43,596 bases of DNA from a virus. This document shows positions 1 through 43,596 of this stretch, in pieces (the first letter of the stretch is position 1; each line of letters opens with the position of its first letter). The translations under genes were made by a program, and so were the position numbers. The stretch is from the IMG/VR virus record IMGVR_UViG_3300018005_000023, positions 1 to 43,596 of that record; one strand, given 5' to 3'. Below the pieces are notes generated by a model, which worked only from the letters and a program-made list of their open reading frames with translations, was not told where the DNA came from and ran no database searches.

Positions 1-403
1 GAGAATGGAGACAAACGCGACGATTCTAGGGGGAAATTGAGGCATCGCGGGTGCGACCGGCAAGCCTGCGAGGCGTCGTCGAATCAGCTCACTGCGGCCG
101 CCGGCAAGCGCTGCAGCGTAGCACGATTGTTCGCAGAGGCCCCGAATTGTCCCATTTTCAGACGCTCGCAGCGGGCTTTAATGTGCGATCCAGCGTCGAA
201 TCAACAACATGCGCGAATTATGAAAAGTTGACATAAACTCGGTTATCGGAACTCGGCGGGATACAGTATCGAATGGTACGCGCTCAGTCTCTCCGATGTC
301 GCGGCGCCGATGTTTGTCCACGGGGTGCCCCCCCGCCCGCCACTGCCTTTAAGGTCCGACTTTCATGAATTTTTTTGTGGAGTTTTGGGGTTTGGATTTC
401 GGG
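1..403. other. No convincing gene; possible control region
   Basis: Two overlapping forward frames of about 60 codons start with TTG or GTG, lack a Shine-Dalgarno sequence and resemble nothing I know, so I do not call them. The stretch holds an AT-richer patch around 215-245 with a TTGACA at 228-233 but no well-spaced -10, a small CGGGG/CCCCG hairpin at 321-335, a palindrome TTCATGAA at 362-369 and a run of seven T at about 370-376. It may be a regulatory or origin-like spacer, but nothing here proves it. Confidence 0.4.
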
Positions 404-787
404 CTAGTGGAGAGTCTTTGGCTTACTGTTTCTAGAAAGGAGGACACCAGGTCCGCATCTTTGGGGCTGGGATGAGGACATAATGTCCGCATAATTCGGC
501 TTTTTGCGGGGTGCGAAAACGCGGGAATTGAGGCGGTAGGTGGTGACTTTGTGGAGGCCGGTGTCGATGCCGGTGATGTATCGTTCGGCTTCGAGTTTGG
601 CTTGGCTGCGCCTGACCTGCCGGGCAGAAACCCCTGTGCGGGCGGAGATTTTGGCTTGACTGATGTAGCAGGTATCTTTGTACCACGCCTGGAAGGCCAT
701 TTCGGCGTAAACCAGTCTGTCGGATGGGCTTAGTTCTCTTGCGTGGAGGATTTCCTCGGGGAGTTTGGCGAATCGGGCGTAATTCAT
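404..787 (-). CDS. Winged-helix/helix-turn-helix protein, possible replication or regulatory protein
   Basis: The product is 127 residues from the ATG at 787. The open frame runs further up to 1042, but that extension is low-complexity, crosses the forward promoter and leader, and looks non-coding. Residues about 25-75 read as a helix-turn-helix: a helix resembling those that follow 'PSDRLVYAEM' in phage replication proteins, then 'ISQAKISARTGVSARQVRRS' with the turn glycine typical of winged-helix DNA-binding domains. The C-terminal part is basic and unstructured. It is the only leftward gene at this end of the window and is divergent from the packaging operon, a position often held by a regulator or replication initiator. 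No Shine-Dalgarno is obvious. Its function as repressor versus replication protein cannot be decided from the sequence. Confidence 0.7.
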   Translation of the reverse strand: MNYARFAKLPEEILHARELSPSDRLVYAEMAFQAWYKDTCYISQAKISARTGVSARQVRRSQAKLEAERYITGIDTGLHKVTTYRLNSRVFAPRKKPNYADIMSSSQPQRCGPGVLLSRNSKPKTLH

Positions 788-916
788 ACTCAGTGGCCGG
801 GCTGTCGATCCGGCCGGTTTGGAGTGGGGCGTGGCCTTCGAAGAACCGCCGCCCCGCCGGCAACCGAGAACGACACTCAAACATTTTCGGTCAGTTCTGT
901 CTGAATTGCAAGAGGC

Positions 917-945
917 TTGACACGCCTGCGGGTCCGGCGTATTCT
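917..945 (+). promoter_or_regulatory. Sigma70-like promoter of the packaging operon
   Basis: A perfect TTGACA (-35, 917-922) is followed after exactly 17 bases by TATTCT (-10, 940-945, four of six consensus bases). Transcription would start near 952 and reads into the first packaging-region gene at 1068. A weaker second candidate, TTGCAA (1032-1037) with 17 bases to TAGGCT (1055-1060), would start almost on the ATG at 1068. Confidence 0.65.
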
Positions 946-952
946 GCTGACA

Positions 953-1020
953 CGGGCGCAAGACTCCCTTCTCCTTGGAGCCCACAGCTGCGTAGGTTTC
1001 CTCCTCGCTCCTTGCGCCCG
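953..1020 (+). promoter_or_regulatory. Leader stem-loop in the 5' untranslated region
   Basis: CGGGCGCAAG (953-962) is perfectly complementary to CTTGCGCCCG (1011-1020). The 48-base loop contains a further small hairpin, CTCC-TT-GGAG (971-980). The base of the stem coincides with the predicted transcription start of the 917-945 promoter, so the mRNA would begin with this structure. It may protect the 5' end or bind a regulator. The pairing is read directly from the sequence; the role is inferred. Confidence 0.5.
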
Positions 1021-1067
1021 ACAAGCCCTTGTTGCAAATCAAGTGTACCGGGTGTAGGCTATAGGCG

Positions 1068-1256
1068 ATGCGAACCTACGGTGATCTGTCGGAAGAGGAA
1101 ATCCAGGAAGCGATCAACGATCCGGATTATCAGGAGCGCGTTGCTGAGGGGGTGCGGCGCATGGAGGAGGCTGCGAAGGAAATGGTCCGCCAGGTTGAAG
1201 TCGCTCAACGCCGTGCCAAGTTCCGCGTGATTCAGGGTGGCCGCGATGCCCCGTAA
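1068..1256 (+). CDS. Small hypothetical helical protein
   Basis: This 62-residue acidic-to-amphipathic protein is mostly predicted helix. Repeated glutamate, arginine and alanine heptads ('RRMEEAAKEMVRQVEVAQRR') suggest a short coiled coil. It is the first gene after the 917-945 promoter, and its end overlaps the start of the next gene by 11 bases, as expected of an operon member. There is no clear Shine-Dalgarno; the weak promoter noted at 1032-1060 would give a leaderless message. I do not recognise a family. A DNA-packaging accessory or regulatory role would be a guess from position only. Confidence 0.6.
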   Translation: MRTYGDLSEEEIQEAINDPDYQERVAEGVRRMEEAAKEMVRQVEVAQRRAKFRVIQGGRDAP

Positions 1257-1602
1257 GAAGCGCCGCCCGAAGAAGTGCCCGCACTGCGGCGGCCTGCTGC
1301 CGTTGCGGCGCGGCGTGGGGCAGAAGCCTTACGGGGAGGATGCGCGCCACCCGGACGAATTTCTGGGGGTCGATGAAATCACGACTTTGCGGTCCCGCGG
1401 TTGGACCATGCGGGCGATTGCCGAGGGCATGGAAGAGATGGGCTACCCGTTGCGCCGCGGGGCGAAGTGGAATCCAGGGACAGTGTGGAGGATCATTCGG
1501 CGTGAAGAGAAAAAGCAACAAGCCGGTCAACGAACTCATCGCCGGGCCGATGGAGTTGACCCCGCCGAACATCCAGACGGCGGCGCTGCAGCGGCTCAGT
1601 GA
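1246..1602 (+). CDS. Helix-turn-helix protein resembling the DNA-binding part of a serine recombinase
   Basis: The product is 118 residues from the ATG at 1246; a GTG at 1237 would add three. A basic N-terminus carries a CPHCGG half zinc-ribbon motif. Residues about 45-88 match the pattern seen in recombinase-associated helix-turn-helix domains: 'SRGWTMRAIAEGMEEMGYP', then 'RRGAKWNPGTVWRIIRR', i.e. 'rG.s...IA..L...G.p.r.G..W....V..il'. No recombinase catalytic serine domain is present, so it is a stand-alone DNA-binding protein. It lies between 1068-1256 and the putative small terminase, overlapping the latter by about 100 bases, and could help in packaging-site recognition or regulation. Confidence 0.65.
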   Translation: MPRKKRRPKKCPHCGGLLPLRRGVGQKPYGEDARHPDEFLGVDEITTLRSRGWTMRAIAEGMEEMGYPLRRGAKWNPGTVWRIIRREEKKQQAGQRTHRRADGVDPAEHPDGGAAAAQ

Positions 1603-2206
1603 GGCGCCGGCGGCGTTCGACGGTACGCTGGACGGGCTGGCGCGGCTGGTGCGGGTGCGCGACGCCGAGGGGGTGGAGGGGATCGCCGCCGCGCGCCAGC
1701 GGGTTGTCGAGTTGCTGCGCGGCGAGGAGGGCATGGAGAAGTTCGTCAAGACTTTCGACCGGCTGGTGCGGCGGCATGGGGTCAAGGGGCTGGAAGCGCC
1801 ATCGCTGGACCTGGTGGCCGCGCGCTCCGGCACGAACCGCTCTGCCTGCGTCGGCGCGATAGCTAAAGTGCTGCATCAATGGAACTTCGATGTGGCCAAA
1901 TTGGCGGTGACAGCGGTCTGCGCCGATTACTCCGTTCCCGTCGCGCGCTCGCTGGCCGCCGCCGCGCTGGACATCGAGAACGGGCATCGGGACCGGCGGC
2001 TGTTCATGGAAGCCGCGCGAGTCATAGCGCAACCCGGCTCCGGCGGCGCTATTCAGCAGGTCACGGTGAGCGCCCAGGCCAACAACACCAAAGTCGAGGC
2101 CGAACAGGCGGTCGTAGTGGTGGGCAAGGAACTGCCGTCATTCGAGGATGGGACCAAGAAAATGGCCGCCGCGCTGCGGATGATTCCGCCGGTCGAGGAT
2201 GAATAG
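1502..2206 (+). CDS. Putative terminase small subunit / DNA-binding packaging protein
   Basis: The product is 234 residues from a GTG at 1502, chosen because GGAGG (1487-1491) lies 10 bases upstream. The longer open frame from 1340 runs inside the preceding gene and is not used. Residues about 100-140 contain 'LDLVAARSGTNRSACVGAI', a helix-turn-helix-like segment. The C-terminal third is Ala/Val-rich and acidic. I do not recognise a defined small-terminase family. The assignment rests on a DNA-binding-like protein lying directly before the large terminase. It could instead be a regulator. Confidence 0.5.
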   Translation: MKRKSNKPVNELIAGPMELTPPNIQTAALQRLSEAPAAFDGTLDGLARLVRVRDAEGVEGIAAARQRVVELLRGEEGMEKFVKTFDRLVRRHGVKGLEAPSLDLVAARSGTNRSACVGAIAKVLHQWNFDVAKLAVTAVCADYSVPVARSLAAAALDIENGHRDRRLFMEAARVIAQPGSGGAIQQVTVSAQANNTKVEAEQAVVVVGKELPSFEDGTKKMAAALRMIPPVEDE

Positions 2207-2210
2207 GGTT

Positions 2211-2216
2211 TATAAT
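2211..2216 (+). promoter_or_regulatory. Perfect -10 box for a possible leaderless terminase transcript
   Basis: TATAAT lies eight bases before the ATG at 2225. A transcript started from it would begin at or next to the start codon. No Shine-Dalgarno precedes that ATG, which fits leaderless translation. No acceptable -35 is seen at 16-18 bases upstream. Confidence 0.35.
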
Positions 2217-2224
2217 CCAAGCGG

Positions 2225-4414
2225 ATGTACTCAAGGCGGAGTGTTGACTTAGGTTTGCAGATTGCCGAACAAGAGTTGGGCTTCGAGCCGATCTATCACT
2301 CCGTCGATGCGTGTGACCAGTCGGTAGCCCACTTCAACGACAAGTACGACAAATTTTTCGACGACTACGGCATGCTGCCCGGTGCCACCGGCGCTCCCAA
2401 GCTGCTGTTTGACGAAGACGAAACGCGCTGGGTCGAGAACGAGCGCAAGTTGTGCATGGTGGATTATCTGTACTTTGCGACTCGGTATGGGTTCATCCTT
2501 TCGGGCCAGGAAATGATCCACTATTGCCCCAACAAGGGGCAGCTTATCGCCAACGACATCCGTGGCATCCTGGAAGACCTGGGTTGGGCCATTATTCTGC
2601 TGTTTCTCAAGGCCCGCCAGGTGGGCATCACCACCGACTCGCAGATGGTGGTAGCGCACCGCACATTTTTCTACCCCAACATCGTCGCTATCACTGGCTC
2701 CTCGGACAAGGAACGCTCGGCCGAGATGGTCGAGAAGTACCACGCGCTGTACGATCTGATGCCGTGGTGGCTGCGGCCCGAGCGCACCGCCAACCGCGCC
2801 GGCACGCGCTCCGTATTCGGGCGCCAGAATTCGCGGCTCATCATTCAGCATGGCGCGCAGAAGTTCGACATCGGCCGCGGCAACACGCCGAACATATTCC
2901 ACCTCAGCGAGTTAGCATCGTACCTCAATGCCGAAGACCTGATCGACGCCGGGCTGATGCCTGCGGTCCACGAGTCGCCCGACGTGCTGGGCATCGGCGA
3001 GTCCACCGGAGAAGGCCCATTCGGCTGGCTGTTCAAGACTTGGGAGCAGTGTAAGCGCAATTACTGGAAGCGCAACGGCCGGGCGCGCTGGTGTACGGTG
3101 TTTCTGCCGTGGTTCGTGCGCGAGGACTACTACCCCACCCCGACCTGGCTCAAACGCAATCCCGTCCCTCCCGACTGGCGCCCGATGGGCGTGACGGTCG
3201 CCCATGCCGAGCGCGCCCGTAAATACGTTCTGGCCAACGACCAGTTGCGCAAACACTACCCCGAGAACTGGCAGATGCCGCGGCATCAGATGTGGTTCTG
3301 GGAGTCTACCCGCGAGGACCACCGCGCCAAAAAAGAATTGGCCAAGTTTCTGCACGAGTTCGCCGCCGACGACTTGGAAGCCTTCATGGCTTCGGGCGAG
3401 TCGGTGTTCGACGTGGACACGATTTCGGATTACAACCACTCCTGCGAGGAGCCGGTGGGCGTGTTCGGCTTCCGCGCCGCGCAAAGCATCCTGCCCGGCC
3501 GATTGCAGGCCGACGAGCGCGACCGCGACACCTCGCGCCGGATACTCGAAATCGGCCCGTACCAGTTGGTGCCGCTGCGCTGGGAAGGCTGGCAGACTTC
3601 CAGCGTGGACGGGAAGGTCCTGATTTTCGAGTGGCCGGAAGAGACCGCTACTTACGGGTTCGGAGTCGATACCGGCGACGGCGTGGGCATGGACAACACC
3701 GTCATCGAAGGGTTACGCAAGGGAGACTTAGAACGCTGCGACGGTCAGGTGTGCGAGTTCGCTTCCAACTACGTGAACGCCATGGACTTAGCGCCAATGA
3801 TGCACTGCCTTGCGCTGTTCTATCAAGGGGCGCGCACTTGCCAGCCAAAGATCGCTATCGAAACCGGGCTAAATGGCGAAATCACGCAGCTTGAATTGAA
3901 GAAATGGGGCTGGTCGAATTTCCACGATTGGCGGCGCTACGACCGCCGTAAACCGGAACGCACCGCCACGCGTATCGGCTTCGTCACTAACCGCTGGTCG
4001 CGGCCCATGCTGATCGACCTGCTGGTGAAGGCTTTGCGCGACGGAGAAATCGACATCAACAGCCCCGAGTTTGTGCGCGAGATGCAGGCCCTGCACCGCG
4101 ACGAAGACGTGCAAGCCATGCGCGCCGAGAGTGGCCAGAAGGACGACCGCTTCATGGCGCTGGGGATCATCTATCTGTCGCTTCACATTCTGGAAGTGAC
4201 AGGTAAGGCCCAGAGTATCAGCTACTTACGCCAGAAGAGGCAATCTGACGGCCCGTTGCGCTACATTGACGCCAATCTGGGGTCGCGCGAGGAGCCGCGG
4301 ATCATCCTGCCGGGCGAGGAGCGGGCGGGCGCCAGCCGGCTAACGGAATTTTTCGGGACGCAGTATAGCGTCTCCCACCCCGGCGCGTTGGACCAGATGG
4401 AGGCGGAGTTATGA
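2225..4414 (+). CDS. terL: Terminase large subunit (DNA-packaging ATPase/nuclease)
   Basis: The 729-residue motor protein drives DNA into the prohead and cuts it. The ATPase domain shows a classic phage Walker A, 'KARQVGITT' (residues 129-137), then a hydrophobic strand ending in Ser-Glu ('NIFHLSELASY') as Walker B-like. The RNase H-fold nuclease domain begins with 'YGFGVDTGDG', with Asp482 as the expected first metal ligand. A second acidic strand lies at 'IAIETGLNGEIT', and the late Asp in 'KDDRFMALGIIYLSL' completes the site. Length is slightly above the common 450-650. The ATG has no Shine-Dalgarno but sits just behind a perfect -10 box. The stop overlaps the next start (ATGA). Confidence 0.93.
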   Translation: MYSRRSVDLGLQIAEQELGFEPIYHSVDACDQSVAHFNDKYDKFFDDYGMLPGATGAPKLLFDEDETRWVENERKLCMVDYLYFATRYGFILSGQEMIHYCPNKGQLIANDIRGILEDLGWAIILLFLKARQVGITTDSQMVVAHRTFFYPNIVAITGSSDKERSAEMVEKYHALYDLMPWWLRPERTANRAGTRSVFGRQNSRLIIQHGAQKFDIGRGNTPNIFHLSELASYLNAEDLIDAGLMPAVHESPDVLGIGESTGEGPFGWLFKTWEQCKRNYWKRNGRARWCTVFLPWFVREDYYPTPTWLKRNPVPPDWRPMGVTVAHAERARKYVLANDQLRKHYPENWQMPRHQMWFWESTREDHRAKKELAKFLHEFAADDLEAFMASGESVFDVDTISDYNHSCEEPVGVFGFRAAQSILPGRLQADERDRDTSRRILEIGPYQLVPLRWEGWQTSSVDGKVLIFEWPEETATYGFGVDTGDGVGMDNTVIEGLRKGDLERCDGQVCEFASNYVNAMDLAPMMHCLALFYQGARTCQPKIAIETGLNGEITQLELKKWGWSNFHDWRRYDRRKPERTATRIGFVTNRWSRPMLIDLLVKALRDGEIDINSPEFVREMQALHRDEDVQAMRAESGQKDDRFMALGIIYLSLHILEVTGKAQSISYLRQKRQSDGPLRYIDANLGSREEPRIILPGEERAGASRLTEFFGTQYSVSHPGALDQMEAEL

Positions 4415-4956
4415 GCGACCGCGTGCTGTACGTCTGCGAAGCCTGCGGGCACGAAGGGCGGCACTGGTTCAGAAAAAACAGGCATCTGTGCTGTGCCGCC
4501 TGCGAGGTGCAACTGGAGTTTATCGGCACGGGCGAGGACTGGGCGCCGGAACCGACTGAGTTCTGGAAGCGGCCTGACGGAACGTACACCCTCCCCGGTC
4601 AGCGCGGGGCCAAGATGCCCGCCGAATACGAGCGCATCGAAGTCCAGGAGACGCACGAGAAACGCCGCATCGTCCGCGAAATCGAACGCGAGGAGCGCGA
4701 GAAATGGGAGCGGGTACAGATTGGCAAGGACCGGCTCAGCGAGATAAACACAGCCGCCTGTCGCTCGGCACTGCGTGACCGGATGCAGTCGATGTCTCCG
4801 GCGCAACGCGACTTCGCCCGCTTCGCAATGGATCAAAACAACCAGAAACCGCGTCCCCAGTGGCGCGGAGCCTTCTATCTGCAGGCGCTGGAATTCGACG
4901 CCTCAAACAGGGAACCCTATCGTGGACCTGACGGGCTTGGGAGAGGAAGAAAGTAA
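4411..4956 (+). CDS. Zinc-ribbon protein between terminase and portal
   Basis: This 181-residue protein carries an N-terminal zinc-ribbon, Cys9-x2-Cys12 and Cys27/28 to Cys31. A highly charged helix follows at about residues 72-110 (Glu/Arg/Lys repeats, likely coiled coil). The C-terminal part is basic and ends in a Gly-Arg-Lys tail. The start codon overlaps the terminase stop by four bases and the portal gene begins at the next base, so the three are translationally coupled. The setting suggests a packaging or portal-assembly partner, but I know no family that fixes its function. Tight coupling and the clear metal-binding motif make it a real gene. Confidence 0.85.
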   Translation: MSDRVLYVCEACGHEGRHWFRKNRHLCCAACEVQLEFIGTGEDWAPEPTEFWKRPDGTYTLPGQRGAKMPAEYERIEVQETHEKRRIVREIEREEREKWERVQIGKDRLSEINTAACRSALRDRMQSMSPAQRDFARFAMDQNNQKPRPQWRGAFYLQALEFDASNREPYRGPDGLGRGRK

Positions 4957-7008
4957 ATGCCTTTTGACCGCGATCTTTACGAAGCGCCGTCGTACCTCGA
5001 TACGCTGGCCAACAAAGACGGCATCCAGGAACTGACACTGGGGCGAATGAAGGAACTGCGCGACATGGGCCGCGCGTTCATCGAATCACAGCCCGCCTGG
5101 GCGGAGTTGCCGCGCGCCTACGAGATTCTGTCGGGCGACAACATGCCGCAGAAACTGACCGGCTATTCCACGGTACACGTCAACCGCATCAAGCGCAATT
5201 TCCGCGATTTGGTGGCCACGGTGTCGAACCTCAAGCCAGCCGGCCAGGCGGTGACGAAGAAGAAAGAGGCCGCAGTCAGTGTGGACCGGCTCAACAAGAT
5301 GAAAAACCTGTGGTGGATCGTCACCAAGCAGGATCGCAAGTACCGTCAAGGCTGCCAGTACGCCTGTGGTCTCGGCACGGCCTATCTGGAACTGTGGTGG
5401 GACAACAATTTCTACGGGTTCGGCGACGGCGAAATCGCCTGCAAGGTGCATGGCCCGTCCGATGTTCTTCCGGTCATGCTGACCGAGGACTTCGATTTGC
5501 AGAAAGCGTATGCCGTCACAGTCTGCGAAGAGGTGCCGCTGCACCTGGTGCTCGCGGCCTATCCCGCATTGCAGCATAAGATTGAGCCTTCACGTAGCGT
5601 ACCGGGTTGGATCGGCCGCGCTTGGGATCGCATGAAGCGCGCGGTAGGCAACCCCAATGGAGTGCTGGGAAACCTCGACACCCCACAACGCTCCTTCGGA
5701 CGCCAGATGCCGGTGGTGGACGTTTACACCACCTACATCATGGACACTTCCGTAAACAACACCGGGCGGCGCATCCCGATGGGCGATCCAGGGACCAGTT
5801 GGCAGTACGAAGTGCCGTTCGTGGGGCAGATGATCCCGGCCGGCGTGCGCGACCTGCAGGGCAAGATGATTATGAAGCCCGCCGACGAGGACGATGCGCG
5901 CCTGTTCCCGCTGCGGCGCCGGGTGATCTGGACCGATACCTGCATCCTCAAGGACGGCACCAGCCCGTTCCTGCACGGTCGTGTGCCGCTAGTGCCGATG
6001 CGCTTCGACGATTACGCCTGGGAGTACCTGGGCCACTCTATCGTTCAGGATACTTGGCGGATTCAGAAAGCCATCAACCAGATTCTGCGGGCGGTGGTGG
6101 ATAGCGTGCTGGTGCGCCTGCAGCCGCCGCTGAAGCACGACCCCAACCTGATCGACAAAACGGCGATGGCGCGCATCAACACCCGCAAGCCAGGGCAGAC
6201 GGTCGAAGTCAGCAGTGGCATGGGCAACCCTATCGAGCCGTTGCTGCCGGTGCAGCATTGGGACGTCCCGCAGTGGATTCTGCAGGTCGTCTCGCTGCTG
6301 TTTGAGAATCTGGACAACCTGAGCGTGGTTAAGGATCTGATGGCGGTGGCCAAGGCTAAGCAGGTGCCCAGCGCCGATTCCATCGAAAAGATCCTGGAAC
6401 AGGCCGGCCCGGTAGTGCAGGACATCGCCCGCGGCGGCGAGGTCGCCACGCAGGAACTGGACGCTCTGTTCTACCCGCTGGCGCTGCAATTCTGGGATTC
6501 GCAGAAGGTGTTCCACCTGCTGGGCGAAGATGGCGCGGTCCAGGAGATGATCGATTTTCGTCCCGGCGAACTCATCCCCTCGCATCTGCCGGGCGAAGAT
6601 CCGCGCGCTGGCTCGTCGATCTACACCCAGTGGGAACGGGTGCGCTGGACAATCAAACAGCTTTCATATGTGATTGAGCCGTACAGCCAGGCGCAGGTGT
6701 CGAGAATCGGACGCAACCTGATTCTGATGCAGGCTAAGAAGGCGGGCGTTACGGTTTCGGCTCATACCATTGGCAAGGGCTTGGGCCTCAATATGGGCGA
6801 ACTGCCCGCGATGCGTAATGGCAAACCTCCAGTCACCGAGCCAGAGAAGTGGGAGGTCGAGCAGGAATGGATGCACGCCTTGCAGGAAGACCTCAGCGTG
6901 GGACAGCAGGGCGATGGCGGCGGGCCGGGGCGGCCCAATGTAAATCGCAAACCGCCCTCGATTGCGCAAAAAGATCAAGGGACAAGATCTACCGTTAAGA
7001 CGAGTTAA
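4957..7008 (+). CDS. Portal protein (head-tail connector)
   Basis: This 683-residue protein follows the terminase and zinc-ribbon genes and precedes scaffold and capsid genes, the usual portal position. Its length and composition match podovirus portals: an N-terminal helical part with 'VHVNRIKRNFRDLVATV', a central beta-rich wing, an aromatic stem region around 'DDYAWEYLGHSIVQDTWR', then 'IQKAINQILRAVVDSVLVR' typical of the conserved portal helix. The C-terminus is basic and disordered. The ATG at 4957 has GAGAGGAAG upstream. It would form the dodecameric ring through which DNA passes. Identification combines position and weak sequence resemblance. Confidence 0.82.
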   Translation: MPFDRDLYEAPSYLDTLANKDGIQELTLGRMKELRDMGRAFIESQPAWAELPRAYEILSGDNMPQKLTGYSTVHVNRIKRNFRDLVATVSNLKPAGQAVTKKKEAAVSVDRLNKMKNLWWIVTKQDRKYRQGCQYACGLGTAYLELWWDNNFYGFGDGEIACKVHGPSDVLPVMLTEDFDLQKAYAVTVCEEVPLHLVLAAYPALQHKIEPSRSVPGWIGRAWDRMKRAVGNPNGVLGNLDTPQRSFGRQMPVVDVYTTYIMDTSVNNTGRRIPMGDPGTSWQYEVPFVGQMIPAGVRDLQGKMIMKPADEDDARLFPLRRRVIWTDTCILKDGTSPFLHGRVPLVPMRFDDYAWEYLGHSIVQDTWRIQKAINQILRAVVDSVLVRLQPPLKHDPNLIDKTAMARINTRKPGQTVEVSSGMGNPIEPLLPVQHWDVPQWILQVVSLLFENLDNLSVVKDLMAVAKAKQVPSADSIEKILEQAGPVVQDIARGGEVATQELDALFYPLALQFWDSQKVFHLLGEDGAVQEMIDFRPGELIPSHLPGEDPRAGSSIYTQWERVRWTIKQLSYVIEPYSQAQVSRIGRNLILMQAKKAGVTVSAHTIGKGLGLNMGELPAMRNGKPPVTEPEKWEVEQEWMHALQEDLSVGQQGDGGGPGRPNVNRKPPSIAQKDQGTRSTVKTS

Positions 7009-7009
7009 C

Positions 7010-7219
7010 ATGATTCGCCTGCTGTTTTCAGCCCACGAACTGCGCGAGACGATCCAGACTATCGCGCAACGCAAGTTGACCGGCAAACTGGAGATCAATT
7101 TCAGCCAGGGAACGCCCGCCGGGCGGATCGTCTGGGAGGTGCGCCCGAAGCCCTTTCCAGCCCCGGCGCCGCGTGGAGACCGCCGAAAGGGGTTGACAGA
7201 ACAAAACATACAGGCATAG
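7010..7219 (+). CDS. Small hypothetical protein after the portal gene
   Basis: The product is 69 residues from the ATG at 7010, which follows the portal stop by one base and has a weak purine-rich upstream stretch; the longer frame from a TTG at 6962 lies inside the portal gene. It starts with a helix ('AHELRETIQTIAQRKLTGKL'), then a short strand 'EINFSQG', and ends in a basic proline-rich tail. The 3' end of the gene contains the promoter at 7193-7220. No family recognised. Confidence 0.6.
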   Translation: MIRLLFSAHELRETIQTIAQRKLTGKLEINFSQGTPAGRIVWEVRPKPFPAPAPRGDRRKGLTEQNIQA

Positions 7220-7220
7220 T
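7193..7220 (+). promoter_or_regulatory. Promoter-like site before the head-assembly genes
   Basis: A perfect TTGACA (7193-7198), 16 bases, then CATAGT (7215-7220, four of six consensus bases). It sits at the end of the 7010-7219 gene and would start transcription near 7227. The first element downstream is the terminator-like hairpin at 7261-7295, so it could produce a short RNA of about 70 bases or, by read-through, the capsid mRNA. Confidence 0.55.
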
Positions 7221-7260
7221 CTAGGTTTGAAGGATTAGCGCAACGGGTTTGTGAAAACAG

Positions 7261-7295
7261 CGGCGCTTCCGGTGAAAGCCGGGGGCGCCGTTTTT
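7261..7295 (+). terminator. Intrinsic terminator or attenuator
   Basis: CGGCGC (7261-7266) pairs with GCGCCG (7285-7290), with an inner CCGG/CCGG stem, immediately followed by TTTTTG. This is the standard form of a rho-independent terminator. It lies about 35 bases after the predicted start of the 7193-7220 promoter. Confidence 0.7.
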
Positions 7296-7326
7296 GTTTG
7301 CCCGCTGCCGGAAAGGAGCTGCCTCG

Positions 7327-7389
7327 ATGATCCCTCTGAACACTATTTGTGATCGCCGGAAGCGTGGCCACAAGCGCGGCAAGAAGTAG
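7327..7389 (+). CDS. 20-residue basic peptide
   Basis: ATG at 7327 is preceded by a strong Shine-Dalgarno, AAAGGAG (7312-7318), with 8-base spacing. The peptide, MIPLNTICDRRKRGHKRGKK, has ten Arg, Lys or His residues in its last twelve, so it is strongly basic and could bind RNA or DNA. It could also be a leader peptide that controls the structured RNA downstream. The good ribosome site argues for translation; the size argues for caution. Confidence 0.5.
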   Translation: MIPLNTICDRRKRGHKRGKK

Positions 7390-7414
7390 GCCAACCTGCT
7401 CCGCGTAGAACGAG

Positions 7415-7489
7415 CGAACCGTAACAGGTTCGGTCCCCTACCGAAGCAAGGGTAAACGCGGGGCGGCGGCGTCCGCGCGCAGTCGCCCC
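7415..7489 (+). promoter_or_regulatory. Alternative RNA hairpins between two tiny ORFs
   Basis: CGAACC (7415-7420) pairs with GGTTCG (7427-7432). Overlapping it, TTCGGT (7429-7434) pairs with ACCGAA (7440-7445), so the two helices exclude each other. A third, GC-rich hairpin follows: GGGGCG (7460-7465) with CGCCCC (7484-7489), enclosing GCGG/CCGC (7466-7476). Mutually exclusive helices next to a short translated peptide are typical of attenuation, but also occur by chance in GC-rich DNA. Confidence 0.4.
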
Positions 7490-7512
7490 AATCGAACGCA
7501 GTGGTGCGAAAC

Positions 7513-7590
7513 ATGAGCAAAGCGACCAAACTCAACACGCCGATGAAGTCGGCGAAGAAAGCCCTCCGCAAGAGAGGCTCGAAGCGTTAG
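7513..7590 (+). CDS. 25-residue basic peptide
   Basis: The ATG at 7513 opens a 25-residue peptide ending in 'KSAKKALRKRGSKR', again strongly basic, like the peptide at 7327-7389. There is no clear Shine-Dalgarno. It lies 17 bases before the next gene. Two basic mini-peptides in a row between portal and scaffold are unusual; similar short Lys/Arg-rich proteins occur in phages, but function is unknown. It may be chance. Confidence 0.4.
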   Translation: MSKATKLNTPMKSAKKALRKRGSKR

Positions 7591-7607
7591 CCGCTGGTGT
7601 CAACTCT

Positions 7608-7931
7608 ATGACCAGCCCACAAACTCCCTTCGCCTCCCCGCAGCCCCAGGCAGCGCCGTCCGGTTCCGGCCTGCAGGACTACAAGTCCGCGCTGGGCGTG
7701 AACGAGGCCAGCACCGCGCAACTCAACGCGGAGCAGATGCGGCGCCAGCAGATCCAGGCTGTCAGCGTACAGATCCAGGGTCTAGGCACCGCTCTTGACG
7801 GGATTTCGAGACAGTTTCCGGCGGCATCGAAATCGGTGCTGGAGTTGAAACGGAACCTGACCAAACTGCTGGTCGAAATCGTTGGTTCTTCCATGTCGGA
7901 AAGCCAGCCCTCCACCGGAGCAATGGGATGA
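7608..7931 (+). CDS. Small helical head-region protein
   Basis: This 107-residue protein has a Pro/Gln/Ser-rich disordered N-terminus (about 1-25), then a long predicted helix from about residue 30 to 90 including 'AEQMRRQQIQAVSVQIQGLG' and 'KSVLELKRNLTKLLVEIVGS'. Its position directly before the scaffold gene suggests a minor head or assembly protein. The upstream ribosome site is weak. The stop overlaps the mini-ORF at 7928 (ATGA). No family recognised. Confidence 0.7.
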   Translation: MTSPQTPFASPQPQAAPSGSGLQDYKSALGVNEASTAQLNAEQMRRQQIQAVSVQIQGLGTALDGISRQFPAASKSVLELKRNLTKLLVEIVGSSMSESQPSTGAMG

Positions 7932-7990
7932 TTTCCCACGAGGCGCTGGCGCAGTCCGTAGTATCCGCAGCCCGCAAGGGAAGGAGTTGA
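7928..7990 (+). CDS. 20-residue coupling mini-ORF
   Basis: The ATG at 7928 overlaps the preceding TGA (ATGA), and the frame ends at TGA 7988-7990, three bases before the scaffold ATG at 7994. Its last codons contain the scaffold gene's AAGGAG (7981-7986), so ribosomes translating this frame would pass over that site and could re-initiate at scaffold. It may serve translational coupling, or be chance. Confidence 0.35.
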   Translation: MISHEALAQSVVSAARKGRS

Positions 7991-7993
7991 AAG

Positions 7994-8881
7994 ATGCCAT
8001 TCGAAACCGTCGTTAAGGAACTCACAGCCGCCGGGGTCGATCCGGCCAAGGCGGAAGAGATCATCAAGGACGAAAAGATAGCCACGGCCTTGCAGCACTC
8101 GCTGGAGCATGGTTTGCGCCAGAACGAGTTTGATCGCAAGATGAACCTCGGCAAAGCCGAGCTGGCCGCAGAAAAACAGCGTGTCGCCGAACAGGCCGCC
8201 GGCCTGGAAACCGAGCGGACGCGCATGACGGAGCAGTTTTTGGAGGCCCAGAAGCAGCGCGAAGCCGCCGACATGGTGCTGGCCGAGGCGCTGGCGCGGG
8301 CCAAGACCGCCGAAGCGACCTATGGCGTGCCGCTGACCAAGGAGATTTTCGGGGATCATACCCCCGGTCCAGCGCCCACCAGAAAGCCGGAACCCGTGCA
8401 GCAGCCGCCCGCCGTTGATCCCGCTCTGGGTAAGCGGATGGACGACCTGGAAGGATTGTTCCAGGCGCTGCCGGAACTGCAGTTGGAGTTTCAGGACATT
8501 GCCGTGAGGCACGCGCAGTTGTTCCCCGACAAGCCGCTGGACATGAAAGCCGTCTGGAGCAAGGCCAAGGAATTGCGCCAGAAGCCGACCCAGGTTTGGG
8601 ATAACCTGTTCGGCGCCACCCAGAAGGAAGAAGAGATCGTGGCCGAACGCTACCGGCTCGAAGGCGAAGCACGGGCGCGCACCAAATTCGAGCAGGATGC
8701 GAGCAAGCGGGCGGCGGCGCCCTTCGGAGTGCCGGCCGCGCCTAGCCCGATCTTCGCCGCCTCAGCCAACAAGAACACCAGCAACGACCGGACACGGAAC
8801 ATGGCCGAGGCGGTGCAGCGCGCCACCGAAGCGATGATGTCAGGCAAATATGCGTCGGGCGCGGCCCGGCGCGAGACGTAA
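7994..8881 (+). CDS. Putative capsid scaffolding protein
   Basis: This 295-residue, highly charged, largely helical protein lies immediately before the major capsid gene. Residues about 55-115 form a Glu/Gln/Ala/Arg-rich coiled coil ('AELAAEKQRVAEQAAGLE'), followed by a Pro-rich linker ('PGPAPTRKPEPVQQPP') and a second helical part around 150-250. The C-terminal ~40 residues are basic, as in scaffolds that bind coat protein. A strong AAGGAG (7981-7986) precedes the ATG. Scaffolds diverge quickly, so the call rests on composition and position. A fused protease is not visible. Confidence 0.75.
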   Translation: MPFETVVKELTAAGVDPAKAEEIIKDEKIATALQHSLEHGLRQNEFDRKMNLGKAELAAEKQRVAEQAAGLETERTRMTEQFLEAQKQREAADMVLAEALARAKTAEATYGVPLTKEIFGDHTPGPAPTRKPEPVQQPPAVDPALGKRMDDLEGLFQALPELQLEFQDIAVRHAQLFPDKPLDMKAVWSKAKELRQKPTQVWDNLFGATQKEEEIVAERYRLEGEARARTKFEQDASKRAAAPFGVPAAPSPIFAASANKNTSNDRTRNMAEAVQRATEAMMSGKYASGAARRET

Positions 8882-8939
8882 ACCCGCCGAGCGAGGCCAG
8901 CAAGCCCGTCCGGCCAGAACGGTTAAATGAGGAAAGAAC

Positions 8940-10100
8940 ATGGCTGATCCGGCATTGGACGAGCTATCCGCAACTACGTTGTATGAGATTTATCCGGCAG
9001 TTGTGCAGGATAATTTTTTCAACGACGTACCTTTTCTCGCTTACATCCGAGACCACTGTCTGGCGACGTTTGGCGGTGGCTCGACGATGCAGCAAACATT
9101 CCTGTATGCACCGCTGCTGACCAACTCCTACGGGATTGGCGCGCAGTTCAACCTGGACAAGGTGCAGACAATCGCAGGCACTCGGTTCGACCCGAAGTAT
9201 TACGTGTCGATCTACCCCGAGTACATGGAGAACATCGACGTGATGAACGTCGGGCCAAACGCCGTGTTCAGCCTGTTGAGCCTCAACACGGCGAACATGA
9301 TGAACTCCATCTGCGCGCAAGTAGCGATTGCGATGTCGCTGCATGGCCAGACTTCCGCCACCACCGGCGTCGTGGGCACGCGGCCTTACGACATCAATGG
9401 CTGGATTGAGGCCATGAACGACGGCGCCACCCCCGGCTGGGACGGCTCGTACTTCACCAGCTACGGCGGCCAGACGCGCAACGCCGCCATCGGCTCGACG
9501 CTGAACTCTATCCCCCGCTACTGCGGCGACTCGACGACTGCGGCGGCAGGCACATCCAAGGGCGGGCCGATCACGTACTCGGTCCTGGAGGAAGGCTATT
9601 GGGATGCCTCAATCGGCCGCGAGCGGCCGGACCTAGGCGTGACCACCAAGCGCGCCTTCGCCTATATCAAGGAAAAGATCCAGCCGCTGCAGCGCGGCGA
9701 ACTGGTCACGGCGCAGGATGCCATCTGGGGTGTCACCGGAGTCAAGATGAACGATGCGGTCATCTTCCCCGACGACTACTTCCCGTCGTCCGTTTACGGC
9801 GTCAACGACCCGGTGCTAGGCAATTACCTGACCTCGACCTTCACCGTCCCGTCCGGCTGTGCCACGGCCTCCAACCTGCCGGTGGCGACTGCGGTGGCCA
9901 CGGTAGGCGAGGTTTTCTGCTGGTTCAATACCCGCAAGTGGCAGCTCCGGCTGTCGGCCAGCCCGCGCTATCAGTTCGGGCTGTGGGGCTTCTACCCGGC
10001 GCAGGATTCCACCAAGGTGGTTGCGCGCACCCATGCCGCGCTGAATCTGGTTTGCACCAGCCCGCGGCATCAAAAGCAGTTCTACGGGATTGCTGCGTAA
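8940..10100 (+). CDS. Major capsid protein (HK97-fold expected)
   Basis: The product is 386 residues. It follows the scaffold gene and precedes a decoration-like protein, the standard place for the coat gene. The start 'ADPALDELSATTLYEI' followed by 'VQDNFFNDVPFLAYIR' is typical of podovirus-type coats that begin with an N-terminal helix and an E-loop segment. The C-terminal 'CWFNTRKWQLRLSASPRYQF' and 'VVARTHAALNLVCTSPRHQ' resemble the P-domain/A-domain closing strands of this group. GAGGAAAG lies before the ATG. The beta-strand content, Gly/Thr/Asn richness and codon use fit a highly expressed virion protein. No maturation cleavage motif is evident. Confidence 0.85.
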   Translation: MADPALDELSATTLYEIYPAVVQDNFFNDVPFLAYIRDHCLATFGGGSTMQQTFLYAPLLTNSYGIGAQFNLDKVQTIAGTRFDPKYYVSIYPEYMENIDVMNVGPNAVFSLLSLNTANMMNSICAQVAIAMSLHGQTSATTGVVGTRPYDINGWIEAMNDGATPGWDGSYFTSYGGQTRNAAIGSTLNSIPRYCGDSTTAAAGTSKGGPITYSVLEEGYWDASIGRERPDLGVTTKRAFAYIKEKIQPLQRGELVTAQDAIWGVTGVKMNDAVIFPDDYFPSSVYGVNDPVLGNYLTSTFTVPSGCATASNLPVATAVATVGEVFCWFNTRKWQLRLSASPRYQFGLWGFYPAQDSTKVVARTHAALNLVCTSPRHQKQFYGIAA

Positions 10101-10108
10101 GGACTTAG

Positions 10109-10125
10109 CTGAGGCGCCTCCTCAG
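10109..10125 (+). promoter_or_regulatory. Intergenic stem-loop after the coat gene
   Basis: CTGAGG (10109-10114) pairs perfectly with CCTCAG (10120-10125) around a 5-base loop. No U-tract follows; instead the next bases carry the ribosome site (AAAAGGAG) of the 10148 gene. It may stabilise the coat mRNA 3' end or tune expression of the following gene. Confidence 0.45.
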
Positions 10126-10147
10126 AAAGAAAAGGAGTAAACTCAAC

Positions 10148-10768
10148 ATGCCCAATGGGCCTTCTCAAGCGATTTCCAGGACCACCTACCCGGCGCTGAA
10201 CGACATCAACGACGCGGTAGCCGGCGGCCAGGCTTCTATCAGCGGTGCAGCGACATACGCCGCGCAACTCGGTGCGCGCGTGTGGCTGGACGGCAATGCC
10301 GGCGGCGTGCGCTACGACACGGCGGTTGGCACGCTGTACGGCGGCTGCTTCCAGTACGTGCGGCTGTACGCCAGCGCTTCGGCCGCAGTGACGGTTGGCC
10401 GGCCGGCGGTGTGGGCCTACGATCAGCTCACGACCTGTTTCGAAAACTACACTGTCACCACGGACGGCAACTCGGCGCTGCGCACGGGCCGCATTGCGGG
10501 CATCTTCCTGAACGTCATCACAGCCGGGTACTACGGCTGGATTCAGACCAAGGGGAAAGTGAAAGTGAAGTTCACCACGCTCACCGGCACCCCGGTGGAC
10601 GGCGATCTGGTGTATCTGGACGCCTCTTCGGGATTGGCGCTCAACGCCAACGACGGCGTGACGGTCACTACGACCATTCTCAAGGCCCTGATCGGCGTGG
10701 CGCTCGGCGCTCCGACGACCGGCGGCACAACCCTGGTGCTGCTGCGCGGCATCCCCGACGTGGTGTAA
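10148..10768 (+). CDS. Head decoration-like virion protein
   Basis: This 206-residue beta-rich, Gly/Ala/Thr-rich protein lies directly after the coat gene with a strong AAGGAG upstream. The C-terminal half, with 'GWIQTKGKVKVKFTT', 'PVDGDLVYLDASSGLA' and 'IGVALGAPTTGG', shows the layout of capsid-cement proteins of the DUF2190-like type: 'G.v.v......GD.vylda...g.......vG.a'. It probably binds the outer capsid surface and stabilises it. Two cysteines (in 'GGCFQY' and 'TTCFEN') are present. An alternative is an unrelated minor head protein. Confidence 0.65.
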   Translation: MPNGPSQAISRTTYPALNDINDAVAGGQASISGAATYAAQLGARVWLDGNAGGVRYDTAVGTLYGGCFQYVRLYASASAAVTVGRPAVWAYDQLTTCFENYTVTTDGNSALRTGRIAGIFLNVITAGYYGWIQTKGKVKVKFTTLTGTPVDGDLVYLDASSGLALNANDGVTVTTTILKALIGVALGAPTTGGTTLVLLRGIPDVV

Positions 10769-10778
10769 GGAGGGACGT

Positions 10779-11162
10779 ATGGCGTTTTCTTCCTTTCCCC
10801 GCGCCCTTGCCCCGTCCGGCAATGAACCGTATTGCCGAGGACTTTGGACCGGCCCGTCGAGTTACACGCGGGTCGGGACAACGCCAGTAGCTTCCGGCGG
10901 CAACGTCTCCAACGGAGACCCACTAGCCGCGGCAACTATCGGCGTCAAGATGATCGTCAGCATCGAGGTTGCCGTGTCGTGGACGGGCAACTACCTGGTG
11001 CTGCCGATCCGCGTTTCCGAAGCTAAGTACGTCCTGAAGTGGATTGCGCTAGTCACCGGCACTGCTGGCGGCCAGTCGCAGACCGCTTACACAGAAGCCG
11101 TCACGGGCACCGACCTCAGCGGCGAATACGTCAAACTGTGGATCAACACACTCACGGGGTGA
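10779..11162 (+). CDS. Hypothetical virion-region protein
   Basis: The product is 127 residues; the ATG is preceded by a strong GGAGGG. Predicted mostly beta, with 'GVKMIVSIEVAVSWTGNYLVLPIRV' as two strands and a Gly/Thr/Ser-rich remainder. It lies between the decoration-like and adaptor-like genes; a second capsid-surface or neck component is plausible, but the family is not recognised. Confidence 0.7.
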   Translation: MAFSSFPRALAPSGNEPYCRGLWTGPSSYTRVGTTPVASGGNVSNGDPLAAATIGVKMIVSIEVAVSWTGNYLVLPIRVSEAKYVLKWIALVTGTAGGQSQTAYTEAVTGTDLSGEYVKLWINTLTG

Positions 11163-11168
11163 GACGCC

Positions 11169-12158
11169 GTGAGCACACTCGCGCAACTTGCGGCGGAGTT
11201 GAAGTCCTGGCACTCCGATCTTGACCCGCTGGCTTGCCTGCCGCTTGTCCAGCGGGCCTACAAGGATATCCGCGACTCGCGCGACTGGTCGTTCAACAAG
11301 GGCAACGGGTCGTGGTTCACCCCCTCGCCAATCAATGGCGGGCACGTGACCACGACCCAATTCTCTGCATCCGTAGTCGGCGACGCCACCGCCTCCGCGC
11401 TGTGGCTGGCGATTGCGCTGCCCGCCGCTCCGCAAAGCCCGATCACGCTGCGCCAATTCCGCGTGACCGGCGGACCGATCTACAACATCATCGTCTACGA
11501 CGGCGCGAGCACAATCACCTTGGACCGGCCCTATGCGGAGACGGGCGGCGCCGGGGGATCGTACATGATCTACCAGCCCTACATGCCCGCGCCGGCCATC
11601 GACTTCAAGCGTTGGATGTCGATTGTGGACCCTATCTCGGGCTACCGTTTCCGCTACGAGAATATGTTTCGCACACAGAAGGAACTTGATCTGCGCGACC
11701 CGCAGCGCACTTCTTACGGCTGGCCGACGTGGGTAGTGGGCAAGGACTATGTGACCGTCCCCAACGACACGCAGCAGCGACCGCGATTCGAGTTGGGGCT
11801 AGGCCATCCGGTGCAGGCCCTGGGCTACATCCTGGAGTACATGACTAACGGCGACTTGGCGGCGACCCCTACGGCCGTGCTGCCGCAGCAGATCAGCGAT
11901 GCGACGATCCTGGCTCGCGCCAGATACTACGCGCACGACCTGGTGGCCAATCAGCCGAATGTGGACATTAAGGTGAAGGCCTTTCATCTCCAGAAAATGC
12001 GGACGGTGGAAGCACAGTTTGTGGATCTGCTGCGAGGGGATCAGCAGAATGACAACGCGATTTTCGACAGCAAGGTGATCGACGAGAGCCACGGGCCGGA
12101 TCTGTCTGGTCCGATTGACGCCGACTACCTACAAAGCCACGTTCTTTACTGGACTTAA
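11169..12158 (+). CDS. Head-tail adaptor / tail-tube-A-like protein (putative)
   Basis: This 329-residue protein starts at a GTG just after the previous stop. Its N-terminal helical motif 'LPLVQRAYKDIRDSRDWSF' resembles that of adaptor proteins that bind the portal ring in short-tailed phages ('..i..aYr.i.d..dW.f'). A beta region follows, then 'RARYYAHDLVANQPNVD' and a long C-terminal helix ending in 'ESHGPDLSGPIDADYLQSH'. The overall arrangement, position downstream of capsid genes and length suit a neck protein of the T7 gp11/P22 gp4 type. Assigned by layout and weak motif similarity only. Confidence 0.6.
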   Translation: MSTLAQLAAELKSWHSDLDPLACLPLVQRAYKDIRDSRDWSFNKGNGSWFTPSPINGGHVTTTQFSASVVGDATASALWLAIALPAAPQSPITLRQFRVTGGPIYNIIVYDGASTITLDRPYAETGGAGGSYMIYQPYMPAPAIDFKRWMSIVDPISGYRFRYENMFRTQKELDLRDPQRTSYGWPTWVVGKDYVTVPNDTQQRPRFELGLGHPVQALGYILEYMTNGDLAATPTAVLPQQISDATILARARYYAHDLVANQPNVDIKVKAFHLQKMRTVEAQFVDLLRGDQQNDNAIFDSKVIDESHGPDLSGPIDADYLQSHVLYWT

Positions 12159-12160
12159 AT

Positions 12161-12424
12161 ATGCCTCAAATTGAATGGAAAATCGACGCGGGACACATCA
12201 TCACGATTGTCATGCTCATCGCGGCAATCTCGCTAAGTTGGGGATCTCTAAACACCAAGATTGACTTGAATGCGAATGCCCTTCTCTCGTTACAGGTTCA
12301 AGTGGAGAGCATCCGGGCGACTCAAATTCAAGTTCTTCAGGACCAAGCCCATATACGAGGCAAGCTCGAAGAGCACGACAGGGAAGATACCGCGTGGAGA
12401 GAGGCACATCCTAGCGTAAGATGA
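12161..12424 (+). CDS. Small single-pass membrane protein with coiled coil
   Basis: This 87-residue protein has one hydrophobic segment at about residues 11-30 ('HIITIVMLIAAISLSW'), then a polar helical region ('LLSLQVQVESIRATQIQVLQ') ending in a charged tail ('HDREDTAWREAH'). This N-terminal anchor plus coiled-coil plan is shared by inner-membrane spanins, some holin-like proteins and phage inner-membrane accessory proteins. No endolysin lies beside it, so a lysis role is only a possibility. It begins two bases after the preceding stop, in the same operon. Confidence 0.7.
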   Translation: MPQIEWKIDAGHIITIVMLIAAISLSWGSLNTKIDLNANALLSLQVQVESIRATQIQVLQDQAHIRGKLEEHDREDTAWREAHPSVR

Positions 12425-12440
12425 GTTGAAAGGAGCCAAT

Positions 12441-12704
12441 ATGGCAAATGATCTGAGTTCTCCGATGGGTTCGCGGCCTTACGCCGATGGTGGCAAGGGC
12501 GGCGAGCACCCCGGTATCAAGGACGGCGTGGCGCTGGGTGCACCGTCCGGTTCGGAACTGATGACACCGATGCAGCAGCGGCCCGAGCCGGTCAAAACGA
12601 TTCCGGCGCCGGCTGGCCCGGTGACTTTTCAAGTGACCGAAGACGTGCAGTCGATAGAGGGTCGCAAGGGCGCTTTCCCGACCGGCACCAGCATAAAGGC
12701 GTAG
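12441..12704 (+). CDS. Small hypothetical protein, Gly/Pro-rich
   Basis: The product is 87 residues from the ATG at 12441; AAAGGAG (12429-12435) makes this start clear over the TTG at 12426. It is low-complexity and probably disordered in its first half (Gly, Pro, Ser), with a short C-terminal strand region 'GPVTFQVTEDVQSIEG'. It sits in the operon between the membrane protein and the basic protein at 12708. No family recognised. Confidence 0.7.
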   Translation: MANDLSSPMGSRPYADGGKGGEHPGIKDGVALGAPSGSELMTPMQQRPEPVKTIPAPAGPVTFQVTEDVQSIEGRKGAFPTGTSIKA

Positions 12705-12707
12705 GGT

Positions 12708-12902
12708 ATGCCGTGGACGGCAAAATCAGCGCGGCGGCACACGCGGAAGGCGAAGTCTGCCAAAAGCAAACGCCAGTGGGCGCACGTCTCCAATAGCATG
12801 TTGGAACGGGGCTATTCGGAGGGACAAGCCATCCGCGCAGCCAATTCGGTGGTCAAGCGCCGCGGTAAGAAGAAGTCGGTTAAGCGGTCTTCGAAGCGAT
12901 GA
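12708..12902 (+). CDS. Small basic phage protein of the 'AIRAAN' type
   Basis: This 64-residue, strongly basic protein has Lys/Arg-rich ends and a conserved core 'QWAHVSNSMLERGYSEGQA' followed by 'IRAANSVVKRR'. That core pattern, W-x-H-x-x-N-x-x-L-x-x-G-x-S-E-x-x-A-I-R-x-A-N, recurs in many small phage and bacterial proteins; no biochemical role is established that I know of. The high charge suggests nucleic-acid contact. It is tightly spaced with both neighbours. Confidence 0.75.
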   Translation: MPWTAKSARRHTRKAKSAKSKRQWAHVSNSMLERGYSEGQAIRAANSVVKRRGKKKSVKRSSKR

Positions 12903-12905
12903 GAA

Positions 12906-14258
12906 ATGGCGATACCGTCAACGATCCCAGTCAGTATCGCATCGCTGACGACGCTGCTCGCGCAGCGCCTGGGGATCAATCTGTCGGCGAAGGATTACTG
13001 GGTCCAGAACGAATTGGACTATCTTGTTCGCAGCGCCATTCGGGAGTTCCAGGTGCTCACCGGATACTGGCGGGAGCGTTTAATACTCACCACCGTGGCC
13101 GGCACTCCTTTCTACGATCTATCGGCCATTGCCTCCCCGGCAATCCAGAATTCGGTTCTTGACACTGACATTCTGGCCCAGGTGGGCTATCACCTCTTGG
13201 AATACGCGGGGTCCGGGGACTACATCAACACAGGCCAGTTCAGCATTGACGCCGTGGCCGCCGCCCTGGGCGAGCAGACAGACCGCATCCTGGGTGAGAC
13301 GCGGCTGATGGTGGCCGACGAGGAGACGCTGCCCGGCCCGCCGCCGCCGCAAGGGCGCGTGCTACTGAATCCGGCCACAATCCAGATCCACCGCGCTGAG
13401 TGGCAGGATGCCGCATCCGGCCTGTGGAGCCTACTCGACCGCAGCGACGACATCAGCGGCTACGGCTGGTCGAACAACTGGCAACAGAACCCCACTACGC
13501 CGCAGGCTTACGCGCTGGATGTGACCCCGCCGCTGCAGTTGCAGTTCATCCCGCCGCCGCTGGCCGAAGGCGCGCTGTCGCTTCTGCTGACTGTCTCGCA
13601 GGGCTATGCCTACAGTGCGGGAACCCCGGTCACACTGGCGTTGCCCGACGATTCCACTTGGGCCTTGACTTGGGGAGTGCTGGCGGCGGTGTTGCGGCAG
13701 GATGCTCAGTCGCGCGATTACCGCCGCGCCGATTACGCGCAGCAGCGTTTCCATTCGGCCTTGGGTGTGCTGAAAAGTTTCCCGTGCGTGCTGCAGGCGT
13801 GGCCGCTGGGATTGCAGCAGTTGCCCTCGACGTTGTTCAATCTCGACCACTGGCAGCCTGGCTGGCGCAATCTAACCCCCGGCTCGCCGCAGACTATCGC
13901 GCTCGGAGGTCGCAATCTGGTGGCAGTGGTGCCGCTTCCGGACGAGGTGTACGAAATAGCGCTGGATTGTATTGGCAATTCGCCAGCCAGTGTGGCTCCC
14001 AGTACTACCAGTTTCGCTGTGGCCAACGATATTGTGACGGCGCTGCTCGACAATGCCCAGCACGCCGCTTGCTTCAAACTGGCCGGCCCGGAGTTTGAAG
14101 GCACGATGGGGATGTACCGCTCCTTCCTGGAAGTGGCCGAGTCGTATGCCTCGCGCGAGCGCGCCGAAGCCATCAACTGGAAGAACCTGCGGGCCGTCAC
14201 GATGCTCGAAAACCAGCAGACACCGTATGAACTGGCCCCGGCGGAGGAGACGGCCTGA
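12906..14258 (+). CDS. Putative neck/tail protein
   Basis: This 450-residue protein begins three bases after the previous stop and ends overlapping the next start. Its N-terminal 'DYLVRSAIREFQVLTGYWRE' resembles the portal-binding helices of head-tail adaptors, as in 11169-12158. The middle is beta-rich with a Pro-rich linker ('LPGPPPPQG') and the C-terminus contains a helical 'MYRSFLEVAESYASRERAEA'. It could be a second connector or a tail-tube component. Membership of a named family cannot be shown. Confidence 0.6.
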   Translation: MAIPSTIPVSIASLTTLLAQRLGINLSAKDYWVQNELDYLVRSAIREFQVLTGYWRERLILTTVAGTPFYDLSAIASPAIQNSVLDTDILAQVGYHLLEYAGSGDYINTGQFSIDAVAAALGEQTDRILGETRLMVADEETLPGPPPPQGRVLLNPATIQIHRAEWQDAASGLWSLLDRSDDISGYGWSNNWQQNPTTPQAYALDVTPPLQLQFIPPPLAEGALSLLLTVSQGYAYSAGTPVTLALPDDSTWALTWGVLAAVLRQDAQSRDYRRADYAQQRFHSALGVLKSFPCVLQAWPLGLQQLPSTLFNLDHWQPGWRNLTPGSPQTIALGGRNLVAVVPLPDEVYEIALDCIGNSPASVAPSTTSFAVANDIVTALLDNAQHAACFKLAGPEFEGTMGMYRSFLEVAESYASRERAEAINWKNLRAVTMLENQQTPYELAPAEETA

Positions 14259-17200
14259 TGGACTACAAGCGTCAGCAAAGCCGTTTCACCCAGAAGGGCA
14301 TCAAGCTCAACTGCCCTATAGATGCCGTGCCAGACGACCGCTTGGCCATCGGCACCAACGTGCGTCCGACGCAAGACGGAGCGCTGGGCATCCGACCCGC
14401 CATCGCCCCGTTCTTGGCCCCTTCCTCGTATCCCATCCACAGCCTGCGAGGCTTCAACGCAAACGGAGTGAACTACACTTTCTCCGGCGCGGGCTACAAC
14501 CTGTATCTGGGCAATGTCCTGGCAGACACGGGCTACAGCGGCAATCCGCTGACTTTTGCTTCCTACCAACCGCTGGCGGCGGTGCAACCGTTCTTGTACG
14601 TGGCGGACAGCGCGCGCTATAGCAAAGTGCGAGCTGCCGATAGGACGCGTTTCGCCGTGGGCACGCCGCCGCCGGGCAGCCCGCCGGATGCCGAACTGGG
14701 GTCGCCACTGTACTCAGTGGTGGATAACTTCGATTCCGCTGCCGAATGGACTGCGGGCGAGATTGCGGGAACGCCCGCCGACGCCTTGCGCGTGCCGACC
14801 GGGACCACTACCGCCGCCGTGCTGTACGACTCCAGCACCACCGGCTGGGCTTGTGTGGCCTTCAGTTCGCTCACCACGGACTGGTTGACCAAGGGTGCGC
14901 TGATCGGCATCGGCACCGAGGTGGCGGTCATCAGCGACATGATCCCGGCCGCCGCGACCAACGCCACCACGATTGCCGCTATCCAGTACGATTCGGGCAC
15001 GACTGGCGCGTGCTGCGTCGTGCTGACCTCGAATACCGCGCTGCTCGACCGCGATTCGCTGGTGCAGATGGGCAGCGAGTTCGTGCGGGTGCTTTCTGTA
15101 GCCTTGGGCGAAGATAACGCCGTCAGTTTCCGCTGCTCGACATCCGGCGCGCACGCTGCGGCGGAAGCAGTAGCGTTTTACGATAGCGCACGGATGTACC
15201 TGACAGCCAACCACCTCGCGGCGGAAAGCGTCACCGGCGGCTGCGTTACGGCGCTGTTCACGCCCACCAGCAGCACCAACGAAGTGGGCACGATCAGCGA
15301 AACCATCGCCTTGGACCTGTCGCAAATCAACAACCGCCCTATCACCGCCGACGATTGGATGCACATCAGCTTGGCTTTCGACACGCCGGGGAATCTGCTG
15401 ATGGTGCGAATCTTGCTGGACGTGGATGGGGTCAGCAACGACTTCCTGCACAACTACTACTGGGCGGAAATCACTTCCAATGTGCTGCAAGCGGCTTCGA
15501 CCGGCTCACAAAGCCTGCTGGCGGCGCAGCAAGGCGCCCTGACGCAGCAGGTGACTTCGGCGCAACTGGCGCAGATGACTTCGGCGGTACAACAGATTCA
15601 GCTAGCGCAAGCACAAATGGCCGCCGAAGGTCTACCGACAACCCAACTCACACAGCAGATCGCTTCTCTGCAGGCCCAGATTGCGGCAGCGGGCGGCATC
15701 TCCGGCGGCACGCAACTAGCCACCGGCTCCGGCGCATGGAGCGAAGTCTTCATCCCGATTTCCACGCTGCTGGCTAATCGTGTCGGCACCGACGTGACGC
15801 GCACCCTGGCCAACATCGCCGCTATTCGCGTTGAAGTGACCTGCAGCGCGGCAGTGAATATGTCGGCCGATTCGTGGTGGATTGGCGGCACCTACGGCCC
15901 CAATTGCCCCGGATCGATCTATCCCGACAACCCGATCAAGTATTGCTACCGCTATCGCTCCACTATCACCGGCGCACAGAGTACCTGGAGTCCGCTCAAC
16001 CGAGGTGGCCTGTTCCCCGAGCGGATGCCGGTGGTAGTGACGGGGGCGTGTAGCACGGACCTGCAGGTGGATACGGTAGACATCGCGCGAGTCGGAGCCA
16101 GCGTCAACGGCACGCCGGTGTATGCCACATCGATCCCCAATACCGGGACTACCTGGAGTTACGCCGACAACTACGCCGACGCGCAACTGGGCGACCAGAT
16201 CGAGCAAGTGGACTTCCAGCCCTGGCCGGTGCAGCAGAACCCGATCACCGGCACCTGCTCGGTCGTCGGCACAACCGTTTTCAGCACTTCGGTGGCGATC
16301 CCTGCCAATCTGTGCATCGGGACTGAAGTGCTCATCAACGGCGTGGCGACGGTGATTCGCGGGGCGCCGGGCGCGAACACGTTCCAGGTAGAGGACAACA
16401 TCGACACGGCAACTGGAGTTCCGTTCCAGATCAACAGCCCAACTACTTACGGCAATCCGCTGCCCTACCTGACGGGGCCGTATGACGAAACCTTCTTTGC
16501 TTGGGGCGACCCGATCAACCCAGGGCGGGTGTATTTCACAAACCGCACCAACCCGGAGACGGCCAACACCTCTAACTTCATCGACCTGACCAGCAGCGCC
16601 GAGCCGGGCATGGGTATTTGCACCTGGAACGGCTACGTCGTGGCCATGACTGCGAATCGCTTTTTCGCCGGGACTACGACTGGGAACGCGGCCAATCCCT
16701 ACTCGTTTGCTGAAACCAGCGTCGGGGCCGGGCTGCTGGTGCCGTGGTGCTTCGATACCGGCCCGCTGATCTTCTTCCTGTCGCGCAACGGCATCATGGC
16801 CACCGACTTGGGGCCGGCCAAGAGTCTGTCGGGCGACGATCTGTACCCATTCCTGCCGCACGAGGGGCAGCCGGGCGTGACTGTCAACGGCTACGAGCCG
16901 CCAATGCTTTACCCGGCGCCGCGGCTGTGCTACTGCAAGAATGGCTGGCTATACTTCGATTATCAGACTTCAAAGCTGCCATCTCCGCCGATCCCATCTC
17001 CGCCGTCTCCGCCATCTCCGCCACCTCCAGCTCCTCCTCCGCCACCTGGAAACACCTACACCTTGACCGTGATTAACGGGACGGGTAGCGGCACATACGC
17101 GGAAGGGGCCGTTGTCCCAATTGTGGCCACGTGCACACCGCCCTTCTCCGAGTGGACTGCGGCAGGAGATTACACGTCCGGCATTAGCAGCCCGACAGAC

Positions 17201-18004
17201 TCTTCAACGACGTTCACAATGCCCGCTGAAAACGCGACATTGACGGCGAATTGTTGTACGGTGGGCGCGACACTGACTCAATACGCCGTTGGGACGGGGT
17301 TCAGAGGGGCGTCTGGTACGGCTACCCTCGGGGCAGTCCCGACGGTAGGGAACATGCTGGTGCTCGCCATCATGAACAACGTAGGCGCCAATTTCGATTC
17401 AACAAATCTCGATGGTCTCGGGTGGATAAACGCGCTAGGAACTGGTCAACAGACAGAAGGTGGAAGTTTCAAGGGCAATGTTTATTACAAAGTAGCTGGA
17501 GTTGCCGAGCCGCAATCAGTTACGATCAACATGCAATCGGAGTTGGGATCTGTTGCTTTTGTAGTAATGGAATGGGCCGGCCTGAACGGGATAGACCAGA
17601 TTGCGTATAGAACAGACAACGAAATGTACACCGGAGGGCCTTTCTATGCCGAAACCGGGGTGGTCACTACAACAGCAGCAAACGAATTGGTAATTGCAAT
17701 AGCAGGCATTTCACTTCCAGGCGCACCTTACTGGGGGGCCTCTTCCTTTAACCAATTTGTGCAAAATTGGGTTTTGACTGGCCCTGTTAGCCCTGCCATG
17801 ACAGACATGACTGGAACCATCACGTATGGTGAAACCAGTGAAGGCGTTGAAGAGATAGAGCGTGGCATGGACGTGGCTTACGCAAATATCAATACGGTAG
17901 GAGGCTATGAGGCCACAGCGTATTACGGGGGGCAACCGTGGGGTTTAGTAAATTACCAAACGGCAATGATTGTCACTTTCCAGGCTGCTCCTTGTTCGGG
18001 ATAG
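14258..18004 (+). CDS. Large tail (nozzle-like) protein with grafted C-terminal adhesin domain
   Basis: The first ~900 of 1248 residues read as a T7 gp12/P22 gp10-like tail nozzle: 'NVRPTQDGALGIRPAIAPF', repeated 'IHSLRGF..NGVNYTFSGAG'-type propeller strands, and a late 'WNGYVVAMTANRFFAG...GIMATDLGP' section. Residues about 470-520 form a Gln/Ala-rich coiled coil. A Ser/Pro linker (908-931) then joins an InlB B-repeat-like segment (about 932-1003) and a beta-sandwich domain to the end ('GNMLVLAIMNNVG', 'VVMEWAGLNGID') of a kind common in bacterial secreted proteins. DNA beyond about 17340 is clearly less GC-rich than before, suggesting a transferred tip. It begins inside the preceding stop codon region. 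Confidence 0.75.
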   Translation: MDYKRQQSRFTQKGIKLNCPIDAVPDDRLAIGTNVRPTQDGALGIRPAIAPFLAPSSYPIHSLRGFNANGVNYTFSGAGYNLYLGNVLADTGYSGNPLTFASYQPLAAVQPFLYVADSARYSKVRAADRTRFAVGTPPPGSPPDAELGSPLYSVVDNFDSAAEWTAGEIAGTPADALRVPTGTTTAAVLYDSSTTGWACVAFSSLTTDWLTKGALIGIGTEVAVISDMIPAAATNATTIAAIQYDSGTTGACCVVLTSNTALLDRDSLVQMGSEFVRVLSVALGEDNAVSFRCSTSGAHAAAEAVAFYDSARMYLTANHLAAESVTGGCVTALFTPTSSTNEVGTISETIALDLSQINNRPITADDWMHISLAFDTPGNLLMVRILLDVDGVSNDFLHNYYWAEITSNVLQAASTGSQSLLAAQQGALTQQVTSAQLAQMTSAVQQIQLAQAQMAAEGLPTTQLTQQIASLQAQIAAAGGISGGTQLATGSGAWSEVFIPISTLLANRVGTDVTRTLANIAAIRVEVTCSAAVNMSADSWWIGGTYGPNCPGSIYPDNPIKYCYRYRSTITGAQSTWSPLNRGGLFPERMPVVVTGACSTDLQVDTVDIARVGASVNGTPVYATSIPNTGTTWSYADNYADAQLGDQIEQVDFQPWPVQQNPITGTCSVVGTTVFSTSVAIPANLCIGTEVLINGVATVIRGAPGANTFQVEDNIDTATGVPFQINSPTTYGNPLPYLTGPYDETFFAWGDPINPGRVYFTNRTNPETANTSNFIDLTSSAEPGMGICTWNGYVVAMTANRFFAGTTTGNAANPYSFAETSVGAGLLVPWCFDTGPLIFFLSRNGIMATDLGPAKSLSGDDLYPFLPHEGQPGVTVNGYEPPMLYPAPRLCYCKNGWLYFDYQTSKLPSPPIPSPPSPPSPPPPAPPPPPGNTYTLTVINGTGSGTYAEGAVVPIVATCTPPFSEWTAAGDYTSGISSPTDSSTTFTMPAENATLTANCCTVGATLTQYAVGTGFRGASGTATLGAVPTVGNMLVLAIMNNVGANFDSTNLDGLGWINALGTGQQTEGGSFKGNVYYKVAGVAEPQSVTINMQSELGSVAFVVMEWAGLNGIDQIAYRTDNEMYTGGPFYAETGVVTTTAANELVIAIAGISLPGAPYWGASSFNQFVQNWVLTGPVSPAMTDMTGTITYGETSEGVEEIERGMDVAYANINTVGGYEATAYYGGQPWGLVNYQTAMIVTFQAAPCSG
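16979..17050 (+). repeat. Ser/Pro linker repeat in tail protein
   Basis: About eight copies of a CCxTCT/CCxCCx-type 6-base unit encode a proline-serine linker ('PSPPSPPSPPPP' core). It joins the nozzle-like body of the 14258-18004 product to its adhesin-like tip and could expand or contract by slippage. Confidence 0.8.
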
Positions 18005-18008
18005 ACTT

Positions 18009-18197
18009 ATGGAACAAGTCAACCAGCACATCCAGATCCGATTGCGAATCCCTGGTCTCAAAGCTCCAGTGGGGCTGGGGACTGCGGTGGCTCGGGTGAC
18101 TAAGAGCGTGGGGATCTCGCCCTGCGGCGGGTGTGCGAAGAGAGCGGCAGCGTTGGACAAGCGCGTGCTTCTGACTCCCCGGCGAGGTGAGAAATGA
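18009..18197 (+). CDS. Small conserved phage protein with CGGC motif
   Basis: The product is 62 residues from the ATG at 18009. It has the pattern 'GLGTAVARVTKSVGISPCGG' followed by 'CAKRAAALDKRV', matching small phage proteins with a 'G.G....k.....lGi.pC.gC..Ra..LN' signature. The two cysteines may bind metal with unseen partners or form a disulfide. It overlaps the next start (ATGA). It is commonly found near tail genes; function unknown. Confidence 0.75.
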   Translation: MEQVNQHIQIRLRIPGLKAPVGLGTAVARVTKSVGISPCGGCAKRAAALDKRVLLTPRRGEK

Positions 18198-19036
18198 GTA
18201 CCACGTATCCGCGCACGCTGGCCATTAACCTGCTGAACCCCGGCTGGTGGGCCGATCTCTACACCCCCGCGGTGACGCTGCACCAGCAGAGCGAAGACCG
18301 AGACAGCATTGTGACCCTGGTGGGCTGCGCGGACGGGACGATCCAACAGTTTGCCGATTTGGCGGCCGATACCGGCGGGCCGATTGAGTGCCAGGTGCGC
18401 GGGAATGCTTCGACGTTCGGCGATTTCCGGGCGGCCAAGCAACTAGAGGACGTGTTTGTTGACTGCGACGCGGCCGCGACCGACGACGGGATCACGGTCA
18501 CACTGCTAGCTGACAACTGGTCAACTGCGATCCTGCAGGAGATTCTAACCGGCGCGCGCAGCGTCAGCCGCCTGCCGATGAGCAACCCAGCGGATTACGG
18601 CATTTTCAACGTCAATGCGGCGCTCGATTTCTTCTGGAGCGGGCCGGGCCTGCTGTATGGCTGCGAGTTGACGGCGCTGCTCGTGCCGGTATCGGTGACG
18701 CGGTTCGCGCCACAACCCACTTCCCACGGCCTGCAGGGCTACCACAGCGTGCGCGAGGTGCGCCCCTTGGTGCAGGGTAGCGGGACGTGCGTGATCGCCG
18801 CAGCGTGCGAATTTGGCTCATTCAGCCTAGTTGTGGCACTGACCGGCGCCCTGCAGAAGTTGTACTTGCCCTGCCCACCCAACAAGGGGATGCTGTACGG
18901 CTGGACGGTCACCGGCGCCCCAGTGCGCGTGTACGAGCCGGATTTCGAGGTTTTGGTGAAAGCTTGGGGCAGCGACAGCCCGTTCCAGATTGTGCGGCCC
19001 TTCGGCGAGCAAGGCTCCGCAGGAGGCATGGTATGA
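18194..19036 (+). CDS. Hypothetical tail protein
   Basis: This 280-residue, beta-rich protein has 'RTLAINLLNPGWWADLYTPA' at its start and 'MLYGWTVTGAPVRVYEPDF' near its end. It is overlapped by four bases at both ends by its neighbours, so the three genes 18009-20382 are coupled. Position between the nozzle-like and fibre-like genes suggests a tail accessory or fibre-attachment protein. No family recognised. Confidence 0.7.
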   Translation: MSTTYPRTLAINLLNPGWWADLYTPAVTLHQQSEDRDSIVTLVGCADGTIQQFADLAADTGGPIECQVRGNASTFGDFRAAKQLEDVFVDCDAAATDDGITVTLLADNWSTAILQEILTGARSVSRLPMSNPADYGIFNVNAALDFFWSGPGLLYGCELTALLVPVSVTRFAPQPTSHGLQGYHSVREVRPLVQGSGTCVIAAACEFGSFSLVVALTGALQKLYLPCPPNKGMLYGWTVTGAPVRVYEPDFEVLVKAWGSDSPFQIVRPFGEQGSAGGMV

Positions 19037-20382
19037 GCGGCTTGGGCAACAAGTCGTTCCAGGGCTTCGGGCTGCCGGCCGACGCCGCCCGTCGGCTGGA
19101 CGATCTGGCGCGGCAGGTCGGTTCCCTGCAAAAGGAACTGGCGGCACAGAAGGCCGCTGCAGCCGCTACTACCGCCGCGGCGCTGGCGCTTCCTGCTGCG
19201 CCCTCCACCGTAGCTCAGAACCTGACCAATGCCATTGGGAAGGCTTCCTCCGGGCAGCCGACTACGATTCCCAGCGTCACTGCACTGCCATCCAGTACTA
19301 GCCCGCTGGCCTACGACGGCTCCGTAGTTTTCTACAACGGGCGACTGTATCGCTACACAGCCAAGACTAGTACTTGGGCACTAGTGAGCGGCGAGGATCT
19401 TGTCCCCGGCACTTATGGCGACAGCACCGACGTGGCGCAGATTGTCGTCGGCCCGGATGGGGTGATTTCCAGCATCACCGCCGTGGCCATCGCAGGCTTC
19501 GGAGGCTCTGGCACATTCAGCGAGATCATTTTCCCTGGCACTTCTCACTCGTTGATCGTTACAGTCGATCCGGCAACAGGCGCCTGGACGTGGACTTTCC
19601 CGCTCAATGCAGGCTCGAATCATCAGATATTGCAGACTGACGGCAGTGGCAACACATCTTGGACAGGAGCACCTACCATTGCTGCTACGAACATTACTGG
19701 GCTGCCAGTAGGAATACCTACAGGGGGAACAACCGGGCAGTCTTTGACTAAGAATTCTAATACAGCCTACGACGTAGTGTGGGCTACAGTTTCTGGAGGC
19801 GGCGCAAGTTTTCCTTGGATGCCGACCTTCACGCCGCCAGTAGCGGCAGATTTTTCGTGGGTCAATCAAGGGACCGCGACGCTTGATAGTTCAAATCCAG
19901 CTTGTATATATCTCACGGCACCGGCCGCTGGTAACAACTTGCGCATTTTGAAACAGGCATTGAGCGGTTCCAAGACCCTGACGGTTGGTTATTCTGCTCT
20001 ATTTCTTAACCTTGGCTATCAAGGGCGCGGGGTTGTCCTTTATGATAGCTCGCTGGGGAAAGCCGTTACCTTTTTACTTGTAAGCGTCAGTAACTTAATT
20101 GGTTACTACGTGTCGGAGTTTACTTCTGTGTCAAGTGGAGGTAGCGATATTTTTTCCTCATTGACAACCCAACCTCCATGCATAGCATGGATGCGTATAG
20201 TGTACACCTCTGTATCCAATGTGCTGTTTCAATTTTCCATGGACGGCGCTCATTGGAAGGACCTAACAACGGCTTTTGATTTCTCGGCTTTCTTCACTCC
20301 TGATTCTATTGGGTTTTGCGTGAATCCAAATGCTGGGCCTTATGATACTGATATGGCGGTTGTGAGTTTTACCCTAGCGTAG
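19033..20382 (+). CDS. Tail fibre-like protein with lectin-like tip
   Basis: The product is 449 residues from the ATG at 19033, with AGGAGG upstream. The N-terminus is helical ('DDLARQVGSLQKELAAQKAA', trimer-type coiled coil). The middle has the short repeats typical of fibres: 'VVFYNGRLYRYTAKTSTWAL', 'GSNHQILQTDGSGNTSWT', 'GGTTGQSLTKNSNTAYD'. The last ~180 residues form a beta-sandwich resembling concanavalin-like domains ('RGVVLYDSS', 'DSIGFCVNPN'). The DNA for that last part (from about 19690) is noticeably AT-richer than the first part, as in a swapped receptor-binding tip. No signal peptide is present, unlike the four genes after it. Confidence 0.75.
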   Translation: MSGLGNKSFQGFGLPADAARRLDDLARQVGSLQKELAAQKAAAAATTAAALALPAAPSTVAQNLTNAIGKASSGQPTTIPSVTALPSSTSPLAYDGSVVFYNGRLYRYTAKTSTWALVSGEDLVPGTYGDSTDVAQIVVGPDGVISSITAVAIAGFGGSGTFSEIIFPGTSHSLIVTVDPATGAWTWTFPLNAGSNHQILQTDGSGNTSWTGAPTIAATNITGLPVGIPTGGTTGQSLTKNSNTAYDVVWATVSGGGASFPWMPTFTPPVAADFSWVNQGTATLDSSNPACIYLTAPAAGNNLRILKQALSGSKTLTVGYSALFLNLGYQGRGVVLYDSSLGKAVTFLLVSVSNLIGYYVSEFTSVSSGGSDIFSSLTTQPPCIAWMRIVYTSVSNVLFQFSMDGAHWKDLTTAFDFSAFFTPDSIGFCVNPNAGPYDTDMAVVSFTLA

Positions 20383-20395
20383 GAAGGAACCAATC

Positions 20396-22420
20396 ATGCG
20401 GCGTAAGTCAATTCTCAATGCGATTCTGGCGGGGCTGATGGTGCTGGCGACCGCCTCCGCCGGGCAGCGCATCCAGGGCTGGTGCGAAAAGGGCGGGCAG
20501 GCCGTCAATGTAGTCGGATACCTGTCTTCCGCCGCTACGCCGGTCCAGCGCTCCTACCCATCCTGCACGGTCACGGTTTACGTCACGGGCAGCGGTGGGA
20601 CGTTGGCCTCAATCTATTCCGACAGTAGCGGTGGCACGCTGCATTCCAACCCGTTCACCGCCGATTCGACGGGACATTGGTACTTCTACCTGTCGCCCTC
20701 TGGCCAGCATGTCGATGTGCAAATCTCGGGCACCGGGCTGACACCCTTCACGCTTCTGGCGGATGTGGGCAGCTATACGACTGTCTACAACGTGAAAGAC
20801 TACGGCGCCAAGGGAGACGCGACCACGGATGACACCACCGCCATCAACGCGGCCATCACCTATGTGGCCGCCAATGGCTGCGGAACGGTGTTTTTCCCTC
20901 CTGGGGTCTACATGGTGAGCACCACCGCGAGCACGGTTGCTATTAGCCTTGCGAGCTGCGTGGACCTGCAAGGGGAGTCTACGGATTCGTCCATAATCAG
21001 GCTCAAGAACGCTACCTTGAACCATGACCTGATTCTTGGCTCGGCGATCAACAATGTCACGATCAGCAACCTCACGATAGACCAGAATAACGCCCCGACC
21101 GTGACCGCCGGGTATGCCCCCGTTGCCTGCGCCAGTTGCACCTACTTTACCCTCAAGGACAGCGCAATCATAAATATGGATTTTCATGGGTTAGGGCTTA
21201 GCGCCGGGTCGAACAACGACATCAACCATAATGTCTTCAGCCGCACGAACCCCTGGGCTACCTGTACCGGGACCGCTACCACCTCCGGGACTACTGTGAC
21301 TCGGGTGAGCGGATGCTCATTTGGTGATTGGAGAATTTCTGCCGGCGGCGGGAGCATGTGGATCAACAGCGGAATGTATAGCATGTCTTCCATCAACAGC
21401 CCTCCCGGAACAATCACTATCACGCCTTCGACCACCACGCAGACCAGCCCGGTTCCGTTCATTATCCAAGTAGGAGGAGGAATATCGTTCTCCGCCGGTG
21501 TGCAGAAATCTTACTTCCGAAATAACTACCTCTACGGCCTAGACATGGACATGACGGTCATCGATTCTGAAATCTCAGGCAACATCATCGACGACATGAA
21601 TTACGGATCTGGGATCGTGACGGAATGTGACTATCGCAACAGAAACAGTATCATCCGCAACAATCATATCTTTGCTGATGCGAGTTCTCCGGTTTACTCC
21701 ACGGCATCGTGCATCGAGACTTGGGGGTTCGCATACTTAGTCGAGGGAAACATTTGCCATGGCCAGTCAGGGCCAGGGATTGACGTTGGGGGACAGGGCA
21801 GTATTGTAGCCAATAACATTGCTTATGACAATGGCCAGCTTATCACAATCTCTCCTACCTCGACCTACTCGGGTTTTACGGCGCGCGCATCTACGCCGCA
21901 TACCCCTATCTCCGCCCCGCTGACCTACAGCTCAGGGTGCTTGAGTTGCGATTACTGCACCTTCAGCAACAACTCAGCTTACAATGACATCCCCGCCACC
22001 GGAACGCAATACTATGGTTTTCGTGTTGAAACGGCGGGAGGTTACACTTCTGTTGGGGTAACATCAGTTGGGAATTCCTGGCAGGGTTCGACCGCTGGCG
22101 CACCGGAGTCCATACCCGCTGGAGTCAGCACGTTTGCCGAATCCCGGCCGCAGTTCTCAGGAGCCAAATCTTGGACACCGGGAACGATTACTAACGGGTC
22201 CCGAGTCACCACTACTACAACCGTAACCGGCGCCCAGTTGGGTTCCCAGGTTACAGCCGGGTTCAGTCTGGACCTGCAAGGTGCTACCATCACGGCCTAC
22301 GTGAATGCAGCTGACACTGTAACCTTGGTCATTCAAAACAGCAGCGGGTCTTCGGTCACACTAGGAGCGGGCACGGCGTTCGTGACCGTCACTCTACCCC
22401 AGAACTATGCTAACTATTAG
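20396..22420 (+). CDS. Pectate-lyase-like beta-helix protein with signal peptide (tail spike-like)
   Basis: The 674-residue product starts with 'MRRKSILNAILAGLMVLATA' then SAGQ: a clean Sec signal peptide with AxA-type cleavage at about 22-23. After a small beta domain, residues about 130-155 show the pectate-lyase superfamily start, 'VYNVKDYGAKGDATTDDTTA', followed by parallel beta-helix turns ('NNVTISNLTIDQNN', 'NSIIRNNHIFA'). Such folds are used by phage tailspikes to bind or cut polysaccharide. Cys-x-x-Cys pairs (CASC, CLSC, CDYC) suggest disulfides, fitting an exported protein. AAGGAA precedes the ATG. Catalytic residues cannot be assigned. Confidence 0.78.
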   Translation: MRRKSILNAILAGLMVLATASAGQRIQGWCEKGGQAVNVVGYLSSAATPVQRSYPSCTVTVYVTGSGGTLASIYSDSSGGTLHSNPFTADSTGHWYFYLSPSGQHVDVQISGTGLTPFTLLADVGSYTTVYNVKDYGAKGDATTDDTTAINAAITYVAANGCGTVFFPPGVYMVSTTASTVAISLASCVDLQGESTDSSIIRLKNATLNHDLILGSAINNVTISNLTIDQNNAPTVTAGYAPVACASCTYFTLKDSAIINMDFHGLGLSAGSNNDINHNVFSRTNPWATCTGTATTSGTTVTRVSGCSFGDWRISAGGGSMWINSGMYSMSSINSPPGTITITPSTTTQTSPVPFIIQVGGGISFSAGVQKSYFRNNYLYGLDMDMTVIDSEISGNIIDDMNYGSGIVTECDYRNRNSIIRNNHIFADASSPVYSTASCIETWGFAYLVEGNICHGQSGPGIDVGGQGSIVANNIAYDNGQLITISPTSTYSGFTARASTPHTPISAPLTYSSGCLSCDYCTFSNNSAYNDIPATGTQYYGFRVETAGGYTSVGVTSVGNSWQGSTAGAPESIPAGVSTFAESRPQFSGAKSWTPGTITNGSRVTTTTTVTGAQLGSQVTAGFSLDLQGATITAYVNAADTVTLVIQNSSGSSVTLGAGTAFVTVTLPQNYANY

Positions 22421-22439
22421 GAACACAAGAAGGCACATC

Positions 22440-23603
22440 ATGAAAACTCTGATTCTCTTCGTTCTATTCGCTGCCGCGGCGCTAGGCCAAATCTGGTACC
22501 CAGGGGTGTTTATTGCGGGCACTCCTCCCGGCGGGATCGGGGCCGCGTGCACTGCAACCACATACGGGTATCTCAATTCATCTGGACAAGTCATTACCTG
22601 CCAGAGTAACGCGTGGACGGTCGTAACCGGCAGCGGTTCTATGACATGGCCCGGTGGGGCTGGTTTCGCATTGTATGGAGGCTCAAGTGCTTGGGGAACA
22701 AGTTTTGTCCCGGCCTCTACGGCGGTTCCATTTGGCAATGGGACTACGTTCCTTCAGGATGCGACCAACTTCAACTATGTGACCGGGACTCACGCCTTGA
22801 CCATCACCGGGCCGATGAGGGCAGCTAGCTTCGGGACAGGGGCTACGGCGCTTTCTGCGAGTGGTGGGGAACAGACTCTCGGCTCGGCTTGTCCCGGAAC
22901 CCAAACCTACGACACTTGGTTCTTCTCTTCCGCTAATCACATCCCGCAGTTCTGCCTTGGGAGCGGGACGACCGTGGTGGCAACAGATGTAGTCCCTCTC
23001 GCAGCTCCTGGTTCGGATCATAAATGGGTCTTCTACGTGGACAATACTGGGACGCAGCAACGCACACAGCCCGCGATGGGCGACATTAGCGGAACGCTTG
23101 GGTTGGCGGCAGGCGGAACCAATGTCGATCTGTCCTCTGCCGGCGGGACGGTGAATACGAACGGTACTCAGCTTCTCCACGACAACGCCTCCCATGTGAT
23201 TTCCTCATCTGCTCTGATTACTCAAGACATCCCAACCGCTCATGTGACGCGCACGGTCGTTTTCACTGATATCGCTCCGGTAGTTGGGGATGACGGGCTA
23301 ATCACCGTCCTGAATCCGGCAACAGCAATCCACCTAACCAAAGTGAGTTGCGGTCAAACAGGAGCCACCTCGATTGTTGTCAATCTCGTTAAGGCAACCT
23401 ACTCTTTGCTGGGGACGGATATGACAGTAACGGCAGGCGACATCAACACAGTCACTACGAGCACTTTCCTGAATGGGAACTCTCAGTGCGGAGGCACAAC
23501 CTCCTGCGCGGTGGCTGCGCATGCGCCGGTTACGGTGCATATTGGGACGAATACGGGCACTGCAACAACCTTGGCGTGCAGTATTGATTACACGGTGGAC
23601 TAG
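22440..23603 (+). CDS. Fibre-like protein with signal peptide
   Basis: The product is 387 residues from the ATG at 22440 (the longer open frame starts in the preceding gene). 'MKTLILFVLFAAAALG' is a Sec leader, cleaved near Gly16-Gln17. The rest is beta-rich and repetitive like fibres ('GNGTTFLQDATNFNYVTGTH', 'ALTITGPMRAASFGTG', 'HASHV'-type segments), ending in a Cys-containing domain ('VSCGQTGATS', 'QCGGTTSCAVAAH'). It probably forms a surface or fibre component. The pattern of paired cysteines fits an oxidising compartment. No specific family recognised. Confidence 0.7.
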   Translation: MKTLILFVLFAAAALGQIWYPGVFIAGTPPGGIGAACTATTYGYLNSSGQVITCQSNAWTVVTGSGSMTWPGGAGFALYGGSSAWGTSFVPASTAVPFGNGTTFLQDATNFNYVTGTHALTITGPMRAASFGTGATALSASGGEQTLGSACPGTQTYDTWFFSSANHIPQFCLGSGTTVVATDVVPLAAPGSDHKWVFYVDNTGTQQRTQPAMGDISGTLGLAAGGTNVDLSSAGGTVNTNGTQLLHDNASHVISSSALITQDIPTAHVTRTVVFTDIAPVVGDDGLITVLNPATAIHLTKVSCGQTGATSIVVNLVKATYSLLGTDMTVTAGDINTVTTSTFLNGNSQCGGTTSCAVAAHAPVTVHIGTNTGTATTLACSIDYTVD

Positions 23604-23604
23604 C

Positions 23605-24705
23605 ATGAAACGGCTTCTCTTCTTTCTGGCGCTTTGTCTCCCGGCGTTCGGGGCATACGCGAACCATGTCCAGATCACCGTCGCTCATGGCATGGTGTCG
23701 GGCGGTTCGGATTTGACCGACAAGGCTGTTGGCATTAAGGCCTGCGGGGATCAATTCAAAAGCGGGGGCCACATCCAGCACAGCGCTGTGTTCAATGGTC
23801 AGATAGTCCCCGCAGATTTTGTATACTCACCAAATTCGGACGGGACTTCGCCCTACAAATACGAGCATGTTTACTGGGATCAGGCCGGAGGCTGTGTCTA
23901 CTCGTGGGTTAAAAACCCAACCCTATCCCACACAAACGATTGGGTATTCTATGCAGCCTACAACGACGCCTCTGTGACAACTTACCAGGGTGGTAGCGTG
24001 GGGGATGTTTGGGCCGCAACGTATGTGGCAGTTTATCACTTTGCACCCAAGGGCGACGGATCCGTTTCACTTGTGGATTCTACTAGTCACGGTAATACCT
24101 GGACAAACAGCGGCGGAGTCGAAGCCGCCGGGCCTATGGGCGGAGCTGCAAGTTTTGATACGAGTTCGTACATGTCTGTTGCCGGAACCGGGCTAAGCCT
24201 GCACTATGCAAACATGACGGTGGAGGCTTGGGCTAACTCCACCACACAAGGAAACAACATAGTAGACAAGTGGGGCGGGACATACAACTACGCCCTCACT
24301 CTCAACACCGCCGGACATCCTTGGTGGGTTACTGCAGAAGACGGGACACCTTACATACAAACTGGAACCGCTACACTTTCTCCTTCTTCGACCCTTCACC
24401 AGATTGATGGTGTGAAAGCCGGTGGCGGCCAAGCGCTTTACGTGGATGGGGCTTCAGATTCTACTCTTGGTTGCGGCAGTGGAACAGTAGATACGAGCTC
24501 GGATGCGGCATATATCGGCCAGTGGAACGGGGGAACCGGCTCTGCCGGAGTTGTTGCTGAAATGCGGTTCATCTCCACCAATCTCAGCGCCGGGGAGATC
24601 GCGACCAACTATAACAACCTTGCCAATTACGCAACATATGTGACACAGGGCGCCGAGCAGGGCGGTGGCGGCGGAGCAAGGCACAAAGTTGTCATATCGA
24701 ACTAA
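23605..24705 (+). CDS. DUF2341-LamG protein with signal peptide
   Basis: The 366-residue protein starts at the ATG 23605. 'MKRLLFFLALCLPAFGAYA' is a Sec leader. Residues about 20-135 match the DUF2341 pattern ('HVQITVAHGMVSGGSDL', 'VFNGQIVPADFVYSP', 'DWVFYAAYNDASVTTYQGGS'), and about 140-350 a LamG/concanavalin-like lectin domain ('VYHFAPKGDGSVSLVDST', 'ANMTVEAWANSTT', 'GEIATNYNNLA'). A Gly-rich tail closes it. It is clearly paralogous to the first ~345 residues of the next protein. A carbohydrate-binding role is likely for LamG but not proven. Confidence 0.78.
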   Translation: MKRLLFFLALCLPAFGAYANHVQITVAHGMVSGGSDLTDKAVGIKACGDQFKSGGHIQHSAVFNGQIVPADFVYSPNSDGTSPYKYEHVYWDQAGGCVYSWVKNPTLSHTNDWVFYAAYNDASVTTYQGGSVGDVWAATYVAVYHFAPKGDGSVSLVDSTSHGNTWTNSGGVEAAGPMGGAASFDTSSYMSVAGTGLSLHYANMTVEAWANSTTQGNNIVDKWGGTYNYALTLNTAGHPWWVTAEDGTPYIQTGTATLSPSSTLHQIDGVKAGGGQALYVDGASDSTLGCGSGTVDTSSDAAYIGQWNGGTGSAGVVAEMRFISTNLSAGEIATNYNNLANYATYVTQGAEQGGGGGARHKVVISN

Positions 24706-24709
24706 AACC

Positions 24710-27700
24710 GTGAAGAAATTTCTTCTACTTCTCGCCATACTCTCTAGCCCGGTGTGGGCCTCTAGCTTCGGCTATTACCGCCAGATTACAATCGCGCACG
24801 GGATGGTCAGTGGCGGAAGCTCTCTAACCAATCACACGGTCTGCTTCCAGTTGTCCAATGCGGATTTCAAGAGCGTGGAGAACGGCGGAAAGATCGGAGC
24901 GAGCGTTGTCTTCAACGGGGCAACCGTTCCTGCCGATCTAACATTCTCTCCCAACTCCAGCGGGACCAGCTCGTACAGTTTTGAGCTTGCCGCCTGGGAC
25001 GCCACAAATGGCAAAGTGAATGCCTGTGTTCTGAATCCTAATCTGTCGAACTCATCTGATTGGATATTCTACATTCTGTACGGCAACCCAGGGATTACAA
25101 GCTACCAGGGCGGTTCCGTGGGCGCGGCCTGGGACAGTTACTATGCAGCCGTATTCCATCTCGGGGGGATTAGCTCTCTCTCCATCGTGGACTCTACATC
25201 CAATGGGAATGTCGTGACCAATTCCGGTGGGGTCAGCTTGACGACCGGCCTGAACGGTGGGGCTGCTTCATTCGTAGCCGCATCCAGCCAATATCTTGCC
25301 GGGAGCGCTGGCGGCTCACTCAACATCACCGGCACAGCCATCACCATCGAGGCACTGGAGAACATTACAAGCGGCAGTTCTGAAATCGTGGCGAAATGGG
25401 ACCCGGCGTGGCAGTACATGTTCGGCGGCAACCCAACGGGCATGATTACAGGCAATGAATCAGTGGGGGTGGATTCTCTTGCCGGAGCTACAACGCTCAC
25501 AGCCGCCACATGGTATCACATCGCGGGCGTGCAGCAGAATTGCGCGACCTATGTGTATGTCAACGGCACACAGGATGGGTCGAATGGCTCGTGTGAGAAT
25601 TTGGTGTCTACTTCCAGTCTGCTATCCATCGGCGCGCGACCCGGCAGCGGTTACTTAAACGGAAAGTTGCAGGAAGTCAGGATTTCCAACACCAACCGTT
25701 CTGCCGCTTGGATTGCCACTACCAGCAACGAACTCCTTAGCATGGGGAGCTACTTAACAGTCGGCTCCCAGCAGGTCGGGACATCTCCGGTTGTCGGAAG
25801 CATCAGCCCGGCTTCGACGGCAGCAGGTGGCGCGCAGTTCACGCTCACGGTTAATGGAACAGCCTTTAGTGCGGATGCTACGGTGTATTGGAACGCGACG
25901 GCGCTTGCTACAACCTATATCGGGTCTACACAACTGACAGCCACGGTGACGGCGGATTTAATTGCGAGTGGTGGGACGGCTGGTATCACAGTCCAGGAGA
26001 CAGCGGGCACGTCCAGCCCAGCAGTGACGTTTACGATTGTCGGCCCAGCGATCACTAGCTTTAGCCCAACTTCAGCGTCGGCCGGCGGCGCGCAATTCAC
26101 CCTGACCGTGAATGGCACTTCTTTTGTTTCTGGGGATGTGGTGAAGTGGGGGTCCACTTCGCTTACCACGAGCTACGTGGGCACAACACAACTCACCGCG
26201 GTAGTGACCGCTGGTCTTATCGCCTCGCCCACAACTGCCAGTATCACGGTGACAGGCTCGACGGGGGCATCCGCTGCCAGCAACTTCTCGGTGTACGCCC
26301 CGACGCTCTCAAGCATCAGTCCGACAACAGCTAGCGCCGGAGGATCGCAGTTCACGCTCACTGTGAACGGCGCTAACTTCGTGCCCGGCGCCACGGTTTA
26401 CTGGGATGCCACCTCCCTTTCGACGACGTATGTGGGTTCCACCCAACTGACGGCAACCGTGACCTCCGGGCTTATCACCTCCTACGGGATGCACACCATC
26501 ACCGTGCAAGACTCGGGTGGGACGACATCTGGCCTAACGATTGCTGTAGGGCCTAGTGGCCCAACGATGCTGATGACCTCAACCCAGATCGCCGCGATGA
26601 AGTCTCGCGCAGCATCGAACAGCGCGGCTTGGCAAGCATTTCGGAATCCTGGGGGCGGAGCGCATGGTTGCGATTGGGCGGTCCAGTACACTCCCGGCAC
26701 GCCCGACGGGTTGCCGCCGATCTATGCCGCAATGGAAGCCGGCCCTGATGGCCGAGGCAACGGCTTAGGCGGGTATATGTGGGTTGGCTCGAATACCGAC
26801 TACTTCGAAGGTGGCGATGCCTACACGATGGCGTACAACGTCGGGGTCTGCTACCTGACCCTAAAAGACGGCGACGTTACACCCTCCGGCTGGAGCTACA
26901 CCTGGAACGGAGTCTCCCTCACACCGCAGCAGTATGGCATCCTAGCTGGGATGCAGGCTGTCAAGCTGCTGAACAAGTTCACGCCGCCGTTCGCGTGGTT
27001 CACACCAGCCTCTCCACCCACCGATTGGCACGGGCTAACCTCCCGTCCTGTGGGTGGTCTTGGGATTGGCCCAGCCAACAGAAACAATACTTGGAATTTC
27101 AATATCTGGGGGAGTGTAGACTCTTATGCCCCGCTTTCGTTGACATCGGCGCAAACCAACTCCGGATCGGCTGTTCTCTATTTCTCGGGGACCAGCGGAA
27201 GCGCCTCCAACACCGACAACTTCACCGTCGGAGACTATGCCGTTGGAACGAACATCCCCGCCGGGACGAAGGTGCAAAGCAAGGTCGCAGGCGTGAGCGT
27301 CACCTTGGATCACAATGTCATTGGTAACGTCCTTTCGGGAGCAGCTATTACCGATGTTGCTGTGACTTCATGCCCCGTTGGCCAAGGGCAACTCTTCGCT
27401 GGTATCGCTCTCGGCCAGGACTTGGCCAGCCATTCGGCGCTGACATTCACTGGGATTGTGGGGCCACTCGCTACGGCTCTTAATGGGGTCACCGTTTACG
27501 TCGATGCAGATCGAAGCGCCGACTATTACGGCTTCCCACTTGATTCAGACGCCGCCGGCACGCCATTCTGCATCGTTCCCAATCAGGGCGTGACCTACAA
27601 CAATGGTAGCCCGGCTTGGGCCGTAGGCAGCGGGCAGAACTATAATTGGGAGCCCGACCACGACAACGGCTTCCCTGACCGCAATTTCATGCCAGGGATG

Positions 27701-30700
27701 GCTCTGCTATACGACTGGCTGAGGCCCCTCTTGGGGTATTCCCCGGCTGGAGCGTTGAATTACTTGGCGGCGCAGGAACCGGCTGGAGTCAAAGCACTCT
27801 TCACATCGGGAGGAACGGCTTGGGATGCCAGCACGAACCCCTGGATCGACTCGACGGTGACGGCTGCCGGGACTTATCCACAGGCTGATCCTAGCGGCTT
27901 TACCACCCTTCGCGCACAAGTCTTGGACTCGATGGACGGCTGGACGAAAGAGCAGTTGGTCGATTACTACCGGGGCTCTAATGGCGGGGGCAACTACGGG
28001 GATCTTGGAACCTATAACCAGACAGGCAGCAACTACCATTGGGGTCATTATGCAGGGCTGGGGTTAGTTGGGATCGCGGCCTATTACGATGATCCTCGCG
28101 GGCAGGTCTGGTACAACTACTGGCGCAATCAGATGCACTTGGCGGTCGATCAGCCCTTCTCTGCTCACTGGCTCGGCGCTGATGGCAACATGATGGACAG
28201 CTTCAACTACGCCGGGCTGTCCTGGTACAACATCGCGCTGACGCTGATCTCGAACTACACCGCCCTCGGAGACGACCTCATCAACAATTCCACGCAGCCG
28301 TTTTCGTGGATGGCCGGGCTGGAGTACTTCCGCCACAACCTGGAACCGAACATGCAGTCAATGCTCCAGCGTGGGTCGGTGTACAACTACACCGGGGCTG
28401 CCCCATCCTGCGTAAACTGTTCTGGCCCGAACTTCATCATGCAGTACTTAGCCGACCTGACCAACAACCCACTCAAGAATCAGTACAGGTGGTTCAACCA
28501 GCAGCTCATGACCCAGTTCAGTATCACCCCGGACTTTGTATTCTGGGACCCGAACGGAACGCAGACGAACTGGTCTAGCGAGACAACCGTTCTGGGGAAC
28601 ATGGCGAATCCGGCGGGCGGCTACGGTCACGTCTACATGCGGAGTGACTGGACTAGCAGCGCGGCCTACCTGAGTTTCCGGGCTGGCCCCCCGGTCTTCG
28701 ATATTGGCAACGGGCACGATGAGTATGACCACGCTGGGTCGATCATGCTCCAACGGGGGTCAAACACGCTTCTCTCGCATCCCGCAGCAGAGTGTATCCG
28801 TAATTTCCCTGCGAGTTCTGCTGGCGCCGGGGCGGCTATGCTGACGAATGCTCAGAATTGCGCTAGCCAGAAGAATGCAACGGATTTCTCTTGGGGCGGC
28901 GGGATCTACTCCTTGATGTTGAGCCCCGGTAACCCCAGCACGACAGCCGGTGTGGATTCAGTCAGCCTAACCACAAATGCCGCGACAGCAAGTGGGGCCG
29001 TATTGCACTTTGCCTCGACGGCTGGGGTGGTCCCCGGAATGGTGGCCCTCGGGACAAACATCCCGATTGGAAGTTCTTCTGAGTATGCTGCATTTGATAC
29101 TCCCAATTCTTTCGTGCTAGCTGTCACATCCACGACTGTCACTATTGACCAGAGCGTGACTAGCACGGGTGTTGCTAACGGGGCAACGGTTATCTTCGCT
29201 TGGGGCGGAACTCCGTGGCAGAGCAACCGCTGGGCGCAGTTTACCAACTCAACCTATATAGCTCCTGGTATTGCGGAACCCCCCGTGAGCACGGGGCCGG
29301 ATACTCCATACACGCCAGGAATGGCTTACAGCGTTACGCCTGGATCGGCTACGATCACGCTGACCGGGGGGCAAACCCTGAGCAATGGCGAGATCGCGGA
29401 GTTTAGTTGGGCAACGGGAGGTACAGCCCCCACATATTATCTGTCTGGAAGTTCTGGGCCAACGGCCAGTCTGGTGAGAGGAGTGCAATACGCCGTCATC
29501 AACTGGAACGCGGGGGCCGGAACTTTCGGCATTGTGGCAGCCCCGCAATATGGCACGGGCATCCCCACAACGGGGACGGCACTGGTCATTGCTAGCGCTG
29601 GCACGAGCACCCAGTGGCTCGTTGCAGGCACACCTTTTGCGTCAGCTAACCCGGCGCGGATTGATCTGCTAGAGAACACCTCGAACTATGCTTATGCCCG
29701 CGGTGTGGGGCTGGAGGCGCTGTATGCCGACTCCTACAGCAGCTTTGCTGAGCCACAATACACCAGCGTCCTGGGCTATCAGCGCGAGGTGTTGTATCTG
29801 CGTCCCAAGGTGTTCCTGGTCTACGACCGGACGCGGAATCCGCACTACAACCAACGAGCCGTCACAGCGGCATCACTGGTGGATGCGGACGGCAATGGAA
29901 ACCCTGTTCGCGTCGTCGCGGCGAACCATGCGTTCCACTCGGGGATGCAAGTCAAACTGACGGGTTTCGCCAACAGCACGGTCAACAACAACACCTACAC
30001 GATCACTGCCTTAGACAGCAACCAGTTTGCCCTCAACGGGCTGACAACCCCGATCAGCGCGCCTCTTACGGGTGGCACGGCCACCGGGAATGTCTGGGGG
30101 CATCAGGTGATCCCCTGGCACACAGGCCCGAAGCCGGTTGAGGTGACGACCGGCGGCCAAGTTACGGCCGGGATGCGGCAGTGGTACGTTGAGATGCCGG
30201 AAGTGAGCATCGCCAGCATCGCGAATACAACGCCGGTCACGGTGACTACCTCGGCGCCGCATTACCTCAACACCAACTTCTCGGTGAACATTGCTGGGGC
30301 GACGGGCGCCTGCGCCAGCCTCAATGGCAACTGGATGGTGACGGTGCCCAACACGGGCACGGCCACCGACCTGACCACGATGACGCTGAACAACTCGACA
30401 GCGGTGGGGGCCTGCGGCGCTGCCGGCACGATTCAGAAGTTCAACGGAGCCATCACGACAATCAAGCCCGCAACGCCGCCGGCAATCCTCCGCGACCTGA
30501 TGTACGGCGTGGGACAGATTGTGGGCGGCGGGATCGTCTATGAACTCCAGATTCACGACAACCGCGACTGCACGACAAATGCAACGTGGTGCCAGACCGC
30601 CGGCGCACCGGTTGAGGATTCACAGAATTGGCTTACGGCGCTAGATGCCAGCCTCAGCGCATCGGATACGGCAACTCTAACTCCGCTGACGGCCACTCAT

Positions 30701-31039
30701 GCTGACATGGTGCAGGTTGGCACTGACACGGTTGCCGGATTCCAAAACTCGCAGATTGGTTCGGGCAACTGTTCCAACAACACCTGCACGCCGCCTGCTC
30801 CCGTTCTACCAATCACTTATACTTTTACGCAGGGGGGAGCAACGGTGAGCCACTACTTGGCCGGGCTGACGCCAAGCACGACCTACTACGTCACCGTTTC
30901 CGGTGGGGATGTAACCGTCGCTGCCACTGGTTCCTCTGGTGCAGTAACTTCGAGCGCGAACGGGGTTCTCGCTTTTTCTGGCAGCGGGCAAACCGCATCT
31001 TCAACATTCAATGGTGTATTCAAGGGAAGTTGGCAATAA
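24710..31039 (+). CDS. Giant exported multidomain protein with heparinase II/III-like lyase region
   Basis: The 2109-residue product starts at a GTG (24710), chosen because it opens a Sec leader ('VKKFLLLLAILSSPVWA'). Order: DUF2341 (about 20-140), LamG (145-345), three IPT/TIG repeats (about 359-612), then from about 618 a lyase-like region opening with 'TSTQIAAMKSRAASNSAA'. That region contains a helical-toroid-like part ('AHWLGADGNMMDSFNYAGLS', around 1150-1170) and a beta-sandwich with 'HVYMRSDW' and 'HDEYDHAGSIMLQ' (His1336, Asp1340, His1341), as in heparinase II/III-type polysaccharide lyases. Two recurrent ~65-residue modules and two FCCH-like repeats (nt 29885-30100, 30205-30445) interrupt it; the end is FnIII-like. 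Export plus glycan-cleaving role is inferred. No Shine-Dalgarno. Confidence 0.72.
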   Translation: MKKFLLLLAILSSPVWASSFGYYRQITIAHGMVSGGSSLTNHTVCFQLSNADFKSVENGGKIGASVVFNGATVPADLTFSPNSSGTSSYSFELAAWDATNGKVNACVLNPNLSNSSDWIFYILYGNPGITSYQGGSVGAAWDSYYAAVFHLGGISSLSIVDSTSNGNVVTNSGGVSLTTGLNGGAASFVAASSQYLAGSAGGSLNITGTAITIEALENITSGSSEIVAKWDPAWQYMFGGNPTGMITGNESVGVDSLAGATTLTAATWYHIAGVQQNCATYVYVNGTQDGSNGSCENLVSTSSLLSIGARPGSGYLNGKLQEVRISNTNRSAAWIATTSNELLSMGSYLTVGSQQVGTSPVVGSISPASTAAGGAQFTLTVNGTAFSADATVYWNATALATTYIGSTQLTATVTADLIASGGTAGITVQETAGTSSPAVTFTIVGPAITSFSPTSASAGGAQFTLTVNGTSFVSGDVVKWGSTSLTTSYVGTTQLTAVVTAGLIASPTTASITVTGSTGASAASNFSVYAPTLSSISPTTASAGGSQFTLTVNGANFVPGATVYWDATSLSTTYVGSTQLTATVTSGLITSYGMHTITVQDSGGTTSGLTIAVGPSGPTMLMTSTQIAAMKSRAASNSAAWQAFRNPGGGAHGCDWAVQYTPGTPDGLPPIYAAMEAGPDGRGNGLGGYMWVGSNTDYFEGGDAYTMAYNVGVCYLTLKDGDVTPSGWSYTWNGVSLTPQQYGILAGMQAVKLLNKFTPPFAWFTPASPPTDWHGLTSRPVGGLGIGPANRNNTWNFNIWGSVDSYAPLSLTSAQTNSGSAVLYFSGTSGSASNTDNFTVGDYAVGTNIPAGTKVQSKVAGVSVTLDHNVIGNVLSGAAITDVAVTSCPVGQGQLFAGIALGQDLASHSALTFTGIVGPLATALNGVTVYVDADRSADYYGFPLDSDAAGTPFCIVPNQGVTYNNGSPAWAVGSGQNYNWEPDHDNGFPDRNFMPGMALLYDWLRPLLGYSPAGALNYLAAQEPAGVKALFTSGGTAWDASTNPWIDSTVTAAGTYPQADPSGFTTLRAQVLDSMDGWTKEQLVDYYRGSNGGGNYGDLGTYNQTGSNYHWGHYAGLGLVGIAAYYDDPRGQVWYNYWRNQMHLAVDQPFSAHWLGADGNMMDSFNYAGLSWYNIALTLISNYTALGDDLINNSTQPFSWMAGLEYFRHNLEPNMQSMLQRGSVYNYTGAAPSCVNCSGPNFIMQYLADLTNNPLKNQYRWFNQQLMTQFSITPDFVFWDPNGTQTNWSSETTVLGNMANPAGGYGHVYMRSDWTSSAAYLSFRAGPPVFDIGNGHDEYDHAGSIMLQRGSNTLLSHPAAECIRNFPASSAGAGAAMLTNAQNCASQKNATDFSWGGGIYSLMLSPGNPSTTAGVDSVSLTTNAATASGAVLHFASTAGVVPGMVALGTNIPIGSSSEYAAFDTPNSFVLAVTSTTVTIDQSVTSTGVANGATVIFAWGGTPWQSNRWAQFTNSTYIAPGIAEPPVSTGPDTPYTPGMAYSVTPGSATITLTGGQTLSNGEIAEFSWATGGTAPTYYLSGSSGPTASLVRGVQYAVINWNAGAGTFGIVAAPQYGTGIPTTGTALVIASAGTSTQWLVAGTPFASANPARIDLLENTSNYAYARGVGLEALYADSYSSFAEPQYTSVLGYQREVLYLRPKVFLVYDRTRNPHYNQRAVTAASLVDADGNGNPVRVVAANHAFHSGMQVKLTGFANSTVNNNTYTITALDSNQFALNGLTTPISAPLTGGTATGNVWGHQVIPWHTGPKPVEVTTGGQVTAGMRQWYVEMPEVSIASIANTTPVTVTTSAPHYLNTNFSVNIAGATGACASLNGNWMVTVPNTGTATDLTTMTLNNSTAVGACGAAGTIQKFNGAITTIKPATPPAILRDLMYGVGQIVGGGIVYELQIHDNRDCTTNATWCQTAGAPVEDSQNWLTALDASLSASDTATLTPLTATHADMVQVGTDTVAGFQNSQIGSGNCSNNTCTPPAPVLPITYTFTQGGATVSHYLAGLTPSTTYYVTVSGGDVTVAATGSSGAVTSSANGVLAFSGSGQTASSTFNGVFKGSWQ
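25786..26550 (+). repeat. Three tandem IPT/TIG-domain repeats
   Basis: Three consecutive ~85-residue repeats each begin with 'SPxSxxAGGxQFTLTVNG' and continue with 'YxGxTQLTAxVT'. They form an Ig-like stalk between the lectin and lyase parts. DNA identity between copies is partial. Confidence 0.85.
27140..27350 (+). repeat. Recurrent beta module, copy 1
   Basis: Within the 24710-31039 gene, this ~65-residue segment has the pattern S-G-x-x-L-x-F-x-S-(T)-x-G...G-T-N-I-P-x-G-x-x-V...V-T-L-D-x-x-V. It is the most divergent of three copies in this window. Confidence 0.6.
28970..29200 (+). repeat. Recurrent beta module, copy 2
   Basis: Same module in the same gene: 'TTNAATASGAVLHFAST', then 'GTNIPIGSS', then 'TTVTIDQSVTSTGV'. 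It inserts into the lyase beta-sandwich and closely matches copy 3 in the next gene at protein level. Confidence 0.7.
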
Positions 31040-31050
31040 AAGGAGGCATC

Positions 31051-31602
31051 ATGCCGATTTACAACACAGGATCAAGCGCGGTCGCTAACCAGACAGTCAC
31101 GGTCCAGCTCCGCGCGGATACCGGCGGGACAGATTTTATCTACCGCGGCGGGGGAATTTTTGCAATCCACAGCCACGCCGCCGCCGCAACGATGCTGACC
31201 ACTAACGGATCGACGACTTCCGGCGCGGTGCTACACTTCGCTTCGACAACCGGGGTATCTAAGGGGATGTCCCTGGCGGGGACGAATATTGCCACTGGGG
31301 CCAGGGTGAAAGACTTCGACTCCACCACGGTGACGATGGACAAGGATGTCACGGGGACGGTTGCCAGCAGCACGCAGATATTCTTTTGCCCCGGCCCAAT
31401 CGGTGCCCCCGACAACTGGAATACTCCCAACCCGCCGGACACGTACACGTTGCCGACCAAAAATCTCGATGGAACCTACGGGGCGCAGCACGCGACGGAC
31501 GGTCTGACATATGCAGTGCAGTCGGCTGCTTGGGGGTTGGGGTTTGGGGAATTTTTCACTTTCGTTTACGATGGGGTCACGCATTATGGGGTGGTCGCGT
31601 AA
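31051..31602 (+). CDS. Small virion-region protein carrying the recurrent module
   Basis: The product is 183 residues from the ATG at 31051, where AGGAGG gives a clear start; the frame from 31030 is inside the previous gene. N-terminal 'VANQTVTVQLRADTGGTDFI' is beta. Residues about 50-112 are copy 3 of the ~65-residue module found twice in the preceding giant protein. The C-terminus ends 'GEFFTFVYDGVTHYGVVA'. It has no signal peptide, so it may be a virion or fibre-tip component onto which the module was grafted. Confidence 0.7.
   Translation: MPIYNTGSSAVANQTVTVQLRADTGGTDFIYRGGGIFAIHSHAAAATMLTTNGSTTSGAVLHFASTTGVSKGMSLAGTNIATGARVKDFDSTTVTMDKDVTGTVASSTQIFFCPGPIGAPDNWNTPNPPDTYTLPTKNLDGTYGAQHATDGLTYAVQSAAWGLGFGEFFTFVYDGVTHYGVVA
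31198..31386 (+). repeat. Recurrent beta module, copy 3
   Basis: This segment lies in the 31051-31602 product: 'TTNGSTTSGAVLHFAST', 'GTNIATGARV', 'TTVTMDKDVTGTV'. It aligns without large gaps to copy 2, but DNA identity is low enough to indicate an old or transferred copy. Confidence 0.7.
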
Positions 31603-31639
31603 GCGGGAAACGGGTGTAGAATCAGTCAGGAGGCGTTAG

Positions 31640-32029
31640 ATGTCCTTGCAAAATATGCCGCGGCGCAGCGGTTACACGGCGGTGAGCATCTTGGTGGACG
31701 GCACGGCGCGGCAACTGGCACCCATCGTCGAGCAGATCCTTGGCTACACGGCGGGGTCGTTTGCGACGATTTTCCGCGAGGTGACGATTCAGTTGGACCC
31801 GGAGGTTTCCAGCGGCGCCCAGGTGCGCTTCGGCAACGGCAACGTCGGGCAGACGCTGACGCAGACTACGCCCTCGGGCAGTGTCGTGCAGAAGGGCATG
31901 ACGCTGGGTGCCGCCGGAGGGTATGGGGAGACCATGCGCGCGACCGTCAACGCGGTGTACTTCGGGTCGATGTGGGCACAGACGGTCAGCGGGACGGCGG
32001 TTCTGAACCTGCAACTGTGGGATATGTGA
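31640..32029 (+). CDS. Hypothetical virion protein
   Basis: The product is 129 residues; AGGAGG lies upstream of the ATG at 31640. Mixed helix and strand: 'AVSILVDGTARQLAPIVEQI', then 'REVTIQLDPEVSSGAQVRFG', ending in a beta strand 'TAVLNLQLWDM'. It lies between tail-surface and internal-protein genes. Possibly a small tail or capsid accessory protein. Family not recognised. Confidence 0.65.
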   Translation: MSLQNMPRRSGYTAVSILVDGTARQLAPIVEQILGYTAGSFATIFREVTIQLDPEVSSGAQVRFGNGNVGQTLTQTTPSGSVVQKGMTLGAAGGYGETMRATVNAVYFGSMWAQTVSGTAVLNLQLWDM

Positions 32030-32036
32030 GGGCAGT

Positions 32037-32612
32037 ATGAGCACCAATGCGTTTAGCCTCGCCCCGGAGCCGATCAGCGGCGACAGCCTTACTCAATACC
32101 TGCGGAGCATGACAAACTCCCTCGGGGCGGCGGGCTCACAAACTTTCGGACAGGGCCAAAACATCCTCGCACAGGGCTTGCAGGGCCTCAAAGCGCCGAT
32201 GTCGTACTATAGCGACATTTTGAGCGGCAACAAGGCCGAAATGGAGTCCGCAATCGCCCCGGAGAAGTCCGACATCCTGTCGCAGTACCGGGCGCGGAGG
32301 AAGCAGCTTGCGGCGGGCCAGCGCGGCGGCGGCACGAACGAAGCGGTTGCGGAGAGCGAGTTCAAGCAGGCGGGCGACGTGGCGGCGCTGCTGCAGAAGC
32401 TCCGTCCGCAGGCGGCGGCGGGCGAGGCGCAGATCGCGAGGGAGGTCGCGGGATTGGGGATCCAGGAATCCCACATGGGCGACGAGCAGTTGTTCCAGGC
32501 TTTGGGGGGGCTGCTCGCACGGCGTGGGCAGAACGTGTCGCAGGATATGTCGAACTGGAGCAATCTGACATCAGGCCTGGAGTCCGTTCTGAGCTTTTTC
32601 AGTTTTGATTGA
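32037..32612 (+). CDS. Putative internal virion (ejection) protein, small
   Basis: This 191-residue protein is almost wholly helical, Gln/Ala/Gly-rich. Its core, 'YYSDILSGNKAEMESAIAPE' followed by 'QYRARRKQLAAGQRGGGTNE', is the kind seen in small podovirus proteins encoded beside large ejection proteins. It begins seven bases after the preceding stop and is followed by other internal-type genes. Assigned from composition and context. Confidence 0.65.
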   Translation: MSTNAFSLAPEPISGDSLTQYLRSMTNSLGAAGSQTFGQGQNILAQGLQGLKAPMSYYSDILSGNKAEMESAIAPEKSDILSQYRARRKQLAAGQRGGGTNEAVAESEFKQAGDVAALLQKLRPQAAAGEAQIAREVAGLGIQESHMGDEQLFQALGGLLARRGQNVSQDMSNWSNLTSGLESVLSFFSFD

Positions 32613-32620
32613 GGTGCAGC

Positions 32621-32920
32621 ATGGATGATGATTACGGCAGTTACGTTCCCAGCCCGATCAGCGCACAGCCGATACAGTCCAAGAAACGCCGGAAGCTGAA
32701 GGGGCAATCGAACAAAGGCGGCACGCCTTCCAAGGAAGACGCTAGCGAGCGGCCCACCCCCAGCAGTGGCTCCGACAGCCCCATCCAGGGATTTTTAAAG
32801 CGTGGCACGCGGCGAGTGCCAAAGACGGGCATCTACAAGCTGCACTCTGGCGAGGCCGTGCTGAACCGCCGCCAAGCCAAGGCCTACCGCAAGCGCGCGC
32901 CGAAACGCCGTAGCAAGTGA
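32621..32920 (+). CDS. Small basic virion protein with 'YKLHSGEAV' motif
   Basis: The product is 99 residues from the ATG at 32621 (GAGGTG upstream). The first half is Ser/Lys/Pro-rich and disordered. The second half carries 'VPKTGIYKLHSGEAVLNRRQ', a motif widespread in phage proteins of the tail/internal-protein region ('tG.Y.LH.GE.Vv'), and a basic end. It is probably a small internal or tail-associated protein. Confidence 0.7.
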   Translation: MDDDYGSYVPSPISAQPIQSKKRRKLKGQSNKGGTPSKEDASERPTPSSGSDSPIQGFLKRGTRRVPKTGIYKLHSGEAVLNRRQAKAYRKRAPKRRSK

Positions 32921-32928
32921 GGTGATCT

Positions 32929-34542
32929 ATGGGAATGCTTGGCCAGTTAATGCGGCAAAAGTTCCAGAAAAAGATGCAGGAGGAACTTACCCAAAGCAAG
33001 GGTCTATGGATGCTTGCGAGCGATGACCAGCAAGATCCCAAAATCAGGACACTGGCTTGGCAGCTATTAGAGAAGGGGAACAAGCAGGCGCAGCCGATCT
33101 TTGAACTCCTGAAGCCGCACGTTCTGAGCGCCGGCCGTAAGCCCGCCCAGGGTACCCCCGCGAAAGAGGAGGCCGAGGAGCGACCCACAGGCGCCGGGAT
33201 GCAGTTGTTCCCCAGCCGGGAGCAGTTGGATCAGCAGAAACTTGACTACGAGAAACAGAAGAAAACGCAGGAGGATGAACTCGACATCCAAAAACAGATT
33301 AGGCTGTACTCTGCTCAGAACACCGCCAATCTAGCAGCAAAACAGGCGAACGACCAGTATGATGCAGAATTTATAGACCGGATTCGGAAAAGTGACGAGT
33401 CAGAGGAGGGCAAACAAGCAAAAATTTCGGCGCATTTTGGGGTCCGTCCAGACATCGAGGGGCATTATAAGCCCGACGTATTAGAACTAGCGAATGGGGC
33501 CACTCTCCCGGTGATGGTCAAGACGGTGGATGGCAAACAGCAGATTTACACCAGGAACAAAGTCCCGATTGATCCACCACTCGGCTCTATTTTGGCTTCG
33601 GACAAGAAGGAGATCAACGCGGCGAACAAGCCGTCCGGCGAGGAAAAGAACCGTACGGTGGAGCAGCTTACGGCCGAGTCCCTGGAAGTTGGTCCCGATG
33701 GCAAGCCAACCTCGAAAGCATTAGAAGCTAAGAGGATTCTCGACACGATGCAGAAACGGCAGTTGCAAATTGCCTTCGCATCAAAACAGACTCCCACAAA
33801 AACGGAAGAGGATAAGGCGATTGAAGAAACCGCGCGCTCGCTCGCGTCTGGCGATCTGACTGCTCTGCGGGATGTTACTTCCATGATGGGCGGCGCGAGA
33901 TTGAGGGTGTATGCGCGGGCTAAGGAATTAAACCCGAACTTTAGTACCAGCGACATCCAGCGCAAGATCAACATGGAGAACCTGTACACGACGGGCAAGG
34001 TCGGAGAAAATCTGTCGTCATTCGGGATGTTCCTGGAGCACGCGGGCGAAGCGCATGATGTTCTCGGTAACATCCAGTTGAGCGGCACCCCAGCCTTCAA
34101 CAAGCCGTTGAACTGGTGGCGCAAGAACATGAGCGGCGACCCTAATTACCAGGCTCTCATGGTGGCCTTGGAAGCGCCCCGGAAAGAGTACGAGTCGTTC
34201 CTTTTGGGTGGCCGCGCGTTATACGAAGACGACCGCAAGGCCGTTGAGTTGCTTCTCAGTGATGATGCTTCTCCGAAGCAGATTTTATGGGCGTTGAAGC
34301 AGATGGCGAAGACCTCGAAAGAGCGAGTGAACGAGTTGAACTATCGCTACAAGCGGCTCATGGGCAAAGATTTTGAAAAGCCGTTTTCGGAGGAAGCGAT
34401 TGGCGCCGCGAGCAAACTGGGCGTTGATTTGAATGCTACTGGTGGGGAAGATCCTGACGTGAAGGCTTACGCTGATGCTCATTTCGGCGGCGACGTTGCG
34501 AAGGCGAAGGCTGCAATCGCAGCGCAGCAGGGGAAGAAGTGA
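32929..34542 (+). CDS. Large internal virion (ejection-type) protein
   Basis: This 537-residue protein is highly helical and charged, with coiled-coil stretches ('LDQQKLDYEKQKKTQEDELD') at about residues 100-130 and helical domains towards the C-terminus. It lies between two other long helical proteins with an upstream GAGGTG. Such proteins are ejected with DNA in short-tailed phages or form the internal core. No lytic transglycosylase motif is visible. Its stop overlaps the GTG of the next gene (GTGA). Confidence 0.65.
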   Translation: MGMLGQLMRQKFQKKMQEELTQSKGLWMLASDDQQDPKIRTLAWQLLEKGNKQAQPIFELLKPHVLSAGRKPAQGTPAKEEAEERPTGAGMQLFPSREQLDQQKLDYEKQKKTQEDELDIQKQIRLYSAQNTANLAAKQANDQYDAEFIDRIRKSDESEEGKQAKISAHFGVRPDIEGHYKPDVLELANGATLPVMVKTVDGKQQIYTRNKVPIDPPLGSILASDKKEINAANKPSGEEKNRTVEQLTAESLEVGPDGKPTSKALEAKRILDTMQKRQLQIAFASKQTPTKTEEDKAIEETARSLASGDLTALRDVTSMMGGARLRVYARAKELNPNFSTSDIQRKINMENLYTTGKVGENLSSFGMFLEHAGEAHDVLGNIQLSGTPAFNKPLNWWRKNMSGDPNYQALMVALEAPRKEYESFLLGGRALYEDDRKAVELLLSDDASPKQILWALKQMAKTSKERVNELNYRYKRLMGKDFEKPFSEEAIGAASKLGVDLNATGGEDPDVKAYADAHFGGDVAKAKAAIAAQQGKK

Positions 34543-35933
34543 GCGCTCCCGCAATCCCGACGTTTGAGGAGTTCAAAAAAACTCGCGTCCCCACATTCGA
34601 GGAATTTAAGAGGAACCGTTCGCCCGTGCCCGCCGCGAGCAAGCCCTCGGGCGGGTTCGGGCATGAGGTCGGAGAGTTCTTCGGGACTCTCGGCTCCGAC
34701 ATCGCAGCAATCCCCGGCGCGGTCAGTCAAGCGGTTCTTCATACACCCGAGACCATCCAAGCCATTGGCAAGCAATCGGAGGCAGAAGGCCGAGCGTCGA
34801 TTGAAGCCTTCAAGCGTGGCGATGTAGCGTCCGGCATTACGCGCGGTCTGGGCTGGGCTGTGCCCGTCGTCGGCCCGATGATTAACGAGACTGCGGCGGA
34901 ATTGGCGCGGGGCGAGTACGGCAAGGGCACGGCGCACCTCCTAGAATTGTCAGTGCCTGAGATGGCGGAGGAGCTTGAGGGTGCACGTCTCCCTAAAGCA
35001 GCGGAGGAAGCCGCCAAGGTTGAAGCGATTGCAAAGCAGGATGCCGCAGCCGCGCTCAGGGCGCACGACAAGATCGAACGGGCAGTCCGCCCTCCGAATC
35101 GCATGGTGAATTTCAAGCAGAATTTGAACCTGTCCGCGCCGGAAGTCTATGAAGCTCAAAAGATCACCGGCAAGAGCATAGCGGAAGCGCCTCAAGGTGA
35201 AGCGCTAAACTGGACACTGGAGAACGTGAAAGCGGCCAAGAAAGCGCTTTGGGAACAGTACGAGAAGTTCACGGGCGGCGGGATTATGGCCGATCTCTCT
35301 AAGGCATCCCCGGAATTCCGGGCGAAGTACGAGCGATTGCCACACTCTCCGGGGACAATGCCGGGGTTCAGTGTCCGGGTGGATCTGTTGGAGCAAGACC
35401 TTCAGGTTCTCAATGCTAAATTAGACTCTTGGTACGACCGATTCCCCAGCCAGCGTGCAGCCCAAGTCAAAGCCTACCCCGCGCTCCGCAAGTTGGTAGA
35501 GGAGGCAAACGAGACTCGCAAGATCATCGCGGATACGCTGGATGCTGAAGGCGGCGGAGAGGGTGTGCGCGATCTGAAAAAACGCTACGGGGCACTTTCC
35601 GAGTTCGAGAATGCGCTCTGGCCCCGGAAGGTGGTCGCGGAACGGCAAAGTGCGATGAGTATGCCGGAGCGGTTTGCAACCGCGCGATCCGCTTTCCACG
35701 CTGCCAAAGGAGCGGTCAAGGTAGTGGGCAGCGGCGGGACATCCGGTTGGGGCGACATCGCAGGGGCCGGCTCTGAAATCCTGGGCGCGAAGATGATTAA
35801 AGAAGCGCACAGTACGGATTCTCTTTTGCGTCAAGCGTTTACGGGCTACAAGGGCAAGAGATTCCCCGTCAAGATCAGTGGTGCCGCGAAGCCCTTGAAG
35901 CCGCCAACCCCGCAAATGACGCAGCAGCCCTAG
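34539..35933 (+). CDS. Large internal virion (ejection-type) protein with N-terminal tandem motif
   Basis: The product is 464 residues from a GTG overlapping the previous stop. The N-terminus repeats 'PTFEEFKK' and 'PTFEEFKRNR' in tandem (residues about 7-26), a docking-like short motif. A Gly/Ala-rich hydrophobic helix pair ('RGLGWAVPVVGPMINETAAE') follows at about 100-125, able to insert in membranes, then a long helical region and a basic Pro-rich end. It is the last gene of the rightward block. A pore or ejection role is inferred from these features. Confidence 0.65.
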   Translation: MSAPAIPTFEEFKKTRVPTFEEFKRNRSPVPAASKPSGGFGHEVGEFFGTLGSDIAAIPGAVSQAVLHTPETIQAIGKQSEAEGRASIEAFKRGDVASGITRGLGWAVPVVGPMINETAAELARGEYGKGTAHLLELSVPEMAEELEGARLPKAAEEAAKVEAIAKQDAAAALRAHDKIERAVRPPNRMVNFKQNLNLSAPEVYEAQKITGKSIAEAPQGEALNWTLENVKAAKKALWEQYEKFTGGGIMADLSKASPEFRAKYERLPHSPGTMPGFSVRVDLLEQDLQVLNAKLDSWYDRFPSQRAAQVKAYPALRKLVEEANETRKIIADTLDAEGGGEGVRDLKKRYGALSEFENALWPRKVVAERQSAMSMPERFATARSAFHAAKGAVKVVGSGGTSGWGDIAGAGSEILGAKMIKEAHSTDSLLRQAFTGYKGKRFPVKISGAAKPLKPPTPQMTQQP

Positions 35934-35938
35934 CTTGC

Positions 35939-35967
35939 GGTGTGCTCAGACGTAGCGGCAGCACGCT
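35939..35967. terminator. Possible bidirectional terminator between convergent operons
   Basis: GGTGTGCT (35939-35946) can pair with AGCACGCT (35960-35967) with two G-U pairs around a 13-base loop. It lies between the rightward and leftward blocks, where a terminator is expected. There is no U-tract on either strand, so the support is weak. Confidence 0.3.
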
Positions 35968-35987
35968 CGCAGCGAACAATTACCGGG

Positions 35988-36281
35988 TCATAGTTCTACA
36001 CGGTAAAACCGTTCTCCTCTAGCCGCCGCAGCGGCGTACTCTTGAACCATCTGCCAGTAGCTCCACTTGCGAAGTTCTGGGATTCTCTCGGAGTTTCGAA
36101 AGATGAGATAGGCGATCATGGGGTCCACGCCAATAGGGAAAGGTTCCTTACACCTGAATGCCATACCGAATGCCGTCCTGGCTTCGGATTCAGAAAGGAT
36201 TAAGTCGGATTCTCTAATCACTCTCACAACTTCTGGTATCAGTTGCTTTGTGATCTGAGCGTCTCTGATTACTTCACACAT
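35988..36281 (-). CDS. Hypothetical protein, last gene of the leftward operon
   Basis: This 97-residue protein has a helical start ('ITKQLIPEVVRVIRESDLIL') and an aromatic-rich end ('ELRKWSYWQMVQEYAAAAAR'). It overlaps the preceding gene by eight bases and has AAGGAG about 12 bases upstream of its ATG. No family is recognised; it is a real member of the operon by spacing and ribosome site. Confidence 0.65.
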   Translation of the reverse strand: MCEVIRDAQITKQLIPEVVRVIRESDLILSESEARTAFGMAFRCKEPFPIGVDPMIAYLIFRNSERIPELRKWSYWQMVQEYAAAAARGERFYRVEL

Positions 36282-37008
36282 ATCTACAACAACTCCTTAG
36301 CGAACAATTCTGGCATCGCCAATACGCGGGGTCGGCAGGCGGCAGGCGTCCGGCCTCGATGCACCGCGCCATCACGCAAACGCGCTCCTGAATTGCCGCC
36401 CACTTCCCGCCGTCGAATTCGACAATTTGCCGGTCCACCACCATCGGGTCGCTGTCAATCAAGTAGTCCACCACCACCGGCTTAGCCGATATGACGGCCT
36501 GGACGACGGCTCCCATGTCGTATTGCGCCTCGCCGTTGGCCGGCCGCTGCTGGCGCACGCGGATGGTGCGAATCTGGGCGTTCTCGACAATCTCGAATTG
36601 CCCGCTAAGGCAGTGACCGCGGATGTACTCCGAAAACGGCTCCTGCAGGCGGGCAGGATGAATCAGGCGAGCGACCACCGCCCGCCAGAGCTGCAGCAGC
36701 GCCCCGGCATCCCGCGCCGCCTTCTCGTAGGCCGTTCTTTGGCCTCTAGCGGCCTCCTGGGGCGTGTAGGCGATGTCCTGGGTGATCTGAGCGTCTACCG
36801 TCTTCCAAACACGCTGGCGGGCCTCCTGAGCCTCAAGAATGGCCCCTGTATCAATCTTAGCCTGCAATTCTTCGAGAACTAGCGCGCGCACGGCCCGCGA
36901 AACGATCTGACGGGTTGTCGGCGGCATGGGCACCCCTTGGAGGTGGTGCAACTCGTACAGAGCCGGGCAGCGGGAGAAGTGCAAGAGTTCGGCGACGGTG
37001 CAGTTCAA
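36274..37008 (-). CDS. Cas4/RecB-like PD-(D/E)XK protein with Fe-S cysteines, catalytic residues unclear
   Basis: The 244-residue product uses a TTG start (37008) that overlaps the previous stop and follows GGAGGGAAGAGGA. N-terminal 'LLHFSRCPALYELHHLQG' matches the start of Cas4/AddB/RecB-type nucleases, with Cys14 as the first cluster ligand. The C-terminus 'YWRCQNCSLRSCCRY' supplies Cys232, Cys235 and Cys240/241, as in the [4Fe-4S] clamp. But the usual His, Asp and Glu-x-Lys are missing or altered: 'GQFEIVE' stands where G-x-x-D is expected and 'VVVDYLIDSD' where D-Y-K is expected. It may be an inactive DNA-binding relative or a divergent nuclease. Confidence 0.55.
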   Translation of the reverse strand: MNCTVAELLHFSRCPALYELHHLQGVPMPPTTRQIVSRAVRALVLEELQAKIDTGAILEAQEARQRVWKTVDAQITQDIAYTPQEAARGQRTAYEKAARDAGALLQLWRAVVARLIHPARLQEPFSEYIRGHCLSGQFEIVENAQIRTIRVRQQRPANGEAQYDMGAVVQAVISAKPVVVDYLIDSDPMVVDRQIVEFDGGKWAAIQERVCVMARCIEAGRLPPADPAYWRCQNCSLRSCCRYV

Positions 37009-37310
37009 TCCTCTTCCCTCCCGGTCAAGTATGTGACCAGCAATTCCTCAATTGCGTGATCGGTCAGCCCACTGGCCCGCAGGCGTTCTCGAATCGCGTC
37101 GGCATCCTCTCCTTCGAGGTCTTGAATCGCGGTGGCGTATTCGCCGATGGCTTCCGGGCCGAGCGGCTTGGCCGGACGTGGCGGCGGTGCTGGAATCTCC
37201 GTCGCGCGAGCGAGGCTCACCGCGATGGACTCCAAAGCCTTGCGAGTGAGCGTCAGTTCTTCGAGCAGACGCCGGGTGGCGTCAGGATTGAGCAGGTCGG
37301 TGAGCTTCAT
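37005..37310 (-). CDS. Hypothetical small protein with Pro-rich linker
   Basis: The product is 101 residues from the ATG at 37310, which overlaps the preceding stop (ATGA); the longer frame to 37394 lies inside that gene. An N-terminal helical part ('ATRRLLEELTLTRKALESIA') is joined by a Pro-rich linker ('IPAPPPRPAKPLGP') to an acidic helical end ('AIQDLEGEDADAIRERL'). Function unknown. Confidence 0.6.
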   Translation of the reverse strand: MKLTDLLNPDATRRLLEELTLTRKALESIAVSLARATEIPAPPPRPAKPLGPEAIGEYATAIQDLEGEDADAIRERLRASGLTDHAIEELLVTYLTGREED

Positions 37311-37540
37311 ACTGGTATCTGCCCCACAGCTACTCGAACGTCGCCTGCGTGTGTGAAAACGACCGCACAGACGCAGCCCTGCGCGGTGAGCCAATCCATC
37401 AGATGATCGACGGCTTGCCTGTCAACCCATACGTCGCTGAAAACCATCACGTATTTGCTGAACATGTCGAATTTAAGAACCTCGTGCGCCTTTAGAAACG
37501 CAGCGAGTTCGTCGATTGTAATGTGTTTATTTCTTTTCAT
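37307..37540 (-). CDS. Hypothetical small protein
   Basis: The product is 77 residues; its start lies inside the 3' end of the glycosyltransferase gene (14-base overlap), and its stop overlaps the next start. 'MKRNKHITIDELAAFLKAHE' then beta strands 'DMFSKYVMVFSD' and 'QGCVCAVVFTHAGDVRVAVG' suggest a small alpha-beta domain. Real by coupling; no family recognised. Confidence 0.6.
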   Translation of the reverse strand: MKRNKHITIDELAAFLKAHEVLKFDMFSKYVMVFSDVWVDRQAVDHLMDWLTAQGCVCAVVFTHAGDVRVAVGQIPV

Positions 37541-38312
37541 TCACTGCCTCCGTAACCCAAGGATCGACATCGTTCTCATACCCCGGTCGCAGTCGATCCC
37601 CGATGAAATAGTTCTTGCCGTGCGTGCCGTCGCTGGCAACCAGACCCTTGGCCCAAGCGTCCCAATGATCCGGGGACTCGTAGACTCCGCCCTCGCGCCC
37701 GATGTTGAGCGTGCGGCTGAGGACCGGCACGAGGCACTTCAAAGCGTGCCGCTGGATCGTCAGACCGCAGGACCAGTCCCAACCCACCCCGCCCGATGGC
37801 GTCGGTGGTTTGGCGTTCCATTCGCCCCGGAATTTGCCCTCCCAAGCCCAGTCCGTGAATGCCCAACCCCACGGGCAAAAGCGCATGAGTTCATTGACTT
37901 GCAGAGGATGGCTTTGGTCTTTCGTCGCACCATGAAGTAGCAGGCAGGCGTACTGATCCCGCGTCGGCAAGTCGTAGAACCAGTCGCACAACTCCAGTGC
38001 GTCGGGCGAAGGCACGATGTCGTCCTCGAAGACCACATTGAAGGTGGATTCCAGCACCCCGAAAAACAGCTTGTCGTAGACCATCATAGGGTGGTAATCC
38101 ACACCCGCGCGGCCCATGTTCTCCCAGACGCGATAGTGCGGGAACTCTTCGGCAAACCAGTGCGCCACCTCCCACGTCGGACGCTCGTAAGGCGCGTTGT
38201 CGAGCGAGACGACCACGTGGTAATTGCGGATGCCGCGGCAGACCGCCAGCGCCTCAAGGACGCGCTTCAGGTAGGCTGGCCGGTTGTAGGCGATTACACT
38301 GATGGTTTTCAT
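37527..38312 (-). CDS. GT-A glycosyltransferase, GlcNAc-transferase I-like
   Basis: The product is 261 residues from the ATG at 38312, overlapping the preceding stop (ATGA); the frame to 38387 lies inside the neighbour. It begins with a Rossmann-type start ('MKTISVIAYNRPAYLKRVLE'), shows 'HVVVSLDNAP', and has an acidic metal-binding motif 'NVVFEDDIVPSPDAL' (Glu96-Asp97-Asp98), the pattern of GT13/GNT-I-like enzymes. Later aromatic segments ('WGWAFTDWAWEGKF', 'ESPDHWDAW') fit an acceptor-site lid. It transfers a sugar from a nucleotide donor; donor and acceptor are unknown. Part of the glycan cassette. Confidence 0.75.
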   Translation of the reverse strand: MKTISVIAYNRPAYLKRVLEALAVCRGIRNYHVVVSLDNAPYERPTWEVAHWFAEEFPHYRVWENMGRAGVDYHPMMVYDKLFFGVLESTFNVVFEDDIVPSPDALELCDWFYDLPTRDQYACLLLHGATKDQSHPLQVNELMRFCPWGWAFTDWAWEGKFRGEWNAKPPTPSGGVGWDWSCGLTIQRHALKCLVPVLSRTLNIGREGGVYESPDHWDAWAKGLVASDGTHGKNYFIGDRLRPGYENDVDPWVTEAVNEKK

Positions 38313-38971
38313 TTCTTGAACTCGTCCCTGTGCCGCCGCGCCAGCACTTCTTCCTTGCGGTCCCAGGCTTCCTGCCGGTTGCTCCAATTGTACGTCGCGT
38401 CGAGTTCGCCGATGCCTGCTGACGGGTGCCGATGCTCGAATTGGATATCGAAAGCGCGGATCACCACGCCGTCCTGATGGGAATAGCTGGTGAAGTCATC
38501 GTCGCTGCCGACTGAGATGTAGTCGGGGTAGAACAATTCGCCGTTGGGCATTCCGCCGCGTCCTGGCCGCTCGTAGTAAGCCCGCGTCAGGATAGGGTGG
38601 ATGATGAGGCCGGGGCAGTGGTTCGCGCCGACCCAGATGACGTATTCGCCCTTCACGTCGGGGATGACTTCCTTGAGCCGCGTGCCCCAATGTTCGCAGG
38701 GGGACCAGTCGTCGGCTATGCAAACCAGCACGTCGCCCTTAGCCTCGCGGGCGGCGAGGTTCCACGCATCGACGGTGCAGGGGCGTCCACGGTTGACGAG
38801 AAGTCTGAAATACCACGGTTTTATCTGCGGGGCTTTGTCAATGTCCTCGGAATCGACAACGAGCAAGTATTCGACTTCTGTCATGTTGTCGCATCCCATC
38901 ATCCAGGCACACCAAGCATCCTTCCATCCCTCCGGCAGCCGCTTGGTCGGGTGCAGCAGGGAGAACGTCAT
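38309..38971 (-). CDS. GT2-like glycosyltransferase
   Basis: This 220-residue protein overlaps both neighbours by four bases. It has a family 2-like core: 'YLLVVDSED' in the first strand region, 'DAWNLAAREAKGDVLVCIAD' followed by 'DWSP' (Ala86-Asp87-Asp88 metal motif), then 'ISVGSDDDFTSYSHQDG', where the acidic run could supply the catalytic base. The protein is shorter than typical GT2 enzymes, lacking a large C-terminal part. Likely sugar transferase acting with the other transferases in the cassette. Confidence 0.75.
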   Translation of the reverse strand: MTFSLLHPTKRLPEGWKDAWCAWMMGCDNMTEVEYLLVVDSEDIDKAPQIKPWYFRLLVNRGRPCTVDAWNLAAREAKGDVLVCIADDWSPCEHWGTRLKEVIPDVKGEYVIWVGANHCPGLIIHPILTRAYYERPGRGGMPNGELFYPDYISVGSDDDFTSYSHQDGVVIRAFDIQFEHRHPSAGIGELDATYNWSNRQEAWDRKEEVLARRHRDEFKK

Positions 38972-39201
38972 CCCAGAACCTCCTTAAGCAATGTGCCAAT
39001 ATCCCGATACCATGGGCCAGCATTGCAGAGCACGTCAAGAAACTGGCGCTTCAACTCATGTTCTTCGGATTCTCGATACGAGAACTTGGCGATGGTCTTG
39101 CGCGAAATGGGTCTTCGTTGTGCGCGAGAACAAACGAACGCCGAGAAGGGTACACTCCTGCCGCAAGCAAGCTCCCAGTCAATTTCTTCCTTCCAAGTCA
39201 T
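38968..39201 (-). CDS. Hypothetical small protein in the glycan cassette
   Basis: The product is 77 residues, with AGGAG upstream of the ATG at 39201 and a four-base overlap with the next gene. It is charged and helical ('RESEEHELKRQFLDVLC') with 'GRSVPFSAFVCSRAQ' in front. Its place between the methyltransferase and GT2 genes suggests an accessory, but no function can be assigned. Confidence 0.6.
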   Translation of the reverse strand: MTWKEEIDWELACGRSVPFSAFVCSRAQRRPISRKTIAKFSYRESEEHELKRQFLDVLCNAGPWYRDIGTLLKEVLG

Positions 39202-39202
39202 G

Positions 39203-39820
39203 TCACTCCTTGATGAGCAGCCGCGCCGTGTAGCCGCATTCGATCAGTGGTGACGTGATCCGGTTCTCGGCTCGGTATTCGTTCACTGCCTTGCGTGCGC
39301 CCTGCCAGTGGCCATAATCGTCGATGATGACGATGCCGCCGCGTGAGACACAAGGGTAGAGATGCTGCAATTCGTGCTTGGTCGAGGCGTACCAGTCAGT
39401 GTCGAGGTGGAGCAAGGCAATCTGCTGCGGAGCCAGGGCGGGAATGGTTTCCTCAACTCGACCGACAACTAAGTGCCAATCCCAATAGTTTACCAAACCT
39501 AAGACTTTCAGAACCTCCGACGCCGTAGCGGCGCAATCGCCCTCACGCCCCTCGTGCCCCATGAAGTCCACGTCCTCGAAGCCGGGCTTGGTCATCCCAG
39601 CGAACGTGTCGAATAGGTAGATGTCGCGTACTTCCTTGCCCTGAAGCGCCAAGATCATCGCCAGCGCCGCGCCACCTCGCCACACGCCGCACTCTACAAA
39701 CGCGCCGGGAACCCCAAAGGCCGTGACGTTTATGACGCTCTGCACCAGCCCGAAAATCCGCTCGCCGTCGAGCATCGTGTGCGGCTGCACCGTGTCGATA
39801 ATCTCAGTTATCCCCATCAT
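39203..39820 (-). CDS. TylF/macrocin O-methyltransferase-like enzyme
   Basis: The product is 205 residues from the first of two ATGs (39820), which overlaps the preceding stop (ATGA) with GGAG upstream; the long frame to 40579 crosses the next gene and is rejected. Class I SAM fold: 'GAFVECGVWRGGAALAM' (motif I, about residues 40-56), 'IYLFDTFAGMTKP' and 'IALLHLDTDWYASTKHELQ' (metal-binding Asp pair), 'GGIVIIDDYGHWQGARKAV' as in TylF-family enzymes. Members methylate sugar hydroxyls in natural products and surface glycans. Here it likely methylates a sugar made or transferred by the adjacent genes. Confidence 0.85.
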   Translation of the reverse strand: MMGITEIIDTVQPHTMLDGERIFGLVQSVINVTAFGVPGAFVECGVWRGGAALAMILALQGKEVRDIYLFDTFAGMTKPGFEDVDFMGHEGREGDCAATASEVLKVLGLVNYWDWHLVVGRVEETIPALAPQQIALLHLDTDWYASTKHELQHLYPCVSRGGIVIIDDYGHWQGARKAVNEYRAENRITSPLIECGYTARLLIKE

Positions 39821-40503
39821 CGCCAGATCTCCATGACTGTATCTTCCGTTGCCGGGATCTCGTCCACAATGAACGTCGGCGGGCGTGTGAGCGGCATCCA
39901 CATCCGATGCGCCAGAACCGATAGTACCGTCTGATCGTGGCGGTGGCCCAGCACGCGTGGATCGGGCGAAGCCTCGCCGTTGCCGTTGCTCCACGGGCCT
40001 TGAAAGGCTGTCCGCATAGCTGCCGATTGGACGAAGTGCTCCAGCAGCACTGAGGATTCCTTGAGCCGCAAGTCGAGGCCGAAAGACGTGGCTATGACCT
40101 GCGGAATCCCGAAAGCATCTTCGCGCGTGATGCCCAGCGCCGGCAGCGCCGAATCGCAGCACCACTGCCCGCAGTTGTAGGCCGGCAGGTCGCTCCGGCC
40201 TTGCGGCAGATTCTCGCTGAACCAGAAACCGTGGTTTTCGATGAAGTCCCACAGTGGCTCTAGCGAGCGGATGGGATAGATCGAAGAGTCCATCCACAGC
40301 AACACGTTGGCGCCTAAAGAGGCTTGCAGCAGGGCGTAGGCTTTGAATGCGTAGGGCACGTCTTCGTGCGCCGGGCTGGCGGGCGGGAGCTGATCGCGCC
40401 AGAAGCAGCGCAACTCCGTCGATTCTACGGCGTTCAGTTGCCGCTGCAGCCGGTCCTGGTGCTCGACAAACCGTCCCGTCGCTACGCTGACAATCGCTCT
40501 CAT
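39817..40503 (-). CDS. Putative sugar transferase (GT-A-like)
   Basis: The product is 228 residues from the ATG at 40503, preceded by AGGAGGAAGG; the extension to 40821 overlaps the radical SAM gene and is rejected. 'YAFKAYALLQASLGANVLLW' followed by 'MDSSIYPIRSLEPLWDF' resembles the donor-binding section of glycosyltransferase folds where 'LWLDaD' is usual, here Asp-Ser-Ser. Later 'GHRHDQTVLSVLAHRM' fits the H-x-x-D-Q motif of these enzymes ('..rhDQs.l..l'). The loss of a clear DxD lowers certainty. It belongs with the neighbouring transferases. Confidence 0.6.
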   Translation of the reverse strand: MRAIVSVATGRFVEHQDRLQRQLNAVESTELRCFWRDQLPPASPAHEDVPYAFKAYALLQASLGANVLLWMDSSIYPIRSLEPLWDFIENHGFWFSENLPQGRSDLPAYNCGQWCCDSALPALGITREDAFGIPQVIATSFGLDLRLKESSVLLEHFVQSAAMRTAFQGPWSNGNGEASPDPRVLGHRHDQTVLSVLAHRMWMPLTRPPTFIVDEIPATEDTVMEIWR

Positions 40504-40511
40504 CCTTCCTC

Positions 40512-41111
40512 CTATGGGGAAAACCAGCAATCCTTGCACGGCAGCGGCACCGCTTGCACTTTCTTCTGCCATCCTGCACATGGCTCTAGGCTCTCTGCTC
40601 CTGGAATTCCCGGCCCGACGCAGCACGGGAACAGCCGCCCATGGGCGTGTGCGACCGTTTCCGACAGCCCACGATGGCACGGCTGGCCGGAGCCGCGCCG
40701 GTCGAGTGGCGTGAACTCTTGGCAATAATGAATGATGCGCCCGCCGTAGTGCCCTTGCAGCCACTCTAACTCGGCGTGATTTTCGCCGTAGTCCGAGAAG
40801 TAGATTTCGTCGAAGTTGCACAGTTCTCTCTCGTACTGGCGCACCTTGAAACCATTAGTTGAAAGCGTCAACAACTTGCAGCCGAATAAATCCCGCAAGA
40901 CCCAAGCCAGGAACTCGAATGATGGGTGCATCGTCGGCTCCCCGCCGGTAAGATTGAGCCGGTAGATACCATACAGATGCTCCGCTGCCTGCACGAAATA
41001 CTCCCACGGATGATGCACGACAGGGCGGCGGTGCATCCCGGCGCAGCAGTTGTCGCAATGCCGGTTGCAGGCGGTCGTAATGTCCATCGTCACGCAGTTG
41101 ATTTCACGCAT
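40512..41111 (-). CDS. Radical SAM protein with C-terminal cysteine-rich region
   Basis: This 199-residue protein has the canonical cluster motif Cys15-x3-Cys19-x2-Cys22 ('MDITTACNRHCDNC'), then 'LNLTGGEPTMHP' (GGEP at 56-59, SAM-binding). After about residue 150 cysteines recur ('CCVGPGIPG', 'PCAGW', 'PCKDCWF'), like a short SPASM/twitch-type auxiliary cluster site. It is compact compared with typical ~300-350-residue members. The start overlaps the preceding methyltransferase by 22 bases. Possible roles are sugar epimerisation, dehydration or peptide modification; the cassette points to a glycan precursor. Confidence 0.85.
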   Translation of the reverse strand: MREINCVTMDITTACNRHCDNCCAGMHRRPVVHHPWEYFVQAAEHLYGIYRLNLTGGEPTMHPSFEFLAWVLRDLFGCKLLTLSTNGFKVRQYERELCNFDEIYFSDYGENHAELEWLQGHYGGRIIHYCQEFTPLDRRGSGQPCHRGLSETVAHAHGRLFPCCVGPGIPGAESLEPCAGWQKKVQAVPLPCKDCWFSP

Positions 41112-41755
41112 TCAAACTCCGGTAACGCGAACGGCTCCAAGCAGCACACCGCAACCCGATGCGTTGTCTCGTAAACCTCTCCCAGCCAGGTATGCGCCCT
41201 TAGCCAGTTGTAGGCTTCCTGCGGCCCAGCGTAGATCAGATCGTGCAGCAGAATCACTCCGCCCCACACGACGCGTGAATCGGCATGAATCGCATCGTTC
41301 AGCGGCTGCGGCGGTTCGTGGTCGCCGTCAATGACTATACCGTTGAAAGTGGAGGTGTCCACGTCGAAGAACACGTCGGACGGCTTCGGGCACAGCCGCA
41401 CCTTGTCCGCGTGCCACAGCAAAGGGTGCGATAGGTTCTCGCAAGCGCGCGCGCGGAACTCCGGCACGGCGTACATCGGGTCAATCGCCCGCACCTCGCA
41501 GCCCGCCATTGCCAAGTACGCCGCTGTCCAGCCGGTCGCTCCGCCGATGTCGAGCCATGAGCCGCCGACTTTCTGCGCGACAGCGTACAGAATGGCAATC
41601 TCCTGCATCGTCCACGAGCCAGAGTTCTTGTGGATGCCAAACACGGGATCGTCGGCCTGCTTGTCGGCCCAATCGGACCCGACCAGCACCCCGCCGCTGT
41701 GCATCGGGCGCCACTCGTAATGCCGAAAGCAGCCCCGCAGATCAGGACAAGTCAC
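41090..41755 (-). CDS. Class I SAM-dependent methyltransferase
   Basis: The product is 221 residues from a GTG (41755) with AGGAG eight bases before. Motif I 'SWLDIGGATGWTAAYLA' (about 66-82), 'EVRAIDPMY' as motif II, 'FNGIVIDGDHEPPQPLNDA' as motif IV, and 'GGVILLHDLIYAGPQE' resemble Methyltransf_24-type enzymes associated with sugar or lipid-glycan methylation. It overlaps the radical SAM gene. The substrate is unknown; the setting suggests a second methylation step on the same glycan. Confidence 0.85.
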   Translation of the reverse strand: MTCPDLRGCFRHYEWRPMHSGGVLVGSDWADKQADDPVFGIHKNSGSWTMQEIAILYAVAQKVGGSWLDIGGATGWTAAYLAMAGCEVRAIDPMYAVPEFRARACENLSHPLLWHADKVRLCPKPSDVFFDVDTSTFNGIVIDGDHEPPQPLNDAIHADSRVVWGGVILLHDLIYAGPQEAYNWLRAHTWLGEVYETTHRVAVCCLEPFALPEFECVKSTA

Positions 41756-42005
41756 TGCTTTTCTCCTGCCATCCTAAATCTCTCAAAATTTCTGCTTGTT
41801 CCGCAGAAAGAGTGTCCCCCGGTTCTACTGTTCGCATGGCAGAACTGAAACCGCAGACAGCCACAAGGATTAAGTGGTGACATACAAAACACTCTAAAAC
41901 CATCGGCTTGCCAATTTCACGCTCATGCTCAATAAAGGGGCCGGCGCAAAGTGGGCATGTAAATACCGGCTCTGTCCCGATTGGCTTCTTATATTGGACG
42001 CTCAT
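41742..42005 (-). CDS. Small zinc-ribbon protein
   Basis: The product is 87 residues with two Cys pairs: 'FTCPLCAGPFIEHE' and 'LECFVCHHLILVAV', a four-cysteine zinc ribbon. A short acidic helix follows ('LSAEQAEILRDLGW'). It overlaps the next gene by 14 bases and the preceding one by four. It may bind DNA, RNA or a partner protein; it belongs to the operon but its task is unclear. Confidence 0.75.
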   Translation of the reverse strand: MSVQYKKPIGTEPVFTCPLCAGPFIEHEREIGKPMVLECFVCHHLILVAVCGFSSAMRTVEPGDTLSAEQAEILRDLGWQEKSSDLS

Positions 42006-42703
42006 CGCCCGTGCCTTGGCCCCTTCTCCCCGCCGACAATCGATACCCGCCCCGGTGCAGCCCGCATCGCCCCTTGCGGATCATCAACCGCGCTCTTGAT
42101 CGCCCGCTCCAGCGCCGGGTCTGTGTGCGACCCCGCCCAGCGCTGCTCCTCAATCTTGTATGTCGTATCGGCGTCTTCCGCACCCGTCGTCTCCAGCGCC
42201 TTGGTAACTTCCTGCTGCGTCAGCGGCGGCACGGGCGGCGGTGGCGGCGTGTCGGGGATAGTGACCTTGGGCGGCTCGACGGCAGGCTCCAAGCTCCCCG
42301 GCTTGGTGCGGACATCCACCAACTCGCCCGTGTTGGTTCGCACGGTTTCGATAGTGCCCATGCCGGCCAGCGTCCTGAGTTCTTGAGGGTCGGCCTCGCG
42401 CCCGTACAGCGGCGACTCCTCGACTAGTTCCAGCGCCGCAGCCTCGACCGGGGTGAAGTATTCCCCGTTGACTTCGTAGACCACCGCGCCATCCGGTACG
42501 TCGATTGGCGCTCCGCTACGGTCCACGCCCGCCGACCTGTAGGGGGTCAAGGCGACGCGCACCTCGTACTTGAGGAGGGGGAACCCCCGAACAATGTTGA
42601 CGGTATTGTCAAGGCTCATCGCTTCGGTCAGCCGTTGCAGCATGATCTGCTTCAACTCGCCGCCGTTCAGCGCGCGGTAGATCCTCTTGGTTTGGAACGC
42701 CAT
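42002..42703 (-). CDS. Hypothetical protein with Pro-rich middle
   Basis: This 233-residue protein has GGAAAG upstream of the ATG at 42703. N-terminal helix ('LKQIMLQRLTEAMSLDNTVN') is followed by strands ('KYEVRVALTPYRS', 'AVVYEVNGEYFTPVEAAALE'), a Pro-rich linker ('IPDTPPPPPVPPLTQQE') and a helical end. The first half resembles a compact alpha-beta domain found in accessory phage proteins, but I cannot name it. It overlaps the zinc-ribbon gene by four bases. Confidence 0.7.
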   Translation of the reverse strand: MAFQTKRIYRALNGGELKQIMLQRLTEAMSLDNTVNIVRGFPLLKYEVRVALTPYRSAGVDRSGAPIDVPDGAVVYEVNGEYFTPVEAAALELVEESPLYGREADPQELRTLAGMGTIETVRTNTGELVDVRTKPGSLEPAVEPPKVTIPDTPPPPPVPPLTQQEVTKALETTGAEDADTTYKIEEQRWAGSHTDPALERAIKSAVDDPQGAMRAAPGRVSIVGGEKGPRHGR

Positions 42704-42717
42704 GGTTCTTTCCTACT

Positions 42718-42984
42718 TTAACGTTTATTCCGAACAAGACCTAATTCCGGGAGGTGTACTTGCGAACAATAACTGCTTGTCGCGTTTATCTCCTTCCCGC
42801 GCCTCTCAAGCCGACGTAGAAAGCATAGCTCGCACATGCCACCTAGTTCTTGTTTCCCATCCCGAATCAAAAACACCGCAACGAACACGGAGCCATTGGT
42901 TATCGGCCAACCTCCGCAGTCACAGCAACGAAGGTCTTTTCGTTCCTCGATGGATTTATACTCTGTTGTTTCCTGGGGGCCCAT
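42718..42984 (-). CDS. Small Cys-rich (zinc-finger) protein
   Basis: The product is 88 residues from the ATG at 42984, preferred over the GTG at 42990 because AAAGGA then has eight-base spacing. Cysteines in 'RCCDCGGWPI' and 'GGMCELCFLRRLERRG' form a two-knuckle zinc site. The strand 'GSVFVAVFLIRDGKQE' lies between them. Likely a small metal-binding regulator or adaptor; no family recognised. Confidence 0.7.
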   Translation of the reverse strand: MGPQETTEYKSIEERKDLRCCDCGGWPITNGSVFVAVFLIRDGKQELGGMCELCFLRRLERRGKEINATSSYCSQVHLPELGLVRNKR

Positions 42985-42997
42985 CTTCACTTTCCTT

Positions 42998-43222
42998 TCA
43001 TGCTTTGTCGGCGGCCCTTAAAGGCGCATCCACTATTCCCCTCTTAGCGAGGTAGCTCTCCCAGTCTTCCCGAAGTACTAAGACACGGCGCCCAAAATAT
43101 CGTGCGCGTAATTCACCACGTCGGATCTCAAGTTTCAGAAAACCTATGCTCAAGCCAGTCTGGTAGCTCATTTCGGCCAGGGCGTAGGCCCGCCTTTCCG
43201 GTAAAAATTCTTGACTTCCCAT
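42998..43222 (-). CDS. Excisionase/MerR-like helix-turn-helix protein
   Basis: The 74-residue product shows a winged helix-turn-helix of the excisionase type: 'ALAEMSYQTGLSIGFLKLEI' then 'RRGELRARYFGRRVLVLRED' and 'WESYL', the pattern of HTH_17 domains that recognise short DNA sites. AAAGGA precedes the ATG. With no integrase in the window it is more likely a transcriptional regulator of this operon than a true excisionase. Confidence 0.75.
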   Translation of the reverse strand: MGSQEFLPERRAYALAEMSYQTGLSIGFLKLEIRRGELRARYFGRRVLVLREDWESYLAKRGIVDAPLRAADKA

Positions 43223-43575
43223 TATTTTCCTTTCATGCTTCGAGCGTGTCGGATGATCTGCTGGCGACCCAGCACGACCTCGGGTAAGGTGTCGCGGGCG
43301 TAGCGTTCCCAGAACTCAGCCTCGGCTTGCGTCCAGTAGAGCCGGGCATTAGCTTGGGCCAGCTTGCGGATTGCTACGGTGATCGTCCGCACCACATTGA
43401 CTAATCCGTCAAACTTCTGCAACCGCAGCTTGGGGAATGGTTTCACCGGCAACCGCATGTGCTCGTAGGGTGACTTGCCCCAGTGCACGCATACCTCCAC
43501 GGACACCAAAGGGAACTCTGCAGTGGGCGGTCGGTTAAACCACCACGAGCGGAAGGCCGACATCCGGCGCCGCAT
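43222..43575 (-). CDS. Hypothetical protein, possibly continuing past the window
   Basis: The product is 117 residues from the ATG at 43575. The seven codons between it and the window end contain no stop, so the true start may lie outside. N-terminal strands ('PLVSVEVCVHWGKSPYEHMR') and a C-terminal helical part ('YWTQAEAEFWERYARDTLPE'). Its stop overlaps the next gene's start. No family recognised. Confidence 0.6.
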   Translation of the reverse strand: MRRRMSAFRSWWFNRPPTAEFPLVSVEVCVHWGKSPYEHMRLPVKPFPKLRLQKFDGLVNVVRTITVAIRKLAQANARLYWTQAEAEFWERYARDTLPEVVLGRQQIIRHARSMKGK

Positions 43576-43596
43576 CTCGCGCTGGCTGGGGATGAC

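Follow-up and report, generated by a model that had tools for sequence, protein, structure and literature searches.

We analysed a window of 43,596 nt, that is, positions 1-43,596 of the IMG/VR record IMGVR_UViG_3300018005_000023, which derives from a soil phage, probably with an acidobacterial host (Acidobacteriota). Towards its right end lies a single leftward operon that spans 36.3-42.7 kb and runs on beyond the window. The virion genes are on the other strand; the operon lies outside the head module and converges on the final late genes. At its core is a cassette containing two methyltransferases (one of the TylF type), a radical SAM enzyme, a GT2-type and a GNT-I/POMGNT1-type glycosyltransferase (GT), and a third, GT-like protein. 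Read from 41755 to 37527, all on the minus strand, the genes encode a class I methyltransferase (41090..41755, with a GTG start preceded by AGGAG), a compact radical SAM enzyme (40512..41111), the GT-like protein (39817..40503), the TylF-type O-methyltransferase (39203..39820), a 77-aa small protein that is an open frame only (38968..39201), the GT2-type enzyme (38309..38971) and the GNT-I-like enzyme (37527..38312). An earlier sequence-only reading had proposed these seven frames in this order, and all are present. It had also described every junction as an overlap of 4 to 22 bases, which holds for four of the six: in the same order, the junctions are a 22-base overlap, an 8-base gap, a 4-base overlap, a 1-base gap and two more 4-base overlaps. 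The start of the GNT-I-like gene, formerly placed at a TTG at 38387, was corrected to the ATG at 38312.

The limits first given to the cassette, 37527 and 41755, do enclose these genes, but the operon is longer both ways, from 36274 to past the right end of the window. Upstream, a small cysteine-containing protein (41742..42005, minus strand, an open frame) overlaps the first methyltransferase gene by 14 bases and is preceded by a conserved gene (42002..42703, minus strand) that is 44-47% identical in two relatives, G006 and G008. Downstream, three genes reach 36274; they include a 77-aa gene (37307..37540, minus strand), which overlaps its neighbours by 14 and 4 bases, and a conserved 101-aa gene (37005..37310, minus strand) that is 43-55% identical in G006 and G008. 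The two conserved genes are the borders of a variable slot. The operon opens with a fusion of TPR repeats to a glycosyltransferase-9 domain (TPR-GT9), located 383 bp past the right end of the window and seen on a 100%-identical contig. Its catalytic part is of the GT9-like class, not GT41 (OGT). This TPR-GT and TylF are common to G006 and G008, and the remaining cassette enzymes are variable cargo. Scans for promoters and terminators yielded nothing above chance.

Both methyltransferases were assigned directly. TylF scores 144.6 bits against a Pfam cut-off of 23 (4.4e-42), and the first methyltransferase exceeds the cut-off for Methyltransf_24 (1.4e-6). Bacteria have TylF-methyltransferase fusions, in which both domains form a single protein, and the latter enzyme is a homologue of their C-terminal domain (up to 4.5e-14). 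Relatives of TylF occur in G006 and G008, as well as in Che8 (gp108) and Courthouse (gp15). Indeed, its matches in named phages are exclusively in mycobacteriophages, the closest being in Che8- and Omega-like phages (tblastn 2e-5 for Che8 gp108 and 4e-4 for Courthouse; profile-profile probability 97%).

The GT2-type enzyme matches the glycosyltransferase family PHROG 14945 (6.6e-5), and its homologues exceed the Glycos_transf_2 cut-off. In other phages the GT2 and GNT-I genes are fused, and the N-terminal domain of the resulting proteins is its homologue (L133, 3.6e-24; L132, 2.6e-17). The GNT-I-like enzyme matches human POMGNT1 in the PDB (1.1e-8, residues 4-208), its homologue in L132 exceeds the Pfam GNT-I cut-off, and the EDD metal motif is invariant in the alignment, as in a GT13-like enzyme. 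The position of the catalytic base of POMGNT1, the second Asp of its WDWD motif, is taken by Ser in the window and by Asn in the phage relatives, in a part of the alignment that is weak. POMGNT1 extends O-mannose on proteins and is the nearest PDB relative of this enzyme, which favours a protein as the acceptor. The third protein gave no Pfam, no PHROG and no credible PDB match, and was assigned indirectly: a 53% identical homologue adjoins the radical SAM gene in L138, and an hhalign profile match (88%) links it to L139:1884-2666, which carries a DAD motif and is related to a domain encoded directly downstream of TylF in a Pedobacter polysaccharide operon. It is thus a probable GT-A-like glycosyltransferase, and the expectation of a third GT in the cassette is supported through these homologues. 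AlphaFold models of the GT-like (single-sequence) and GT2 (three-sequence) proteins reached a pLDDT of only 31-32 and were discarded.

The radical SAM protein exceeds the Pfam Radical_SAM cut-off (6.9e-9) and has profile matches to MoaA (1.5e-13) and YydG (5e-11). Across six homologues the CX3CX2C and GGEP motifs are invariant, as are cysteines 15, 19, 22, 145, 163, 192 and 195. The last four lie in the C-terminal part and, with no Pfam SPASM match, may bind a twitch-like auxiliary cluster. Full-length homologues are found in L138-L144, within phage glycan cassettes. Glycosyltransferase or methyltransferase genes neighbour the radical SAM gene at all nine near or cassette-type loci and at none of 12 others, a comparison that is indicative only, as its seeds came partly from those loci. 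With its compact size and conserved four-cysteine C terminus, this family is the most novel part of the cassette. A radical SAM enzyme of the MoaA/YydG/PqqE type beside a 77-aa gene, together with a TylF family named after an antibiotic methyltransferase, could also suggest that the product is a toxin or signal, either a small metabolite bearing sugar or methyl groups or a peptide modified by the radical SAM enzyme. We regard this as very improbable, since the 77-aa gene has no homologue and is missing from L138 and the relatives, and the operon contains no transporter, peptidase or scaffold enzyme.

Against annotated phages, tblastn found no match for the first methyltransferase, the radical SAM protein, the GT-like protein or the GT2 protein. 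Scans of viral contigs for close relatives found none for the radical SAM, GNT-I and GT-like proteins, each taken alone; plasmid searches gave no matches, and those of the GT-like protein in 396 Acidobacteriota genomes were at chance level. In a distant relative, L138 (major capsid protein, MCP, 32% identical), the methyltransferase, radical SAM, GT-like and GT2 genes lie together and, as in the window, converge on the last virion genes. Their products are 45-53% identical to those of the window (45% for the methyltransferase, whose gene adjoins the radical SAM gene there). The order of the four genes is rearranged there. This co-occurrence shows that their association exceeds chance and, with the GT2-GNT-I and TylF-methyltransferase fusions, argues that the enzymes act together. 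The earlier proposal of a glycan-making or glycan-capping pathway has good support.

Related cassettes lie repeatedly beside virion genes: behind the portal gene (L118), upstream of the MCP gene (L117) or after it (L143), between the portal or MCP and head-tail adaptor genes (L121-L124), beside the terminase or portal gene (L131-L133), between terminase and portal (L140), and before Hc1 and Neck1 (L139). This head-module placement is seen for relatives of single components, whereas here the cassette is convergent with the late genes.

The sequence-only reading had left open whether the cassette decorates the virion, remodels the host surface or modifies phage DNA. Decoration of the virion is the best supported of the three, through the placement of the relatives, the TylF kin in virion-glycosylating mycobacteriophages, the upstream TPR-GT and the lack of membrane or flippase genes. 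The balance of evidence leans, if modestly, towards the cassette being the variable part of a phage-encoded system that glycosylates and methylates virion proteins in the cytoplasm. The TPR repeats of TPR-GT9 would recognise a virion protein, on which the first sugar would be placed; the GT2, GT-like and GNT-I/POMGNT1-like enzymes would lengthen the glycan with nucleotide sugars drawn from the host; and its O-methylation would fall to TylF and the other methyltransferase. A sugar would be altered by the radical SAM enzyme, through dehydrogenation, epimerisation or deoxygenation; an acceptor residue is a less likely target. In this division of labour, which we infer, as we do the acceptor, each reaction and the benefit to the phage, capsid or tail proteins would come to carry a rare terminal glycan that is methylated. 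Counted against virion decoration are the opposite-strand position, the GTs not detectably homologous to those of Che8 and Courthouse, the bacterial TylF and GT-like relatives in surface-polysaccharide operons, the O-antigen reading of similar clusters by the authors of pelagiphage and cyanophage studies (PMC7029224, PMC7824862) and a TPR-GT that is GT9-like, not GT41.

DNA hypermodification, with sugars transferred onto hydroxymethylated bases, is known to be within reach of phage GTs (T4) and had been proposed before. However, Pfam searches with another 47 gene products, from the window and the 15 kb next to it, revealed neither a thymidylate-synthase-like hydroxymethylase nor a TET/JBP or base-activating gene, and we find it hardly credible here.

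Modification of host surface polysaccharide (an O-antigen or capsule precursor) at the cytoplasmic face, leading to superinfection exclusion, is a more serious alternative, if still rather unlikely. In Pedobacter (L081), relatives of TylF and the GT-like protein are encoded side by side in a polysaccharide operon near Wzm/Wzt-like transporter genes; pelagiphage clusters of GT and radical SAM genes and cyanophage GT clusters have been so interpreted (PMC7029224, PMC7824862); and the phage has a pectate-lyase-like tailspike gene, which implies that it encounters surface polysaccharide. The exported lyases of the opposite strand had been thought to act on the glycan of the cassette, but no link was found for the pectate-lyase-like or lectin-like proteins. 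Against host-surface modification, the cassette has no sugar-nucleotide synthesis genes, and its 19-residue hydropathy never reaches 1.6 (maximum 1.51, in TylF), that is, none of its proteins has a membrane segment or fits the flippase GtrA, the bactoprenol-linked GT GtrB or the integral membrane (polytopic) GT of Gtr systems. The head or connector modules that repeatedly hold related cassettes, and the protein acceptors suggested by TPR-GT and POMGNT1-type enzymes, also argue against it. Gtr-type serotype conversion was set aside, as no cassette protein shows transmembrane-level hydropathy.

Soluble enzymes, as all of these are predicted to be, and a TPR-GT architecture able to recognise proteins would equally suit glycosylation of a cytoplasmic host protein, such as a defence or translation factor, for takeover or defence resistance. 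This seems improbable: at least six enzymes for a methylated glycan are more than inactivation requires, and virion genes, not early genes, adjoin related cassettes.

Within the virion-decoration reading, we tentatively consider possible, though not probable, that the GT2, GT-like, compact radical SAM and methyltransferase genes form a mobile module, swapped whole between distant phages, that makes a radically altered methylated sugar capping the virion glycan started by TPR-GT9. We know of no earlier phage particle modification dependent on radical SAM chemistry; if this module is real, it would be the first, with a new radical SAM family devoted to phage glycans. Virion glycosylation has been demonstrated in a few mycobacteriophages, where it protects particles from antibodies. 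If virion decoration holds here, a largely unrelated enzyme set in probable soil-bacterial phages, equipped with radical SAM chemistry and a TPR-GT, would point to a widespread glycosylation of phage particles with more than one evolutionary origin, and the operon offers a defined system for testing glycan roles outside animal immunity, such as soil adsorption, receptor masking and particle stability.

The closest known systems are those of mycobacteriophages. Virion proteins of Che8, Corndog and Myrna are glycosylated, and Che8 gp110 and Corndog gp38 are essential (PMC12363180). In Corndog, the genes that separate portal from protease include those of an O-methyltransferase (gp35), two GTs (gp36 and gp37) and a GlcNAc-transferase (gp38), as described in PMC4351075; Che8 gp108 adjoins two further GT genes, and Courthouse gp15 lies directly behind the capsid gene, with GTs next. 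In Corndog gp35-gp38, Che8 gp108-gp110 and, by similarity, Courthouse gp15-gp21, as here, a TylF-type O-methyltransferase adjoins several GTs (at least two in our operon, where TylF lies between GT-like and GT2/GNT-I), one GT is N-acetylglucosaminyltransferase-like, and the enzymes are soluble. Those cassettes lie in or near the virion module; ours runs opposite to the virion genes and adds a second methyltransferase, a radical SAM enzyme and TPR-GT9, in a phage whose host is probably an acidobacterium. Moreover, GT2 and GNT-I profiles gave hhalign probabilities of at most 14% against Che8 gp109 and gp110 and Courthouse gp16, gp17 and gp21, and the locus is therefore not classed as orthologous to theirs.

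Other likenesses are partial. The pelagimyophage host-recognition cluster, for which O-antigen modification was proposed (PMC7029224), is likewise variable, GT-rich and endowed with radical SAM genes, a likeness of description. In Microbacterium phage Magritte (gp5-gp8), not far from the terminase and portal genes, a GNT-I-type GT (gp8, 28% identical) adjoins another GT, but with a UDP-glucose dehydrogenase and a Gly_transf_sug-like GT, and no TylF or radical SAM gene in the stretch viewed. POMGNT1/GNT-I (GT13) matches over some 205 residues, and shares the EDD motif with, the phage enzyme, which is half as long and lacks stem and membrane anchor. OGT-type enzymes also fuse TPR repeats to a GT, the catalytic part here being GT9-like instead of GT41. 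Most likely, the operon is a new version of the trick of mycobacterial phages, built from mostly unrelated enzymes.

All the enzymes proposed for the leftward cassette at 37527-41755 were found, and in the proposed order. On the minus strand lie a Methyltransf_24 methyltransferase (41090-41755), a radical SAM protein (40512-41111), a likely glycosyltransferase (GT; 39817-40503), a TylF protein (39203-39820), an orphan 77-aa protein (38968-39201), a GT2-type GT (38309-38971) and a GNT-I-type GT (37527-38312, starting at 38312); the Methyltransf_24, radical SAM, TylF, GT2 and GNT-I proteins are family assignments. The sequence-only reading had placed overlaps of 4 to 22 bases throughout, which holds for four of the six junctions, whereas the other two are gaps of 1 and 8 bases. 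Since G+C is 60.0% in the cassette and 59.3% in the phage, composition gives no hint that the cassette was recently acquired from another host.

The 43,596 bases of the window carry terminase, portal, scaffold, major capsid protein (MCP) and tail genes, all rightward, and a single leftward operon running from about 43.6 down to 36.3 kb. The nearest terminases are those of the Tunturiibacter phages Tunturi 1 and 2 (29%), podoviruses of Acidobacteriota (PMC11924767), which makes an acidobacterium the probable host. A 40.4-kb contig, G003, is identical to the window at both window ends and bridges them with ~15 kb of sequence, pointing to a full genome of about 58.7 kb if circular, in agreement with relatives of 57-59 kb. 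Together, this bridging region (L032, G003:22000-40433) and the window contain HTH and DDE/IS1-transposase-like matches and a RecT gene, the transposase-like genes being placed only within that joint sequence.

The operon extends beyond the noted cassette. Upstream of it, on the same strand and 383 bp past the window end, G003 encodes a 411-aa protein that has TPR repeats at its N-terminus and, at its C-terminus, a Glyco_transf_9 signature just under the Pfam cut-off. Two relatives with MCPs ~84% identical to that of the window, G006 and G008, carry counterparts of this TPR-GT (47-53% identical) and TylF homologues (33-39%). Relatives' genes were called with a simple in-house caller, and their content can be relied on wherever a cited family match or homology backs it. 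The slot bounded by the conserved 42002-42703 and 37005-37310 genes contains just TylF and a 90-aa gene in G008, whereas it is empty in G006, where TylF adjoins the TPR-GT. TPR-GT and TylF thus form the common core, and the other cassette enzymes are variable cargo. A Cas4-like PD-(D/E)XK protein (36274-37008; TIGR00372, 1.4e-6, below its cut-off) lies on the cassette strand in the window, whereas its ~40% identical counterparts in G006 and G008 lie on the late-gene strand, which indicates a local inversion.

Used as the query of a profile scan, the radical SAM protein led to a viral contig, L138, in which four cassette homologues lie side by side: GT2 (45%), GT-like (53%), radical SAM (47%) and methyltransferase (45%). 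They follow one another there in the order just listed, the reverse of their relative order in the window. This phage, G426, is a distant relative: its MCP is just 32% identical, and of the late genes compared from the flanking sequence retrieved, a single tail gene shows weak similarity. Both cassettes are convergent with the final late genes. The four-gene cargo is a real module, and the greater likeness of its genes than of the MCPs points to exchange between phages. GT2 and GNT-I are fused, in the window's order, in L133 (433 aa) and L132 (783 aa, with an extra GT9-like part judged by eye). The latter triple fusion (L132:7362-9713) lies on a phage contig, and the gene upstream has a terminase-matching counterpart in L133. 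In bacterial fusion proteins the two halves correspond to TylF and the second methyltransferase (2.1e-40 for TylF and 9.2e-28 for Methyltransf_24 in L112); such single proteins of ~480-500 aa recur in bacterial genomes (L112, L115, L107, L102, L103).

Six radical SAM homologues have CX3CX2C, GGEP and four C-terminal cysteines in common. By profile, the solved enzymes nearest to the radical SAM protein are MoaA, YydG, PqqE and viperin, with a weaker match to cytosylglucuronate decarboxylase, a sugar-nucleoside enzyme. Radical SAM cassettes have been noted in a GT-rich host-recognition cluster of pelagimyophages (PMC7029224). Near homologues sit in phage glycan cassettes (L138, L139, L140, L141/L142, L143/L144): with an FkbM methyltransferase followed by head closure and neck genes in L139, between terminase and portal with an FkbM methyltransferase in L140, and after MCP and GT4 in L143/L144. 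A more distant one in L118 lies directly behind the portal gene with TylF, two Methyltransf_24-like proteins and GT-like genes. Other phages carry glycan-enzyme clusters of about eight genes or more (GT9-like, methyltransferases, TylF, GT-like; L121:3234-12588 and L123:3804-11347), which are insertions with portal or MCP on one side and head-tail adaptor genes on the other.

The cassette most likely serves to glycosylate and methylate virion proteins, given that related cassettes are placed amid head and connector genes and given the TPR-GT architecture. Known relatives of the POMGNT1-type enzyme act on protein-linked glycans, which argues for the same function. So do the relatives of TylF in Che8- and Omega-type mycobacteriophages, virion glycosylation having been demonstrated in Che8, Corndog and Myrna (PMC12363180; PMC4351075; PMC11600133). 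The cassette proteins are all predicted to be soluble, and no DNA-base-modification gene was seen among the other genes scanned.

Modification of a host glycan is a serious rival, because a bacterial relative of the 39817-40503 protein lies next to TylF in a surface-polysaccharide operon. No direct database match was found for this protein. A two-sequence profile of it and its L138 homologue matches L139:1884-2666 (hhalign 88%), which has a clear DAD motif and lies directly upstream of a radical SAM gene; a three-sequence profile matches (4e-21) the Pedobacter domain (L081) that directly follows TylF in this polysaccharide operon. These matches make a GT likely. Separately, several tail-module proteins at 20396-31039 (20396, 22440, 23605) have signal-peptide-like N-termini, and a 2124-aa ORF at 24665 has an internal segment of this kind near its start; exported phage proteins within a tail region are unusual. 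These proteins carry pectate-lyase-like and laminin-G-like domains, with similar genes in the relative G010 (L033).

If virion proteins are the target, the strategy is already known, namely phage-encoded O-methyltransferases and GTs decorating the particle. The window GTs are, however, unrelated by sequence to those of Che8 and Courthouse, and this phage adds a second methyltransferase, a compact radical SAM family and the TPR-GT9, so that the novelty would rest in the enzyme set and not in the strategy.
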